NCBI RefSeq assembly: GCF_007746075.1 | Contig: NZ_CP036339.1 | Coordinates: forward strand, 3,005,786-3,069,785 | DNA length: 64,000 nt | DNA from: Lacipirellula limnantheis | GTDB taxonomy: Bacteria; Planctomycetota; Planctomycetia; Pirellulales; Lacipirellulaceae | Direction: 5' to 3' | In this document: positions 1-64,000 of the stretch, piece after piece | How the letters are laid out: every line of letters begins with the position of its first letter | Position numbering within the stretch: position 1 is the stretch's first letter | Made by a program: the position numbers and the translations under genes | The notes under the pieces: model-generated | The model's input: only the letters and a program-made list of their open reading frames with translations | Told to the model about the DNA's origin: nothing | The model's database searches: none

Positions 1-1749
1 GTCCGACTGTGAGAAGTCCTTGTCCAAGTTGTACAGTTCCCATTTCGCCGTCAGCGGATCGAACTCGCCGCGAGTCGGCTCCCACGGGACGAAGCTGCGG
101 CTCGACGCCACCCAGCCGTCGTGATACATCCCGCGGTTAACCAGCAATTCGAAGTACTGCGTCTTCCGTGTTTCGGGAGCGTCCTCGTCGGTGAAGCTCT
201 CAAGGAAACTGGCGCCTTCCATTGGCTTTTGCGCGATGCCGTTGAGCACGGTCGGCGGCGTAATTCCGATCGCGTCATAGAGTGTCGGTACAATGTCGAT
301 CACGTGGAGGAACTGCGTCCGTATCCCGCCCTTGTCCTTGATCCTTGCGGGCCAGGAAATGATCATCGGGTTACGAGTGCCGCCGAAGTGACTGGCAACT
401 TGCTTGGTCCACTGGAATGGCGTGTTCATCGCGTGAGCCCACGAGCTGGGGAAGTGGTTGAACCACTTCGGTCCGCCGATCTCGTCGATGTGCTCCAGAT
501 TATCTTCCCATTTCTCGGGGAAGCCATTGAAGAACAGGTTCTCGTTGACGCTCCCTTCCAGCCCGCCTTCGGCACTGGCGCCATTGTCGCCAACGATGTA
601 GACGAAAATCGTGTTGTCGCCGTTCGGCATCTGCTTGACCGCGTCGATAACGCGGCCCATATGGTAATCGACGTGAGCCGCGTAACCGGCGAACACCTCC
701 ATCATCCGCGCGTAGATCTTCTTCTGGTCGGCGCTCAGCGCGTTCCAGGCGGGCAATCCCTCACTACGAGCCGTGAGTTTGGTGTCCGGCGGCACGACGC
801 CCATGGCGATCTGTCGCTTCAGCGTCGCTTCGCGGTAGGCGTCCCAACCACCATCAAACTTTCCCTTGAACTTGTCGATCCACTCCTTGGGAGCGTGATG
901 GGGCGAGTGATTGGCTCCCGGAGCGACGTACAGGAAAAACGGTTTGTCCGGGGCAATGCTGTTGACCTTCCGGGTCCAATCGATCGCCCTGTCGGCCAGG
1001 TCTTCCGTCATGTGGTAATTCGGGTCGGAGCTCTTGGGAACGAGGTTCCGGTTCTCGAACAGGACGGGGTTCCAGTGGTTCATATCCCCAGCGTTAAAGC
1101 CGTAGAAGTAGTCGAACCCGAGGCCATTGGCCCAGCGGTCGAACGGGCCTGCCGCACTCGTCTCCCACGCGGGGGTGTTGTGATTCTTGCCAATCCACGC
1201 GGTCATGTACCCGTTCTGGCGGAGCACTTCGCCGATGGTGCCGCAACTGCGCGGCAAGACGCAGGTATAGCCGTCGTATCCGGTGGCCGCCTCGGTGATC
1301 ACGCCGGTCGCAGCCGAATGGTGGTTGCAGCCGGTGATGAGCGCGGCCCGCGTGGGGCTGCACAGCGCCGTCGTGTGGAAGCGGTTGTACTTCAGACCCT
1401 CCGCCGCGAGCTTATCCAGCGTCGGGGACGGAATTCCGCCGCCGAAGGCGGAGTACTGACCAAACCCGGTGTCATCGAGCAGGATGAGCACGACGTTCGG
1501 CGCTCCCTGCGGAGCCTGAATCGGTTGGGGAAACTGAGGCGGATCGGAGTCCTTGTACGTCTTCCCCACCATGCCCTTGAACGCGAAATCAGGTCGCGGC
1601 AGCACTTGGGGCGTGCCCTCGGTCGCCGGTGGTTGGGCGTTGGGTTGCTGGGCGAACGTCTCGGCCAACTGAACGGTCGTGACCAGCCAACCGAGCGGAC
1701 CCGCTAACATCATGATCATGCTGGCGCGAAAGCGAACTCGTCGAAGCAT
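1..1749 (-). CDS. Sulfatase (arylsulfatase family), 3' end beyond window
   Basis: Hydrolyses sulfate esters after export. Read on the minus strand from ATG at 1749, with AAGGG about 8 bases upstream as ribosome binding site. The first ~35 residues form a long signal peptide (AGPLGWLVTTVQLAETFAQ). The metal-binding LLDDTGFG lies near residues 90-97, and the active-site motif CSPTR, whose Cys130 would be oxidised to formylglycine, follows in ALCSPTRAALITG. Further on are the family's NHSPHHAPKEW and VGDNGASAEGG segments. About 583 residues are visible and the frame runs off position 1, as expected for the large arylsulfatases of roughly 750-800 residues. The gene lies 54 bases downstream of a formylglycine-generating enzyme gene on the same strand, so the enzyme and its activator are probably co-transcribed. 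The opposite-strand open frame at 121-1707 is a shadow. Confidence 0.93.
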   Translation of the reverse strand, partial: MLRRVRFRASMIMMLAGPLGWLVTTVQLAETFAQQPNAQPPATEGTPQVLPRPDFAFKGMVGKTYKDSDPPQFPQPIQAPQGAPNVVLILLDDTGFGQYSAFGGGIPSPTLDKLAAEGLKYNRFHTTALCSPTRAALITGCNHHSAATGVITEAATGYDGYTCVLPRSCGTIGEVLRQNGYMTAWIGKNHNTPAWETSAAGPFDRWANGLGFDYFYGFNAGDMNHWNPVLFENRNLVPKSSDPNYHMTEDLADRAIDWTRKVNSIAPDKPFFLYVAPGANHSPHHAPKEWIDKFKGKFDGGWDAYREATLKRQIAMGVVPPDTKLTARSEGLPAWNALSADQKKIYARMMEVFAGYAAHVDYHMGRVIDAVKQMPNGDNTIFVYIVGDNGASAEGGLEGSVNENLFFNGFPEKWEDNLEHIDEIGGPKWFNHFPSSWAHAMNTPFQWTKQVASHFGGTRNPMIISWPARIKDKGGIRTQFLHVIDIVPTLYDAIGITPPTVLNGIAQKPMEGASFLESFTDEDAPETRKTQYFELLVNRGMYHDGWVASSRSFVPWEPTRGEFDPLTAKWELYNLDKDFSQSD

Positions 1750-1803
1750 TATGCATGCCCTTTATCTGAATTGTTAGCTGCTTGCCGGTGCTCGCGTCCC
1801 GAG

Positions 1804-2919
1804 TTACTTTGCCGCCCTGACGCAGCGAAACCCGACGTGGTTGCTGCCAGTGGTCACTTCGCCCTTGCCGCGCGTGCCGACCATGTAGCGCGTGCAATAC
1901 TGATCCGTACAAAGAAACGAGCCGCCGCGATGCACGCGTTTTTTCTCCGACGGCTCGGCGGGATCGTACGGCGTAGTTGGGCCTTGCGGATTGCGAGTCC
2001 CGTCGCCGCTCTGCAGTTTCAGCCGTGCATAGTAGTCGAGACGATACCAGTCGCTGCACCACTCCCACACATTGCCCGCCACGTCGTATAGACCGTAGCC
2101 GTTGGGCGGAAAGGATTTCACCGGCGCGATGCCCGCGAAGCCATCCTCGCCCGTATCTTTTACAGGGAACTTGCCCTGGTAGATGTTCGCCATCCATTTG
2201 TCGGCCGGCTTCAACTCGTCGCCCCACGCGTAGAGTTTGCCGCTCAAGCCGCCGCGCGCCGCAAACTCCCATTCAGCCTCGGTGGGCAGCCGCTTGCCGG
2301 CCCACTTCGCATAAGCCTCCGCATCCACATAGGCGATCTGCACGACGGGATATTGCTCCCGGCCCTTGACGCTGCTTTCCGGTCCCTCGGGATGGCGCCA
2401 GTCCGCGCCGTGCTGGTAGCGCCACCATTGAAACATATCATTGAGCGGCACGGGCTCGGGCGTGGGCGTGAAGACGGTAGAGCCAGCGACAAGATTCTCG
2501 GGCGGCGCTGTGGGGAACTCCTCCTGCGTGGGTGCGATCTCAGCAATGGTGCGATAGCCCGTGGCGTTTACAAATTTCTCGAACTGCTCGTTGGTCACTT
2601 CGGTGGCGTCCATCCAGAAACCGTCCACAAAGACGCGGTGAATCGGTTGCGAATCGCCGGTGACGCCCGGCAAGCTGCACAGCGCTTCACCACATTCATC
2701 GCTGCCCATCGAGAATTCGCCGCCCGGAATCCACACCATCCCTTCGGGTGCGGGGCCGGGTGGCTGTGTGGCGTTCGCGACGGTCGGGGCAAACGACGAA
2801 GTCTTTGTTAATGCCGGCGGCGCGGGATCGGCGGCTCGCAGGTGCTGGAGGGCGAGGGTCGCGCTCATTGCTGCCAGGATAATGGGAATGAGATTCATTA
2901 GTCGGTTGCCGAAGAACAT
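1804..2919 (-). CDS. Formylglycine-generating enzyme (SUMF1 family), exported
   Basis: Oxidises the active-site Cys of sulfatases to formylglycine. The 371-residue frame begins with a signal peptide (NLIPIILAAMSATLALQHLRA) and then the family start GMVWIPGGEFSMGSDE. It continues through FWMDATEVTNEQFEKFV, AKWAGKRLPTEAEWEFAARG and YDVAGNVWEWCSDWY, and ends with GFRC. The segment GGSFLCTDQYCTRY (Cys337 and Cys342) keeps the C-x4-C pair that is catalytic in human SUMF1 (GGSYMC...YC). It is therefore likely a true enzyme and not one of the many FGE-sulfatase-domain relatives lacking these cysteines. The sulfatase gene follows after 54 bases. Neither the ATG at 2919 nor the in-frame ATG at 2898 has a clear ribosome binding site; 2898 gives the neater signal peptide. 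Confidence 0.93.
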   Translation of the reverse strand: MFFGNRLMNLIPIILAAMSATLALQHLRAADPAPPALTKTSSFAPTVANATQPPGPAPEGMVWIPGGEFSMGSDECGEALCSLPGVTGDSQPIHRVFVDGFWMDATEVTNEQFEKFVNATGYRTIAEIAPTQEEFPTAPPENLVAGSTVFTPTPEPVPLNDMFQWWRYQHGADWRHPEGPESSVKGREQYPVVQIAYVDAEAYAKWAGKRLPTEAEWEFAARGGLSGKLYAWGDELKPADKWMANIYQGKFPVKDTGEDGFAGIAPVKSFPPNGYGLYDVAGNVWEWCSDWYRLDYYARLKLQSGDGTRNPQGPTTPYDPAEPSEKKRVHRGGSFLCTDQYCTRYMVGTRGKGEVTTGSNHVGFRCVRAAK

Positions 2920-3560
2920 GCTTGGGTTTCACCAGCCGTTGCACGGAGCAAGCTTTACTGAGATTTGCCATGGAGTGAGCTTGGAGTCGACCCACGCTCG
3001 AAATTGCCCCCATCTTACCATGCTGCTCTCCCGCCGTATTCAGCGCGTTCCGCAGCGTTCCGGAATCATGATCTCCAACGCCTTTCGTCGGGCCTCGGCG
3101 GAAGGCTCGCCCCTGGGTTGAACAGGTTGGGTTGTTAACGCGTTTTGCGACCAGAACGATTGCCGAATGTCAGGCCTGACGCGGAGACGAGTTCTCGGCG
3201 CATCGAAAGTGCGCCAGTCGCGACCCGACCAACGAGTTGTGATACGGCGGCATCGCATTTATTGAAGTGGCCGACCGCCACCCTCCAGGCCGTGTCAGCA
3301 GGGTCCATTCCCGGCGTGTCTCGCCGTTTCGCCGGCGCGACGAGTTAATAGCGCTTTTTCCGCGTGCCGTATCGCTACGACGCCTATCCAAACGCGCGTC
3401 GGCGTGCTTTTCCCCCCGCCGCCGAATGCTGCACGGACATCCCGCTGACCGTCGGGGCGAACAACGCGTTGATCGATGAATGTCACGCCCTTCTTGGGGC
3501 GCTTAGGCGCTCCCGCCACCTGCTTCGGCGTGTCGGCCGACGCAGCTGGAGCCGGTATCG
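2920..3560. other. Intergenic stretch with dispersed repeat modules
   Basis: No convincing gene on either strand. It contains one copy of a GACGAGTTCTCGGCGC repeat (3168-3204), a GGTTGGGTTGTTAACGCG segment near 3126 that resembles the start of another repeat family found at 6.9, 7.7, 9.0 and 63.4 kb, and an AACGAGTTGTGATA segment near 3232 resembling the beginning of the 67-bp repeat at 63.3 kb. Confidence 0.5.
3168..3204 (+). repeat. Dispersed repeat family B, copy 1
   Basis: Begins TGTCAGG and contains AGACGAGTTCTCGGCGC. Matches 63276-63316 with about seven differences over 38 bases, and 8927-8966 more loosely. It lies downstream of the PEP-CTERM gene at 3561-6320. Confidence 0.6.
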
Positions 3561-6320
3561 TCAGCAAGTCGTCGGTAGGCCCGTAGGGCGATTGCCTCGG
3601 CTTCGCCGCAGCGCAAGACACGCCAAGGCCCCCAGCGCCCACGTTTGCGGTTCGGGGACGCTCAGCGTCGCCGCGGTCGCCGTCATGCTGCCGCCGAAGT
3701 TCGCCTTCCAGAGCGCCAGGTCCGCGGGACTGTTGGCACTCGGCGACCCGCCGCGTTGCCAGATCAAGAGGTCGGCGCCGTCGACGAAGCCGTCGAAGTT
3801 GAAGTCGCCCGGGATGCTGGTGGAGATGACTGCGAGCCCCAGGCTCGTCGGACCAATCGCGATCCCCCAACCAAGGCCACTGGGCAAGGGGGCTGCCGAG
3901 AAATCGAAGTTGGGGCTGCCGCTTATCGACCCCGCCGTGAAGATCGGAAAGGACATCCCCGCCGTTGGCGCGAAGCCTTCGCCCAGCGACACGACGAAAT
4001 CGCCGCCCAAGCTCGCTGAGCCCGTCACCGAAAGGTCGTTGAAGTCGCTGGCCCCGCGCAACTCGAAGTTCAGGTCGGCTCCGGCTTGTTGCGTCAGCGA
4101 ACCGACCGTGGCGCCGTCGAAGGTCATGTCGGAGTTGGCCTGCAGGGTGACTCCGCGGGTGACGCTGGCGCCAGACAGGTTCAGAGACCCGGCGTTAACG
4201 ACATCGGCGCGGATTTGGCTGGCAGAAGCGGCAATGAGAGCGCCGTTGTTGACGACCGACTGGCCGACGCTCGTTTCGAGGCTGCCGCCGCCCGTCAGAA
4301 AGAGCGTGCCTGAACTACCGACCGTGACGCCGCCGAAAACTGGCACGAATCCCCCCGCGTCGATGTTGAGCTGGCCCGTGCCGCCAGCGCCGACGGTCAG
4401 CGACGAGCCGACGTCCAGCCGCGACCCCGCACCCGTGACGGTCACGCTGGCGCTGGCGCCGGCGAGCTCACCAATGATCGTTGACCCCACCGACTCGGCC
4501 TTGCCCCCCGCCGAAATGTTCAGCGCGCTGGTTCCTGCGCGACCGGCGAACAGCGTGCCCCGGGCTTTGAGCAAGGAACTAGAGCCGGTCACGGTGGTGG
4601 TGGTTGTCCCTCCGGACGAGCCCAGGACAACGTTCTGCCCTTCAACCCGTCCCACGTTCGAAATGGTTGTCGTTGTGCCGCGTTCGAGGAGGAGCGATCC
4701 GTCGGATTTCACTTGGCCGCCGTCAACGTTGAGCGTGACGTTCGCCCCCGCGACTCCACCGGTCTGAAGAAACTCGTTGGCGACGAGTTGCGCGCCGCCG
4801 CTGATCGTGGCATTGGTCGTGCCGCTACTGACGCACATCCGCAGACCCGAGTTGTAGGTCGCCCGTGCGTTGTTGGTGAGCGTTGCGGTGGTGGAGGCGC
4901 CGCTGCCCCAGTCGCTGACCGTCCCGCCCGTTGTCCCCGCAGTGAGGAAACTGCTATTCATATCGAGCGTGGCGTTGCCTAGGTCGAAGTAAGAGGGGGT
5001 CTGGAAATTGCCCCCATTGCGAATCCGCGTGGTGGTGTTGTCTGAGAAGATGAAGCCGGCGGTGGTTGACTTGACGAAGTCCGTACCGTCGACGAGCAGC
5101 GTCGAGTTCGCGCCGAGGTTCATGTTCCCGCCGCCCCAGATCGGGAGGCTACCCGCGTTGAACGTGGCGCCGCCATTGAAGTTGACCGTGCCGTTGATGA
5201 GGCTGAGCGACGCCTTGTTATCGAACTTTGCGAGGGCGGCGGTCTCAAGCGTGCCGCCGTCGACCGTGAGCGAGACCGTCCGATTCAACGGGCCACCCCC
5301 CATCAGAAAACTCGCCATGGTGCGGAGCGTGCCGCCGCTTGTCACGTTACCGACGAACGTCGCGTCGCCCGTGCCGGCGCGGAGATCGCTGACGGTCGCG
5401 ACGCCTGAGTTCGAGACCGTCACAGTCGCATTCCCGGTCGAGCTGGCCCCCCAGTCGCTTACGTTGCTCTGCGCCGTGAGGGTCGAGCCGGCGCCGGTGA
5501 CCGTCAGCGAGCCGATGGCTCCGTTGCCGACATCGATGTACTCGCCGGCCGTGATGTCTCCGCCCCCCGTCGCCTTCAGGTGGACGAAGTTGTCCACAGT
5601 GTGACTGTCGGCGAACTCCAGCCGCGCCGCGCCGTTGTACTCCAGGTCGACCCCCGATGCCGCGTTGAGCTGTCCGCCGGAGTTGACTCTGGTCAAGCCG
5701 CGGACGAGCTTTGTGTCGCCGGCGACGCGGAGTTCCCCGCCGCTGTTCACCCGCAGCTCGCCACTGGGCTGGTCGAAGCCATAGCTCAGCGTCTGCACGC
5801 TCGAACCGCTGCTGACTTCGATCCGACCATCCTCGGTTGTTCTAATCGAGTTGGTCGTTACGGTCGCGTTGTTGAGTGATAGCACGGCGTTGTGACGAAC
5901 GAACAACGCTGGCGTGTTAAGCCGCATGCTCGAAACGGAGGTGACGTTCGAAGCGCGACGGTCGGTGTTTAGGAAATCCATCTGCGAGGTAGCGGTCAGC
6001 ACGGCCCCGTTCGATCCCGTGAAGACGTACGGGGTGCTGCTCGGAATATCGACAGTAAGGTTTACAATTGTCGCGTTGCCGGGCAAGCTCACGCTGCTGT
6101 TCACTGGCGTCACGCCGAACACGGTTCTTGCGAAGATCGCGTTCTCCGAGGCGGTCGGCGGGCCGAGCAAGTCGGACCACGCGACCGCGGAAAACCAGTC
6201 GGTGACGGCGCCACCAAGCCAAGTGTCGCCGCGAGCCGCGCCGGCGAACGAGATCAGGGCAAAGACGAGGACGACGCGGCGTACGACGAGCATGAGGACG
6301 GGCTCCGGAGGAAGCTTCAT
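3561..6320 (-). CDS. Large secreted PEP-CTERM protein with beta-helix passenger and dockerin-like end
   Basis: A 919-residue surface protein. The reading frame is open to 6614, but ATG at 6320 (MKLPPEPVLMLVVRRVVLV) gives a basic start and hydrophobic core ending AGAARG, a clear signal peptide, so it is preferred. Next comes WLGGAVTDWFSAVAWSDL, the usual start of planctomycete autotransporter-like passengers. About 700 residues of short Gly/Ser/Thr/Asn repeats follow (GGTLRTMASFL, VTGAGSRLDVGSSLTVGAGG), typical of a right-handed beta-helix. Near the C-terminus GDFNFDGFVDGADLLIWQRG is a dockerin/EF-hand-like calcium loop. The protein ends with the sorting signal VPEPQTWALGALACLALRRSR. Its ligand is unknown. 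The long opposite-strand frames (3364-4767, 5008-5604, 5914-6477) are shadows. Confidence 0.9.
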   Translation of the reverse strand: MKLPPEPVLMLVVRRVVLVFALISFAGAARGDTWLGGAVTDWFSAVAWSDLLGPPTASENAIFARTVFGVTPVNSSVSLPGNATIVNLTVDIPSSTPYVFTGSNGAVLTATSQMDFLNTDRRASNVTSVSSMRLNTPALFVRHNAVLSLNNATVTTNSIRTTEDGRIEVSSGSSVQTLSYGFDQPSGELRVNSGGELRVAGDTKLVRGLTRVNSGGQLNAASGVDLEYNGAARLEFADSHTVDNFVHLKATGGGDITAGEYIDVGNGAIGSLTVTGAGSTLTAQSNVSDWGASSTGNATVTVSNSGVATVSDLRAGTGDATFVGNVTSGGTLRTMASFLMGGGPLNRTVSLTVDGGTLETAALAKFDNKASLSLINGTVNFNGGATFNAGSLPIWGGGNMNLGANSTLLVDGTDFVKSTTAGFIFSDNTTTRIRNGGNFQTPSYFDLGNATLDMNSSFLTAGTTGGTVSDWGSGASTTATLTNNARATYNSGLRMCVSSGTTNATISGGAQLVANEFLQTGGVAGANVTLNVDGGQVKSDGSLLLERGTTTTISNVGRVEGQNVVLGSSGGTTTTTVTGSSSLLKARGTLFAGRAGTSALNISAGGKAESVGSTIIGELAGASASVTVTGAGSRLDVGSSLTVGAGGTGQLNIDAGGFVPVFGGVTVGSSGTLFLTGGGSLETSVGQSVVNNGALIAASASQIRADVVNAGSLNLSGASVTRGVTLQANSDMTFDGATVGSLTQQAGADLNFELRGASDFNDLSVTGSASLGGDFVVSLGEGFAPTAGMSFPIFTAGSISGSPNFDFSAAPLPSGLGWGIAIGPTSLGLAVISTSIPGDFNFDGFVDGADLLIWQRGGSPSANSPADLALWKANFGGSMTATAATLSVPEPQTWALGALACLALRRSRGNRPTGLPTTC

Positions 6321-6940
6321 TGCAGATTGCCGTAGTGTACTCGATAACGCTGGCCCATCTATGAAAAGAAGCCCGGCCCGCCTTGGGGAGCTGGGGGGAG
6401 AAAATGCCAGAATGCAGGCCAAGCACGCTCGCATTCGACCAATGAGGGGCCCCCTTCGGACGAGCAGATGCGAGTAGCGGAATCCTAGCGTTGGGCGTCG
6501 CAAGAAAGCGTCCAATTCATGCCGCGGGAGAAGACGTTTTCGGCCCAGCCGGTTGTCGCCTCGTTGCGTGAGGCAGAGATCAATGCGGCTCCCGGCTGGA
6601 AGATCAGCTTGCAATGATTCGGCCAGTCATTCAAACCTGCAGCGGTCGTAAACGCCGAACGCCGTTGTGGGGAGACCGAATAGCGCTCAGGACGAACCTT
6701 CATTGCGCACAAGACTTCAAGCTTAAGGTTGCCCCATTGCTGCCTCCGTCTGCCACTGACGGTACTTCATGTCAGATACGTTGGGTTGATGGGGCAGCTG
6801 AAGACTGTAACCCGCCCAGTCCGTGTCAAAAGGTCCGATGAGACGTTATTCGGCACCGAGTTTAGTGCCTCAGAAAACGTGTGTCATGACGGTCGGTTGT
6901 TGGCACCTATCACACTTAGATGAGTAGTTGTGCCGACAAC
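6321..6940. other. Intergenic stretch upstream of PEP-CTERM gene
   Basis: No supported gene. It holds the presumed promoter of the minus-strand gene ending at 3561, an ACGTTGGGTTGATGGGGC segment near 6778 that recurs almost unchanged near 63229, and a copy of repeat family A at 6889-6935. Confidence 0.45.
6889..6935 (+). repeat. Dispersed repeat family A, copy 1
   Basis: Starts ACGGTCGGTTGTTGGCACC and ends with GATGAGTAGTTG. The first 15 bases match the copies at 7680, 9018 and 63421, and the GATGAGTT-like end is shared with the 7680 and 9018 copies. Confidence 0.6.
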
Positions 6941-7561
6941 TTATTTTTTCACGCCGTGACGACCAAGCTCAGATGTCCGGCCCGCCTTGGGAAGCCTAAA
7001 GTCCAAGAAAGCAACATGGCCGGCGGCGTCAGCTGCATCGGATGGCTCGGCGGTCTCCCACGGCCGTCGCGCCAATGGGGACCCACGGGCGTGACCGGCG
7101 ACCAGTCGCATCACCCCGTGCCCCAGGACCCCCAGCAGGAAATAGGTCGCGGCGATCGCCAGAACGGGTACGATCCCTGGCCCATAGGCGCCCCATTCAG
7201 GGAACCTCGCCATATACCAATAGTCCCGCAGCGGGCCGACGAACGCCGCGACGACCACAACTACGGCCAGCCCGCGCCAGCCAAACCGGCGGGCGATCCG
7301 CCAGGTGATGAGGAAGATATACGCACACAGGGCGAAGTCGATCCACAGTACCGTCAGAAAATATGGCTCCCAGGTGATCGCCATGTGCCACCATCCCACC
7401 TTCTCACCGAGGGCGATGATGCCCAACGCGGCCACCCCGCCGACCCCCGCGCCGGCCAGGGCACCCGCGATGCGCCGCGCCGTCGCGCGCGTGAAAAAGG
7501 CGACAACGACCAGGACGGACATGTACAAGCAATTAAACAGGTGAAGTTGCTGCGTCGTCAT
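6941..7561 (-). CDS. Multi-pass membrane protein, function unknown
   Basis: About 206 residues from ATG at 7561 (MTTQQLHLFNCLYMSVLVVV), preceded by AAGGG four bases upstream; the upstream TTG at 7591 is less likely. Roughly six hydrophobic helices are visible: LYMSVLVVVAFF, IAGALAGAGVGGVAALGIIAL, YFLTVLWIDFALCAYIFLITW, GLAVVVVVAAFVGPL, IVPVLAIAATYFLLGVL and a shorter one. The tail, from HARGSPLARR onward, is polar and probably cytoplasmic. The protein has an aromatic-rich WWHMAITWEPYF loop. I do not recognise the family. It stands alone, with dispersed repeats on both sides. Confidence 0.75.
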   Translation of the reverse strand: MTTQQLHLFNCLYMSVLVVVAFFTRATARRIAGALAGAGVGGVAALGIIALGEKVGWWHMAITWEPYFLTVLWIDFALCAYIFLITWRIARRFGWRGLAVVVVVAAFVGPLRDYWYMARFPEWGAYGPGIVPVLAIAATYFLLGVLGHGVMRLVAGHARGSPLARRPWETAEPSDAADAAGHVAFLDFRLPKAGRTSELGRHGVKK

Positions 7562-7679
7562 GTGCCCTTCTGCGCCGCCGAAGAGCAGCAAAACATTACC
7601 GCATTTTCGTGGCCGAGCATGGTAGCGTCAATCTTGACGCGTCATGATGAGGGTGAGGCTCGTCGAATCGTGTGCCAAA

Positions 7680-7723
7680 ACGGTCGGTTGTTGACAAGTG
7701 TGTCGCGTCGATGAGTTGCTGGA
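7680..7723 (+). repeat. Dispersed repeat family A, copy 2
   Basis: ACGGTCGGTTGTTGACAAG followed by CGATGAGTTGCTG. Best matched by 9018-9061, which has the same length and layout. Confidence 0.65.
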
Positions 7724-7801
7724 ATTCTCTCAGCCCCGATTTTGTCGTGCACGCAAACTACAACTGCCCGTCTAAAACGGCGGTTTAACGGAGGCGACGG
7801 C

Positions 7802-8566
7802 GTGGGGACCCTATTTGAATGGCACATCGGCATCAATGAGACGGGCGCCAGGAACTCTTCAGGCGAGATATTGTCGCCCGAAGTCTATGCCGCTGGCGCC
7901 GATACCTTGCCGACGCGAGTTCGGGCCGTTCCTGCGGATCCGCAGGCCAGTTGGACGCTCGATCAGGTTGCCGATTGGCTCCTCGGGCTGATCGAGTCGG
8001 AGACGCGCTTTCTGGCCGGAATCAATCACCGTTTCTCCTTCCCAGCATCCTATTTCGAGCAGCAGGGCCTCCGATCGTGGCGAGATTTACTGGCCGATCG
8101 GGAAGTCCTAACTGACGAAGGGGAGGGGCCTTTTGTCGAAGCGGCCCGCTTTAACGACGGACTGCCAGGACCGGAACGGGGCTGGCGGATGACGGAGCGA
8201 TGGGGGAACTCGCTGACCTGCATGTTTCAGTATGACGTGCGGGGGCTCAACGACAGCTCGCATTCCGCCTTGCCGTGGCTACGCCGGATTCGCGAGCACG
8301 CGGGCTCGCGCCTTCATGTGTGGCCCTTTGACGGCTGGATTCCTCCGGAGGATCGCAGCGTCATTGCCGAGGTTTATCCGCTGCAGGCCTCGAACTATTA
8401 TCCGCGCAAGTGGCGAGGCCCGGCGGAGCAGAATGCGTACACGATTTCTCGTTGGCTGTTGGAGGCTGATGAACTTGGCATTCTGAACGGTTACTTTCGA
8501 CCGCAGCTCCCTGAGCGAATCTGCCGAGCGGCGGCGGTGGAAGGCTGGATTCTGGGAGTCCATTGA
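7802..8566 (+). CDS. Conserved protein of probable RNase H-like fold (DUF429-like)
   Basis: 254 residues. I chose GTG at 7802 because GGAGG sits 7 bases upstream; the TTG at 7742 has no such site. The layout matches a bacterial hypothetical family known to me from memory: an N-terminal GID-SGA-type strand, a second GID-HGFSFP motif, then HFWPFDGW and a final AEVYP plus EGWILGV. Here these read GINETGA, GINHRFSFP, HVWPFDGW, IAEVYPLQ and EGWILGVH. Both positions that I expect to be Asp in GID are Asn. If those Asp residues bind metal, this protein would lack catalysis. No partner gene is adjacent, and the substrate is unknown. Confidence 0.75.
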   Translation: MGTLFEWHIGINETGARNSSGEILSPEVYAAGADTLPTRVRAVPADPQASWTLDQVADWLLGLIESETRFLAGINHRFSFPASYFEQQGLRSWRDLLADREVLTDEGEGPFVEAARFNDGLPGPERGWRMTERWGNSLTCMFQYDVRGLNDSSHSALPWLRRIREHAGSRLHVWPFDGWIPPEDRSVIAEVYPLQASNYYPRKWRGPAEQNAYTISRWLLEADELGILNGYFRPQLPERICRAAAVEGWILGVH

Positions 8567-8926
8567 GTCAATGAAGTGGAAGTGAATAGAAACATTGGAT
8601 GACGGATCCAGTCGAAGAATGAGATTTCCGGTCGGGAAGACAATTGGGAAGGATGTTGTCCGCGTAATGCCCACATCGATATAGTGCAAGGAAATTGCTC
8701 GTTCACATCAAATCGTTGACTAGGCAAAACTTGCGATTCAAATCCATCGCGATTGCCACGCTAGGCCAATACGGATGTCGATGACTCCAAATCCATTGGC
8801 CGCAAGGGCGTGCCGGATCAAGTCCGGCCTCCTGTGCTTACAGCGTAACGACTTGCGTCAATTGCTCTTCTTCAACGCGACGCTCTTTGCATCTCTGCTA
8901 CCTAGAATGCCAGAACGGCCGCGGTG

Positions 8927-8966
8927 TGTCAGAGCGACCGCGGAGATGAGTTCTTGGCACGCTATC
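8927..8966 (+). repeat. Dispersed repeat family B, copy 2 (diverged)
   Basis: TGTCAGAGCGACCGCGGAG followed by ATGAGTTCTTGGCACGC. Same arrangement as 3168-3204 and 63276-63316 with more substitutions. Confidence 0.45.
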
Positions 8967-9017
8967 GCCGTGCCATCAAACGGGTGAGTTATCCGGGAAT
9001 TGTCACCTGTTTCTAAA

Positions 9018-9061
9018 ACGGTGGGTTGTTGACCACTGTGACACATCAATGAGTTTCTGAG
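9018..9061 (+). repeat. Dispersed repeat family A, copy 3
   Basis: ACGGTGGGTTGTTGACCAC followed by CATCAATGAGTTTCTG, aligned without gaps to 7680-7723. Confidence 0.65.
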
Positions 9062-9063
9062 AC

Positions 9064-10791
9064 TCACTGGGCGTTTCGCCGCCGTCTGGTGCACCCGCTT
9101 CCCATCGCTGCGAGCGCCAGCAGCACCTCAGTTGATGACTCGGGAACGGCCGCACTGCCGGCCACGAGCGGGCCGGCGCCGTAGTAGTTTTGCCAATCGG
9201 CGAGATCACTCGCGCTAAAAGGGTTGAGCGAACCTCCGCTCTGCCACAAAAGAAAATCCCCGCCATCCACGTCGCCATCGGCATCAAAATCACCAGCGAT
9301 TGTGACCAGTAGCGTGCCGGTCGTGTAGAGCTGAGACTTATTCCAACTTGTACCGCTCGGCAGCGTGGGGAGTTGCAGGGTGTTGAACGTGCCGCTGATG
9401 CTCGCGCCATCAATGATGTTAAAAGCATTGCCCACGATTGGCATGAACGGACTGTGCAGCAGCACCTCCAACGTGCCATTGAGCGACACCGCCTCGCTGA
9501 CCAGCAGTTGATCGTAATCCGTCGCCGGCAAAGTGCCGCCAAGATCGAATTTTAGTTTGCCACCTGCAGTTTGGGTGTAGGTGCCATCAAGTTGCAACGC
9601 TCCTGCAGTGATGGATAAGTCGCTACCTGGGTCAATTGTGCCGCCATTCACAAGGTCTGCCGAAATCTTGGCGTTGCTCTCAATAAGTCCATTGGACGCG
9701 ACCGTAAGCAAGCCCGCGACAGAGAGGGAACCACCGCTTAAGACTCTGATGCCATTCGATGGACCGGTCCCCGAGTTGCCGACAACGAGGTTTCCGCCGA
9801 TCGTCCAGGTCGCCCCGACACCGCTGATGGTTGCGCTTCCGGCGCTACCGCTTAATTCCCCGAGGAATACGCTACCGCTTGTTGTCGCAACACCGCCAGA
9901 TAAGACTCTAATGGCTGCTTCACCCTCACGGCCGACGACGATGTCGCCATTGTTCGTCCACGTTGACCCTGCCCCAGTAACCGTGCTGACACCTATACCG
10001 AACATGGGCAACTTACCCATCAAGGTAGCGCCAGTGGTGAGTTTTCCACCTTGCTGAACGGATATTGTGCCAATGCCGTCTTCACCGAGAGTTAACTCAC
10101 CACTAATGTTCAAAGTCGAACCGGCGCCATCCACAGACACTAAACCACCAAAAAGTTCTCTTGAAGAGCGACCGATGACTGAATTCGCGTGCGGGCCACC
10201 TGTCACGTTGACATCAGCGCCGCCAGTGATATACAGCAGGCCGTTGCCTTCGTTGCCGATGATCAGCTCGTCACCCAGTTCCTGAGAACCGGTCACATTG
10301 AACGTGCCGCCGTTGACGTTAAGCGTTCCCAAGGCGGTCAGGGGGAACAACTCGGTGTTCCCGACAATCACCGAGCTCGTGGAAAAATTGTTGAGTGTGC
10401 TGTTGAGTTCCCCCACTTGGCCTGCCGTATTGCCGATAATCAAGGCCCCCTCGGCTAACGTGTTGGCGGCGTCAATCGAGAAGTTGGCGGGCAACTGATC
10501 GAAATCAACGGAGTCCGAAAAACTGACCGTGTTGGCGCCCACGATCAGTTGTCGAACTTCCCGTGTGAGTGGGCTTAAAATTGGTCGACCCGGAAAGGTG
10601 ACGCCATATTCGATATCGAGATTACGGTTGAACACGGCAGTATCGTTGATCAGCGGAACGCCAGCCGTCCATTTGGCCGCGTTTGTGAAGCTACCGCCTA
10701 TGTTGCTGTTCCAACTGGTTGTGGCGGCTGCAACTGGCTGCGCAAATGCCAACACCACAAAACAAGCGTACACAAATGGAATAACTCTCAT
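9064..10791 (-). CDS. Secreted PEP-CTERM protein with beta-helix passenger and dockerin-like loop
   Basis: 575 residues from ATG at 10791, preceded by GAGGT nine bases upstream; the TTG at 10797 is less suitable. A signal peptide (IPFVYACFVVLAFAQPVAAA) is followed by WNSNIGGSFTNAAKWTAGVP. This is the usual opening of planctomycete passenger domains, where a Trp-rich segment precedes repeats such as GNEGNGLLYITGGADVNVTG and VGREGEAAIRVLSGGVATTS. The calcium-loop segment GDFDADGDVDGGDFLLWQSG resembles one dockerin half. The end is VPESSTEVLLALAAMG, then an Arg-rich tail: a PEP-CTERM signal with Ser in place of the second Pro. It is a shorter relative of the 3561-6320 protein. The opposite-strand frames (9581-10057 and others) are shadows. 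Confidence 0.9.
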   Translation of the reverse strand: MRVIPFVYACFVVLAFAQPVAAATTSWNSNIGGSFTNAAKWTAGVPLINDTAVFNRNLDIEYGVTFPGRPILSPLTREVRQLIVGANTVSFSDSVDFDQLPANFSIDAANTLAEGALIIGNTAGQVGELNSTLNNFSTSSVIVGNTELFPLTALGTLNVNGGTFNVTGSQELGDELIIGNEGNGLLYITGGADVNVTGGPHANSVIGRSSRELFGGLVSVDGAGSTLNISGELTLGEDGIGTISVQQGGKLTTGATLMGKLPMFGIGVSTVTGAGSTWTNNGDIVVGREGEAAIRVLSGGVATTSGSVFLGELSGSAGSATISGVGATWTIGGNLVVGNSGTGPSNGIRVLSGGSLSVAGLLTVASNGLIESNAKISADLVNGGTIDPGSDLSITAGALQLDGTYTQTAGGKLKFDLGGTLPATDYDQLLVSEAVSLNGTLEVLLHSPFMPIVGNAFNIIDGASISGTFNTLQLPTLPSGTSWNKSQLYTTGTLLVTIAGDFDADGDVDGGDFLLWQSGGSLNPFSASDLADWQNYYGAGPLVAGSAAVPESSTEVLLALAAMGSGCTRRRRNAQ

Positions 10792-11569
10792 GGTCAATTG
10801 ACCTCGTTGAATAACATCGACTTGGTCATCTCGTACATCGGCTGTGAATTTGCAACCGACGCCGAGGCCCAGCCCACGGAGTGACCAGAGTTAGTTGTCT
10901 AGCGACCCAGAAGACTGGCAGCAATCTCCTAGTGAAGTTGGCAACGGCTGATTGTAGCTGATCGACAAGTTAGGCGAAAAATAAAGTGTTTGTTCCGAGG
11001 CACTCGTCGCCATAAATCATTCTTCCGACAAGGGTTTGGCCGGCGACCTGTCTAAACTTGTCTAGCTCACATAGTTCGGGTGCTCGTCAAAAGTTAGCTT
11101 CTCGACTTCGCAGCGTTCAGTCGCCCAACGAGCGCGATGCAGGGCGGCGCGCTGCTGTGGGATCATGATCAAAGTGGCAGTCGACGAGGCCGACACGCCC
11201 GCCAAGCTGCAACGGCTGCTCGCGGCGCAACGGGACTTAACGAGCGCGTCGAAAAAAGCCGTTAGTCGTCAAACCGAGTGCTGTACACAGTCGGCTTTCC
11301 TGGCCTTTCAGTCGCTTCCCAAATGCGTAATGTCGAACCGTCATTTCGCCCGGCCGGTCAACCGCAATGTGACGCCCACCTGAGCGCCCCCGGGACGCGG
11401 CCGATTCAAAGCTTCGGTCATGAAGACGTCGATGTGAGCGATGCACGCGATCGATGGATCCGCCAACGCAGGATTGAATCGGTCGGTTGCGCACCCAGAA
11501 CGCACCCAAGTGACGCAGTCGCGACGATGATTCCCTACATTAAAAGAGGATTCTCACTGCGTCGGCGGA
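10792..11569. other. Intergenic stretch, no supported gene
   Basis: About 780 bases. An open frame at 11165-11383 (MIKVAVDEADTPAKLQRLLA) looks briefly protein-like, but it turns to improbable composition and has no ribosome binding site. No repeat or terminator could be recognised. Confidence 0.4.
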
Positions 11570-12628
11570 CTACGGCTTCGCCGGCTTTTCTGCTTCCTGT
11601 TTCTTACGGAGTTCCTCGAACCGCTGCTCGTTTTCCTCGAAGACGGTCGGGCTTTGGTATTCAACGGTCGCCTGCGTCTTGCCGCCGCGGGTTTCGACCT
11701 TCAATTGCGCCAGCGCCTGTTCCGCGTTGCGGTAGATTTGGAACGCGTCATTCTCGTTCTCGATCAGGTTCTCGGTCGTCGGCTTCCAACCCAGGCGAGG
11801 CAACTCGGTTTGATAGAACTTGGCGACCTCGTTCCAATCGCCGGGGTGTTCGAAGTTCAACTCGACCGGGCGGTGTCTGAAACGTATGCCCTCAGCGTTC
11901 GGCGGGATCGGCAGATCGACCGGCAGTAGTTGCGGCGAGAGTTGCATCATCGTTTTACCCCCCTGCGCGGGCGCCGAGCTTATCGAGACCTGCACCGTCT
12001 GCAGTCCGAGCCGGTAAGTTGTGGAACCGGGCGAGCTTTCGTAGACGCTCCATCCAGCGGCGGTCATGGCGTCGCCGAACGTCTTCGCCGTTTCATCGAG
12101 AGCGAGCGTCGTGACGAAGCCGGCGGTATGGGGAAATCGATATACCGCTTCGGCGTTCTTGGGCAACGGTAACTTAGACAGGTCCACATCCCCGTGATGC
12201 TGCATCGTGACCGAGACCGTGTCGGCTTGAGATCCCTTGGACAACGACAGAGTCAAGGCGTGGCGCCCCCGCTGGAAGTACCCGTTGGCCGAGCCATATT
12301 CGGCCGAAATCGTTCCGCCAGGAAGTTCGCGCCAATATGCGGCGACTAGCTTTTCCTTGAGCAGCGCGTAGCTTTCGACGGCATTGCCAGGCGCATCGTA
12401 CATGAGCAACGTCCGCGACCGCATCTTGGGCGGCTTGGCCTCTGGCAGCCGAGCGAACCTTTCGAGGTCGAGCAACTCGAACGGCGGCTCGGAGGCGGAA
12501 GGCTCTTCCGCGGATGTTTCCGCCCCGGCGCCTCCTTGGGCATTTGCGCTGCTGAGAGAATTCGTGGATTCGGAGCACCCCAGAGCGAGATGTGAAAGCA
12601 ACGCTATGCAGACGCAGCGGCGTAACAT
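11570..12628 (-). CDS. Lipoprotein of unknown function
   Basis: 352 residues from ATG at 12628. The start MLRRCVCIALLSHLALGCSE carries a lipobox (LALGC), so the mature protein should be acylated and membrane anchored. A low-complexity Ser/Ala/Glu spacer follows to about residue 50. The rest is a mixed alpha/beta domain with two similar parts. Each pairs a membrane-proximal phrase (AEAVYRFPHTAGFVTTLALD; AEGIRFRHRPVELNFEHPGD) with a following WSVYESSPG or LGWKPTTENL stretch, suggesting an internal duplication. The C-terminus is a charged helix (EENEQRFEELRKKQEAEKPA). The family is not recognised. No operon partner is present. Confidence 0.8.
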   Translation of the reverse strand: MLRRCVCIALLSHLALGCSESTNSLSSANAQGGAGAETSAEEPSASEPPFELLDLERFARLPEAKPPKMRSRTLLMYDAPGNAVESYALLKEKLVAAYWRELPGGTISAEYGSANGYFQRGRHALTLSLSKGSQADTVSVTMQHHGDVDLSKLPLPKNAEAVYRFPHTAGFVTTLALDETAKTFGDAMTAAGWSVYESSPGSTTYRLGLQTVQVSISSAPAQGGKTMMQLSPQLLPVDLPIPPNAEGIRFRHRPVELNFEHPGDWNEVAKFYQTELPRLGWKPTTENLIENENDAFQIYRNAEQALAQLKVETRGGKTQATVEYQSPTVFEENEQRFEELRKKQEAEKPAKP

Positions 12629-13309
12629 GAAAGATTCCGTAGGTGCGTTTGAAAGTCCACGATCTCGCACCGTCGCGAGTGTGCGTGATCATAATGTGTG
12701 AAGAGCCCGAGAGACAATCGTGGCGTGCGGCTGTGGACGGATGCGGCGGTAGTCCGTCCAGCTGACGCAGAGGACATGTCCAGAACCAACCATGATACTT
12801 GGCGATCTGCCTTGGATTCCCAGGTCGAACCGACATGGGAATTCTCATGCCCGACGGGACGCTGAGGCGGCACACGCCGCGAAACTTGGCGGCGCTTGCT
12901 AGAGTGCATGGGTGAAATCGAACGGCGCTGGATTGGCACACGACAAGAACAAGTGGTCGTGAACACCGCCGCACATAATCAACTCGCGTTTTCCCTCCGC
13001 CCGGGTCAGACTGCGTTGAAATTCCAAACACGAATAATGAGTACCGCAAGAGCCCAAGACGGTTCGTCCTGGGTTGCTTCGGAGCTGCCGATTCTCTGTC
13101 CGCTCCGACGACAGGGGCTTAAGATTGAAGCAGTCTGAGGCCGTCCGTTAGACTAGGCAGGCTGCTTACTGAATGTTCCCGTGAATATGCACGGCTTACT
13201 GAAGAAGGTTCTGTCTACTCACAAGTTCGCCCAACGTCGAAGCCGAATGATCGCAGTTTTCAAGAATCAGTTCACGCCGCATAACGCCGAACACCGGCTA
13301 GACAAAACC
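12629..13309. other. Intergenic stretch, no supported gene
   Basis: Divergent promoter region between the lipoprotein gene (minus) and the small membrane protein gene (plus). Short frames at 12604-12966 and 12896-13138 have no homology I recognise and no start signals. Confidence 0.4.
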
Positions 13310-13495
13310 ATGCTGAAATCAAGAAAACTAATATACATTGGCATCTTGTGGCTCATCGTGGGCATGGCCGTTTGGTCCACTCAAAGCACCCTCGTTGTCT
13401 CCAAGCCCGTTGCCTTCGTTCCAGTTCCAATGATGTGCTTGTTCCTGGCAGCTTACGGCACTGCGGCCATATGGAGAAGCAAACCGGAGCGATAA
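13310..13495 (+). CDS. Small two-helix membrane protein
   Basis: 61 residues from ATG at 13310 (MLKSRKLIYIGILWLIVGMA). A basic start leads into one membrane helix, then a short loop (VWSTQSTLVVSKPV), then a second helix (FVPVPMMCLFLAAYGTAAIW) and a basic tail SKPER. This is the pattern of a small inner-membrane protein. The first codons (AAATCAAGAAAACTAATATA) are noticeably AT-rich compared with neighbouring genes. The frame is open upstream to 13181, but that part has the composition of non-coding DNA. Function unknown. Confidence 0.5.
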   Translation: MLKSRKLIYIGILWLIVGMAVWSTQSTLVVSKPVAFVPVPMMCLFLAAYGTAAIWRSKPER

Positions 13496-13892
13496 GCAGC
13501 ATCCTCCCCACACCGGAACCTACGTCAACAGGTCGAGCGAGTAAGAAGGTTCTCGCGGTCGCACGGCCGCTATCCGAAGAGACGCACGTAGGTGCGATCG
13601 AGCTGGCCGAGCTGATACAGTAGCACTGACATGCATTTTGTGAGCGACGCCCGGTGCAAGGAGCGTTTGACGTCGCCCACGACGCGTCATCCGAGCGGTA
13701 GGCAAGAATTCGGTCAGCTTAGGTATAGACCGAAATCGCCAGTCATCCCGGGGGCAAGCATTCGGCGCAGCCATGTCGCCTGAGGCCGCTGGGAGAGACT
13801 AGAATCGTCGAGGGTCAGGTAGCGCCTCAAGACGCAGGCGCAGGCCCCCGCCGTGTGGGCCGCAGGGCTCCATCAAGGATAAGGGTGCTCCA
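13496..13892. other. Intergenic stretch, no supported gene
   Basis: About 400 bases between two genes on the plus strand. It presumably includes the promoter of the large fusion gene starting at 13893. No motif recognised. Confidence 0.4.
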
Positions 13893-16800
13893 GTGCAGAC
13901 GAAGCATTTGTTGGCCATTGCCGTTCTTGTCGGCGAAATGTCGGGGTGGCTCGCCCCTCGTCGAGCCGTCGCGCAAGGAGAGGTCGACGCGATCGCCGCA
14001 GAGCCGTCGGCAAACGCCGGCGACGACTCAGGCGATCGCGAGAACTTTCAGATCCATGCCGGATGGCAACCGCTATTTAATGGCCGCGATTTGAACGGGT
14101 GGCGCGCGTTCTTGCAGCAGGATGGTCAACGCGCCGACCCCGCCGGCATGATTGCCGTTGAGGACGGCGTGCTTCGCCTCAACGGCGACTCGGCCGACGG
14201 CAGGCGCGTCGCGAAGGGCTACATGGCGACCGAGCAGGAATATGAGAACTACCATCTCAGGCTTCAGTATCAGTGGGGACAAGCGACGCTCTCGCCGCCG
14301 TCAGCCCCCCGAGATTCGGGCGTGCTCTACCACGTGACTGGCGCCGACGCGCCGCAGCCGATGAGTCTTCAATGCGAGATCCAAGAAGGCAACGTCGGTG
14401 ACTTACTGACATCGCCCGGGCTTCAGTTGGATTCGTGGGTAGACCCCGCGTCGAAGGAGTTGAAAGAGAGAACGTTTCGAGATCCGCGTTTTGGCGGAGA
14501 GCCGGCTGTGTGCGGAGGCGCTGGCACTGCACGTCAACTGACAAGCGGCATGAATGAGTTATTGGGATGGAACACGCTGGAGATCATCGCTCACGGGAAG
14601 AGCGTGACTCACATCCTCAATGGAAAGATCCTAAACCAGGGCGAGAATGTCAGAAGCGCGGACGCGGCTGATCCTCAACGGTCGCCGCCGGTCACTAGAG
14701 GAAAGATCGCACTGGAGATCGGAGGGGCGCCCGTCCAGTACCGTAACATCGAGATCAAACAACTCGACGCGGAGAAACTAGTCGACGACCGGGCAGATGA
14801 TGCGCCATCGCGGACAGCATTGGACCTGCGGGTCGGCGCGTCGGCCGTCGACTTGCGCAGTGACGGGACGATGGTCATCGCGGGCGGAATCGAACCTCAC
14901 TATGCGGCCGAGCAAGAGGGGCAACTGCGAGCCGTCGCGGCGGTCATCGAGCGGCCCGGCGACGCAAAGCTTGCCATCGTTGCGTGTGACGTGCTGTGGG
15001 TTCCGCGAGACTTGGCCGACGCGGCCATCGCCGAGATTGAGCGGAAGACGGGAATCTCCGCGAATTGCGTGCTCATCAACGCCACGCATACGCACCATGC
15101 GCCCAGTACGGCGCCAGCGCATGGATTTGGCGTGGCGCCGGAGTTTCGGGAAGAGTTGCAGCGGGGAATCGTGCGCGCGGTCGAAGAGGCGAATTCGCGC
15201 CTGGAAGGGGGCGAAGCACAACTGTATTTCCACTTAGGCCATGAACACACGGTGGGCAGCAATAGTCGTCAATTGCTCGAAGACGGCGCCATCACGTGGA
15301 GCGGGCAGCAACTACCTAGCGAGAAAGCCAGGCCCACCGCCCCTTTTGATCCGCAATTGCCGATTCTCGACTTTCGCGACGCAGCAGGAAAGACTCGGGC
15401 GCTGCTGTTCAATCATTCAACGCACACGATCGGCACGAGGTCGGGGCGTGACGTCAGGTCGCCGAGCTTTTACGGTCTGGCGGCGCAGGAGCTCGAGCAG
15501 GAGTTGGGCGGAGTCGTGAGCTTCTTAGAAGGCGCGTCTGGCTCCACGCACAATGTGGCTCCTATCGTGCCCGTCGCCGACTGCATCGAACGGATCAAGG
15601 GGGCGGTACGCGAAGCTCGCGCCGAGGCGTCGGCTCGTCCGGTATCTTATCTCGCCGGCGCGCGGCGCCCGTTTAAATTCCACGTTCGCAAGTTCAATAA
15701 CGCCGAGGAAGACGCCAAGATTGCTCGCTACATGACCAAGCACGCGCCGCAGTCAGCAGAACGCGTTCGCGAAGTCTTCGCCGAGATGCGGCGACAATTG
15801 CGTGAACGGCAAGGAGCGGAGCAGGAAACGTGGATCCAGGCGGTGGTGATCGGCGATGTGGCGATTGTCGGCGTCCCGGCTGAATACTTCACCGTGCTTG
15901 GTCTGGAGATTAAGCGCCGTTCGCCCTTTGAACATACTTTCGTTGCGGAGCTGGCGAATGACTGGATGGGGTACTTGCCTGACCGCGAGGGACAGCGACT
16001 GGGCGGCTATCAGACCTGGATGGGACTCCATTCGTTCGCCGAGGAAGGCACGGGCGAACGCATGGCGGACGAAGTGGTCGCTCTGCTGAACGAGTTGGCG
16101 GCGGATGCCGGTGCGAACAAAACGTCAGCGCTACGACCGTCAGGTTCAGAATCACAGTCGCTGGGCGACGAGAGCGTCAACTCGCGAGGTCCGCAGTCGC
16201 CCGCCGCAGAACAACGCAGCTTTCAGCTTGCCGACCCCAATCTGCAGGTTGAATTGGCCGCGTGCGAGCCCGACGTCGCCAGTCCTGTGGCCCTGGCTTG
16301 GGACGCCGCCGGCCGCATGTACGTCGCGGAAATGGGAGGCTATCCGACGACTGAACGGCGGGGTCGCATCCAACGATTGGAGGATGTCGACGGCGACGGC
16401 AAATACGAGAACGCGGTCACGTTCGCCGATGGGCTAAACTTTCCGACAAGCGTGATGCCTTATCGAGAGGGAGTGCTCGTGACCGACGCCCCCGACATTC
16501 TTTACTTGGAGGACGCCGACGGCGACGGTCGAGCCGACGTGCGGCGGGTCGAATGGACGGGTTTCGGCGCCGGCTCGCAGCAACTGCGGGCCAACTCGCT
16601 CCATTGGGGTCTCGATAATTGGATCTATGTCGCTAACGGCCGCTGCGACGGCGACGTGCGACGTCCCGATGCGCCGGCGGATCGAGCGACGTCGATCCGA
16701 GCTCGCGATTTTCGCTTTCATCCGCTCACGCGGGCCGGGGAGGCGACGCTCGGCCAGTCGCAGTTCGGCCAGGCCCACGACGCCTGGGGAAATCGGTTTC

Positions 16801-19142
16801 TCTCGTGGAACACCGTGCCAATACGTCATGTTTTGCTCGAAGACGTCGACGTACGCCCGTTCCCGGCGGCCGCCGCCGAGGCAGTGACTAATCTCGCTGC
16901 GCCCAGCGATACTGGCCAGGTCTTCCCGGTCAGCCCGGCTCCGCGTCAGTTCAATACCGAACAAGCCAACTACTACAACGCCCTGTGCGGGCTGACGATC
17001 TTTACCGGCGACGCTCTCGGACGGCAGTATGCGGGCAATGCCTTCGTCTGCGAATCGCTCACCAACTTAGTCACGCGCCGCCGCCTAGAACCGAGCGGGC
17101 CGACGTTCGTCTCGCGTCGCGACGAGCAGGAAGCTAATCGCGAGTTCCTGGCCTCAACAGACAATTGGTTCCACCCCGTCAACTTGGCCACTGGGCCGGA
17201 TGGCGCACTTTATCTCGTCGACTTTTATCGCGAGTTCGTCGAGCACCCGATCTACGTGGCTGACGCGGCGGTGGCGGCCAACGTTCCTTGGGGAAACGGC
17301 GCCGAGCATGGTCGTATCTGGCGGATTACCGGAATTGACGCCGACGCGTCGGCCGCTGATCGACGACCGCAGTTGCACCTCGCCAGTAGCGGCAAGTTGG
17401 TGGAATTTCTTGCGCATCCTGTGGCATGGTGGCGAACGACGGCCCAACGGCTGCTTGTGGAGCGGCAAGATCGAACGGTCGTGCCGAAACTTCGTCAGCT
17501 AGTGGCCCAGTCTCCATCGCCGCTGGGTCGCCTGCACGCGATGTATGCGCTGGACGGCCTTGATGCGAATCAGGAGCCGAACCAGCTGGAGGATCAATCT
17601 GCCGAGAGACAGTCGCGCTGCCTCGACGTGGCGTCGCTGCAAATCGCGCTGCGCGATCCGGAGTCGAACGTGCGTCGTCACGCGGTCCGCTTGGCGGCTG
17701 ACCGAATTGGGGAAGCATCGCCTGCGGCCGCCGCTTCCCCGGAGGCGGATCGCTCCGTCGACCTGTCGGAGGACGTCATCTCGCTGCGGAACGCGCTGCT
17801 GGAAATGACGAATGATCCCGATGCGGCGGTGCGTTTTCAGCTGGCGCTGGCCATCGGCCCGCACGCTGGATCAGGCGCTTCCTCGGCGCTGGCGAAACTG
17901 CTGGACCAAGATGATTCGCCGCTCATGCAACTGGCAGTTCTCTGCGGGATTGGGCGCCATCCTTGGCCGCTGATGCGCGAGCTCCTGGAGGGCGCCGACC
18001 GCACGAGGCAGCATGCCGCCTTCCTGGAGCAGGCGAGCGAGCATATTGGATCCCAGGCGGATGAGAACGTTCTGGCGGAGTGCATCGACTGGATGACGGC
18101 CGACCTCACGAGGTCGACCCGCGCTGACGGGTTGGCCGCGCTCGCGGGATTGTCGCGCGGGATGTTCTCGCGCGGAGTTTCTCTGCGTGATCCGAGATTA
18201 CCCCCTGAACTCCTGCCGGAGCGCACCGCGGACCGTTTACGCGAGGGCATTCGCATTGCCGCGGCGCTCGCCGAGGATCGTGGCCAATCCGTCGAGGATC
18301 GCACCCGGGCGACGGTCGTTGCGGCCAATGGCGCGCCCGACGAGGTCGAGCGAATGGTCGCCGCACTGGTTCAGCCGTCTCATCCGCAGGCGGTGCAATC
18401 CGCGGCGATCTGGGCAGCCGCGCACGCCAACTCCCCCGAGGCATGGAATGGGCTATTCAGCCAATGGACCAAGCACACAACGGCGACGCGCCAGGAAATG
18501 CTCAACCAGGCGCTTCGTTCAACTGCCGGCGCCCATGCGCTGGTCGCCGCTCTCGAAGCAGAAATCGTCTCGGCAGAAGAGCTTCCTGCGAGCACGAGGG
18601 AGGTGATGGGGCAGTGGCAGGATGAATCGTTGCGGCACCGCGCGGAGCCGCTGCTGGCCGCGGTTGTGCGGGGCGACCGAGCTGAAGTCCTGGCCAGGTA
18701 CGCTGACGTCGTGACCCGTCGGGGCGATGCGGCGCGTGGCGCCGCCCTCTTTAAGCAGAACTGCCAGACCTGCCATCCCATCCAGGGCGTGGGCAGGAGC
18801 GTGGGGCCCGACCTGGCGAGCGTTTCAGCGCGGCGCAGCGATTTATTGCTCGTCGACATCCTCGATCCGAGCCGTCAGCTGTCGCCGGATTTTGTGAGCT
18901 ATCTGGCGGTGACGAAAGACGGGCGCGTCCTGAACGGCGTCATCGCCGCAGAGACAGCGGAGAGCGTGACGCTTCGTCGCGAAGAGGCCCAGCAAGAGAC
19001 CATTGCTCGCAGCCAGCTCGAACAGTTACGGGCCTCGGGAAAATCCTTGATGCCCGACGGGCTGGAAAAGAATCTTACCCCGGATCAACTTGTCGATTTG
19101 TTGGAGTTTCTGCACCGTCCCGACGTGCATCTCCTTCAATGA
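13893..19142 (+). CDS. Exported five-part fusion: DUF1080, ceramidase-like, propeller dehydrogenase, HEAT, PVC-type cytochrome c
   Basis: 1,749 residues from GTG at 13893, with AAGGG seven bases upstream. Signal peptide ~1-28. Residues ~55-290 are a DUF1080/3-keto-disaccharide hydrolase-type domain (GWQPLFNGRDLNGWRAF; ending APVQYRNIEIKQLD). Residues ~310-735 resemble neutral ceramidase (NATHTHHAPSTAPAHGFGV, FNHSTHTIGTRSGRDV, GDVAIVGVPAEYF). Residues ~770-1150 form the PVC-type dehydrogenase propeller (VALAWDAAGRMYVAEMGGYP, LEDVDGDGKYENAVTFADGL). Residues ~1150-1600 are helical HEAT-like repeats. The end is a cytochrome c with haem motif C1624-Q-T-C-H1628 and the LMPDGLEKNLTPDQLVDLLE segment that carries the likely distal Met ligand. 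It should act outside the cytoplasm, probably linking degradation of a glycosylated or lipid substrate to electron transfer. Substrate unknown. Confidence 0.9.
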   Translation: MQTKHLLAIAVLVGEMSGWLAPRRAVAQGEVDAIAAEPSANAGDDSGDRENFQIHAGWQPLFNGRDLNGWRAFLQQDGQRADPAGMIAVEDGVLRLNGDSADGRRVAKGYMATEQEYENYHLRLQYQWGQATLSPPSAPRDSGVLYHVTGADAPQPMSLQCEIQEGNVGDLLTSPGLQLDSWVDPASKELKERTFRDPRFGGEPAVCGGAGTARQLTSGMNELLGWNTLEIIAHGKSVTHILNGKILNQGENVRSADAADPQRSPPVTRGKIALEIGGAPVQYRNIEIKQLDAEKLVDDRADDAPSRTALDLRVGASAVDLRSDGTMVIAGGIEPHYAAEQEGQLRAVAAVIERPGDAKLAIVACDVLWVPRDLADAAIAEIERKTGISANCVLINATHTHHAPSTAPAHGFGVAPEFREELQRGIVRAVEEANSRLEGGEAQLYFHLGHEHTVGSNSRQLLEDGAITWSGQQLPSEKARPTAPFDPQLPILDFRDAAGKTRALLFNHSTHTIGTRSGRDVRSPSFYGLAAQELEQELGGVVSFLEGASGSTHNVAPIVPVADCIERIKGAVREARAEASARPVSYLAGARRPFKFHVRKFNNAEEDAKIARYMTKHAPQSAERVREVFAEMRRQLRERQGAEQETWIQAVVIGDVAIVGVPAEYFTVLGLEIKRRSPFEHTFVAELANDWMGYLPDREGQRLGGYQTWMGLHSFAEEGTGERMADEVVALLNELAADAGANKTSALRPSGSESQSLGDESVNSRGPQSPAAEQRSFQLADPNLQVELAACEPDVASPVALAWDAAGRMYVAEMGGYPTTERRGRIQRLEDVDGDGKYENAVTFADGLNFPTSVMPYREGVLVTDAPDILYLEDADGDGRADVRRVEWTGFGAGSQQLRANSLHWGLDNWIYVANGRCDGDVRRPDAPADRATSIRARDFRFHPLTRAGEATLGQSQFGQAHDAWGNRFLSWNTVPIRHVLLEDVDVRPFPAAAAEAVTNLAAPSDTGQVFPVSPAPRQFNTEQANYYNALCGLTIFTGDALGRQYAGNAFVCESLTNLVTRRRLEPSGPTFVSRRDEQEANREFLASTDNWFHPVNLATGPDGALYLVDFYREFVEHPIYVADAAVAANVPWGNGAEHGRIWRITGIDADASAADRRPQLHLASSGKLVEFLAHPVAWWRTTAQRLLVERQDRTVVPKLRQLVAQSPSPLGRLHAMYALDGLDANQEPNQLEDQSAERQSRCLDVASLQIALRDPESNVRRHAVRLAADRIGEASPAAAASPEADRSVDLSEDVISLRNALLEMTNDPDAAVRFQLALAIGPHAGSGASSALAKLLDQDDSPLMQLAVLCGIGRHPWPLMRELLEGADRTRQHAAFLEQASEHIGSQADENVLAECIDWMTADLTRSTRADGLAALAGLSRGMFSRGVSLRDPRLPPELLPERTADRLREGIRIAAALAEDRGQSVEDRTRATVVAANGAPDEVERMVAALVQPSHPQAVQSAAIWAAAHANSPEAWNGLFSQWTKHTTATRQEMLNQALRSTAGAHALVAALEAEIVSAEELPASTREVMGQWQDESLRHRAEPLLAAVVRGDRAEVLARYADVVTRRGDAARGAALFKQNCQTCHPIQGVGRSVGPDLASVSARRSDLLLVDILDPSRQLSPDFVSYLAVTKDGRVLNGVIAAETAESVTLRREEAQQETIARSQLEQLRASGKSLMPDGLEKNLTPDQLVDLLEFLHRPDVHLLQ

Positions 19143-19465
19143 GCACAAGCGCCGTTCGGTCTCGCGCGGCGGCTGATGCGGCGAATCGTGCGGATGGACG
19201 CGGATCGATCGGACTCTTGTTGAGAGGTTCCTCCCACTTCGAACGGGCCGCCGGCCAAGCGTTCTTTCGCGCGACGCTACCAGAATCGCGACGACCGCAA
19301 TCTTGCTGGACGGATGAGGCGCCATCCCGCTGGGCGTCGTGCCGACCCGCGGTCCACCTAAGGGCCGCATGGATGTGCAACGGCGCCCGCTACGACTACC
19401 ATTACCGAAACGTACCGGAGGGCGGCGGCAATCATGTCGACTCGCGTTCGGCGCGGCGGCGACGT
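19143..19465. other. Convergent intergenic stretch, no supported gene
   Basis: Separates the 3' ends of the cytochrome fusion (plus) and the subtilase-like gene (minus). No clear stem-loop with a T-run was seen. Confidence 0.4.
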
Positions 19466-22400
19466 TCAACTCCCCAGCCGCGAAAAGACGAAATCGATGG
19501 CCGTGAGATTGACTACGTCGCTGACATCCAGACCACGTCCGGCCACCTGATCGTAGCCGTCGATGTCATGGCGAAATCCTGTGCCGCTGAACGTGGCTTG
19601 GTTGCCCGTGCCGGCAATCGTGTCGACGCCAGACGAGCCATAAAGGTCCGCGCGATCGACGCCGCCAGCCGTGGCATGACTCTCTGTAGCGGAAAACCCT
19701 TCCGCTTCGTTGAAAAAGCCCGCTCCTGTGAGAATAGCGCGGACGCTGCCGGCGATGAACTGGTCGTTGCCGGCGGAGTCGTAGAAGATTGCACGATCAC
19801 TGCCGCCGGCTTGCGACCAAGCCTTGGTCTTGTCAAATCCGCGCACTTCGTGAGCGAATCCGCTGCCCACGAAGGTGGCGCGGTTCGACCAGGCCGTGAA
19901 CGTGTCGTTGCCGGCGGAGTCGTAGAACTCGGCTTGGTCGACGCCGCCGGCCGTGGCGATGGCAATGACCTGTTCGAAGCCGTCGGCCTGATTCCAGTAA
20001 CCGCCTCCGGTGAGGACGCCCCGAATGGCGCCTCCGTAGTACGCATCGTTCCCCGCTGAATCGTAGAGGGTCGCCGTATCAGCGCCGCCGCCGGTGGCGA
20101 AGGCCCTGGCCGTTTCGAAGCGTCGGACTTCGTGGGTGAACCCTGTGCCGGTCATCACGGCCCGATCGCTCCACGCCGACCAAGAGTCGTCGCCAGCCGA
20201 ATCGTAGAACGTGGCGACGTCCGTCCCGCCGCCGTCTCCGTAGGTGGTCGACTTGGCAAAGCCCCGGGCGTCGTGAGAGAAACCCGCGCCCGTGAGCGTC
20301 ACCCGGTTCGACCAAGCCGTCACGGCGTCGTTGCCGGCAGAGTCGTAGAACTCCGCTTGGTCCGCACCGCCGGCGTTCGAGTAGACGATCGCGCTGTCAA
20401 ACCCTTCCGCTTCGTTGTAGAAGTTGGCTCCGGTCATGACGCCGCGGACGGCTCCGCCGTAATAGCGGTCGACTCCGGCCGAATCGTAGAATGTCGCTGC
20501 GTCGACGCCGCCGGCGGTGGCGATCGCCTTGACTGCCTTGAAACCACGCGCCTCGTGAGCGAATCCGCTGCCGACGAGAGTAGCGCGGTCCGACCAACCG
20601 GTGAACGCGTCGTTCCCGGCGGAGTCGTAGAACTCCGCTTGGTCCGCGCCGCCTGCGGTTGAGTAAGCAATCGCGCTGTCAAACCCTTCCGCGACATTGT
20701 AGAAGTTGACTCCGGTCATGATGCCGCGGAGAGCTCCGCCGAAGTAACGATCGGCGCCGGCGGAATCGTAGAACGTCGCGGCGTCGACGCCGCCGGCGGT
20801 CGCCATCGCCTTGACGGACTTAAAGCCACGCGCCTCGTGAGCGAATCCGCTGCCAACAAAGGTGGCGCGGTTCGACCAGGCCGTGAACGTGTCGTTGCCG
20901 GCGGAGTCGTAGAACTCGGCTTGGTCGGCGCCGCCGGCCGTGGCGATGGCAATGACCTGTTCGAAGCCGTCGGCCTGATTCCAGTAACCGCCTCCGGTGA
21001 GGACGCCCCGAATCGCGCCTCCGTAGTACGCATCGTTCCCCGCTGAATCGTAGAGGGTCGCCGTATCGGCGCCGCCGCCGGTGGCGAGGGCCTTAGCCGT
21101 TTCGAAGCGTCGGACTTCGTGAGTGAACCCTGTGCCGGTCATCACGGCCCGATCGCTCCACGCCGACCAAGAGTCGTCGCCAGCCGAATCGTAGAACGTC
21201 GCGACGTCCGTCCCGCCGCCGTCTCCGTAGGTGGTCGACTTGGCAAAGCCCCGGGCGTCGTGAGAGAAACCCGCGCCCGTGAGCGTCACCCGGTTCGACC
21301 AAGCCGTCACGGCGTCGTTGCCGGCAGAGTCGTAGAAGTTGATTTGATTAAAGCCGCCGGCCACCGCATCAGCCGTGGTCTGGTCGAAGCCCTCGGCTTC
21401 GTTCCAATAGCCGACCCCGGCCATAATTGCGCGGACTTGGCCGGCGATGAAGGTGTCGTCACCCGCTGAGTCCGTGAACGCGGCCGTATCGACGCCGCCC
21501 GCCGTGGCCCAGGCTTTGGTTTTGGCGAATCCTTGGGCTGAGAGGACTTGGCCGCCGGAAAGCGTCAAGGTCATGCGGTCGGGCAAGGCGGCGAGCGAGT
21601 CGTTGCCCGCCGAATCGTACAGGTTGGCGACGTCGGCGCCCCCCCCGCTGACCGCCGTTTGAGTTTCGACGTTGGAGACCGTAACGCTGTAACCCGTCCC
21701 AGTGAAGAGCGATTCGGTGCTTCGAAGGGTGACCGATTCAGCGGCCGTCGTCCCTTGAAAGGCAAACGAGTCAGCGCCGCCGAGGCCATTGACGACGAAG
21801 CTGTTGACCGAGGTCGTACCCCAGCGATACTCCAGGCCATTGACGACGATGACGCTGGTAGAACCCGCGGAGAATTGGAATGTGTCAGTCCCGGCTGTGC
21901 CGTTCACCCACACTTTGGAGCCAACTTGAGAGACCAGGTTCACCAGCTTCACGTCGACGTCGCTGTTGGTCCCCGCCAAGCGGACGTAGTAGGTGACGCC
22001 GGCGACGACCGTGGCGTCGACTCGGGACGTCCCGGCGCCAGCAACGCCGCTGGCGATGAGGTTGAGGTTCGCGTCGTGAAGACTGACGCTGACGCTGCCG
22101 CCCGCCGCATTGAACGACCCCAACGCGCTCAAGAGACCGTTCTGGGAGGCGACGACCCTGAACCATTTTTCGCCGGCGACGCTGACGTCATTGACCTGCT
22201 TCGAATCGACGTTCCCTAGATCGGTGAATTCGAACGTACTGGAGGGGGTGAGCGAGGCGGTGAGCGTGTACTTGCCGATGCCCGACGTCGACGCGAGTCG
22301 GACGGAATAGACCTGACCAGCCTGGACGGCGAACGCGACCGTTCCCGACGGTTGACCAGCGAGGGGAGAGGCACCGGTAACCTGCCATTGGGCGGTCATC

Positions 22401-23704
22401 GCCCCGCTGGTTGATGCCGCAAACTTAACGACGCCGTTTGTCGACGCCGTGAACTTGAAGAAGTCGGCGTCGTTGAGCGTTCCAATGGCGCCTTGCCGAT
22501 TGATTGGAGTCGTCAACGTGCCGAGGTCAAGCGCGGTTGCCGTCGTCGAGCCGACGTCGTCCGCCGGCATGATCGAATCGATGGCGCGCGCGAGGTTAAG
22601 ACGCTTGTAGGTCAGGCCGGTGACCGCGTCCACGACGGAGTCGGCGGTGGCCATCATTTTGTCGTAGATCACATCCTGGTTGATCGTCACGACGCCCGCG
22701 AATTGCATCGCTTGGCGAATCAGGACGCTGGCTCCGGCAATGTAAGGCGTCGCGAGATGAGTTCCGTTCCGCGTCGCAAAATCGTCGGCGGCCCCGTTAT
22801 TGTTGCCGGCGTAATCGGGGACCGTACTGACAATGCCTTCGCCAGGCGCCGCAATGCCGCGGGTATGACGCTGGCTGAAGAAGCTGAGATTGCCTGAACC
22901 ATCGGTCGACATGACCGGCACGACGTTGGGACTGGCGGCCGGATAACTGAGCCCGGGGGCGTTGTACTGAGTGAAGCTGTTGCCTGCCGCCGCCACGATA
23001 AAGATGCCGTCGGCCTTGAGCTGGGCGAATTCGTCTTCCAACGTGGACCAATTGGGCACGGTGGTGGCGTTCCACTGGGCGACGCCTAGCGACAGATTGA
23101 CCGTGGTGATGGGGTTGGCGAACGCGTTGCGGTTGGCATGGACCCATTGCAAGGCGCTTTCGAGCCAGCTGAAGTAGCCTTCGCCAGCGTCATTGACGAC
23201 GCGGAGCCCGACGAGATCAACGCCCGAAGCGACGCCCGGATACGTCGAGTCGCTGCTACCGATGACGCCCGCGACGTGGGTGCCTTGGGACCCGCTCGGA
23301 CCGTCGTCGTAGGGATTCCCATCGTTTTCTTCCGTGAAGTCCCACCCGCCGACGACGCGGTAATTGGCGCCCCAGCCGCCGCCCAGGGCGGCGTGGTTCC
23401 AGGCGATGCCGCTGTCGATGACTGCGACTGTCTGGCCCGCGCCGGTGAGGCCGTAGTTGCTTTGGACGCTATACCAACCGGTTTGGGTGTGGGCCCCAAC
23501 CAGCATCGGCGACAGGCTAGCGGCGCCTGCGTCCTGGGGCGCGACCCAGAAATCCGGTTCGACGACGACCGCGTGATCAACAGGAGGCGTCGCGACCGTC
23601 GTCGTCGTTGCTTCGAGCGCGCGACGAGCGGCGGCGATCAACGAGCCGGCGGACATCACTCGACGATCTTCGAGCTGCTCAATCTGAGGGGCGCGACGAG
23701 GCAC
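19466..23704 (-). CDS. Subtilase-like surface protein lacking the catalytic Ser, with fifteen 47-residue repeats
   Basis: 1,412 residues from GTG at 23704. The N-terminus IEQLEDRRVMSAGS matches the planctomycete extracellular motif (Planc_extracel). The S8 domain spans ~75-375. The Asp motif VAVIDSGIAWNH, the His motif GSQGTHVAGVIGS and the oxyanion Asn in VAAAGNS are present. Where GTSMATP is expected, however, the sequence is NGTHLATPYIAGA, with CAT (His) in place of Ser. Proteolysis by the usual mechanism is therefore unlikely. A PPC-like segment follows (~380-560, DDADFFKFTASTNG type), then beta-rich sequence, then from ~680 fifteen repeats built on FYDSAGND...WS-R-...TG-GF-HE...GF...A-A-GG-D. 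No PEP-CTERM tail. It may serve as a binding or structural protein. Confidence 0.88.
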   Translation of the reverse strand: MPRRAPQIEQLEDRRVMSAGSLIAAARRALEATTTTVATPPVDHAVVVEPDFWVAPQDAGAASLSPMLVGAHTQTGWYSVQSNYGLTGAGQTVAVIDSGIAWNHAALGGGWGANYRVVGGWDFTEENDGNPYDDGPSGSQGTHVAGVIGSSDSTYPGVASGVDLVGLRVVNDAGEGYFSWLESALQWVHANRNAFANPITTVNLSLGVAQWNATTVPNWSTLEDEFAQLKADGIFIVAAAGNSFTQYNAPGLSYPAASPNVVPVMSTDGSGNLSFFSQRHTRGIAAPGEGIVSTVPDYAGNNNGAADDFATRNGTHLATPYIAGASVLIRQAMQFAGVVTINQDVIYDKMMATADSVVDAVTGLTYKRLNLARAIDSIMPADDVGSTTATALDLGTLTTPINRQGAIGTLNDADFFKFTASTNGVVKFAASTSGAMTAQWQVTGASPLAGQPSGTVAFAVQAGQVYSVRLASTSGIGKYTLTASLTPSSTFEFTDLGNVDSKQVNDVSVAGEKWFRVVASQNGLLSALGSFNAAGGSVSVSLHDANLNLIASGVAGAGTSRVDATVVAGVTYYVRLAGTNSDVDVKLVNLVSQVGSKVWVNGTAGTDTFQFSAGSTSVIVVNGLEYRWGTTSVNSFVVNGLGGADSFAFQGTTAAESVTLRSTESLFTGTGYSVTVSNVETQTAVSGGGADVANLYDSAGNDSLAALPDRMTLTLSGGQVLSAQGFAKTKAWATAGGVDTAAFTDSAGDDTFIAGQVRAIMAGVGYWNEAEGFDQTTADAVAGGFNQINFYDSAGNDAVTAWSNRVTLTGAGFSHDARGFAKSTTYGDGGGTDVATFYDSAGDDSWSAWSDRAVMTGTGFTHEVRRFETAKALATGGGADTATLYDSAGNDAYYGGAIRGVLTGGGYWNQADGFEQVIAIATAGGADQAEFYDSAGNDTFTAWSNRATFVGSGFAHEARGFKSVKAMATAGGVDAATFYDSAGADRYFGGALRGIMTGVNFYNVAEGFDSAIAYSTAGGADQAEFYDSAGNDAFTGWSDRATLVGSGFAHEARGFKAVKAIATAGGVDAATFYDSAGVDRYYGGAVRGVMTGANFYNEAEGFDSAIVYSNAGGADQAEFYDSAGNDAVTAWSNRVTLTGAGFSHDARGFAKSTTYGDGGGTDVATFYDSAGDDSWSAWSDRAVMTGTGFTHEVRRFETARAFATGGGADTATLYDSAGNDAYYGGAIRGVLTGGGYWNQADGFEQVIAIATAGGVDQAEFYDSAGNDTFTAWSNRATFVGSGFAHEVRGFDKTKAWSQAGGSDRAIFYDSAGNDQFIAGSVRAILTGAGFFNEAEGFSATESHATAGGVDRADLYGSSGVDTIAGTGNQATFSGTGFRHDIDGYDQVAGRGLDVSDVVNLTAIDFVFSRLGS
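19848..20350 (-). repeat. Near-identical 503-bp block, copy 1 (inside subtilase-like gene)
   Basis: Matches 20835-21337 at an offset of exactly 987 bp, with about ten differences by eye. 987 bp is 329 codons, or seven 47-residue repeat units, so the two blocks are in register with the protein repeats (units 10-13 versus 3-6). Confidence 0.85.
20835..21337 (-). repeat. Near-identical 503-bp block, copy 2 (inside subtilase-like gene)
   Basis: Partner of 19848-20350. Similarity drops sharply beyond 21337, where the sequence turns from the shared AGAGTCGTAGAA into GTTGATTTG. Confidence 0.85.
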
Positions 23705-24011
23705 GGGGTGAGTTCCGATGGCGGACTGGCCGGAAAAGCGATTCCAGAATCGTGAATCGGACGAACGGTGATCTCGCGCGGCAGTCCCTTCGCTGAAACA
23801 AACGACCCGTGCGTCAATAGAACTCTACGTCACAAATCGCTGGTGGGGTGTTTCTGGCAAGAGGCGCGACGAGCGTCGAAGTGCCGATTGTGAGGGCTAT
23901 GGGTTCCGGCGCGCCGGAAAAACAGTGCCCCCGCAGATCTGTTCTTCTTTCCCGGTCACACGCCGTTTTCCACCCGCCCGAGCGAGGCTGAGGCTTTCTG
24001 CTGACCCAGCC

Positions 24012-24534
24012 GTCGTTGCCTTGGAGATGTTGAGCGTCTTGCAGACGTCGTCGATGTTGAGCGTGTGATCGTCGTAGAGTTTTCGGGCGGCTCGTACCTA
24101 GCTTCATCGAGATCGATAGGCGGGCGACCGCCTCGTCGGCCCCTTGCTCGCGCTGATGCCGGGCCAGCCTTGGTTCGCTCCTGAATCAAGCGACGCTCGA
24201 ATTGACCGAGTGCCGAGAAGAGGCGAAGGATCAACTCGCCTGATGGGCTGCTCGCGTCAATAAGACCGACGCTGACGGACCGGAAGCCGACGCATCAATC
24301 GCGCAGTTCTGCGATCAACCCGACCAATCGGTGCATTGAACGGCCAAGCCGGTCGAGTCTCCAGACGACGAGCGTATCGCCAGGCTGCAGTGTTGCGAGG
24401 CACGCGCCTAGTCCAGGGGGTTCGGTTTTCCCGCCCGGCGCCTTGTCGGTAACGATGTCGTCATCGCTGATGCCCAAGCCGATCAGCGAATCCATTTGGA
24501 GAGAGAGGTCCTGCTCGTCAGTGCTTACGCGCCC
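24012..24534 (-). pseudogene. Broken serine recombinase (resolvase/invertase)
   Basis: Three pieces in different frames add up to a resolvase. The first (about 24534-24295) reads GRVSTDEQDLSLQMDSLIGLG and DTLVVWRLDRLGRSMHRLVG, including the catalytic Ser of RVST. After a stop and frame change near 24290 comes VGFRSVSVGLIDASSPSGEL and FSALGQFERRLIQERTKAG with ARARGRRGGRPPIDLDEA. Another frame change near 24100 leads to KLYDDHTLNIDDVCKTLNIS, the start of the DNA-binding helix-turn-helix. The N-terminal IGYA strand is also missing. This is a remnant of a site-specific recombinase, probably from a transposon or phage. No inverted repeats were identified around it. Confidence 0.8.
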
Positions 24535-25103
24535 ATCGCTTTGCGGGTTCTTCTCGCGCAGTTTGGCCGCTCCAGCTTGCTTCTTCGCTATAGAATTCTC
24601 TCTTTACGTGACGGCGTCCAAGGGAAGGTAGGGATTCAACGAATTGCAGAAAGTGTCGGTGCGACCGAATTCTCGTCGATCGTGCCTATCAACCGGCGTG
24701 GATATCTCCCAGTAGCTGTAGAGCTTGCATTCGCCCTTTCAGCAAAATGTGACAGTTACGCCGATTTACTCACGGGACGAAACTCATTGCCCCGATAGAC
24801 TCTTTGTGCTATCCTCGAAGCACTAAGACAGCGAAGGCATATGCGAGAGGCTTTGCCGATTGCGAGCGTTCCCTGGTCCGGCGGGATCCAGTGACGTCAT
24901 CAATCAGCCCTTCTTCTTGTTGACCTCTGCCCTTCATCCTAACCGGCTTCCGTGTCGGTCTTCGGCGATGTTGATCCACGGTGTGGATCAGATTGCTTTC
25001 TTACGTTGAGTTCCCGGTAACGGGGCTCTAATGCGTCACCCGATCGTAGTTGCACGGTGCGCGGGTGCGCTTTTCACGAGAACTGCGTGCAGGAGAATGT
25101 TAC
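24535..25103. other. Intergenic stretch with likely long leader of cold-shock gene
   Basis: No supported gene. The part next to the cold-shock gene contains a perfect dyad at 24972-24990. An open frame at 24496-24798 is a shadow of the recombinase remnant. Confidence 0.4.
24972..24990. promoter_or_regulatory. Perfect dyad upstream of cold-shock gene
   Basis: TGATCCAC-GGT-GTGGATCA, two 8-base arms around 3 bases, 114 bases before the cold-shock start codon. It could be an operator or a hairpin in a long leader; no T-run follows. Confidence 0.35.
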
Positions 25104-25298
25104 GTGTCGCAAGGTACTATTAAGAAGTTGACTGACAAGGGTTTTGGCTTTATTCAGGGCGACAGTGGAGATATTTTCTTCCACTCCTCCGCCGTTGAAG
25201 GGGCTGGTTTTGACAGCCTCTACGAAGGCCAAGCCGTGCAATACAACGAAGGCATGGGTCCCAAGGGGAAGCGTGCTGAGAATGTTCGGATTGGCTAA
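25104..25298 (+). CDS. Cold-shock domain protein (CspA family)
   Basis: 64 residues, a single OB-fold nucleic-acid-binding domain acting as an RNA chaperone. I chose GTG at 25104 because AGGAG lies eight bases upstream and the resulting start (VSQGTIKKLTDKGFGFIQG) matches the family; the ATG at 25050 would add an unrelated leader. Both RNA-binding motifs are intact: RNP1 KGFGFI and RNP2 DIFFHSS. The Trp common at position ~10 in CspA is replaced in IKKLTDKGFGF. It ends with KRAENVRIG, where most members have AANVRL. A strong terminator follows at 25335. Confidence 0.92.
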   Translation: MSQGTIKKLTDKGFGFIQGDSGDIFFHSSAVEGAGFDSLYEGQAVQYNEGMGPKGKRAENVRIG

Positions 25299-25334
25299 TC
25301 GCCAGCCGTGCATTCACTAACGTGATGCATCAAG

Positions 25335-25373
25335 ACGTCGGGGAGCGCTCGTTCGCTCTCCGGCGTTTTTTTT
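25335..25373 (+). terminator. Rho-independent terminator of cold-shock gene
   Basis: CGTCGGGGAGCG pairs with CGCTCTCCGGCG (two G-T pairs allowed) around a CTCGTT-type loop, followed directly by eight T residues. It starts 37 bases after the stop codon. Confidence 0.85.
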
Positions 25374-25562
25374 GCGCCGACTGCATGCAGGGCAAATCGC
25401 GTTGGCGACGCTGCGGCGCCTAGAACTTCTGCCACCACCATCCCCTTCAGCGCCGCATGATGCGCGAAGATGACCATCGGGCCCACTGGCTGATGGGCCG
25501 CCGCCAGAACGACCGATAGAACGACCATCCAAGCGTCAACTTCTCAAGCGAGCGGGGCCACG

Positions 25563-25706
25563 ATGAAACCTCGTCTCCTTCTCGTCCTGCTCATCACTGT
25601 CGCTGCCGGCTGCTCATTTGGTCGGGAGAAAGTCGCAGCCGCGACAGAGGAGCGCACGGCACACGACTCAGCCGATGAGACAGGTTCGCCAGTCGAACAC
25701 AATTGA
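25563..25706 (+). CDS. Very small lipoprotein
   Basis: 47 residues (MKPRLLLVLLITVAAGCSFG at the start). A basic N-terminus, a hydrophobic core and a Cys after VAAG form a plausible lipobox, leaving a mature part of about 30 mostly charged residues (REKVAAATEERTAHDSADET). GAGCGGGG about 4-10 bases upstream may serve as ribosome binding site. The stop overlaps the ATG of the next small frame (TGATG), suggesting coupled translation. Function unknown. Confidence 0.6.
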   Translation: MKPRLLLVLLITVAAGCSFGREKVAAATEERTAHDSADETGSPVEHN

Positions 25707-25882
25707 TGACGCCGGTGCGCCCTGCTCCCGGGCTGGTGATCACGCCGGCGGAAGTGATTCATCTGCCATTGATTGGTCGTTCAGCCAACGTTTGGGGCCG
25801 GCGCGCCCCGCGTTTGGATTGGGACGACGATGAAGCGAGATTCTCTTGGTTGCCCTGCCGGAAATCGGAAGACGCGGGGTAA
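25706..25882 (+). CDS. Small protein coupled to the lipoprotein gene (uncertain)
   Basis: 58 residues starting in the TGATG overlap with the lipoprotein stop. The start is MTPVRPAPGLVITPAEVIHL, and the sequence continues into an acidic and Trp-containing stretch (RLDWDDDEARFSWLPCRKSE). It has no signal peptide or known motif. Support comes only from the overlap and reasonable composition. Confidence 0.35.
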   Translation: MTPVRPAPGLVITPAEVIHLPLIGRSANVWGRRAPRLDWDDDEARFSWLPCRKSEDAG

Positions 25883-25959
25883 GTTGAAGTCTTAGCCTCT
25901 TCGACGCGAACGCTGCGGCCACGCCGCGCGCTGGGTCGCTGGACGCCGAGAGACGAAAG

Positions 25960-26193
25960 ATGAGCATGACCGACGCGATTTTTCCAATTGAACTTGAATC
26001 CCGGGTCATCGAGCGTCGCGCTGAGCCAAAGCGCACGATGTTGCGAGAGGCGCACTGCATCTGCTGTGACTTGCGTAGCAGTGATCGGCACTCAGCTGTG
26101 CGACTGCGAGAGATAAGCGCCGCATGTCATGAATACGGCCTCGCGAAGATGGGCGCCGTCGTTGCGGCGCTAGCCGAGCATTCCACCCGGTAG
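25960..26193 (+). CDS. Small hypothetical protein
   Basis: 77 residues from ATG at 25960 (a second ATG at 25966). The start MSMTDAIFPIELESRVIERR is followed by a CICCDLRSSD segment. The last 35 residues look like an amphipathic helical hairpin (LREISAACHEYGLAKMGAVV), vaguely like the second half of a histidine phosphotransfer domain but without the phospho-accepting His. No clear ribosome binding site. Confidence 0.4.
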   Translation: MSMTDAIFPIELESRVIERRAEPKRTMLREAHCICCDLRSSDRHSAVRLREISAACHEYGLAKMGAVVAALAEHSTR

Positions 26194-26332
26194 GCGTCAC
26201 CCTCTACCGGCGGACGATGTCCGGTAGTTGGGGACAGGAACGAATAGCTTCGAATCGGCGGCGGAGAGGCAGCCTCAGCCGGTCGGCTGAGGCTGCGCTC
26301 CCCCCCGCTTGGACGAAACGAGCGAGCGGCGC

Positions 26333-26770
26333 TTAGCGCTTCTTGGCGACCGGCCGCTTGGTCGCGGGGCCACGGGCGGCAGCCTTGACGGTCTTGCCCT
26401 TGGGGAGCATGTCGGCCAACGTCTCGGACGCAAACGTCGCGCGGAGCTGGTCGACGGCCGTATCCATCGCCTTTTGAAGCTGAACGGCGGCGGGAACCTT
26501 CTTGCCGGGGGTCCGCTTGAGCGGTTCAATGGCGTCGATGACGTCGAGCAAGGTGATTTTGGCGGCCGGCTTGGCGAGCTTGACGCCGCCGCCGACTCCA
26601 CGACGGGAGTGGATGAGTCCGCCGCGGCGCATCGACTGGAGCACCTTGGCCAAGTACGCGCTGGGGACCTTGGCCTTCGCAGCAATATCCTTGGTGGTGG
26701 CGGCTCCCGACGAGTCGGCCGCCAGCTGCACCATGGCTCGCAAGGCGTATTCGACGGTCTGTGAAAACAT
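26333..26770 (-). CDS. Rrf2-family transcriptional regulator
   Basis: 145 residues. ATG at 26770 (MFSQTVEYALRAMVQLA) has GAGG nine bases upstream and fits the Rrf2 start. The longer start at 26785 would add MRKIS. The winged helix covers ~10-65 (TTKDIAAKAKVPSAYLAKVL as the helix-turn-helix, then GLIHSRRGVGGGVKLAKP as the wing). The cluster of three cysteines that binds Fe-S in IscR and NsrR is absent; the region reads PLKRTPGKKVPAAVQLQKA. A Lys/Arg/Ala-rich tail (GKTVKAAARGPATKRPVAKK) is typical of planctomycete DNA-binding proteins. Probably a cluster-free regulator of unknown signal. Confidence 0.88.
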   Translation of the reverse strand: MFSQTVEYALRAMVQLAADSSGAATTKDIAAKAKVPSAYLAKVLQSMRRGGLIHSRRGVGGGVKLAKPAAKITLLDVIDAIEPLKRTPGKKVPAAVQLQKAMDTAVDQLRATFASETLADMLPKGKTVKAAARGPATKRPVAKKR

Positions 26771-27129
26771 GCTGATCTTCCTCATCTGGCGAGCGGCGCG
26801 TTTGAAGCGCCTGGAGTGGTGATGGAACGCCCTTCGATAGCGTTCCGCTATCTCATTTTTAAGCCGCGCCGCGGTTAAAAGATAGTAGGAACATCGAATT
26901 TTACGCATAACACCGAGTCGCAGGTCCGATTGGCGTGAAAATGGAAAGAATTAAAAGGATCGGGTGGTCGACCAAGGGTCACGTCGACGGAAGAAGCGAG
27001 GGGAGTTTGTGTACTTTCCGAGCCGTTTTTAGAAGCGCGGTTTCTTGGCCATCGACGTCCGAGGCCCGAGGCCTCCCGGTTGGTCGGCTTTTTCAGCACA
27101 TGAGCAGGAACGTAATGTGCCGAGAGCCG
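26771..27129. other. Intergenic stretch upstream of Rrf2 gene
   Basis: No supported gene. AT-rich compared with its surroundings around 26850-26960, consistent with a promoter for the Rrf2 gene on the minus strand. Confidence 0.35.
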
Positions 27130-27570
27130 CTACGCTTGCGTGCGATTAATCGCCTCGGACTCGGACGAATAGGATGCATTGCCAGCGAACGTTTTGTGGC
27201 AGGTGAAACACGTCCACTTGACCTCACGCCGGTCGGTTCCCTCGTGCAAGTCAACGCACCTCTTTCCTCGCGCCACTCCGCCTCCCACATCGCAGCCGCC
27301 TGGCTGGGGGGATGACTCTTGCAATTGGCATGACGCTGGGGAAGATTGGGAGAGGTCTAACCGAACCAAAACGGAAAAAGGCTCGTCCATCATCATCGGC
27401 GGCCAACCATACTTGGCGGCGAGCGTCTCTCGTGCGGCCTGAGCTCCGTATAGCGAACTGCCCCGGCGATAGCCCTCGGCGATGTTCCCGCCCGTGGAGG
27501 CCACGAACTGGAATTCGCCGGCCATCGCCTTCGGGCTGCAAACGGCGGCGTTGATGGACATGCGTTGCAT
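27130..27570 (-). CDS. Possible degraded haem-type protein with CxxCH motif
   Basis: A frame of about 146 residues from ATG at 27570. Its end reads RREVKWTCFTCHKTFAGNAS, containing a C-F-T-C-H haem c motif. A signal-peptide-like stretch (RRFLAVVVMATLAAKVNA) lies just upstream but in another frame, so the gene may be broken by a frameshift near 27580. The middle (GGNIAEGYRRGSSLYGAQAA) looks protein-like but unfamiliar. The upstream extension of this frame is a shadow of the Ku remnant. Confidence 0.25.
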   Translation of the reverse strand: MQRMSINAAVCSPKAMAGEFQFVASTGGNIAEGYRRGSSLYGAQAARETLAAKYGWPPMMMDEPFSVLVRLDLSQSSPASCQLQESSPQPGGCDVGGGVARGKRCVDLHEGTDRREVKWTCFTCHKTFAGNASYSSESEAINRTQA

Positions 27571-27661
27571 GCGTTCACTTTCGCTGCAAGCGTTGCCATG
27601 ACAACAACCGCCAGGAATCGCCGGCACGAGTTCACCGTGTCTTGCGTTTCTTTGCAGGCGT

Positions 27662-28027
27662 TCACTGACGCGCTTTCTTGGCGACCGTCTTCGGAGCCGC
27701 TCTGGCCCGCTTCTGCAGGCTCGCCCATAGCGCATCCATGATATTGATCGTCCGCGGCAGAGCACGACTCGGCGGCCGCGACACTTCATGTCCCGCAACT
27801 TCGGCGTCGATCAGTTCTCGCAGTCGCTCGTGGCACAGGTCGTGGTACGACTCAAGCTCCGGTTCTTTGGCTCGCGTGGCCAAGATGAGCGTGCGCGCCA
27901 GCTTCAATTCAGCGGCAACTACTTCCCCGTCATGCAGTTCCTTCTCAAATTCCTCGGACCTGCGCTTACCTCTGGCGTCGTTTGGCGGCGAAGCCGTTAA
28001 CGGCTTGCGCACGAATCTCAATGCCAC
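27662..28027 (-). pseudogene. C-terminal remnant of a bacterial Ku (NHEJ) gene
   Basis: 121 residues. From residue ~45 the sequence AAELKLARTLILATRAKEPE, with YHDLCHERLRELIDAEVAGH and TINIMDALWASLQKR, matches the C-terminal arm of bacterial Ku. In intact homologues this reads ELKLA--LIEA...Y-D-Y-E-L--LIEAKVAGKE...INLMDAL--S. The ~200-residue beta-barrel that encircles DNA ends is missing; residues before ~25 are of uncertain origin. The basic tail APKTVAKKARQ is usual for Ku. No ATP-dependent DNA ligase D is nearby. Almost certainly non-functional for end binding. Confidence 0.75.
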
Positions 28028-28091
28028 CAGCGACTCGCGGTTAGGGATCGCCGACGAATATCAGTCCGATTCTTTTACACCGCGCTTGCGT

Positions 28092-28133
28092 CAACTACAA
28101 ATGTAGGTACAATCGCAATTACAAATGTAGTTG
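28092..28133. promoter_or_regulatory. Pair of BlaI/MecI-type operator dyads
   Basis: CTACAAATGTAG (28095-28106) is a palindrome apart from its centre, and CAATTACAAATGTAGTTG (28116-28133) repeats it, with centres 24 bases apart. Both contain TACA...TGTA, the core recognised by BlaI/MecI repressors. They lie 42 bases before the chosen BlaI start, as expected for autoregulation, and also face the Ku remnant on the other strand. Confidence 0.75.
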
Positions 28134-28174
28134 AGGGAAGCGTCTCGCCGGCCCGGAAATTGATCGCAAAAAGG

Positions 28175-28582
28175 ATGCTCGAATTGTCCAAGAATCGTTC
28201 GATGGCGAACTCAGAACTAGAAATTGCCCGCGTGTTGTGGGGACTGGGCAAGGCTACGGTGCGACAAGTTGTCGAGGCCCTTCCCGATCACCGCAAGCGC
28301 GACTTCACGACTGTGCAGACGTATCTCGCACGGCTGGAGGAGAAAGGCTACGTAAAATCTGAGATAACCGGGCGCGTGAAGACGTTTACCAGTCGGGTAC
28401 GCCCCGCGAGTGTGATTCGAGATGTTACGAACGATTTCGTCGAACGGCTATTCGGAGGCGATTCCTTTCCACTACTGCAGCATTTGATTCGCCAAGGAGA
28501 TGTTTCCGCCGAGAAAATCCGGCAGCTCCGAGCCATGCTCGACGAACTGGAGCAACCCTCAGAACCCACCACCGATGATTAA
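28175..28582 (+). CDS. BlaI/MecI/CopY-family transcriptional repressor
   Basis: 135 residues from ATG at 28175; TTG at 28160 and ATG at 28202 are alternatives because none has a clean ribosome binding site. The winged helix (residues ~10-75) is typical: SELEIARVLWGLGKATVRQV, then DFTTVQTYLARLEEKGYVKS with the recognition helix, then a wing with Arg/Lys. The C-terminal dimerisation helices (FVERLFGGDSFPLLQHLIRQ) follow. It overlaps the M56 peptidase gene by eight bases. Two operator dyads lie upstream. By analogy with BlaI, cleavage or release triggered by its membrane partner would lift repression; the inducer is unknown. Confidence 0.92.
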   Translation: MLELSKNRSMANSELEIARVLWGLGKATVRQVVEALPDHRKRDFTTVQTYLARLEEKGYVKSEITGRVKTFTSRVRPASVIRDVTNDFVERLFGGDSFPLLQHLIRQGDVSAEKIRQLRAMLDELEQPSEPTTDD

Positions 28583-29660
28583 CAGCGTTTCCATCATTGA
28601 TTGGGCAATCGTGCAACTCGCTCAGCTGACGTTGCTGATTGCGCTCGTGGCGCTCTTGGATCGATTGCTCTGGCGACGCCTGCCGTCTGTCACTTTTCTG
28701 ATTTGGGTTCTCGTGCTCTTGAAGGCCCTCACTCCTCCACTTTGGTCGAGCCCGGTGGGCATTTTCAGTTGGACCTTCGGCGGACTCGTCGGCCCGGGAT
28801 CGCCGGATGACTTTCCGCAAATGGCATGGGCTCAGCAGAGCACTCGTCTGATCGGACTGTCTTTCTCCGAAGAGCTTGCCAGGTGGCTGATTGGCGCCTG
28901 GTCGCTAGGGGCGCTGGCGACAATTCTGAGATGGTGCGCAAGCTGGCAGGAATTGATTGCTGCCATCGCAAATTCGGACCGGCGCGCGGCCGAAGACATT
29001 TGTCCGATGGTCGAGCGAATTAGCGGTAAGCTCGGTCTCCGCAAGCCCCCGAGCGTCGTTGTTGTGAAGAGCTCGCTGGGGCCAGCTGTTTTTGGCTACC
29101 GCTCCCCCAAACTCATCCTGCCGGCAGAGTTACTGCTAAGTCTGTCCTCGGCAGAACTGGAAAGCGTCGTCGGGCATGAGTTACTGCACATTCGCCGCCA
29201 CGATTTTGGCGTGGCGCTGCTGGGAATGATGGTCAAAGCATTGTTCTGGTTTTTCCCGCCAGCTCGGTGGGCCGTGGAAAAAACGATTGCAGCCGCTGAG
29301 CATTGCGTCGATCGCGACGTCGTCACGCAACTTAGGATGCATCGTGTGAATTATGCTTCCGCCCTCCTCCGCGTTTTGGAAGTGAGAAACAGCTTCAGGC
29401 CGCTTGCAGGCGTACCCAGCATGCGTGCTGCAGACGTGACGGAACATCGGATTACTTGCATCCTGCACGATCTCAGCGCCGGTTCGTCGCGCAACGGACG
29501 ATTTACCTGGAGCGTCTTGTTACTATCGGCTGCCATCGTGCTACCCGGACGACCGCTTAACATTTTTGGTCCGCGTTGTATTCCAGCGTGTCCGCGCACT
29601 GATGCTCATCAATCAGTTGCGGCAGCAGAGATAAGCGCGGAAGAAGCGAGTCGCCAATGA
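28575..29660 (+). CDS. M56 (BlaR1/MecR1-like) membrane zinc peptidase
   Basis: 361 residues. ATG at 28575 overlaps the BlaI stop (ATGATTAA), so translation is probably coupled. Membrane helices: LAQLTLLIALVALLDRLL, VTFLIWVLVLLKAL, ARWLIGAWSLGALATIL, then the peptidase domain with zinc motif VVGHELLHIRRHDFG (HExxH-like HELLH) and helix FGVALLGMMVKALFWFF. The Glu-containing AAEHCVDRDVV further on supplies the third zinc ligand. A final hydrophobic stretch (WSVLLLSAAIVLPG) ends the protein. No penicillin-binding sensor domain is present, so it is not a beta-lactam receptor of the classical type. It would relay an unknown envelope signal to BlaI. Confidence 0.9.
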   Translation: MINSVSIIDWAIVQLAQLTLLIALVALLDRLLWRRLPSVTFLIWVLVLLKALTPPLWSSPVGIFSWTFGGLVGPGSPDDFPQMAWAQQSTRLIGLSFSEELARWLIGAWSLGALATILRWCASWQELIAAIANSDRRAAEDICPMVERISGKLGLRKPPSVVVVKSSLGPAVFGYRSPKLILPAELLLSLSSAELESVVGHELLHIRRHDFGVALLGMMVKALFWFFPPARWAVEKTIAAAEHCVDRDVVTQLRMHRVNYASALLRVLEVRNSFRPLAGVPSMRAADVTEHRITCILHDLSAGSSRNGRFTWSVLLLSAAIVLPGRPLNIFGPRCIPACPRTDAHQSVAAAEISAEEASRQ

Positions 29661-29885
29661 GAATCATTCCGGTGCAGCTCGAAGCATTAATGTTCGCTTG
29701 ACGAATCAAGGTTTAGATTCGCGTCAGCGTCTTCCACTCGCCTGTAAGGTAGGCAACGCGGGCTCCTGTGATCGTATCGTTTGCGGTCAGTGGTGAGCAC
29801 GTTTTTCTGCTCCTTGATCGTGATGGCGCTCAGGGTGCGCGCCGATTTACGTTTGACGTCCACATATTTTAGAAGGGCTAAAACA

Positions 29886-30596
29886 ATGAAGATTCAGTTT
29901 ATTGCCGTGTCGACCTTGGTCATCGCGCTCTGGGCAGCCATCAGCGGCACGGTTCGCGCCGTGGAGGTTGCCGGCGGCCAGACCAGCGTCGCGCTCGACA
30001 CAGCGTTACTTGCCAGCGCGGCGAGCTTGAATTTATCAAGCGTGTCGGCTGACGTGATTGCTCCAGGTAGCCTACCCGGATCAGTTGCTTTCCCAATCAA
30101 TTCGCGGACTGCGGCGACGCTACCCACCACGTTCACTTACAATCCTGCGACCTTCCCAGCACTTGGCAGTTTCGCTGGCGCCATCGAACACCAAGGAAGC
30201 GTGTTCTTCAATGCCAACTCCGTGGAAGTGGGCGACTTCACCATCGGCTTTAATGCGGCCCGGGCCGGCACTCTCGGCGGTCAAGCCAGCGGCTTCTATG
30301 TGGAAAGTACCACAGGAATTGCCGCCATCTTGTTCGACCTCAAGGTGAATGGAGCTAATCCGCAACCAACTAGCTTAGTCGTGGACGCCGATTTGCTCGT
30401 CTCGCCAGAGTTTGGCTCATTTTTGTTGAGCGGCGGTCTGTCGACGGCCAATTTGCAAGGGGCTGACGTGGGCGATGCTCGCGTCTCGGCCACGGCGGTA
30501 CCCGAGCCGGCAAGCGCTGCATTGCTCGGCGTCGGTTTAGCCGCGTGGGCACTGCATCGGCGCCGCGAGACGCTAAGCCTGCACAACCGTTCGTGA
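29886..30596 (+). CDS. Small secreted PEP-CTERM protein
   Basis: 236 residues from ATG at 29886, with GAAGGG about ten bases upstream; the reading frame is open to 29781 but without a start signal. The signal peptide (QFIAVSTLVIALWAAISGTVRA) is followed by a beta-rich domain with an internal VEVGDFTIGFNAARAG and GQASGFYVESTTGIAAILFD. It ends with VPEPASAALLGVGLAAWALHRRR, a textbook PEP-CTERM signal for exosortase-type processing. A perfect terminator follows. Confidence 0.88.
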   Translation: MKIQFIAVSTLVIALWAAISGTVRAVEVAGGQTSVALDTALLASAASLNLSSVSADVIAPGSLPGSVAFPINSRTAATLPTTFTYNPATFPALGSFAGAIEHQGSVFFNANSVEVGDFTIGFNAARAGTLGGQASGFYVESTTGIAAILFDLKVNGANPQPTSLVVDADLLVSPEFGSFLLSGGLSTANLQGADVGDARVSATAVPEPASAALLGVGLAAWALHRRRETLSLHNRS

Positions 30597-30631
30597 AGCA
30601 TGCACGGATCGTAATCAACTGAGCAACAATG

Positions 30632-30665
30632 AGCGTCCCGATTTCTTCAATCGGGACGCTTCTTT
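30632..30665 (+). terminator. Rho-independent terminator after small PEP-CTERM gene
   Basis: AGCGTCCCGATT and AATCGGGACGCT form a perfect 12-bp stem around TCTTC, followed by TCTTTT, 35 bases after the stop. Confidence 0.9.
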
Positions 30666-31613
30666 TAATGACTTGGCGGGGCCTTTCATCGGGGGCTTTG
30701 CCACCGACTCCAAAAACCCCGCTCTGGGACTACGAAGCCAACAAGAAAAAGCTGAGAGCGTTCTGGAAGTGTGACAGGAGACCCTGCCCGTCACCATGGG
30801 ACGCATCGAGACACTCGAGTGAAGAGGTCGCCAAACGACGCCAGACATCACCTAGCATTCCGCGGCGGAACGGCGACTTCGCCTACCTGACACACCCACT
30901 CAGGATACCAGCTTATCGCCCGGAGGGTCCGCCTTCGGGAGCAAGCCTCGGTCTGACAAAAATCGAACTGGTCGTTATCTGACCGAACAGTGGGCGAGGC
31001 GGGAACTAACTGGAGTCGGCCCTTATCGCGCGCCGCGCCCGGTCTAGGCAGCCGTCGAGCACTTCGCGCGTAACGGAGCTCGGTACGAGACTTGCAACAA
31101 CAGCGCCTGGTCGAGTTCTTTGAAAGCAGGCATTTATCAAGTCCACACCAAAGAAGCCACTTATCGGCAAGGGCGAACCGGGCGTCGGCGTTCCGGCCGC
31201 AGAACACCGCGTTCCCACCAAGGCAGTAAGCGTCGGTAAAGATGAGCAAACCGAAGTTCCGATTCGGACCGGTCCGGGCGGTGGCCGAGTTGGCGGCGGC
31301 GCCACCGGTGAAACAACTCCTGCGAGAGATACCGCTGCTCAGCGCGGTCGTGGGGAAAAGCGGTAGCGATCCTACGAAATCGAGTTCGGGCTCCGCGAGG
31401 CACGGTCGCGCGAAGTTCCTGAGACATCCAACGCGCCCGTTTCGCCGTAACTCATGTCTTTGAGGCTTCTGCCGCGATGGTCCATCCGTGGAGACTAACA
31501 GTCGGCTATAATCCCCTTCAGATTTCGCTCGGTTCGCCATTGAGATCTGTGCAAATTGTGATTCTGTTGAAAATAAAGCCTTCGAACAACAACTCAGGAG
31601 TGAAAACACGCTA
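30666..31613. other. Intergenic stretch with a 200-bp dispersed repeat
   Basis: Nearly 950 bases with no supported gene. The 253-residue minus-strand frame 30848-31609 runs through the repeat, and its composition (many Arg, Cys) is that of a shadow. Holds repeat family D copy 1 (30855-31052). Confidence 0.45.
30855..31052 (+). repeat. Dispersed 200-bp repeat family D, copy 1
   Basis: Shares with 36120-36327 long identical runs such as CTCAGGATACCAGCTTA, CCTCGGTCTGACAAAAATCG, GACCGAACAGTGGGCGAGGC and GTCGGCCCTTATCGCGCGCC. By-eye identity is close to 88 percent. No gene is recognised inside it. Confidence 0.8.
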
Positions 31614-32291
31614 ATGATTCGCTACAAGTCGGTTTTCCTGTGGCTCCCGCTCTGCGTCGCCGCTTGTGTCATGTCGGCCGCGCCGGCGGCCGCGGTGCTG
31701 ATCACGCGCACTCTCAACCAACAGATCACCGCCGTTCCAGACGGTCCGAACCAGATGTACGATTTGGACGTGGATCAGGATGGGACGACCGATTTCACCT
31801 TTCGTTCGCTCATCGGGGTAACGGACGATCCAACCTTCGCCAGTTTCGCGGACATCAAGCCGCCGTTTGCAACGATTAACGGCGTGGTCATCGACAGCCT
31901 TACGGGCGATGGCTTTCCCACCGCGAGCCGCCTCCTGCCGGGGGCCGTCGTCTCTTCGGCGAGTCTCTTTTCCGGCAACAATGACCTGGGCAATTTATCG
32001 TCACAATTCTTTCCCGACCCGCCAACGGGCAACTTTCAAAACCAAACTGGCTTTGTGGGATTTCAGTTCCAGAGACTTGGCAGTACGCACTACGGCTTCG
32101 CCCAAGTCACGGTCAATGATCTCATCGCTACTCAAGACCCGTTAGCGGTCACCATCGTCGCCGTGAGCTACGAATCCGTTGCGGGCCAGGCGACTACGGT
32201 GACCGCCGTGCCGGAACCGGCGTCGCTTGCCCTCGCCGGGATGGGGTTGGCCGCCCTGGCCGCCCGTACTCGTCGACGATTGACAGTCTAA
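31614..32291 (+). CDS. Small secreted PEP-CTERM protein
   Basis: 225 residues from ATG at 31614 (GGAG within CAGGAGTG lies 15-20 bases upstream). The signal peptide ends near AAPAAA. The domain starts ITRTLNQQITAVPDGPNQMY, then DLDVDQDGTTDFTFRS, a calcium-loop-like DVDQDGTTD. Later segments (GFVGFQFQRLGSTHYGFAQV) resemble a family of planctomycete PEP-CTERM proteins whose QRLG--HYG phrase describes a lectin-like sandwich. It ends VPEPASLALAGMGLAALAAR, then Arg-rich. Probably attached to the cell surface or matrix. Confidence 0.88.
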   Translation: MIRYKSVFLWLPLCVAACVMSAAPAAAVLITRTLNQQITAVPDGPNQMYDLDVDQDGTTDFTFRSLIGVTDDPTFASFADIKPPFATINGVVIDSLTGDGFPTASRLLPGAVVSSASLFSGNNDLGNLSSQFFPDPPTGNFQNQTGFVGFQFQRLGSTHYGFAQVTVNDLIATQDPLAVTIVAVSYESVAGQATTVTAVPEPASLALAGMGLAALAARTRRRLTV

Positions 32292-32520
32292 CCGCCCGCC
32301 AGCGATTGGTGCACGTTGATCGGACGCAGGGATTTTGTCAGCTCATCAGCTCCATCAAGTACCGAAAAGCCGTCGGCCGGTGAGTCAGTAGACGCTGCCA
32401 GTCGAATAAACCGAGCAGCGACCAAGGCGCGTTGTATCAGCACGCCTGGAAAAATCCGTGTCGCCGACGCCGCTAACCGCGGTTTGGGGAGCGAAGGGAA
32501 CGACGATTTAGCGCGTTTCG

Positions 32521-34410
32521 ATGTCACCAAGCTCAGACTCACTGACGGCGAGACTGCAGCCAGGTCTTTCCACGCGGCGCCGTTACCTAACGGCGGCGGT
32601 CCTCGTGGCGTGCGCTGTCGCGCTGCGCGCGCTCTTGCATCAGTGGCTGGGGCCGCCAAGCGTCTTTCTATTTCTGAGCGCAATTCTCCTCTCTGGTTGG
32701 ATCGGCGGCGTGGGGCCTGCGTTGGGGGCGCTGCTCGCCCTCCACGTAATCCATGCCTACTGGTTTCTTGAACCGCCCGGCTTATGGCAGCCCGATTGGG
32801 CGTCGGTGGCTTCCACAGGAGCGTACTACCTGGCGGGAATCACCGTCGGACTTCTCAGCGAAAAGCGTCGGGCCGCAATTGCGATGGCCCGGGCCGAGCA
32901 CCTCGACGCAATCGCGCAACGTGAGCAGTTGCGAACCGCGCTGGCGTGCATTGCGGACGGCGTGCTCGTGACGAACGTAGCGGGAGAAATCGAACTGATG
33001 AACCGGGCCGCCGAGGCGGCGACCGGTTGGACGCTCGCGGAGGCGAAGGGTCGACGATGGCAAGAAGTGTTCAGCCTGGGACGCGAGGGTTCAAACGCGT
33101 GCCTGGAGAGCCCGGTGGACCGCGCCTTGCAAGAACAGGCAGTAGTTCACGAAACGTCACCATTAATCCTGCGGGCGCGTCATGGGGGTGAGATTCCAAT
33201 CGCCTATAGCGCCGCCCCGGTGGCGGACGCGGATGGCGCCGTTTCGGGCGTGGTGTTGAGCTTCAAGGACGAATCGGCGCGGCGGCGCGATGAACTGGCG
33301 CTTAAGGAAGCGGACCGCCGAAAGGACGAATTCCTAGCGACGCTAGCTCACGAGTTGAGAAATCCACTGGCCCCCATCGCCGCTGGGATCGAACTGCTCA
33401 AGGGATCGACGGCCGATCCTGGCGCTAGTGAAGAGATTCGCCTGATCATGGAGCGACAGACGCAGCACATGGTCCGGTTGATCGATGATCTGATGGACGT
33501 TTCGCGAATTACTCGCGGCAAGCTGGCATTGCGCGAGTCCGACGTCGCGCTGCATGACGTCATTCGCAATGCGGTGGATGCGACTAAGGGACTTTTTGTC
33601 GCGGCAGGCCATCGCCTGACGTTGCGGCTCCCCGAGGCGCCGGTGGTGCTGCACGCCGATGGAGATCGCTTGACGCAGGTCTTCAGCAACTTGCTCAGTA
33701 ACGCCGCAAAATACACGCCTGAGGGGGGCGCGATCGAGTTCGCAGCCACGCTATCGGTCAGTGACGTGATCGTTACGGTGACTGACACCGGGATTGGAAT
33801 TCCTAGCGACAAGTTAACGCAGGTGTTCGAGTTGTTTGGCCAGATCAATCAGCGCTTGGGCGCTGGAGGGGGGCTGGGGATCGGTTTGGCGCTCGTCAAG
33901 CGTCTGGTGGAAATGCATGGAGGACGCGTCGAGGCGGAATCCGCCGGCGAAGGCTCAGGTGCGACGTTTCGCGTACGCCTGCCCGTTCGCGTAGGCGCTG
34001 CGGACGCGCCATCGGCGCCATCGTCTCCAGCAGCGAGGTCGCCAGCAGCGTCGAAACGGGTGCTTGTCGTCGACGACAACGCTGACGCGCTTGACTCGCT
34101 GAGCCGCTTGGTGAAGTTGATGGGCAATGAAGTCTGCCGAGCGCGCGATGGCTTGGAGGCGCTGGAACTGGGCGCCTCCTTTGAGCCCGACGTCGTCCTG
34201 ATGGATCTGGGGATGCCGAACCTGGATGGTTACGAGGCGGCGCGGCGCATGCGACAACAAGCGTGGGGGAAATCGATCACGTTGGTGGCGACCACGGGGT
34301 GGGGCCAAGATGAAGATCGAAGGCGCTCCAGCGGCGCCGGCTTCGATTTTCATTTAGTGAAGCCAGTTTCGGTGACGTCGCTTGCTGGGATACTCTCGCC
34401 GACCGCCTAG
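32521..34410 (+). CDS. Hybrid sensor histidine kinase (DUF4118, PAS, HisKA, HATPase, receiver)
   Basis: 629 residues. N-terminal membrane part with about four helices (LTAAVLVACAVALRALLHQW, FLFLSAILLSGWIGGVGPAL) resembling DUF4118. A PAS domain follows (~135-260, CIADGVLVTNVAGEIELMNR). HisKA has phospho-accepting His277 in LATLAHELRNPLAPI. HATPase_c has the N box (QVFSNLLSNAAKYTPEGG), the G1 box (VTDTGIGI) and the G2 box (GGGLGIGLALVKRLVEMHGG). An Ala/Pro/Ser linker leads to a receiver domain with VLVVDDNADALDSL and phospho-accepting Asp562 in VVLMDLGMPNLDG. Conserved Lys is in LVKPV. It probably senses a ligand in or near the membrane. No cognate response regulator is adjacent. The start lies before RRRYLTAAVLV; upstream evidence is weak. 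Confidence 0.93.
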   Translation: MSPSSDSLTARLQPGLSTRRRYLTAAVLVACAVALRALLHQWLGPPSVFLFLSAILLSGWIGGVGPALGALLALHVIHAYWFLEPPGLWQPDWASVASTGAYYLAGITVGLLSEKRRAAIAMARAEHLDAIAQREQLRTALACIADGVLVTNVAGEIELMNRAAEAATGWTLAEAKGRRWQEVFSLGREGSNACLESPVDRALQEQAVVHETSPLILRARHGGEIPIAYSAAPVADADGAVSGVVLSFKDESARRRDELALKEADRRKDEFLATLAHELRNPLAPIAAGIELLKGSTADPGASEEIRLIMERQTQHMVRLIDDLMDVSRITRGKLALRESDVALHDVIRNAVDATKGLFVAAGHRLTLRLPEAPVVLHADGDRLTQVFSNLLSNAAKYTPEGGAIEFAATLSVSDVIVTVTDTGIGIPSDKLTQVFELFGQINQRLGAGGGLGIGLALVKRLVEMHGGRVEAESAGEGSGATFRVRLPVRVGAADAPSAPSSPAARSPAASKRVLVVDDNADALDSLSRLVKLMGNEVCRARDGLEALELGASFEPDVVLMDLGMPNLDGYEAARRMRQQAWGKSITLVATTGWGQDEDRRRSSGAGFDFHLVKPVSVTSLAGILSPTA

Positions 34411-34465
34411 CACATCAGCACCGTCGTCGGTCCGAAGGGTCGCCGTGTGGCAGCCCGAAGGCGGC

Positions 34466-34532
34466 GACGAGTTGGGAGATTCCTGGCGAGACCGTCAGGC
34501 GCGATCGCCGGAGCCGACCGGATCGTTAGCGG
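34466..34532 (+). repeat. Dispersed 67-bp repeat family C, copy 1
   Basis: Aligns without gaps to 63340-63406 with 59 of 67 identical. Contains GAGATTCCTGGCGAGA and TCGCCGGAGCCG. GGCGA...TCGCC can pair in both copies. Confidence 0.8.
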
Positions 34533-34686
34533 CCGGCAGTTTCTTAAGGCTACGATAAGCCCGGCAATGAGCCAGGCTAACGGCCTTCTCCAAATGATGC
34601 CGTTGGTCCCCCCGAGAATGGCCCATGCGAGAAGCCAAATCCAGAGCACGCCACGCCAAATGGCGCGCTGGCTTCGACGGCGCCGC

Positions 34687-34743
34687 GCCGTGCAGACGCC
34701 CCGTTAGGTTCGCCGCCAGCGAGCTTGAAGGCGTCTGCATGGC
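34687..34743. repeat. Inverted repeat with 14-base arms
   Basis: GCCGTGCAGACGCC and GGCGTCTGCATGGC (13 of 14 complementary) are separated by 29 bases. Position between two converging genes allows a termination role, but there is no T-run. Confidence 0.5.
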
Positions 34744-35039
34744 TGCCGAGCGTGCGGCGGCGATTCAGGTCTGCGGCGCGTTCTGCGCCGCCGCGGCGTC
34801 ATGCGCCACCGGGGATTAGGCCGCTCGGCAGACGGCGAAGGCGCGAACCGCATTAAAATAGTGGCGGAAGGCGTCCGCTCCACGGGAATCCGCAGGCTGT
34901 ATAAGGGATCCGTCCCGGGACGCACCCCCCGCGCTGCAGGTTCGAAAGCCGTCGGTTGGCACGGAAAGCTGGCGGTGGTTGATTCACCTAGCCTGGTGCT
35001 GCAATTGTCCGGGTCTCGCCAGTGCATCCCGCTACTCGA

Positions 35040-36014
35040 TTACGCCGGCTTCCCGCTCGTCGACTTTCTCCGGTAACGGCGACACTGAACTGCCGTAGCG
35101 ATTCCCAAGCAGACGGCAAGCTCGATCGAGCGCGATTCGGGAACAACGACTTTGATCTGGCCAGCGCTGGAAAGGCTGTTGTTGAGTTTGACGATATTGG
35201 AGCCATCGAGGTCGCTTCGCCAAAGCCCGCCGAGGCCGTCATCTCTCCAGAAGATAGCATTGAACTCGGGGACAACTTCAATATCGGATGGAATGGAGAT
35301 CCCAGGAAGATCGGACAGGTCGATAAAGCGCTCCATCGAGCCGCCGTCCATACGGACGCGATAGATAGCACGGGGATCGCTGCCGTCGATAGGTTGCGCT
35401 GAGAAATAGACAAACTGATGAACGGGATCTATTCCGAGGCCATTGAGATTTCTAATTCCAGTGACGATCGGCGTGACCACGCCATCATCCGTTCTTGCGT
35501 AAACCTCATCGGTGAAGCCTGTCCCAGCGTAACGTCCGACTGCCAAGAACGCCGTTTGATGAATTTGGTCGAACTCTATCTCCACCGTGGTGCGGAAACC
35601 GAGGTCGATATACGCGGGGGCCGATAAATTCCATTCCGAACCGCGGAAGTACGCCAGGAAGAGGCGGTTATTTGATTCGTCGATTTCAATGCGCGAAGGC
35701 AAGCAACAGTTCTGGATAAACTCGACGCGGTTCGAGCCGTCGATATTCGACTTCCAAATGGATTCAGTGGACGGGGTTCTGGAGCTTGGCGCCTCGAAAT
35801 AGATGGTCCCTGTCCGATCATCGATGTCGAACGGCCCAGTAGCTCCGGTCAGCACGACCGTAGCATTCGATCCATCGAGGGTTGAACGATAGATGCTCTT
35901 CACACCGCCAACGGTCGCACTGTAGTAGAGCGAAGGAGAATCGCCGTACGCCTTGCTCGCGGACTCCTGCAACAAAACCAATGTCGCAAAACCAAGCAGC
36001 CAGCGTGAGTACAT
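35040..36014 (-). CDS. Secreted YWTD-type beta-propeller with degenerate PEP-CTERM tail
   Basis: 324 residues from ATG at 36014, with GGAG eight bases upstream; the frame is open to 36068. After a signal peptide (LLGFATLVLLQESASKAYG) come repeated blades of LDL-receptor class B type: YYSATVGGVKSIYRSTLDGS, IYFEAPSSRTPSTESIWKSN, VYFSAQPIDGSDPRAIYRVR and FWRDDGLGGLWRSDLDGSN. The R-DLDGSN pattern ends each blade. The tail VVPESRSIELAVCLGIATAV followed by RRYRRKS looks like a PEP-CTERM signal with Ser for Pro. Probably a surface-bound binding protein. Plus-strand frames here are shadows. Confidence 0.85.
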   Translation of the reverse strand: MYSRWLLGFATLVLLQESASKAYGDSPSLYYSATVGGVKSIYRSTLDGSNATVVLTGATGPFDIDDRTGTIYFEAPSSRTPSTESIWKSNIDGSNRVEFIQNCCLPSRIEIDESNNRLFLAYFRGSEWNLSAPAYIDLGFRTTVEIEFDQIHQTAFLAVGRYAGTGFTDEVYARTDDGVVTPIVTGIRNLNGLGIDPVHQFVYFSAQPIDGSDPRAIYRVRMDGGSMERFIDLSDLPGISIPSDIEVVPEFNAIFWRDDGLGGLWRSDLDGSNIVKLNNSLSSAGQIKVVVPESRSIELAVCLGIATAVQCRRYRRKSTSGKPA

Positions 36015-36119
36015 TAGGTCGCTCCGATTGAATGTGTGCGCAGCCGCTCCACTGTAGCCACGATCCATCGGGGGGACAATTTATTCCATTTGCCCGCCTC
36101 ACGTTGATCCAATCGCCTC

Positions 36120-36327
36120 ACATTCCGCTGCGGACCGCCGACTTCGCCTCCCTGACGCACCCGCTCAGGATACCAGCTTAACGCGAGGAGGGTCCGTCTT
36201 CGGGAGCACGCCTCGGTCTGACAAAAATCGGGCTGGTCGTTATTTGACCGAACAGTGGGCGAGGCGGAAACTAACTAGAGTCGGCCCTTATCGCGCGCCG
36301 TCCTCGGTCTAGGCAGCCGTCGTGCTC
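36120..36327 (+). repeat. Dispersed 200-bp repeat family D, copy 2
   Basis: Second copy of 30855-31052, same orientation, about 5.3 kb away. It ends where the IS256-like remnant begins (36335), so the two could once have belonged to one element. Confidence 0.8.
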
Positions 36328-36334
36328 TTAGACC

Positions 36335-36499
36335 GCCGCGCTCTTCCCCAACGAAGCCAGCGCCCTGAGACTCGTCACCGCCGTCCTGATGGAAATCAGC
36401 GAAGAATGGGAACGGTCCCAGCCGCGCTCGCGAAAGCGCCGGGCCGACATTGTCGCCACGCACGCGGACTTACGGCCACTATCAGCGAGACCGTTATAA
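36335..36499 (+). mobile_element. IS256/Mutator-family transposase C-terminal remnant
   Basis: Reading AALFPNEASALRLVTAVLME then ISEEWERSQ, which matches the conserved end of IS256-family transposases (FPN--SALRLVTA-L-E-SEEW). The frame continues about 27 residues and stops at 36499. Everything before the FPN segment, including the DDE catalytic core, is absent. Confidence 0.75.
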
Positions 36500-36567
36500 C
36501 CGTTCCGATCGAGGGGAATCTGCATCAGCTTGGTTTGCTTCTCTGCGGCAGCAAAGTAGGTTGAGTT

Positions 36568-38067
36568 GTGCGGAAGTCAAATCCCTTTTCCAACTTCGGC
36601 GGCATGAAGGTGAATCAACAGCTAACTGGGGTCACGAGCTACGTGGCTGGTAGACAAGGCGACGACGAGCTTCGGCTCGATGCGCTGATAGACCGCATCC
36701 ACGAGCTCACCCTTGCGGAGGCGTCGCCGCCAAGGCACTCGATTGCCGAATCGGTATCTGCGCCATCGCCACGTCCGATGATGGCTAATTTCATCTCTTG
36801 TCAACCTGACAGCTGGGTGCCGATTGAGCCTGATACGCTGACGGCGGGAGGGCTGACGGGCGGCGAAGGCGAAGCGCTGATTCTCAAGGTACTCAACAGC
36901 CGCGCGGAGGCGACTGGCCGATGTTTGTCTGAACAACTTAAACTGGCCTTTCGTCTCATCGATCCGCTCTTGCAAACGATGAAGCAGGACCGGCTCGTGG
37001 CCCATAAGGGCTCGGCCGCGATGAACGACTACACCTATCAACTTACGGAGATGGGCCGCGAGCGGGCCAGGAAGTGCGCGGAGCACTGCACGTACTGTGG
37101 CTCCGCCCCTGTTCCGTTGCGAGATTACATCGACAGCGTGAAACGGCAGTCGCTTACCAGCGAGCAGCCCACAGAAGAGGATTTACAGCGCGCGTTCGAA
37201 GACCTGATGATCAACCATGAGATGCTGCTGCGGCTGGGGACGGCCATCAATTCGGGCCGCGGTATGTTTCTGTTTGGCGCGCCTGGCAATGGCAAGACCA
37301 GCATTGCCGAACGAATCACCAAGGCCTTCGGGGAGACGATTTGGATTCCGCGAGCTCTTAGCATCGAGGGCGAAATCATGCGCCTTTTCGATCCGGGCGT
37401 CCATGAGGTAGCGCCGCTGCCAGAGAATCACAGTGTGCTTGATAGCCGCAAAGTCGATAATCGCTGGATTCGCATTCGCCGGCCCACGATCGTCGTCGGC
37501 GGCGAATTGACAATGGAACACCTGGAGGTGTCGCTTAACAGGGTGACCAACGTCAGCGAAGCGCCGGTGCAATTGAAGAGCAACTGCGGCACGCTGGTGA
37601 TCGACGACTTCGGTCGGCAGCGGATGACCACCGACCAGCTTCTCAATCGCTGGATCGTGCCGCTGGAAAAGCGGTACGACTTCTTGAATCTGGCCAACGG
37701 GACAAAGATTCAGGTGCCGTTCGATCAGTTGATCGTGTTCTCTACCAACCTGGAGCCAAAGAGCCTGGTGGATGACGCGTTCCTGCGGCGGATTCCGTAC
37801 AAGATTGAAGTCATCGACCCAGATGAGCAGTCGTTCCGCCAGTTAATGAAGACCATGGCAGCAAAAATGGAAGTCGAGTACGACGAGGCGGCCGTCGACT
37901 ATTTGTTGGATAAGCACTATCGGGCCGCGAATCGGAAGTTGCGCTGCTGCCAGCCGCGCGACCTTATTCTGCAGATTCTCAACTTCTGCCGCTACACGAA
38001 AAAGCCGGCGAAACTGACGCCGGAGAATTTCGATTTTGCGGTCGGCAATTATTTCGCGGTGCTGTAG
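36568..38067 (+). CDS. AAA+ ATPase with winged-helix-like N-terminus and Cys cluster
   Basis: 499 residues from GTG at 36568 (alternative ATG at 36604, starting MKVNQQLTGVTSY). Residues ~90-165 look like a winged helix (GEALILKVLNSRAEATGRCL). A C-x3-C-x2-C cluster follows in RKCAEHCTYCGSAP, possibly metal binding. The AAA+ core has Walker A GAPGNGKTS, Walker B GTLVIDDFGRQ, a sensor-1-like VFSTNLEP and an arginine in DDAFLRRIPYKIE. The C-terminal lid is helical with RKLRCCQPRDLILQILNFCR. I have seen this architecture in other planctomycetes as conserved ATPases without known role. The gene stands alone, just after an IS256 remnant and intact in reading frame. Confidence 0.88.
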   Translation: MRKSNPFSNFGGMKVNQQLTGVTSYVAGRQGDDELRLDALIDRIHELTLAEASPPRHSIAESVSAPSPRPMMANFISCQPDSWVPIEPDTLTAGGLTGGEGEALILKVLNSRAEATGRCLSEQLKLAFRLIDPLLQTMKQDRLVAHKGSAAMNDYTYQLTEMGRERARKCAEHCTYCGSAPVPLRDYIDSVKRQSLTSEQPTEEDLQRAFEDLMINHEMLLRLGTAINSGRGMFLFGAPGNGKTSIAERITKAFGETIWIPRALSIEGEIMRLFDPGVHEVAPLPENHSVLDSRKVDNRWIRIRRPTIVVGGELTMEHLEVSLNRVTNVSEAPVQLKSNCGTLVIDDFGRQRMTTDQLLNRWIVPLEKRYDFLNLANGTKIQVPFDQLIVFSTNLEPKSLVDDAFLRRIPYKIEVIDPDEQSFRQLMKTMAAKMEVEYDEAAVDYLLDKHYRAANRKLRCCQPRDLILQILNFCRYTKKPAKLTPENFDFAVGNYFAVL

Positions 38068-38683
38068 CCGGAGGGAGGGCGTCGCCCGTTCCTTTCGGCG
38101 ATCAAGCGGTGGCGAGGAAGCTGCACATCGACTGCCGCCTACTCGCGCGGCGAGTTAAACCACCAAGCGGAGACGCTGGCGGCTCCGAGTAGCGCATTGA
38201 TCGCCAGCGAGAGCAAGCAAAAGTGTTCTCGCTGAGTGACTTGCCGATGGAATACATCGGTCCGCTTACTTGGCTGATTCGCCGGTCAGGTCACTGTGGG
38301 CTTGTGGCGAGCTAGCTCCCTTAACTTCTGAACGGAGGGGCAGCGTGAGTACGTGCTCTCCGTCACAACCAGCTTGCGAATGATCTCCGCGACTTGGCCG
38401 CAGCACTCATCCTGGCGCAGCGCGAACGCAGTCTGCTCTTCGGGGAAACTCCTTTTTCGGCGTGGCTGGCGGCCCTCCTTAAAAATGCAAGTTAGCGAAG
38501 AATCTTACCTTCCGCGTGGAAGCAGAAAACAGCGCCGCGCGGGCGAACCAACGGTCGCGAACTTGGAACTTCACGACTGCCTCTGAGGGGATTTTCCGGT
38601 CCGGCGCCGCATCGCCTGAGCGAAACGGCTATAACTAGTTCCCAGCAGAGGGAAACCACGAATCACTCCTCAGGGCAAGAATC
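38068..38683. other. Intergenic stretch containing a decayed gene copy
   Basis: Holds the inverted, decayed copy of the Wzz-like gene's start (38101-38327). Nothing else is recognised; the short frame 38353-38586 looks non-coding. Confidence 0.5.
38101..38327 (-). pseudogene. Decayed inverted copy of the Wzz-like gene 5' region
   Basis: Read on the minus strand it matches 40980-41201, including the DNA before the start codon (GTTAAG-GAGCTAGCTCGC, then CAGCCAAGT and CGGACCGATGTAT). The encoded part HFCLLSLAINALLGAASVSA and WWFNSPRE aligns with the intact protein's membrane helix, then hits an in-frame TAG where the intact gene has TAC, and continues AAVDVQLPRHR against AVVYVQIPRYR. Confidence 0.8.
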
Positions 38684-39766
38684 ATGCGAAACTTCACGGT
38701 GCTGGCAGCAATCTGCGCGATGACGCTGACGGGTCGAGTTTCCGCGGCCCCGCTCAATTTGGCGCACGTCGCTGCCAATGCGAAGTGGGTCGCGCATCTT
38801 GATCTTGACGCCGTCCGCGCTTCCACCGTGGTCCAGCGGGCTTGGGAGAAGGGGACTACCAAGCATCCGGAGGCGAAGAATCGGCTGGCGACGGTCAGCG
38901 CCATGCTCGGCATGGACCCAACGAAAGATATCCATGGCATCACGTTCTATGGCGCCGGCTATGGCAAGGCTGCGGGCGTCATGATTATCGCTGGGGAAAT
39001 GAACTCCGAGCGTCTCCTCGGCCTGGCGAAGGTTATTCCCGGTCGAGAGACGACGAAGCAGGGTGATCGCGAATTGCACAGTTGGAGGAAAGGCGCCAAG
39101 ACTGTCGCCGCGATATTTCAGAGCGAGAAGTTATTGATCATCGGGGCCAGCGCGGACGACGTCGGCGCCGCCCTCCAGGTGATTGACGGCGACGCGGAGA
39201 GCATCGCGGCCGACGGGCCGCTCGGCGGCAACATCCCTCCCGGGACGACGTTCCTGCTACGCGCCGACGGAATCGCCGGGGCGAAGCTGCCTTGCAGGGC
39301 GCCGGTGGTGAAGCTGATTGATTCGCTGCGCATGGTCACTGGCGAGTCTGAGGGGACGTCGTTTTTTCGGGCGCGCCTGGAAATGACCAATCGCGATGCA
39401 ACCGAATTGGGACTGCAAGCCGTCAAAGGATGGCAAGCGCAGGGGAACTTGCTGTGTCCTGACGAGTTGGGCCGCAAATTTATCAACGCCCTGCGACCGA
39501 CGGCCGAAGGCGAAACGCTGACGCTGCTGTGGAACGCTCCGGCTGACGACGTCTGGAACGCCCTGCAGAATCTAGAGAAAGCGATCGGCCAGAAGATGGC
39601 GCGCCGTCAGAAGCATGCCAAGGCAGGGGGATGCCCGCTGTGTGCAGCATGTGAGTCGGGAAGCTGCCCCCTCTGCGCCAGCCATGACGAGGGTTGCCCT
39701 TGCGACGATTGCCAGAAGCCGCAGGACAAAACGACGAAGTCTGTAGCGCCGGAAGAGGATTTCTAA
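38684..39766 (+). CDS. Secreted protein with Cys-rich C-terminal tail
   Basis: 360 residues from ATG at 38684, with AGGG eight bases upstream. Signal peptide ends at GRVSAAP. The mature part has two alpha/beta halves. The first (NAKWVAHLDLDAVRASTVVQ) begins a pattern I know only from hypothetical planctomycete proteins. Here HGITFYGAGYGKAAGVMIIA and RGREL-like DRELHSWRKGAKTVAAIFQ follow. The last ~50 residues carry CPLCAACESGSCPLCASHD and GCPCDDCQ, nine Cys residues in C-x2-C pairs, suggesting metal binding or disulfides. No partner is obvious; the Wzz-like pair is downstream. Confidence 0.8.
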   Translation: MRNFTVLAAICAMTLTGRVSAAPLNLAHVAANAKWVAHLDLDAVRASTVVQRAWEKGTTKHPEAKNRLATVSAMLGMDPTKDIHGITFYGAGYGKAAGVMIIAGEMNSERLLGLAKVIPGRETTKQGDRELHSWRKGAKTVAAIFQSEKLLIIGASADDVGAALQVIDGDAESIAADGPLGGNIPPGTTFLLRADGIAGAKLPCRAPVVKLIDSLRMVTGESEGTSFFRARLEMTNRDATELGLQAVKGWQAQGNLLCPDELGRKFINALRPTAEGETLTLLWNAPADDVWNALQNLEKAIGQKMARRQKHAKAGGCPLCAACESGSCPLCASHDEGCPCDDCQKPQDKTTKSVAPEEDF

Positions 39767-40276
39767 GTCGACTCCATCCTCATGGGTTGCAGAAGTCGCC
39801 GCCTCCGGCGCGCGTGATTCCGCCGGCGAATTCCCGGCGTCGCGTCCGTCTAGATCCAGGAATTGCAGCCTGTCATCCTCTCTCAGCGACGCGACCAATG
39901 AATTTGAGTTCAACGATTCTCAAAATCAGTTGATCGGCAGTCTGGCAAGAAAGATGGCGTTGGTTGGTTTGGTGATGATGCTTTTCGGACTGCTGCAACT
40001 GATCAACGGCGTGACGTCGGAGTGAGCGTGCCGGTTTCTTGCCGGCGCTATCAAGCCCCCGATAAAGCGCCGCCTGCCGCCGTCCGTGCGCCTACCACAC
40101 GTCGTTAGGCCATCGCCCGCCAAGCCGCCCCTCGAACGGAGGTCAAGCTTGGGGGCTTTACCACAGCCCATCAATGGATTAGTGGTATGTCCGGCAGGCG
40201 GCGTAGTCGAACAGGTCATCAGCGCCCTGAAAGTGCGCTGTGATCCCACGGAGGGAATCGTCCTATGTGTCCGTAG
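39767..40276. other. Intergenic stretch with a possible tiny membrane peptide
   Basis: No recognised gene except the short candidate at 39954-40025. Confidence 0.35.
39954..40025 (+). CDS. Possible 23-residue membrane peptide
   Basis: MALVGLVMMLFGLLQLINGV followed by TSE and stop. It is one hydrophobic helix with a weak AAGAAAG upstream. Weakly supported. Confidence 0.2.
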   Translation: MALVGLVMMLFGLLQLINGVTSE

Positions 40277-40651
40277 TTGCCGCCGCGAGGCGTACGGTTC
40301 ACCTTCTACGGAGGGCCTCACGACGGGCACGTCGAACTGGCGAGCGCCGACGAGCCTACGAGCTGGGGGGCTCTGCAATGGTCGGCCAGCGAGGGCGGAC
40401 GCGTGGGCTATCGGTTCGCGGTCGTCTCTGAACTGCTGGCGCAAACGCTCGCGTCGACCCTGGAGCGATTCGAGGAGTCAGGCGAGCTCGATCTCACGCC
40501 GCTGGATGGTGCGTCAGCCCACTGCTTCGAAATCGTGTCGCAGGAGCGCGAAGACGACGATACGCTGAGCGCCCGCTGCGCGTATGTGGGCGACGTGCCG
40601 CTGGACGCAATCGTCGGCAAGACGCCGACGGCGCGGCTCTCGTCAATATAG
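40277..40651 (+). CDS. Conserved small hypothetical protein
   Basis: 124 residues beginning at TTG 40277, directly after an in-frame TAG, so no longer start is possible. The opening RFTFYGGPHDGHVELASADE resembles small proteins with a GGPHDG motif that I know only as hypothetical. The middle (FAVVSELLAQTLASTLERFE) is helical and the end is acidic. Cytoplasmic, no signal peptide. Confidence 0.55.
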   Translation: MPPRGVRFTFYGGPHDGHVELASADEPTSWGALQWSASEGGRVGYRFAVVSELLAQTLASTLERFEESGELDLTPLDGASAHCFEIVSQEREDDDTLSARCAYVGDVPLDAIVGKTPTARLSSI

Positions 40652-40763
40652 GCGTCCCCGGGTCTCCATGACGCCGCGAGAAATAACGTGAACGCCAATC
40701 TCATTCACTGGCAGAGGCGCCGCCTGTCCGCTGGCAAGTCAGCTGCGGAAGCTGTGCAGCGAT

Positions 40764-40805
40764 CTTCTCTCCACCGCCTTCTCTCCACCGCCTTCTCTCC
40801 ACCCG
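40764..40805 (+). repeat. Three tandem 14-bp units
   Basis: CTTCTCTCCACCGC twice, then CTTCTCTCCACCCG. Located in the gap before the Wzz-like gene. Confidence 0.8.
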
Positions 40806-41053
40806 AAGGCATGGGCGCAAGGTAGGTGAATGGGCAGCCGTCAGGTAGTTTTGCCGGCGGCTGTCGGGGTGGTTGGCTTTCCATGGCCGCCTCGATAGTT
40901 GCGGCACAAGAACCTACGCTCGGCGCGGATCCGTCTTGCGGCAGCGGAGCAGGGGGCATAGCGGAGGCAAGAGAACGGCAAGTTAAGAGAGCTAGCTCGC
41001 AACACGCCTATACTAATCTGGCCGGCCAACCAGCCAAGTCAACGGACCGATGT

Positions 41054-41812
41054 ATGCCATCGCCAAGTCACTCGGCGAGAACACTATTGCCCTTACTGGC
41101 GATCATGGCGCTAATTGCAGGCGCTGGCGTCGCCGCTTGGTGGTTTAACTCGCCGCGCGAGTACGCGGTCGTTTACGTCCAGATTCCTCGCTACCGCTCC
41201 ATTCTGGATGGCGCGGATTCCGAACCATGGGACGAATACCGCCGCCGCCGCGGCGATTACAAATCGCTTCTCGTCAGTCCGTTGGTGATCGACGCCGCGC
41301 TGACGCGGCCCGAGATGGCGACCCTACGGCAATCAGGCGAGCGCCAAGCCTTGCAAGAGTGGCTTCGTCAGTCGATTGCCGCCGTGTTTCCCAACGACGG
41401 CGAACTGATGCAAATCTCCTTGCCCGTCGGGCATCTAGACGCCGATCAATCCATCCAAATGTTAGACGCCGTGGCAACGTCCTTTCACGAAAAGGTCGCA
41501 CTACGCGTTCGCCTGGACAGAGCGGCGTTAATGATCGATTTTAAAACCGTCGTTGATGACATGAAAAATCGGCTCGAAGCGCAGCTCAAAGATTTGCACA
41601 AAATGGAAAGTGCACCCCCGCCTGCCGACGCGACCGCAATCGCGTTTCTCAAGGAGCGCTGCTCGTTAGAACGCAAGCTATTGGGCGAGTGCGAACTCCA
41701 GCTGCTTACATTTCACCTAGCCAATGAGCTGGACGACCGTTCTGGGCGCAGTGGGCGCTATCCCGCCGACGCGCCGCAAATCCTGCAACGAGCCGCCATG
41801 GCGCGTCACTGA
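41054..41812 (+). CDS. Membrane-anchored Wzz-like / coiled-coil protein
   Basis: 252 residues from ATG at 41054. A hydrophobic helix (LLPLLAIMALIAGAGVAAWW) is followed by FNSPREYAVVYVQIPRYRSI, then YKSLLVSPLVIDAALTRPEM and coiled-coil segments (FKTVVDDMKNRLEAQLKDLH). This arrangement, with a periplasmic lipid-proximal beta strand followed by long helices, is that of chain-length determinants (Wzz/PCP) of exopolysaccharide export, but the second membrane helix is not seen. A decayed copy of its 5' part lies inverted at 38101-38327. The carboxypeptidase-regulatory/TPR gene follows closely on the same strand. Confidence 0.65.
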   Translation: MPSPSHSARTLLPLLAIMALIAGAGVAAWWFNSPREYAVVYVQIPRYRSILDGADSEPWDEYRRRRGDYKSLLVSPLVIDAALTRPEMATLRQSGERQALQEWLRQSIAAVFPNDGELMQISLPVGHLDADQSIQMLDAVATSFHEKVALRVRLDRAALMIDFKTVVDDMKNRLEAQLKDLHKMESAPPPADATAIAFLKERCSLERKLLGECELQLLTFHLANELDDRSGRSGRYPADAPQILQRAAMARH

Positions 41813-41923
41813 TCGTCGACGAGGAGCTAGATGGTCTTCGATAATAGAACCATGCATCGAGCTAGCGACAGCGAGAGCGCCGGTAGGCAGGCGCCGCGGT
41901 CGCGTTGTTGGGGAGATCGAATC

Positions 41924-43930
41924 GTGAGGCAACGACAGGTCGTTTGGCGGATTCTGTTGTCGGTCGGGTTGGTCGCTTCAGCGGCGCAGGCCCAAGGGCA
42001 AGAAGGGATCCCGCCCGAATTGCTCGCCCTTCTGGTGGAGCCGTCCGAACCGCCAGTCCCGCGCATGATCGCCGGGCAAATTGTCGATGAGAACCAGCGA
42101 CCATTGGCCGGCGTCGAGGTTGTGGTGCTGGAGTCGAACGAGAACGATGGCGCCTCCCAGCGAGTGGCGAGCGCGACGTCCGACTTGATCGGCCATTACC
42201 AAATCCCCTTGGGAGAATGGACGCAGCGGCGATATCCGCAAGGCAAGGTCTTGCCCGTCGACTGGGTGGATGGGGATCCCCCGCTGCTGACGATCGTCGC
42301 CAAAGCGCCCGGTCGAGCTTCGTTCCGGGTCGGGGTATCGTCTGCGGACGCGGTCAATCTGGGGGACGTGACGGACATCATGCTGCCGCCCGCGGCCTCC
42401 TTACGGGGCGTCGTGACGAAGGCCGACGGGACGCCGGTGTCGGGGGCAGTGGTCTCAGCGACGGTCGGCGTGGCGTGGCCGCGCATTGACGACGGAATTT
42501 TCCGGGCGCGCACCGATGCTCAAGGCCGGTACGAAATTGCCGACTTGATCGCCTTCAGCCAAGACGAACCGACCGACAAAGGGAGGCCCGTGGCTTATGG
42601 GATGGTGAAGGCGACGAGATCTCTGCAGCTTCCCGGGCTGATCGTCGGCGATGACAACCACATCAATCTCACGGTCGAGCACCCCGATTTCGCCGTGAAG
42701 CACATGCGCTGCAAGCGGGTTCCGGGCGAAGTCAACGTCAGTCTCGATCCCGCGGCGATCTTATCGGGCCGCGTGGTCGCCGCCAGTGGCAGCGGCGTCT
42801 CCGAGGCTCTGGTTTGCGTGGCGAGTGTGGCGAGTGCGGAGCCGGAGGCAGAAGGGGAGGGCGACGTCGGGCGGCGGTACGTTGAGACGGTCAGAACGGA
42901 TGTAGACGGACGCTACTTGTTTCGCAGTCTCCCGGCGGGCGACTACGTTGCGTCGGCGAGACTGGGCCATTACCAATACATGGCGCCGACCAATCTCCAG
43001 GCCAAGGCCGGCGAAACGATGATCGCCGATGATCTCGTCGCCTCAAGCCCGTGCCTGATCCGGGTACGGCTGATTGACGATCAGACGGGGCAGCCGCTGG
43101 CGATTGAGAAGAACGTCCTCGCCCTGTTCTTCCTGACGACCGGCGACGCCGACCGACAAACCACGTCAGCCGTCCCGGTTCTGCTCACCGGCGACCACTT
43201 CGAGCTTCGCTCCAGAGCGGGCGACTTCAGTCTGAGTTTCAGTCACCTGAGGGGCGAAGACGACACCGAGCTGTATGATCCCATTCCGTTTCAGATTGCC
43301 GGCAGGATCGACGTCGACCCCGCTCCACCCCTGGACGTGAGCTTTCGCCTGCGATCTCAGCGCATGGCGGAAGAGGCCCGCAAAAAGCATCAGGCGTCGG
43401 TTGCGCAAGCCGAGCAACATGCTCGCGACGGCCAGTTCGAAGCGGCGATCGAGTTGCTCGATGAAGCGCTCGCGGCGTCTCCGAAGTCCATGCCGGCACG
43501 ACGGCTGCGTGCCGACGCTCGGTCAAAACTGCAGCAGTACCGCGAGGCGATCGAAGATTACACAGCGCTGCTGACCGACGATGAGGTCCTGGAGGTCCTG
43601 GGCGATGACGCGCAGCGCATTACCATCCGCAACGATTTGGCGTTTATCCTGGCGACTGCGCCCGACGAAAGCCTACGCGACGGGGCAAGGGCGGTCGAGT
43701 TGGCGCTGGAGGCGGTGCAGCTGGCGGAACAGTCGCATGTTCTGTTCGATACGGTTGCAGTCGCCTACGCCGAGACGGGAGACTTTTCGGAAGCGATCCG
43801 CTGGATGGAGAAGGCCATCGCACTGGATCCGCAACGCGAGGCGTATCAGCGACATCTCCAGCTAATGCGCGCGGGCCAACCGGTGCGTCAGGAAGAAGAG
43901 GCCCAGGACGACGACGGCGCCGGCCCTTGA
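41924..43930 (+). CDS. Secreted protein with carboxypeptidase-regulatory domains and C-terminal TPR
   Basis: 668 residues when started at GTG 41924, where GGGGAG lies eight bases upstream and the product begins with a clean signal peptide (QVVWRILLSVGLVASAAQAQ). ATG at 41831 is also preceded by AGGAG but adds 31 hydrophilic residues. Three carboxypeptidase-regulatory-like (CarboxypepD_reg) modules are visible: IAGQIVDENQRPLAGVEVVV, LRGVVTKADGTPVSGAVVSA and LSGRVVAASGSGVSEALVCV, each followed by a DGRYLF/QGRYEI type strand. The C-terminal ~200 residues form TPRs (ARDGQFEAAIELLDEALAAS; FSEAIRWMEKAIALDP). Probably a periplasmic scaffold. It starts 112 bases after the Wzz-like gene. Confidence 0.85.
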   Translation: MRQRQVVWRILLSVGLVASAAQAQGQEGIPPELLALLVEPSEPPVPRMIAGQIVDENQRPLAGVEVVVLESNENDGASQRVASATSDLIGHYQIPLGEWTQRRYPQGKVLPVDWVDGDPPLLTIVAKAPGRASFRVGVSSADAVNLGDVTDIMLPPAASLRGVVTKADGTPVSGAVVSATVGVAWPRIDDGIFRARTDAQGRYEIADLIAFSQDEPTDKGRPVAYGMVKATRSLQLPGLIVGDDNHINLTVEHPDFAVKHMRCKRVPGEVNVSLDPAAILSGRVVAASGSGVSEALVCVASVASAEPEAEGEGDVGRRYVETVRTDVDGRYLFRSLPAGDYVASARLGHYQYMAPTNLQAKAGETMIADDLVASSPCLIRVRLIDDQTGQPLAIEKNVLALFFLTTGDADRQTTSAVPVLLTGDHFELRSRAGDFSLSFSHLRGEDDTELYDPIPFQIAGRIDVDPAPPLDVSFRLRSQRMAEEARKKHQASVAQAEQHARDGQFEAAIELLDEALAASPKSMPARRLRADARSKLQQYREAIEDYTALLTDDEVLEVLGDDAQRITIRNDLAFILATAPDESLRDGARAVELALEAVQLAEQSHVLFDTVAVAYAETGDFSEAIRWMEKAIALDPQREAYQRHLQLMRAGQPVRQEEEAQDDDGAGP

Positions 43931-44016
43931 ACATCGCCCATCCACGAGGAACGTCATGAACCGTCCTTGCCGCATCGGAGCATGTTTGGCGTTTGTCGAC
44001 GCGGTTCGAGCATCCG

Positions 44017-44625
44017 TTACTGCAGCGCCGCGGTGCGAACTTCGGTCACGACCCCATCGCGCACGACGCACCAGATGATCCGCTCGACGGTTCGCTCCGC
44101 CTGTCGCGGACCGTAATGCATGAGAACTTTGATGGCAAACTCGCCCGTTCCCGAAACGCACGCAGTGCAGACAAGTTGTGGACGAAATCTTGAGTGTGAC
44201 GCCCTAGTAAACCGATCGGACGTCGAACTCGACTCGCCGAGTCGATCCCATACCCGATCGAACATGCGCCAGGCTTCATCGAAGACGCCAGTCTGAAAAT
44301 CGGGACTGGGGCTCGGACCCGACGGACCGCCGAACACGCCGCGGCAGCGGGCTTCGAATTGCTGCTCGAGCTCGCGAATGATTCGCCGCGCGATCTCGAG
44401 CTCGCGCTCGACCCCATCAGCCTCGTCGAAGACCACTTCTTCGAGTGGCACGTCGAGACCACTGGCAATGAACGCCAGGAAGTCGCGTTTGATCGGACGG
44501 CTGCTTTCGGCGTTCCTCACGGTCCGCTCGGAAACGCCGGTGCGTAGTGCGAGCTCAATCTGCGTGATCCCCAGCCGCCGGCGCAAGGCAGCCAGTTTGT
44601 CGCCAAACGCTCGTTGCGTCGTCAT
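44017..44625 (-). CDS. XRE-family regulator with C-terminal extension
   Basis: 202 residues from ATG at 44625, with GAGAGG a few bases upstream. The N-terminal helix-turn-helix (FGDKLAALRRRLGITQIELA, then RTGVSERTVRNAESSRPIKR) is of the Cro/CI type. A coiled region (ELEIARRIIRELEQQFEARC) follows. The C-terminal ~95 residues (FDEAWRMFDRVWDRLGESSS to the end) form an alpha/beta domain with a final beta stretch (ERIIWCVVRDGVVTEVRTAA) reminiscent of NTF2/SnoaL-type folds, though this is uncertain. It ends 86 bases from the convergent CarboxypepD_reg/TPR gene. Confidence 0.8.
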   Translation of the reverse strand: MTTQRAFGDKLAALRRRLGITQIELALRTGVSERTVRNAESSRPIKRDFLAFIASGLDVPLEEVVFDEADGVERELEIARRIIRELEQQFEARCRGVFGGPSGPSPSPDFQTGVFDEAWRMFDRVWDRLGESSSTSDRFTRASHSRFRPQLVCTACVSGTGEFAIKVLMHYGPRQAERTVERIIWCVVRDGVVTEVRTAALQ

Positions 44626-45160
44626 GGCGTCCTCTCGTAGGGTGGTTGGCGTCGTTAGCGACGCAGGGTGTGACCCCATGACGAGCGGGACCGCCTGTAA
44701 AATCCGGTCGGTCATGGAAGTGCGTCAGGGCCGCCGTCAGCGTGCGGAGTCAACCGCCTTGTTCGCAAAACGTCGATCCTGACAAACGGTTTCGCCTTCT
44801 CCCTCTCCGTTAACCTAGGGTGACGTCGCAGCCGATAACGGACGGTTTCTTTGGAGATCTGCCCGCTATTTCCCCAACTTGGGGAGGCCGCCAAACGACT
44901 CAACGCCGGCCGTGCGGCCCAGTGAACGTTAGTCGCACCTCTCCATTTAATAGTGGCGCCAAACGCTGAAGGAAGCGGTCGTCAATTCCCGCGAAATTGC
45001 GGGAAATCACCAGCGGCGCCAAGCGGCCAGCCGGTTGGAGGTCGATTTGCGCAGGAACTCGCGGGCGGGCGATTGATTTCGCCGCCATGTGAGTCAAAAA
45101 TCGACCTGGGCGAACAACGAGCGCCCACCCTCGCTGCCCAGCGCCCGTTTTGAGTAATCC
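44626..45160. other. Divergent promoter region
   Basis: Lies between the XRE regulator (minus) and the ECF sigma factor (plus). No gene supported; it probably carries both promoters. Confidence 0.4.
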
Positions 45161-45811
45161 ATGACGTCGCCATCCGCGGTGCCCACGACGTCCGCCGCCG
45201 ACGGCCCGACCAGCTCCACGGCCGTCCGCATCGACGCCGCGAAGCGCGGGTGCCACGAATCATTCGGCGTGTTGGCGGAGCACTGCCGACAGTATCTGCT
45301 GCTGGTGGCGTCGGGCGAACTTCCGCACGATCTGCGCGCGAAGATTGCGCCCTCGGACGTCGTCCAAGAAACGCTAGTGCGAGCGCAGCAGGGAATCCAT
45401 CGATTTTCCGGAAACTCCGAAGCGGAGTTTCGCTCGTGGATTCGACAGATCCTCGTGCACTACGCGGCCCACGTCGGTCGGCACTATCGACAAACGGCGC
45501 GGCGCGACGTGGCCCGCGAGGTGAGTTTGGACGCGCCTGGGCGCTGGCGCGGGCCAATCGAGCAACTCGTCGCTGACTTCACGCCGCCGGTGGCGCGACT
45601 GGAGCGACTCGATCAGGCGACGCTGCTCGAGCGCGCCCTGGAACGAGCCCCTGCCCCCTATCGTCGCGTGCTCATGCTCCGCACGGTGGAAGGGTTGCCG
45701 TTCGCCGACGTCGGCGAGGTGCTGGGCGTCTCGGCGGAGGCGGCGCGAAAGCTCTGGGTGCGTGCGATTGCGGCTCTGCAGCGGGAGATCAAGCGTGACC
45801 AACTTTCGTAA
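45161..45811 (+). CDS. ECF sigma factor paired with kinase
   Basis: 216 residues. Region 2 (~45-110) has LPHDLRAKIAPSDVVQETLV and FSGNSEAEFRSWIRQILVHY. Region 4 (~150-210) is ERLDQATLLERALERAPAPY, with VLMLRTVEGLPFADVGEVLG and VSAEAARKLWVRAIAAL as the helix-turn-helix. It belongs to the planctomycete ECF type whose promoter selection is thought to be controlled by the neighbouring Ser/Thr kinase. The stop codon (45809-45811) overlaps the kinase gene start at 45795, so both are co-translated. Confidence 0.93.
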   Translation: MTSPSAVPTTSAADGPTSSTAVRIDAAKRGCHESFGVLAEHCRQYLLLVASGELPHDLRAKIAPSDVVQETLVRAQQGIHRFSGNSEAEFRSWIRQILVHYAAHVGRHYRQTARRDVAREVSLDAPGRWRGPIEQLVADFTPPVARLERLDQATLLERALERAPAPYRRVLMLRTVEGLPFADVGEVLGVSAEAARKLWVRAIAALQREIKRDQLS

Positions 45812-48800
45812 CGGATCCGCCGATGGGGAACTCGCGTCGTCCGGCGCGGCCGATTTGGCCTTGGCGGGGTTCGACGATCAGACCTCGCCGATCATCGAAA
45901 CGTTGCTTGTCGAAACGGGCGAAGCGCTCGCCCAAGGTTCGCCGCTCCCGACCGTTGACGATTTGCACCTCTCGACGGAGGAACTCGTCGAGTTCCAGGA
46001 GCTCCAAGACACGCTCGTGCTGCTCGATCAAGCGCGACGCGACGGATGGCTGGGGCGGGCGGCGACGCTGGCCGAGAAGGGCGCCTGGCCCGACGCAGGG
46101 CACGAGGGGAACGCCCCCGACGATGGCCAACGAATCGGTCGCTTTGAGATCGTGCGGGAACTAGGACGAGGGGGACACGGGGTCGTGTTTCTCGCGCGCG
46201 ACCCGCGGCTGCGGCGGCTGGTGGCGCTGAAGGTCGCTCGTCCCGAAAGCTTCGTCTGTGATGATCTCCGTCACCGGTTTCAACGGGAAGCGGAGGCGGC
46301 GGGCAGTTTGCACCATCCAAACCTCGTGGAAGTGTTTGAAGCGGGCGAAGATGGGCCAATTTGTTTTATCGTCTCCGCCTATTGCAGCGGGCCCACGCTG
46401 CAACATTGGCTGGTCGCCGCCGGCGTGCAGCCGACGTGCCGCGAGGCGGCAGCGCTGACGGCAGCCCTCGCCGACGGCGTCGCTCACGCCCATGCCCACG
46501 GCATCTTCCATCGTGACGTCAAGCCAAGCAACGTGTTGCTGGAGTCAGCGCAGCTCGATCCCGCGCGAAGCCTCCCAGCCGCGTCGCGACCCCTGACGTC
46601 GCTCAGCAGTTACACGCCGAAGCTCGCCGATTTCGGACTCGCCAAATTGCTCGAGGGCGGGGACGACCGCACGCGCACCGGCGCCGTGCTGGGAACGCCG
46701 GCCTACATGGCGCCCGAGCAGGCCGGCGGCCGCGCCGAACTCATCGGGCCGGCGACCGACGTTTATGGACTGGGCGTGTTGCTCTACGAATTACTGGTCG
46801 GCTCGCCGCCATTCCGAGGCGAAAGCGACATCCAAACGGCGCGGCGCGTGTGCGAGGAGACGCCCACCGATCCGCGCCGCCTGCGCAGCGCGATCGACGC
46901 CGATTTGGAAGCGATCTGCCTGCGTTGCCTTGAGAAGGATCCGGCGGCGCGGTATCCGACGGCCGCCGCCCTGGCGGAAGATCTCGCGCGTTATTTGGGC
47001 GGGAAGCCGACGCTGGCTCGTCCCGTGGGACGACTGCAGGCCGCGGCGCGCTGGATCAAACGTCGGCCGTTGCCGACGGCGCTACTGGCCGTGAGTCTGG
47101 CATTGGTCGCGAGTCTCACCATCGGCGGCTGGTGGACGAGTTTGCGCAACGAGCAGGCCCTGCGCCGCGAAGCGGCCCTGCGGTCGGCGGCAGAGACGCA
47201 CAAACGGCACGCGGAGGCGAGTTCCGTCGAGGCGCGTCGGCTCCTGTACGCCAGCGACATGCGCGTCGCCCATCAACTCTACCAGAACGGTAATCTGCGC
47301 GCCGCGCGCCAATTGCTCCTGTCGCACGCGCCGCCGCCAGGCGGAGAGGACCTGCGAGAGTTCGCCTGGCATTTTTTGGATCGCCGTACGCAGCCCGAAA
47401 TGGCCACGCTGCGCGCCCACGCCGGCGGCGTCCGACTGGCGGTCATGAGCGGCGACGGCGCCTATCTGCTCACCGCGGGCCACGACGGCGAAGCGAAGCT
47501 TTGGAATACGGCCGACCGCCAAGTGCTGCTGACCCTGCCGCTAAGCGACGTGCGCGTCGGAGCCTTCTCGCTTGATAACGGGCGATTCGCGGTCGCCGAC
47601 GGCGAGGCCGCGTACGTCTACGCGGTCGCCGATCTGGAGCATCCGCAACGACTGCCGCACGCCGCCGGGGAGCCGACGGCGCTCGCGTTCTCCGCTCCGC
47701 GCGTCTCGCCGCAGGAGGAGCTATTGTGTTTGGGGGGCCGATCGGGGCGCGTCGCGCTCTGGCGTACGAGCGACGGCCGTCCGCTCCTGGAGACCAGCGC
47801 CGGCGACCAGCCGATCACGGGCGTCGCGTTCTTGCCGAACGACGACCTCCTGATCGCCGCGGGGAAGCGGATCACGTTGTCGCCGACCGCCGATCGGGCC
47901 GCCTCGCGGACGTGGCTCGAAGCCGATGCGGATATCGGCTGCATCGCGGCCTCGCGGGGCGCGGGGCAAGTCGCCGTCGGGCTGGCCGATGGTCGCACGC
48001 TACTTCGCGCGAGCGGCGCACCAGCGCCCGACGTCGAGCTTCGCCACCCAGCGGCAATTAGCGCCGTGGCGTTCCATCCCCATGGTCGACTGCTGGCCGT
48101 GGCCAGCGTTGATGGCACGACGAAGGTCTGGGACGGGTCGACGGCGGCCTGCCGCGTCGAGTTCGTCGGGCATGTCGATCGCGTCAGCGCCATCGCCTTC
48201 TGCCACAACGGCGCTCGGCTGATGACCGCCAGCGACGACGGGACTGTGAAGCTCTGTCGTACCGAAGACGAGTATTTTACGGCAGTCGACTGGCCCAACT
48301 TCGCCGTGAACGCGATTGATTTTTCCAGCGACTCTGGGCTCTTGGTGTGGACTGGCTATCCCACTTCCGGCGGCGTCGCAGGCTACACGGGCATCGTCGA
48401 ACTTCCAACTCTCGCGGCAGATTTTCTGAACGGCGCCGCCGGCGTCTTCGCGGACCTCCAGTTCCTCTCGACGCCGCGCCTTTTCTTGGGGGTCAATGCC
48501 GGGGGCGCGCGGGCCGAGATTTCAGTGACGCAGTCGCCCGTCGTCCCGCGCGGCTTCCCACGGCCGGCTGATCAAACCGGCTGGATGCCCAAGCTGACGG
48601 CAACCTCCGATGGGGCGATCTCCGTCTGGGGGTCTTGCTATCCGCTGCATGTGGCCGACGCTCAAAACAACGTCAAGCTTCTGGGAGCGGACGAGACGGC
48701 TGAAGTCATTGAACTGCGGATCAATCCGGCTCACGAGCGCGAGTTGATCGTCGCCAGCGACAAGACGATCGCCGTTTGGGACCTTCAAGCGCGTCGCTGC

Positions 48801-49856
48801 ACGAGCCGCTGGGCGATGCCTGCTCCGACCAAAGGATTCGACTTCATCGATCGCACGACGATTGCCGTCGGCGGAGCCGACGAAGTGCTGCGGATCGTCG
48901 ATGTACGCACCGGGAATTTCGTCGCGGAACTCCCCAGCAACGATGGCGCGATCAACAGCGTGGCCATCCACCCCAACGGGCGAACCGCGGCGCTGGGACA
49001 TGCAAGCGGGCAGATCTCGCTGTGGGACCTCTTGGTGCGGCGGCAGCTGCTGACGCTCTCGGGCCACGGTGGCAAAGTCACCCGCCTGACGTTCTCTCCC
49101 AACGGCCAGTTTCTGGCCAGCGGCAGCGAGCCGGGGCAGGTGTTTATTTGGTCGGCGGGGGCGGCGAGCGGGCGAACGCCGTCAGGCGCCAAGGCGATGA
49201 TCAACGAGGGGTCGACGGAGGCGCTCGTGACGCGGGTGACGCCGGTCGTCCATGCGGCGCACCAGTCGCCGCGGATCCCGTCGAGCGTCCCGTTCGATCT
49301 GGCGAACCTGCGCGAGAAATTTCGCCGCGTCCATGACTATGCCAAGTCGATCGGTTACTCGGCGGCGTTCCCGACCGGCATTGATCGCGAAACGGACGAA
49401 GGCGTTTCCATCGGCGTTGTTGCGCTCAAGCGAGGCGTCTGCCAGTGGCACGAAGCGCTGGGGACGGAGGTCGCCAGCGCCATCAGTGACGCCCCCGGCG
49501 CCGACGGGCCGCTACTGCATCAACGGCGGGCGGCGGCGTGGGGCCAGGGGCGCGGGTACGCGCTGGCCTTCGCCAATTTTCATCAAGCGATGCTGGTTGA
49601 TCGGCTGATCTACGGAGTCGCCCAGTTCGACGCCTCCGCGTTCACCGCTGACCGCATCAAGGTCAGCCCCTCCAGCGACCCTCGAACGCTCAGCGAGCGG
49701 CTGCGCGTCGTCAATCGCGCAGCCCTCGAGCGAGGATTTCCAGGGGCGCTACCGACCTTTGACGATGACGAGTCGGCGGGAACCATCGGCGCAGCGTTTT
49801 TTCTGCCGGCTGCCGCCGAATCGCTGAGCGTTCCCGCGCATTTGCTGAAGAACTGA
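45795..49856 (+). CDS. Membrane Ser/Thr kinase with WD40 propellers and a triplicated C-terminal module
   Basis: 1,353 residues. GTG at 45795 has GGGAG upstream and overlaps the sigma factor gene. The kinase domain (~114-400) is complete: RFEIVRELGRGGHGVVFLAR, Lys in LVALKVARPE, IFHRDVKPSNVLL near 238, LADFGLAKL and YMAPEQAGG. A single membrane helix (LPTALLAVSLALVASLTIGG) near 430 is followed by a coiled stretch and WD40 repeats from ~535 to ~1125 (FHPHGRLLAVASVDGTTKVW; LTFSPNGQFLASGSEPGQVF). The last ~190 residues contain three related units centred on YAKSIGYSAAFPTGIDRE, WGQGRGYALAFANFHQAML and ALERGFPGALPTFDDDE. Presumably the propellers and these units sense a signal and the kinase acts on the sigma factor. 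Confidence 0.93.
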   Translation: MTNFRNGSADGELASSGAADLALAGFDDQTSPIIETLLVETGEALAQGSPLPTVDDLHLSTEELVEFQELQDTLVLLDQARRDGWLGRAATLAEKGAWPDAGHEGNAPDDGQRIGRFEIVRELGRGGHGVVFLARDPRLRRLVALKVARPESFVCDDLRHRFQREAEAAGSLHHPNLVEVFEAGEDGPICFIVSAYCSGPTLQHWLVAAGVQPTCREAAALTAALADGVAHAHAHGIFHRDVKPSNVLLESAQLDPARSLPAASRPLTSLSSYTPKLADFGLAKLLEGGDDRTRTGAVLGTPAYMAPEQAGGRAELIGPATDVYGLGVLLYELLVGSPPFRGESDIQTARRVCEETPTDPRRLRSAIDADLEAICLRCLEKDPAARYPTAAALAEDLARYLGGKPTLARPVGRLQAAARWIKRRPLPTALLAVSLALVASLTIGGWWTSLRNEQALRREAALRSAAETHKRHAEASSVEARRLLYASDMRVAHQLYQNGNLRAARQLLLSHAPPPGGEDLREFAWHFLDRRTQPEMATLRAHAGGVRLAVMSGDGAYLLTAGHDGEAKLWNTADRQVLLTLPLSDVRVGAFSLDNGRFAVADGEAAYVYAVADLEHPQRLPHAAGEPTALAFSAPRVSPQEELLCLGGRSGRVALWRTSDGRPLLETSAGDQPITGVAFLPNDDLLIAAGKRITLSPTADRAASRTWLEADADIGCIAASRGAGQVAVGLADGRTLLRASGAPAPDVELRHPAAISAVAFHPHGRLLAVASVDGTTKVWDGSTAACRVEFVGHVDRVSAIAFCHNGARLMTASDDGTVKLCRTEDEYFTAVDWPNFAVNAIDFSSDSGLLVWTGYPTSGGVAGYTGIVELPTLAADFLNGAAGVFADLQFLSTPRLFLGVNAGGARAEISVTQSPVVPRGFPRPADQTGWMPKLTATSDGAISVWGSCYPLHVADAQNNVKLLGADETAEVIELRINPAHERELIVASDKTIAVWDLQARRCTSRWAMPAPTKGFDFIDRTTIAVGGADEVLRIVDVRTGNFVAELPSNDGAINSVAIHPNGRTAALGHASGQISLWDLLVRRQLLTLSGHGGKVTRLTFSPNGQFLASGSEPGQVFIWSAGAASGRTPSGAKAMINEGSTEALVTRVTPVVHAAHQSPRIPSSVPFDLANLREKFRRVHDYAKSIGYSAAFPTGIDRETDEGVSIGVVALKRGVCQWHEALGTEVASAISDAPGADGPLLHQRRAAAWGQGRGYALAFANFHQAMLVDRLIYGVAQFDASAFTADRIKVSPSSDPRTLSERLRVVNRAALERGFPGALPTFDDDESAGTIGAAFFLPAAAESLSVPAHLLKN

Positions 49857-50373
49857 CTTGCTGCTCGCCAACAATCGCGGCTTCAGCGTCGCTCGTCGGT
49901 TCACGGACCGCAGTGCAGCCGGCAAACGAGGCGCCTGAGTCTACGATTCTATTGCTGCCTTACGTCGTCGACGCTGCGGTGGCGGACCCGATCATTGGTC
50001 GTTTCGCTTGGCGCCGCTTCTTTCGCTCACCTGGTTTGAAATGGCGATGATGGCCTCCTGGCCATGAATCGCGGCGAACAGGGCAGAGCTACCTCAAGTT
50101 AGTCACCCTCGTTGGCTGAGGTCGCCATGACGGCGGAGGCCCCTCCAGATCGCAAAAAAACGAGTTAAAGAGCGAAAACAGACGGCAAAAACCGCCACTC
50201 GCAGCGACCGGCTGGAGAGGTTGCTACAATAGTCGCGCCGTTGAGCTCGGTTCGCCTTCGTCCCCAGCGATTTGAGGACCTGCGGGTGAAACGATCGCAA
50301 GGGCGAATGTGCTCACCGATCGTCGGATGCATGTGTGAAAGTCTGGGTTGCTCGTTCCTCGCAGGATTGACCC
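49857..50373. other. Intergenic stretch before large PEP-CTERM gene
   Basis: No supported gene. It includes an A-rich run (GCAAAAAAACGAGTTAAAGA, near 50153) that probably belongs to the promoter of the gene at 50374. Confidence 0.4.
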
Positions 50374-53300
50374 ATGTGCAAAGCAGTTCAGCTTGGCCTC
50401 GTCGCGGCCATGTTCGCGTGTTTCAGCGTCGGTCCCCGGGCGGCGCTGGCGCAGATCAGCGGCCCCTGGCCGCCGCAGTTCGGTGCCTACTTTTGGCAGG
50501 GAAACAATCGTGGCGACGGGGATGGAAATACGGGGGTCTGGAACAACTGGGACGGCCGGTGGCAGATCGATTCTCCCCCGCCTCCCGTGGTGATTACCAC
50601 GCTTGCCGCTCAGGACGGCGACACGCTGATCCTCGATGATACGTTCGTGAACGACGAGGATCGTCACAGCGTCAGTTTCGGCGGCCACGCCCTGCCGTCG
50701 AGCAGCATGCAAGTGCATCTCAACGCCGCCTATTCCGGCGGCTCGCTCGCGTTCAACTCCTTGCTGTTCCAAAACAGCAGCAATGTTCACGGACCTCTGG
50801 CGCCGTACCCCATCGACGTGTCGGGGACGACGATCGACGTCGATTCGCTCCAGGTCACGGCCCTCAGTGATGCGATTACCTTCGCCGGGGCGACAATTGA
50901 CGGCAACAGCGTCTCGTTCAGCGGGACCGAGTCCGCGGGATTTCCGCTGCCGGTCGGCCAACGCGTGATGATCAAGGTCAACGGCGGATCGGTCGACGCC
51001 GACTACTTCAAAATGACAGGCAACTTCGTCGCCGAGGCCGACGGCGCCGCGCTGAGCGCGCTGGTGGCGCAGATTGGCTTTGCCGACACGCCAGGCGCGG
51101 CCGCGCCGGAGCTGCACCTGAAGGGACAAGCGGAGTTCACCGTCGGCAACGACCTCGTCGTGGGCTTTTCAGGTCACGGGCAAATTGACATGGCGGAAGG
51201 TTCGCAATTACATGGCGAGAACATGAACGCCCTGGTCGGTCTCGACGGCGTGGGCTTCGTCCATGCGTCGGGCGAGTCGACGATCGATCTCCACCATCTC
51301 GAAATCGGCGTCCGGGCGGCGGGGTTCGTGTTTCTTGACACCGGCGCCGCGATGACGACCGACGGAGCGAAACTGGGTCTGGTGGTCGGGTTCGACGGAA
51401 CCGCGAACCTGGAAAATGGCGGCATCTGGACGACCGACGACCTGACCCTCGGCCTCAGCGGCAACGGGTACGTCGACGTGCGCAGCAACAGCACGCTGAC
51501 GATCAACGGCGCGGGCGTTCTGGGACAGGACCCGCTGGGCCGCGGCGTGGTGAACATGTACGGCGCCGACTCGCACTTGGTCTTGGGCGAGCAGGGGACG
51601 CTCGAGATTGGCCATCTGGGCAAGGGCGAGCTGAATCTGTACCAGGGCGCCACGTTCACGTCGGCCGGCGACGTGACGCTCGGCAAGCTGGCCGATAGCA
51701 CGGGAATCGTTCGCGCCGAGGGCGACGGCTCCGCGTGGACCGTCGACGGCGACCTAGTGCTCGGCGAAGACGGCAACGGCCGTCTGGAGCTGAAAGAGGG
51801 CGGCGCCGCGACGATCGCGGGCAAACTCACGATCGGTCTCAACGCAGGGAGCGATGGACTGCTCCTGCTCGATGGCGAAGACGTCAGCATCTCAACCAGC
51901 GATAACCTCGTCCTCTCCGGCGAAGGGCATGGAGTAATCGAGCTGCGGAATGGCGCCACGCTAAACCTGAAGGAAGTCCTCATTGGCCAGACGCAAACGC
52001 CGGGCGTCCAGGGCGAACTGACTGTCGACGGCCCGGGGTCGCAGCTCACGTCAACCGGCGAGTTCGTCGTCGGCGATGCGTCGAAGGGCGTCTTCAACGT
52101 CACCACAGCGGGGACGGTCACGACCAACGGCGCCGCGACGCTGGGGCGCGAGGGGGGCAGCGAATCCCAGGTCAGCGTCTCCTCCGAAGAGGGCCGCGCG
52201 AAGTGGACCGTCAACGGCGACCTGACGGCCGGCGCGAAGGGAATCTCGTACGTCCTGATTGAGAACGACGGCGAGATTAGGGTCAATGGGAAGCTGGCAC
52301 TCGGCGTCGACGAGGGGTCCGAGGGCGTCTTCGAACTCGACGGCCAGCAGGCGTCGCTGACGACCGACGGCTTGGCGATCGGGGCCCGTGGGACCGGCAT
52401 CTTCAATATTCGCCACGGAGCCAAGGTCGTTGCCGGAACGACCGTTATCAGTTCAGTCCACAGCGCGACGGGCGTTTCGCCGCGCGGCGAGATGAACATC
52501 CGCGACGAGGGCTCCGAATTCCGAGCGCTTGGCGCACTGACCGTCGGCGCCGAACAGGGGCGCAAGGGCGTCCTCCGAGTCGGGCCCAAGGGGACGGCGA
52601 TCGCCGACGCCGGCGTCACCATCGCTCGCGATCCCGGCAGCATCGGGGAAGTCGAGATCAACGCCGATCCCGAGACGAGCGAGTCACGCGCCAAGTGGAC
52701 CGTCGGCGGCAATCTGACCGTTGGCGACGGCGGCGAGGGGAGCTTGTTTGTCGTCAACGGCGGCCGCGTCGCCGCTGCCAGTGCGACGACCGTCGACTTG
52801 GCCAAGAAGGCCGGATCGCAAAGCGTCGTGCAGATCGACGGCGAAGCCGCCATGGCTCAAACGACGTTCACCCATGGCGGAAATTTACGCGTCGGCGTGC
52901 AGGGGGCGGCGAACCTGTACGTCCGCACCAATGCACTGCTGCAAACGGCGGGCGACGCCACGATTGCTGAGCAGCCGGGCTCCGATGGCGATGTACGAAT
53001 CCTCGGGACCGACGCCGAGTGGAAAGTCGCCGGCGATCTTAAAATCGGCAAGGGCGATTCGCCGTCTCTCACCGTGCTAGATCACGGCAAGGTCACCGTC
53101 GCTAAGGAGTTTGTGGCCGACTTGCAAACTGGAAAAACGGCGACCATCGACCTGTCCGACGGGGCAACTGTGCAGACGGGCGCTGTGGACATTCGCGGGA
53201 ACGTCAACGTCACGCTCGCTAATCCCAACACGAAATGGACCGCCGAACGATGGGACATGCGCGGCGGAGAGCCTTCGTCGCTGCGCATCATGGACGGCGC

Positions 53301-54612
53301 TCAATTGTTTATCGAAAGTTCGGACGAAATCACCGACGTGAGCTTCCAAGAAGGGACGACAGTCACGATCTCAGGAAGCGAGGCCCATCAATCTCTGCTG
53401 CAAATTGGCTTCTCGAAGGGCAGCGTGGGGGGAACGGTGAACGTCGAAGCAGGAAGCAATTTCGATTCGGAGGGGGGGCTGCTATTTGATCCTACGAGCG
53501 AACTTCATGTGCACGGTCCCAACACGCGCTTCGTCGCCAACTTGCTTACGATTCAAAACATCGCCACCATCGAAGACGTCGATTTTTTCGGGACAGCTTC
53601 GGGAGTCAAGATCAGCGGCGGCTCCGCCACGCTGAAAAATGTGACGGAGGTCGGTCCCGGGATCGAAGTGAATGGCGGTTACCAACGCCCTCAAGGCAGG
53701 CTGATGATCGACGGCGTCACAACCACGGGCCCCGTCATTGCCGGCGGAATATCGGATCAGGGCTCTATTTCGGTCGCTCCAGGCGCCCGATGGACGGTTG
53801 GCAATCAGGGGCCGGGCACCGGTTTGGTGAAACTTGGCGGCGTGGACCCGATCTTAGGTAGCGCCGGCACAGGTATTTTGGATTTAGGCCAGGGTAGCCT
53901 GACCCGCGTGCTCGGGGACTTCGTTAACAGTAAAGGGAGCAAGCTCACGGGCAAAGGCAAGATCATCGCCAACAACTTCACTAACGCTGGCAAGATCGCT
54001 CCAGGAAATTCCCCGGGTTCGATGATCATTGAAAGCAATTTTGTTCAGACCTCCGACGGCATCCTTGAACTCGAAATCGGCGGAATGTCGCCCGGCGTGC
54101 AGCACGACGTCATCGACATTACGGGCGCCGCTGACGTCGGCGGCCAGGTGCTGGTGAAGTTCATCAATGGATTCGCCCCGCACGCGGGCGATCAATTCAC
54201 GCTGATCGACGCCGACGCGCTGCAGCTCGCGTCGACCGTCTCGTTCCGCAACCTGCGATCCGACTGGCAGTACAGCACGGCCCTCGTCGACAATCAGTGG
54301 AGGGTGACCTCGCTGACCGACGGCGTCTACGTGGAGCCCGGCGACTTCAACGAGGATGGCGTCGTCAACACAGCCGACTTGACGGTCTGGAAGACGGGCT
54401 TCGGCATTTCAGCCGGCGCCACGCATCTGCAAGGAGACGCCGACGGCGATGGAGCGGTCGACGGGACGGATCTGCTCATCTGGCAACGTCAGCTTCCTAG
54501 CGGTGCGCCGACCGCCGCAGTTCCCGAACCCCCGGCTATTTGGCTGGCCGTGGGAGCAACCGTCTCCGTGTTGACGTCCCTATTCAGTCGTCGCCGAACG
54601 ATCCGAGGCTAA
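50374..54612 (+). CDS. Very large PEP-CTERM protein with repetitive passenger and paired dockerin-like loops
   Basis: 1,412 residues from ATG at 50374, with AGGA eight bases upstream. Signal peptide ends at AALAQ. The start (YFWQGNNRGDGDGNTGVWNN) contains Asp/Gly-rich loops. Roughly 1,150 residues of beta-solenoid repeats follow, with phrases such as GDGSAWTVDGDLVLGEDGNG, LTVGAEQGRKGVLRVGPKGT and WTVGGNLTVGDGGEGSLFVV. Each unit is 18-25 residues long. A calcium-type pair (GDFNEDGVVNTADLTVWKTG, then GDADGDGAVDGTDLLIWQRQ) resembles a dockerin. The end is VPEPPAIWLAVGATVSVLTS followed by Arg. The long minus-strand frames over this gene (51174-52853, 50224-51129) are shadows. Confidence 0.92.
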   Translation: MCKAVQLGLVAAMFACFSVGPRAALAQISGPWPPQFGAYFWQGNNRGDGDGNTGVWNNWDGRWQIDSPPPPVVITTLAAQDGDTLILDDTFVNDEDRHSVSFGGHALPSSSMQVHLNAAYSGGSLAFNSLLFQNSSNVHGPLAPYPIDVSGTTIDVDSLQVTALSDAITFAGATIDGNSVSFSGTESAGFPLPVGQRVMIKVNGGSVDADYFKMTGNFVAEADGAALSALVAQIGFADTPGAAAPELHLKGQAEFTVGNDLVVGFSGHGQIDMAEGSQLHGENMNALVGLDGVGFVHASGESTIDLHHLEIGVRAAGFVFLDTGAAMTTDGAKLGLVVGFDGTANLENGGIWTTDDLTLGLSGNGYVDVRSNSTLTINGAGVLGQDPLGRGVVNMYGADSHLVLGEQGTLEIGHLGKGELNLYQGATFTSAGDVTLGKLADSTGIVRAEGDGSAWTVDGDLVLGEDGNGRLELKEGGAATIAGKLTIGLNAGSDGLLLLDGEDVSISTSDNLVLSGEGHGVIELRNGATLNLKEVLIGQTQTPGVQGELTVDGPGSQLTSTGEFVVGDASKGVFNVTTAGTVTTNGAATLGREGGSESQVSVSSEEGRAKWTVNGDLTAGAKGISYVLIENDGEIRVNGKLALGVDEGSEGVFELDGQQASLTTDGLAIGARGTGIFNIRHGAKVVAGTTVISSVHSATGVSPRGEMNIRDEGSEFRALGALTVGAEQGRKGVLRVGPKGTAIADAGVTIARDPGSIGEVEINADPETSESRAKWTVGGNLTVGDGGEGSLFVVNGGRVAAASATTVDLAKKAGSQSVVQIDGEAAMAQTTFTHGGNLRVGVQGAANLYVRTNALLQTAGDATIAEQPGSDGDVRILGTDAEWKVAGDLKIGKGDSPSLTVLDHGKVTVAKEFVADLQTGKTATIDLSDGATVQTGAVDIRGNVNVTLANPNTKWTAERWDMRGGEPSSLRIMDGAQLFIESSDEITDVSFQEGTTVTISGSEAHQSLLQIGFSKGSVGGTVNVEAGSNFDSEGGLLFDPTSELHVHGPNTRFVANLLTIQNIATIEDVDFFGTASGVKISGGSATLKNVTEVGPGIEVNGGYQRPQGRLMIDGVTTTGPVIAGGISDQGSISVAPGARWTVGNQGPGTGLVKLGGVDPILGSAGTGILDLGQGSLTRVLGDFVNSKGSKLTGKGKIIANNFTNAGKIAPGNSPGSMIIESNFVQTSDGILELEIGGMSPGVQHDVIDITGAADVGGQVLVKFINGFAPHAGDQFTLIDADALQLASTVSFRNLRSDWQYSTALVDNQWRVTSLTDGVYVEPGDFNEDGVVNTADLTVWKTGFGISAGATHLQGDADGDGAVDGTDLLIWQRQLPSGAPTAAVPEPPAIWLAVGATVSVLTSLFSRRRTIRG

Positions 54613-54796
54613 TTTAGTCGCCCAGGGAGCTTGCGCGGACGCTCGTTCCCGCGGCGGGTTCGACTGAACGGAAAAGTCACTAGAACGCGGCCCGATGTTC
54701 ACTCCCGCCCTTCGAAGCGCGTCACGGACGATGCTGCGCGGTCTTCTCCCGGCGGCACTTGCGGTACGAGCAAGTCGCTGACCTGCGGTCTGATGA

Positions 54797-55855
54797 CTAG
54801 CGGCGCACGAGGTCGACAGTCATCGAGGTGTTGTTAGCCACGGGGAGGACAGGGGCGAACGGATGGTGCCGCGCCAATTTGGCGCCGCCCCACGGGAAGA
54901 ACTCGAAGCCGAGATAGGCGTCGACCGCGCCGGTGTCGACCGGCGTCATAAAGTTTGATTCGCCGAACATCGCCACGTAGTTGCCGAGCGGCACGAACAA
55001 GTCGGAACCGAAAACGAGGCATTCGTCCTGCGGCGGGTAGTCGCCGAGGACGTTCGCTTCGCTGTGGCCTTCGGCGACGCCGACCCAGCAGCGGATCGCG
55101 GCTTGGTTCTTCCAGGTATGGCGAGCATAGACGCTGCCCTGGGTGATGGGACGGAGCAGGACCGTGGCGGCGCCATAATGGCCGGCGTCGTTGTTGTCGC
55201 GGATGGCGGCCTGGACGCCGAACTCGTTAGCAACACTCGTCTGCCAACCAAGCCGGCCGCGATACTGGCCCAGCGTGAAGTTGTCGTAGTACTCCTGGTA
55301 GAGAAAGTCGTAGCCGAGCCCCCAGACGAGGCCGGCGTCGGTCCGCTGGAAAAGGCCGACGGTGGTGAAGCTCTGCGTGCGCGACGAATTGTCGATCAGT
55401 CGGTCGTTCACCTGCACCGCGTTGGCGGTGGCGTTGATGGCGGTCCCCATCTGCAGTCCGAGCCCCGCGTCTTCGAGGATCGGCATGCCCCAGTTGATGT
55501 GCGAGCGTCCGCCGAAGTGGGCGTTGACGCCGAAATCTTGCGGCTGCTTCGAACCGTCGTAACCGAAAAAAATGCTCAGCGTGTCACGCCAGTTCCATTC
55601 ATCAGGGGCGTAGATCTCGTGCGACGCGAGTTCGACGCCGTCGGCAACGGGGAGGTCGCGATAGGCGTCAACGACGAAATCTTCGGTGGTCGTCGGAATT
55701 GGCTGAGCATAGCGCCCGGCGTCGGTCATCAGATCGTCGGCAGCCACAAACGGCGCCGCTGCCGCGAGCAATGCCATCGAGATGGATAGAGCCTGCCCCC
55801 AACGAGCGCCTTGTTCAGCCCGGCGAGCGCAGCAGCTTGCTGGTGAGCATTTCAT
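54797..55855 (-). CDS. Outer-membrane/surface protein, resembles Pirellulales DUF6666
   Basis: 352 residues from ATG at 55855, with GGAG seven bases upstream. Signal peptide (SISMALLAAAAPFVAADD). The mature protein is beta-rich and starts with WNWRDTLSIFFGYDGSKQPQ and FGVNAHFGGRSHINWGMPI. Alternating aromatic strands such as GLVWGLGYDFLYQEYYDNFT and QYRGRLGWQTSVANEFGVQA suggest an outer-membrane-type barrel. The family name is from memory. No operon partner; the neighbouring HD-GYP gene ends 230 bases away on the same strand. Confidence 0.75.
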   Translation of the reverse strand: MKCSPASCCARRAEQGARWGQALSISMALLAAAAPFVAADDLMTDAGRYAQPIPTTTEDFVVDAYRDLPVADGVELASHEIYAPDEWNWRDTLSIFFGYDGSKQPQDFGVNAHFGGRSHINWGMPILEDAGLGLQMGTAINATANAVQVNDRLIDNSSRTQSFTTVGLFQRTDAGLVWGLGYDFLYQEYYDNFTLGQYRGRLGWQTSVANEFGVQAAIRDNNDAGHYGAATVLLRPITQGSVYARHTWKNQAAIRCWVGVAEGHSEANVLGDYPPQDECLVFGSDLFVPLGNYVAMFGESNFMTPVDTGAVDAYLGFEFFPWGGAKLARHHPFAPVLPVANNTSMTVDLVRR

Positions 55856-56084
55856 GGCGACTCTCCGAGGTCGATTTCGTCGGCTGCCAATCGCGGCGAT
55901 CCGCCGCTATCGCCGCTAGCAGGCGGTACGCTCCAGCATTAGAGTGCTGTCTCAGGAAGATCGATTCGATTGCTGCTCGCCTTGATCAATGGGCCGAATG
56001 CGCCCCGTTGCGGAAGTACGGCAAAGTTTGTCGCGCCTCGCGACCAACAAAAGAGCTAGCATTCGAAGATAGACGCCAAACAAG

Positions 56085-57557
56085 TCAAATTTCGGCGACC
56101 AGTCGCGCGACCGCTTCTAGTTGATCGTCGATGCGAGCCTTAAATGTTTGGCGATCAACCCAAGTCTTCAGCGCCGCGTACGACTCGTCGCAAATGGCGA
56201 AACCGGCGTCGCGATCCATGATCCCGTAGATTTTGTCGATGGGGAGGCCGTCGCGGTAAGGTCGAGCCGCCGAGAGGGCTTCGAAGACGTCGGCGACGCT
56301 CAAAAGTCGCGACGAGATCGGCAAGCTGGAAGCCAGGATGCCGCGATGATAGCCGCGGCCGTTGAGTTTCTCGTGATGCGCGGCGGCCATTTCCGCAAGT
56401 TGACTCAGCCCTGCGACGCGTCCGACAATTTGCTCGGTATAGGCAGGGTGTCGCTTGAGGTCGGCAAACTCCTCGTCGGTCATCTTCCCCGGCTTGTCGA
56501 GAATGAGATTTGAAACGCCGAGCTTGCCGATGTCATGCAGCAGGCCAGCGCGGCGTATTTCGCGAAGTTCTTGCGGCCCGAAGCCGAGGACTTCGCCGAT
56601 GCCGACCGCAATGTCGGCGACGCCGGCGGAGTGCTTGTAGGTCCAGGGACTTTTGGCGTCGACGACTTGTGCGAAAGCTGCGGCGATCGCGTCGAGTTGC
56701 GGTTCGTCAGCGATGAGCGCGGCGTCAGGGGGTTCGAAGGCGGCAACCTGCTGATGCGGGTTCGGGTGATGGACGCGACGCCAGAAGTCGATGTCGTCGC
56801 GGGTAGCCAGGAACGCGTCGACCAGTTCCGGATCGAACCAACGCCCGCGCCGATCCTCGGCGATGTCGGTCGCCGCGAGGAGTCCTTGCTGCGAGAAGAA
56901 GACTTCCACCGTCTGGGCCAATCCCATGATGCGAGCGAGGAGCGAAATTTGCTCGCCTTTGAGCCCCTGAGGATGGCCTTTGCCGTTCCAGTGTTCGTCG
57001 AGTTGATGAATCGCCGTGGCGGTCGCTTCGGGGAAGCCAAGCTGCCGGGCGATTGACGAACCCCGTTCGCAGCGAGTTTGCACGAGCCGCTTGGGGCCTG
57101 AGGGACCTTGCAGCGCCATCGAGACCATTTTGAGAAGCCGTTCGAGACGCGTGCCGTTGGGGGCGACCTGATTCTGCACGAATTGGATGCTGGCAGTCAG
57201 TTTTGGCCAGTCAATCGTTTTGATGTCGTGCTTTACCTGGCGGTCGTCGGCGCCGAAAAGGTAGCACATCTTCGCGGCGTTACTGGAACAGCCGAGATCT
57301 TTGAGTAACAGGCCATAGAAGAGGGCTGATTGATCGCTGGGCGGAAGGTTGATCTCTTGCGCGATTCGCATGCCGATGAGGCAGGTGCGCGCGGCATGGC
57401 CTTGCGGCTGCCCCTCGGTGATGTCGAGGGCGTACGACATCGCGGCGATCACCTCAGAGAGGCGGATCTCGGCGGCGGGGGCGTGTTGCGGCGCCTCGGT
57501 AGCGGGGGTCGGCTTGGCGCCGACTCTGGAATATAGTTCCGTTTCAATCGACGTCAT
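56085..57557 (-). CDS. Tandem HD-domain protein with HD-GYP-like second half
   Basis: 490 residues from ATG at 57557. The first HD-like domain (~50-225) has GHAARTCLIGMRIAQEINLP and LLLKDLGCSS, where the HD pair has become K86-D87, plus HWNGKGHPQGLKG. The second (~310-480) has intact H341-D342 in LLHDIGKLGVSNLILDKPGK and AAHHEKLNGRGYHRGIL, where GYP has become GYH, and SVADVFEALSAARPYR. The second half is expected to hydrolyse cyclic di-GMP, provided the changed GYP residue is tolerated. The first half is likely inactive. A PilZ-like gene lies just upstream on the same strand. Confidence 0.85.
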   Translation of the reverse strand: MTSIETELYSRVGAKPTPATEAPQHAPAAEIRLSEVIAAMSYALDITEGQPQGHAARTCLIGMRIAQEINLPPSDQSALFYGLLLKDLGCSSNAAKMCYLFGADDRQVKHDIKTIDWPKLTASIQFVQNQVAPNGTRLERLLKMVSMALQGPSGPKRLVQTRCERGSSIARQLGFPEATATAIHQLDEHWNGKGHPQGLKGEQISLLARIMGLAQTVEVFFSQQGLLAATDIAEDRRGRWFDPELVDAFLATRDDIDFWRRVHHPNPHQQVAAFEPPDAALIADEPQLDAIAAAFAQVVDAKSPWTYKHSAGVADIAVGIGEVLGFGPQELREIRRAGLLHDIGKLGVSNLILDKPGKMTDEEFADLKRHPAYTEQIVGRVAGLSQLAEMAAAHHEKLNGRGYHRGILASSLPISSRLLSVADVFEALSAARPYRDGLPIDKIYGIMDRDAGFAICDESYAALKTWVDRQTFKARIDDQLEAVARLVAEI

Positions 57558-57768
57558 GGCGAAGTCTCAAGCTGGAGCATCGATGCAACGCCACAGCATG
57601 GCGTGAGCGAAGTAGATTCACCCTAAAGAGTATGTCACTAGGGCCTGAAGAGAAGCGGCGAGCTGAGGCGCCCTGAGATCACGTGATGACATGTCCGTTA
57701 CAGACGATACAGGTATGCTGAACGTCGTCGACGCGAGATCGAACTGGCGAGCTCTCGGCCAGTTGATC

Positions 57769-57791
57769 CAGTTGGCGGAATCCGCCAACTG
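57769..57791. promoter_or_regulatory. Perfect 23-base palindrome between PilZ-like and HD-GYP genes
   Basis: CAGTTGGCGGA-A-TCCGCCAACTG, two 11-base arms around one base, 36 bases beyond the stop of the PilZ-like gene and 211 before the HD-GYP start. It may be an operator or a transcription end hairpin; no T-run. Confidence 0.5.
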
Positions 57792-57827
57792 CCGCTCGTC
57801 CACTCCCGGCGTCTCCCGCCATGAGCG

Positions 57828-58457
57828 CTAATAGTCCACTCGGCAAACGAATTCGCCGGCGATCGCGTACCCGCTTCCCAGGCGGGAGCAGCGTATGGGC
57901 CGCAAGATTACCGGCGGAACGTTCAGTGACGAGTCCAAAAAATCAATGGCGTAGAGCGGCGCGGTCGTCGGCGCGGGATACAGGATCGCAAGGCCCCTGG
58001 TGCTAATGTCAATGGAGTAGGCAACCGCGGGCTCGCCGGTCACGGCAAATTTCTCATTGAGCGAGATGGCGGTCAAAGGCGCCGAAATCGCGTACCGAGT
58101 CGACGTGCGCAAGTCATGGGCCCGAAGCTCCGCGCACTCCGCGCAGTTACGGAGTTGCCGGATATCCTCATTGCTCAGACGGCATGGCAAAACGAGCGAC
58201 TGAAGCGGCAGCCGACTGTAAATCTGTCGAAAGTGGGCGGGCCTCACGCCGCCATGGAACTCTGCGCCGCCCTTTCGCTCCACCGTCGCCAGCATGATGG
58301 TCCCGCAGCGCAGGCATTGCCACGGACTGGCGCGTGTCGTGCGGTTCGGTTTCAATAATGAAACCGGAGATCCGCAGTCGCATCGTTGTAACGGCTGCGG
58401 CTTGGGATTTGAGGGCTGGTCGTAAAATGCGGGCAGATGCATGTCGCAATACCACAT
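57828..58457 (-). CDS. Zinc-ribbon and PilZ-like c-di-GMP receptor
   Basis: 209 residues when started at ATG 58457; TTG at 58481 opens the frame. The N-terminus contains two CxCG/CxxC knuckles (RCDCGSPVS and WQCLRCGTIM) typical of a zinc ribbon. The C-terminal ~90 residues (TRYAISAPLTAISLNEKFAV, then SIDISTRGLAILYPAP) have the layout of a PilZ domain: a basic start, then a D-x-S-x-x-G loop (DISTRG) and beta strands ending GYAIAGEFV. The RxxxR part is weak. It is the immediate same-strand neighbour of the HD-GYP gene, which supports a cyclic di-GMP link. Confidence 0.6.
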   Translation of the reverse strand: MWYCDMHLPAFYDQPSNPKPQPLQRCDCGSPVSLLKPNRTTRASPWQCLRCGTIMLATVERKGGAEFHGGVRPAHFRQIYSRLPLQSLVLPCRLSNEDIRQLRNCAECAELRAHDLRTSTRYAISAPLTAISLNEKFAVTGEPAVAYSIDISTRGLAILYPAPTTAPLYAIDFLDSSLNVPPVILRPIRCSRLGSGYAIAGEFVCRVDY

Positions 58458-59003
58458 TGCCACTACGGAATTCCGCCTCAACTAGTCGACTATAGCACAC
58501 TGTTGCTATAGGAGTTGCGGAGTTGCGAGGCATCAAAGCGGCAAGTTTCGCATCCAGGAAAGTTGATGCCCGACTGCGGCTTCCGACGAGCGCGGCGGCG
58601 GGGGCAAATCATCTGCGTTAAGCCGTCAGCTAAGTCCCTAGGTCTGATTCGCTAGATTTTCACCAGTTCGGCGCGCCCTCCCGCTGCGCGCACCCTCCCA
58701 GACATGATTGGGTTCGCGTGCGCACACGCCGCGGCGGTAGGACGCAGCGGGCTGCGCACACTTTGGACCGAAAGTCGATTATCAGTATGCGTTCCACAAT
58801 CCAAACGGTCTCAACGCTCACTACTAGCAGCCAAGTGCAGCACCATCTCCAAAATGGTGGATTGATGGTAAATCTCACGTGCTAACAGTTTTGGTGCAAT
58901 TCGCTACGACTTGTGCTATTTGTACCTTTGCGTGACCGCGTCGTCCGGCCCCGGCCGGTCTCCTTGGCGCGCACACTGCCTTAAATCGGCGCCGAGCGAA
59001 CTA
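58458..59003. other. Intergenic stretch, no supported gene
   Basis: About 545 bases. A short frame (58660-58878) has no good features. Likely contains the promoter of the PilZ-like gene on the minus strand. Confidence 0.4.
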
Positions 59004-59732
59004 CTACTGGGGCAGCTCGTCGTTAGCCATCTCGCGGCGGCGCTTGGCGTTCTCGACCCGCAGTTCTGCGGCGAAGTCTTTGTTTGGGAAACTCTTCTTC
59101 ATGATCCACATCAGCCACGCAGGGCCGTCGTCGAACTGCGGCGGCTTTTCCGTTGTGAAGGCCGTGCCGAGCTCCACGAGCAGCTTGAGGCCGGCGAACG
59201 GGATGCCAAACGCGGCGTTGCGTCCCGTGAGGCCCGCGAGCGCCATGCCGAAGATGATCGCCAGTTGCACGACAAACACCCGCGCCAAGCCGCGCCCGGC
59301 GACGAGTTTGAGCCAAGCAAATGACCGACTGCGGAGGCCGAATAGGTCGAACAGGAATCCGATGAGCTGGCTCAGGCCGATCGCGAGCAGGGCCCAGCGC
59401 ATCGTGTCGTCGTCCGGAGCCGCCTTAAATATGCATGCAAAAATTGCCACGACGAACACGCCGTGGACGAACGTAAAGACGACGCTTGTCGTCAGATACC
59501 CGGCGAGGAAGCTGGGGTTCCCTTGGAGCCCCAATTGATTGCGATAGTGTCCACGCTTGCGAGTGAGCCGGCGATGGAGCCAAATCCGCAGGGCGATGAA
59601 GATGGTCCCAATAGCAGTTTCCGCCCAGTAAACCGCCAGCGCCGTCGGCCCCGACCAGTCGTCCCAGCCGAGTCCCCAGATTACGAGCCCGTTGTTGAAC
59701 AGAACTGACAAAATGGCGACTACGGAGTGCAT
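59004..59732 (-). CDS. DUF6498-like multi-pass membrane protein
   Basis: 242 residues from ATG at 59732. About six membrane segments: VVAILSVLFNNGLVIWGLGW, TALAVYWAETAIGTIFIALR, AGYLTTSVVFTFVHGVFVVA, WALLAIGLSQLIGFLFDLFG, LARVFVVQLAIIFGMALAGL and another in FGIPFAGLKLLVELG. The YWAE phrase in the second segment is similar to the YWLEN motif of DUF6498 proteins. The cytoplasmic tail is basic. Function unknown. Confidence 0.75.
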   Translation of the reverse strand: MHSVVAILSVLFNNGLVIWGLGWDDWSGPTALAVYWAETAIGTIFIALRIWLHRRLTRKRGHYRNQLGLQGNPSFLAGYLTTSVVFTFVHGVFVVAIFACIFKAAPDDDTMRWALLAIGLSQLIGFLFDLFGLRSRSFAWLKLVAGRGLARVFVVQLAIIFGMALAGLTGRNAAFGIPFAGLKLLVELGTAFTTEKPPQFDDGPAWLMWIMKKSFPNKDFAAELRVENAKRRREMANDELPQ

Positions 59733-59873
59733 GGGCGGTGAGTATACCGTTCCACACTGCACTTCGCGCGGCCCCTGGGTCGTATGACGGCAATCGGAAA
59801 AAACGTCGCAGTGGGAGATGAATATGCGGCACAGTTTTACCGTGTCATCAATGGGGTAGTTTCTCGGCGTGTT

Positions 59874-62800
59874 TCACTCGTCAACGAGTATCCGAGACTT
59901 TGGGCCACTGCGATGGCGAATGCCAACCACAGCCGAGATCAAAAGCAATGACGTCGCCGGCTCAGGGACGGGGGCGTTGGCAGCGATGGCCTGCAGGCCG
60001 CCGCCTAGTTGCTGCTGCCAGACGAGGAAGTCGCCGCCATCGACGATTAAGTCGCCGTTCGCGTCGCCATCCGCAAGACCGGCCGGAGCGCCGACGCCGT
60101 CGAATTGTCCGAAGCCCATGGCCCAGGCCGCGAGATCCTCGCCGTCCACTTGGTTATCACCGTTGAAGTCGCCGCTTGCCGTGGCGACGTCGACTTCCAA
60201 GAAATACGGAAAGTCCACGCCGCGATAGGTCCAAGGCGAGCCGGATTCGGCGGAGTCGGCGTAGTTAGCGAACGCGCCGGCGCCCCCCCACACGTTCGAG
60301 TTGGCGTACTGCCAGAAAAACGTCCCCTCGCCGGGGTTGGCCGAGCCGAGGGTGAACCAATATTTAGCGCTAGGGTCAAGCGTGACCAGCGAGTCCGGCA
60401 CAAACTCTCGCACTTCGAGATCGCCGGTCATGTCGGGGGCCGTGAACGTGGTCAGCAGCGCGCCGATCGTGCCGCCGTCGTCCGCCCGTAGCTCGGCGAC
60501 GACCTGCGGCGCGGGAGCCGTCGATCCTCCGCCGACGCGGGCTTTGATGGCGGTGAGAGTGTGCGTGGCGCCGTCGTTGATAAACTGCTGGGCCCCCCAA
60601 TACCACGGGGCGCCGGGGCCCTCGGGCGGATCGAGGGGGTTGGGATTGTTGCCGATCGGCGTTGCCCCGCGCACCGGTTCATCCAGATTGGTCAATAGCA
60701 CGCCTTCGGCGACTTCGTAGGCGTCGTAGAACAGGTCGATTCCGCCGCCGTTGTCGAGCAGGTGGAACTTCCCTTGCACCGGGTTCTGAAATCCGCTGAC
60801 GTCGATCGCAAAGTGCGATTCGTCGAAGTCCCGCCCATAGCCCGCCGACGCGGTCATGATGTTTGACCACGTGTGATCGACGTCCGATTGCCACGTTGTC
60901 AGCGAGCCAGCCGCGCCGCTAGCGCCTAGCGTTTTTAGGCTCAGCGTACACCGGTTAGCAGGGCTCAGCGACGAAAAGTCGAGCGTTCCATTGACGGCGA
61001 GCGAGTCCCAGTCGGTCCCCGCGACGCCGACGCCTTCGGAGCCGAGTTCGAGGGCGTACATGCCGCCGCCCCGGAGGATCATATCACCGGTCGTGAGCGT
61101 TCCGACGCTCGAACCCGGCGCAACGGCGCCGCCGCTTTGCACATCAACGGTTCCGACGACGCCCGAACCCCCTAGCGTCCCGCCCGCGTTGACCTGCGTC
61201 GCGCCAGTGACGCTGCCATCGACGAGCAGTGCGCCAGTCTTGATCGTGGTGAGACCCGCGTACGTGTTGGCTCCTGTGAGCCGCAGCGCGCCTGTCGGAC
61301 CCAAGCCTGACTTGGTGAGCGCGCCGGGACCAGATAGGACGCCGCTGAAGACGGCGGTCGTATCAACGGCGCCCGTCGTGATGGAAAGACCGCCCGCGTC
61401 CAGCGTCACGTTGTCGGCGTGGCTCGTGTTGCCATAGGTGCGGATCACTCCGCCTTTGCTTAGCAGTGGGCTATTGAGCGTCGCGATATTGTTGAGTTCG
61501 AGCACGCCCGTATTGTAGAGGATGGTCTCATTGGCGTTCACTCGCCCTCCGTTTTCAATGCGCAGCGTGCTTGCGAACGGTCCGCCGGCGTCCGTCAGAT
61601 TGCCGCCAATCGCCAGCGTATTGGCCGTGGTCCAGGTCGAGCCCATCCCGCCGACGGTGGCCGACCCTTGGGAAAACGTCGAAAACCCGAGATAGCTATT
61701 GCCCGCCGTGGTGGCCGTGGCGCCGTTAAGGACTTGCAACATCCCGCTGCCCCCGTTGCCAATGAAGAACGAGCCGCCGCCTGTCCAGCTTGAGCCGGGG
61801 TCGGTCACCAGGACCGAGCCGCTGGCGTTGCCGTTGAACCCGACATGAGCGCGAAAATTCGAAACCGTCGCGCCATTGCGGATCTCCAGCGCGCCCGCGC
61901 CCGCTGAGCCAACGAAGATATCGTCGACGTTCGTCCAAGTGGAGCCTGGGTCCGAGATCACAGCCGCGCCGGTCCGACCCGCTGCGACGCCGATCGCCGT
62001 TGATGCGGTTCGGACGTGCGCGCCGCCGGTCGCCGTCATCCTCCCATCGCTGGCATCTCCAATCCGCAAGGCGCCGTAGGAGCCGCCCGTTGGCATAGCG
62101 GCGGGCATCCCCTGGAGAACTAGCCCCGCGACGGAAGACGAACCGTTATTGACGTTCACGACGCCGAACTGCGACACGCGCAACGACCCCGCCCGAACCA
62201 CCCCTTGATTGGTGACATTGACCGTTCCGGCGCCCCCGTTGAAAGGCGAGCCGACCTGAAGATACCCCACATTGTTCCATGCGGACCCCAAGCCGGTGAC
62301 GGTCGCCGTGCCCGATGATCCGGCAAGTAAGCCGAGTACTGCGGAAGCCCCGTTGTTCACGGCGCCGCCATTGGCAACGGTCAGCGAAGCCGAACCGGCG
62401 TACCCCACCTGCAACGTCGCAGTCGCCGGAGTCGACGCAGGAATGTTCCACCTCGACCCTAGGCCAGTCACGGTGGTGGACGCAACGTCCCCAGGGGCAT
62501 TACCCGACTCGCCGCTCACGCTACTCAACAGGCCGCCGTTTTCAACGGTTAGCGTCCCGGCTGCCAGCAAATAGCCATTGGCAAGGAACTGCGATCCGGG
62601 GCCAGCGACGGTCACGTTGCCCACGAAGCCGTTTCCTCCGACGCTGACGTTGCGGTAGATAGAATGAGACAGGACTCCGCCATTGGAGACCAGCAATGAT
62701 CCATTGCCCCCGGCAAACGCCGGGCCCGTGATGCCGCCGACGGTCAAGTCGGCATAGACGGCGCCGGGGGATGCGACATTGGCAATTCCTCCGTTGGCAA

Positions 62801-62990
62801 TGTCAACGTCATCAAATTCGTCCGGCACGCCTCCAGACCAATTGCTTTCGATAGACCAATTGCCGATGGTAGGGTTCGTCCAACTCGTATCGAATTGAGC
62901 CGACGCGACGCCGGGAACCATGATCCCGATGAGCAACGCGGCGGCGCTGGTTACGAACCTGAGAGCCCGCCGCGTTTGATTCGTAGTCAT
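59874..62990 (-). CDS. Large PEP-CTERM protein with beta-helix passenger and two dockerin-like loops
   Basis: 1,038 residues from ATG at 62990, with GGAG eight bases upstream; the frame is open to 63017. Signal peptide ends in VASAQ. The passenger starts FDTSWTNPTIGNWSIESNWS, then repeats such as GNGSLLVSNGGVLSHSIYRN and VGGMGSTWTTANTLAIGGNL, and a stretch matching autotransporter-associated repeats (GPGALTKSGLGPTGALRLTG, then ANTYAGLTTIKTGALLV). From residue ~760 a different domain begins (HLLDNGGGIDLFYDAYEVAE, YWFTLGSANPGEGTFFWQYA). The loops GDFNGDNQVDGEDLAAWAMG and GDANGDLIVDGGDFLVWQQQ precede VPEPATSLLLISAVVGIRHR. A surface-attached protein. Confidence 0.92.
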   Translation of the reverse strand: MTTNQTRRALRFVTSAAALLIGIMVPGVASAQFDTSWTNPTIGNWSIESNWSGGVPDEFDDVDIANGGIANVASPGAVYADLTVGGITGPAFAGGNGSLLVSNGGVLSHSIYRNVSVGGNGFVGNVTVAGPGSQFLANGYLLAAGTLTVENGGLLSSVSGESGNAPGDVASTTVTGLGSRWNIPASTPATATLQVGYAGSASLTVANGGAVNNGASAVLGLLAGSSGTATVTGLGSAWNNVGYLQVGSPFNGGAGTVNVTNQGVVRAGSLRVSQFGVVNVNNGSSSVAGLVLQGMPAAMPTGGSYGALRIGDASDGRMTATGGAHVRTASTAIGVAAGRTGAAVISDPGSTWTNVDDIFVGSAGAGALEIRNGATVSNFRAHVGFNGNASGSVLVTDPGSSWTGGGSFFIGNGGSGMLQVLNGATATTAGNSYLGFSTFSQGSATVGGMGSTWTTANTLAIGGNLTDAGGPFASTLRIENGGRVNANETILYNTGVLELNNIATLNSPLLSKGGVIRTYGNTSHADNVTLDAGGLSITTGAVDTTAVFSGVLSGPGALTKSGLGPTGALRLTGANTYAGLTTIKTGALLVDGSVTGATQVNAGGTLGGSGVVGTVDVQSGGAVAPGSSVGTLTTGDMILRGGGMYALELGSEGVGVAGTDWDSLAVNGTLDFSSLSPANRCTLSLKTLGASGAAGSLTTWQSDVDHTWSNIMTASAGYGRDFDESHFAIDVSGFQNPVQGKFHLLDNGGGIDLFYDAYEVAEGVLLTNLDEPVRGATPIGNNPNPLDPPEGPGAPWYWGAQQFINDGATHTLTAIKARVGGGSTAPAPQVVAELRADDGGTIGALLTTFTAPDMTGDLEVREFVPDSLVTLDPSAKYWFTLGSANPGEGTFFWQYANSNVWGGAGAFANYADSAESGSPWTYRGVDFPYFLEVDVATASGDFNGDNQVDGEDLAAWAMGFGQFDGVGAPAGLADGDANGDLIVDGGDFLVWQQQLGGGLQAIAANAPVPEPATSLLLISAVVGIRHRSGPKSRILVDE

Positions 62991-63275
62991 AGCCGTGTCT
63001 CCATTTTCGCAACTCATCTTTCCCGCTCAGGCGAGAATTGTGAACCGCCGAAGAATGACTGGATAAGCGTACGTTCTCATCAAATGAAACTCAAATATCG
63101 GGCGCTTCGCCGGTGTCCGCTACCAATGAATTGCCGTCGAAGTGTCCTGCCGGACGCGCGGGCCATTATTTCTTCTGGCTTCAGCGGCTAGAGCAAGCCG
63201 CCCCCGCAGGCCCAATAAGGACCCGAGAAAACGTTGGGTTGATGGAGCATTTCTGCAGCCAGATCGGCCGCCGAC

Positions 63276-63316
63276 TGTCAGGTCCGCTGCGTAGACGAGT
63301 TCTCGGCGCGCCGTAG
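63276..63316 (+). repeat. Dispersed repeat family B, copy 3
   Basis: TGTCAGGTCCGCTGCGTAG followed by ACGAGTTCTCGGCGC, nearly the same as 3168-3204. Confidence 0.6.
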
Positions 63317-63339
63317 CAGTACCAAGTAGCTACCGCGTC

Positions 63340-63406
63340 GACGAGTTGTGAGATTCCTGGCGAGAGCGTCAGGAACGGTCGCCGGAGCCGTCCGGATCGT
63401 CACCGG
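63340..63406 (+). repeat. Dispersed 67-bp repeat family C, copy 2
   Basis: Ungapped match to 34466-34532 (59 of 67). CCGGA...TCCGG and GGCGA...TCGCC can pair. Confidence 0.8.
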
Positions 63407-63420
63407 TTAGCCGTGTCGAA

Positions 63421-63455
63421 ACGGTCGGTTATTGGCGTTTCTCATCTGACATTTG
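63421..63455 (+). repeat. Dispersed repeat family A, copy 4
   Basis: ACGGTCGGTTATTGGCGTT and TCTGACATTTGG; the first 15 bases differ from 6889 at one base, and the end has diverged. Confidence 0.5.
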
Positions 63456-63692
63456 GGGCAACGGGTAATCGACACGATCTAGGCTGGCGGATGAACGGCG
63501 GCACTCATAGAAACCGCGTTTGGAGTGAACCGAGTAGGCGCGGAATGGCATACGCCAGGCTGCGTCAGCGTGTCTCACATCAGCGTGCGGGTAGTCAGCT
63601 CAAAATCGTGGTCAGGACCTGTCGTTCAAAGTCTACGATCGTTGGCCGCTCTCTCTGGAAGAGATGCCCGAAAGTGCATCATACTCCGCGGC

Positions 63693-64000
63693 TCAGTTCT
63701 TTAACTCGCCTTTGCTGTCCGTTACGGTGACGTCGCCGAGTTCGATGACGTCGCCTGGTTTGGCAGCAGTCAGGTCAATCATGAAGCGGTTACGGTCATC
63801 GGCGGAGTTGCGTTCGTTAAGCGCGTTCATCTTATATGCGACGCCGGCCATGAGGCCCTTGATCTCGAAGCGGCCCTCGTCATCGGTGAGGAGCCAGTGA
63901 ATGCGGAACTTCTCTGGCGGATACTTCTCGTTGAAAAGAGAACATGTCTCGGAATGAAGGAAGTAGCGCGTCGCGGGAAGATTGGTTTCGTTCTCGATCA
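63693..64000 (-). CDS. C-terminal part of a carboxypeptidase-regulatory-like protein, 5' end beyond window
   Basis: 102 visible residues running into the right edge, stop at 63693-63695. The visible part includes IENETNLPATRYFLHSETCS and TDDEGRFEIKGLMAGVAYKM. The D-x-G-R-F-x-I-x-G-L phrase is the typical strand of a CarboxypepD_reg-like beta-sandwich. It ends PGDVIELGDVTVTDSKGEL. Such modules occur at the ends of planctomycete M56 or sigma-associated proteins; the rest is not visible. Confidence 0.7.
   Translation of the reverse strand, partial: IENETNLPATRYFLHSETCSLFNEKYPPEKFRIHWLLTDDEGRFEIKGLMAGVAYKMNALNERNSADDRNRFMIDLTAAKPGDVIELGDVTVTDSKGELKN

Follow-up and report, generated by a model that had tools for sequence, protein, structure and literature searches.

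A putative secreted subtilase pseudoprotease with a predicted C-terminal beta-solenoid in Lacipirellula limnantheis

The subtilase-like gene on the minus strand at 19466..23704 of the window (the whole stretch of 64,000 nucleotides of Lacipirellula limnantheis DNA analysed here) most probably encodes a secreted, catalytically dead subtilase pseudoprotease, a paralogue that would bind the substrate or partners of an active copy (we put the probability of this reading at roughly 0.8). The open reading frame starts with GTG, runs uninterrupted to its stop codon and specifies 1412 aa, comprising an S8-fold domain and C-terminal repeats. Residues 88-354 (22643..23443, minus strand) match the Pfam profile Peptidase_S8 (PF00082: E-value 9.6e-30, 104.3 bits vs a cut-off of 21.8). 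The AlphaFold model of residues 21-610, built with 27 sequences, has a pLDDT of 87.3, and Foldseek searches with the model retrieved subtilisins at TMt 0.87-0.89, with an rmsd of 2.4-3.0 for most hits to subtilisin BPN' and Carlsberg. By profile and by modelled fold, the protein belongs to peptidase family S8.

Catalytic columns were assigned by alignment of the S8 domain to subtilisin BPN' and compared with the columns of the family. Two functional positions are kept: Asp97 (GAC, 23414..23416) corresponds to Asp32 and Asn242 (AAC, 22979..22981) to the oxyanion-hole Asn155, so that the Asp (VIDSG) and oxyanion (AAAGNS) sites reported in an earlier note, made from this DNA alone, are both borne out. 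The same note had described a change of the nucleophile motif GTSMATP to GTHLATP through a CAT codon, and this too holds: the motif reads NGTHLATPY, with His316 (CAT, 22759-22757, i.e. 22757..22759 on the minus strand) in the place of Ser221, a position occupied by Ser (AGY codons) in 131/133 family domains. A complete fold without nucleophile had been proposed on these grounds, and in the AlphaFold model and Foldseek comparison the fold is indeed kept. The note erred in taking GTHVAG as the retained catalytic His. Of the two His in the S-H-G-T-H of BPN', the earlier one is the catalytic His64; the window protein has S-Q-G-T-H, and the His of its GTHVAG aligns with the non-catalytic His67; the true base position is occupied by Gln140 (CAA, 23285..23287), where 132 of the 133 family domains carry His. 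Two of the three triad residues (His and Ser) are therefore gone, and Asp97 and Asn242 remain. No alternative Ser that an alignment could place at the active site was found at or near the nucleophile position (RNGTHLATPYIAGAS), and the Ser that the family carries three residues before the nucleophile is replaced by Asn. The substrate-cleft motif Ser-Leu-Gly (BPN' 125-127) is retained. The active-site observation is real and stronger than first noted, with one wrong assignment corrected. An S8 fold that has lost one or more triad residues defines an S8 pseudoprotease, and judged from its residues and model the window protein is one; neither peptide cleavage nor self-processing is expected of it.

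Residues 7-20 (23645..23686, minus strand) form a planctomycete extracellular N-terminal motif (IEQLEDRRVMSAG), and the paralogue encoded in the same genome starts with the same motif (VEQLEDRRVMSAD). The export motif claimed earlier is thus present as a sequence resembling Planc_extracel, with a PF07595 score (14.4 bits, E-value 0.032) under the cut-off of 25.5, and the protein is probably exported. C-terminally of the S8 domain, the model shows beta-sandwich linker domains (approximately residues 390-600; 21905..22537, minus strand) that consist nearly entirely of strands and gave no match in a Pfam search. Residues 590-1412 were modelled as a single extended beta-solenoid in which each 47-aa repeat contributes about five strands (pLDDT 87.6). 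The fifteen repeats (FYDSAGND...) counted in the earlier note stand, each of 47 aa, and span approximately residues 691-1396 (19517..21634, minus strand): fourteen units are found with a repeat pattern, and NQINFYDSAGND, near residue 786, brings the count to fifteen. A Pfam search of the repeat region gave no match. RTX-type beta-rolls were the best structural hits to the solenoid, but with TM below 0.2, and we do not claim membership in this fold. Within 20500-22000 (minus strand) a block of seven repeats appears to have been duplicated at a distance of 987 nt, the two copies sharing a 444-nt core of over 98% identity, in a recent expansion of the solenoid. Most family members end, after the repeats, in a short tail V/A-D-Y/F-x-F-x-x-x-G; in the window protein (..DVVNLTAIDFVFSRLGS; 19469..19528, minus strand) its invariant D and F columns are present. 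This tail could be a sorting or export signal. The window encodes another secreted repeat protein of 1412 aa (50374-54612, plus strand), with a dockerin-like stretch (PF00404) and a PEP-CTERM-like C-terminus (VPEPPAIWL...SRRR).

A scan of GTDB contigs, together with genome searches at the genus, family and order level, yielded 148 non-redundant matches, of which 133, all from Pirellulales, cover the domain fully or almost fully and share over 45% identity with that of the window protein. The combination Asp/His/Asn/Ser is found in 131 of these 133 domains (and in 141/143 complete domains of a wider set), the exceptions being the window gene (Asp/Gln/Asn/His) and one further sequence, L075 in genome G016 (Asp/His/Asn/Asn). 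No orthologue sharing the His at the nucleophile position was found in 6 genomes of the genus, 44 of the family, about 400 of the order and the GTDB contigs, and none among the sequences searched carries the same two losses; this doubly changed state is seen in one species, and the His, whose conservation in homologues the earlier note had proposed to check, is unique to the window gene among those found. Among 54 near-invariant columns (at least 97% conserved) only three are changed in the window domain, namely H140Q, F170V and S316H. Family members encode the catalytic Ser by AGC or AGT and the His by CAC or CAT, hence His to Gln takes one step and AGT to CAT two, via AAT (Asn) or CGT (Arg). 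Because these intermediates are the residues found in the other two non-Ser copies (L075 and L079, see below), the codon path seems to fit a position that drifted once catalysis no longer constrained it, and not one at which His itself was selected for.

L075 (G016 C1:3512608; locus G016:C1:3508000-3522000, ORF in frame 0) is full-length and has Asn (AAC) in place of the nucleophile Ser; an intact copy (L074) is present in the same genome. On the tree it is the sister of its own intact copy L037, by which criterion its Ser loss is an event independent of that in the window gene. Like the window gene it is an extra, full-length paralogue without nucleophile; unlike the window protein it keeps the catalytic His, and it comes from another genus of the same family. 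L079 (4811-6493, plus strand; genome G035) is a 5'-truncated relic with Arg at the nucleophile position and with the Asp and His parts missing; an ORF with an HNH/RuvC-like Cas9 sequence, judged by eye, lies about 3 kb upstream of it (32-1795). All three dead copies occur in genomes with other, intact copies: they make up 3/12 copies in five multi-copy genomes vs 0/122 elsewhere (p ~6e-4, a value to be taken as a guide since genomes were sampled and some are incomplete).

The intact paralogue in the L. limnantheis genome (L002/L065, at C1:4241860) is 63% identical to the window protein over the S8 part. It shares with the window protein, as do the Pirellulales orthologues, the LEDR-type N-terminus, the S8 domain, the beta-sandwich linker, the DSAGND repeats and the conserved C-terminal tail, but unlike the window protein these sequences have Asp, His, Asn and Ser intact. 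The gene neighbourhood of the paralogue, unlike that of the window gene, is conserved in the genus: an epimerase gene and the one after it lie downstream, and both accompany the intact copy in 5/5 other genus genomes. We found no orthologue of the window copy in these five genomes; its neighbouring genes did not turn up next to any of the family members whose loci were fetched, so there is no sign of synteny, and its annotated neighbours include no subtilase. In a tree calculated with the active-site columns masked, the window copy groups in one clade with members of the genus and of genus g8, without a firm position inside it, and has an end branch of 0.29. The gene is convergent with a plus-strand gene for a 1749-aa fusion protein (13893-19142) that combines 3-keto-disaccharide hydrolase, ceramidase-like, DUF7133, HEAT and cytochrome c domains. 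Elsewhere in the window, a protein kinase domain is fused to many WD40 repeats (45762-49856, plus strand), and a small cold-shock-like protein (25050-25298, plus strand; judged by eye) is encoded by DNA that has two partial copies in the genome, which look like ordinary paralogues.

The main rival to the pseudoprotease reading is that the gene is a redundant duplicate in early decay: drift would recently have cost it its catalysis, and it would serve no separate function and in time be lost. The L079 relic demonstrates that copies of this family do decay, the window copy lacks orthologues in the genus, and its branch is somewhat longer than those of its sisters. Relative-rate counts revealed no significant difference with g8 outgroups, while with outer outgroups the window lineage is up to about twofold faster (e.g. 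51 vs 26 unique changes), an excess that would also follow from partial relaxation. Against decay speaks the frame of 1412 codons, intact and free of stops, in which at least three nucleotide changes fell in the two catalytic codons and one further change at the 54 near-invariant columns. The S8 domain has dN/dS of 0.11-0.20 against three genus sisters, hence at most 0.20, compared with 0.04-0.14 for pairs of active orthologues and 0.14 for L075 and its active sister, all of these S8 values being rough, as synonymous divergence is high. Internal repeats 282 nt apart (pS 0.415, pN 0.07) give a dN/dS of 0.12. The recently duplicated repeats still appear to be under purifying selection, with 5 synonymous and 3 non-synonymous changes over the 444 nt of the 987-nt duplication vs a ratio of about 1:3 expected without selection. 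These values show purifying selection on the paths to the sisters and between the repeats, the Gln/His state itself being seen in one copy only; the gene cannot accordingly be an old pseudogene evolving neutrally. The recent duplication has a synonymous divergence of 0.045, and at least three changes in two catalytic codons are unlikely within such a span; for this reason, selection probably continued after the catalytic loss, with the proviso that conversion between repeats could blur the dating. We consider early decay quite unlikely.

A second alternative, raised in the earlier note as a "different chemistry", is that Asp97, Gln140 and His316 together make up a novel site, catalytic or metal-binding, for hydrolysis or transfer by another mechanism. 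In its favour, the residues replacing two members of the triad are polar, and Asp97 and the oxyanion Asn are kept. However, neither a nucleophile nor a general base is left at the triad positions, His316 lies two single steps from AGY via Asn or Arg and looks like the outcome of drift after loss, and the Asp/Gln/His arrangement is conserved in no other sequence found; to our knowledge, no S8 variant with a site of this type has been described. Because the general-base His is lost as well, this possibility has become much less likely than it first seemed, and we regard it as very improbable. Finally, an artefact of sequencing or assembly affecting the two active-site codons, conceivable as the state is seen in one genome only, is scarcely credible, as at least three base changes (at least two from AGY at codon 316, one at codon 140) would have to fall, without frameshift, in codons separated by about 530 nt in a two-contig assembly, and precisely in columns that carry both catalytic residues in 131/133 family domains.

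As to the role of the pseudoprotease, the earlier note had suggested binding or scaffolding. The retained fold, the absent nucleophile and the purifying selection agree with this proposal, which had been made with the loss of the His base overlooked. In our view, the gene is a supernumerary paralogue, outside any synteny, of an S8 protease with a housekeeping role in Pirellulales; it has lost its general base (His to Gln) and its nucleophile (Ser to His) and kept the fold, the oxyanion Asn and the Ser-Leu-Gly cleft. The S8 domain would now serve as a binding module, most likely for peptides or partners also encountered by the active paralogue; it would work as a decoy, a shield or a regulator and be presented on the C-terminal beta-solenoid as on a stalk. 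By analogy with known pseudoproteases, we infer that the protein could act on the active paralogue or on its substrates.

Dead subtilase copies are already known from a few other organisms, and the window protein is a further case. CspC and CspA of Clostridioides difficile are subtilase pseudoproteases of spore germination whose prodomain is not self-processed (PMC6636752, PMC12880746), and the two form a signalling heterodimer (PMC12880746). CspC has T170 and G485 at the His and Ser positions, keeps the Asp (D105) and has an active paralogue, CspB (PMC6636752). It resembles the window protein in its subtilase fold, in the replacement of both His and Ser, in the retained Asp and in the active paralogue, and is its direct precedent. 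Csp pseudoproteases are further marked by a jelly-roll insert within the subtilase domain and by linkage to an active Csp gene. Unlike the window protein, CspC is a spore protein from a conserved operon of a different lineage, for which no beta-solenoid has been described, whereas the window gene stands alone, has no known partner and carries Gln and His as replacements; here CspC was compared by its published description. PIMMS2 of Plasmodium is an S8-fold protein without the HGT and GTS motifs (named as the catalytic His and Ser motifs) and was judged non-catalytic but functional (PMC5520436). It is likewise an S8-fold pseudoenzyme without HGT/GTS motifs; it differs from the window protein in being a eukaryotic membrane protein, and the P. 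berghei protein keeps triad-equivalent residues, two of which the window protein lacks.

A joint literature search for planctomycetes, pseudoenzymes and proteases found no paper, and the secreted proteins of Planctomycetota are mostly uncharacterised. The window gene offers a testable bacterial case of a secreted pseudoprotease beside an active paralogue, with at least one independent loss in the same family. It is conceivable, if doubtful, that Pirellulales repeatedly make dead partners from spare copies of a secreted housekeeping subtilase (by Ser to His and His to Gln here, by Ser to Asn in G016), and that these regulate or shield what the active copy of the same cell has as substrates, a pairing like that of CspB and CspC that arose independently in Planctomycetota. 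If the dead copies do regulate the active one, the principle known from C. difficile CspB/CspC would extend to Planctomycetota; if they do not, they would illustrate the ordinary fate of gene duplicates.
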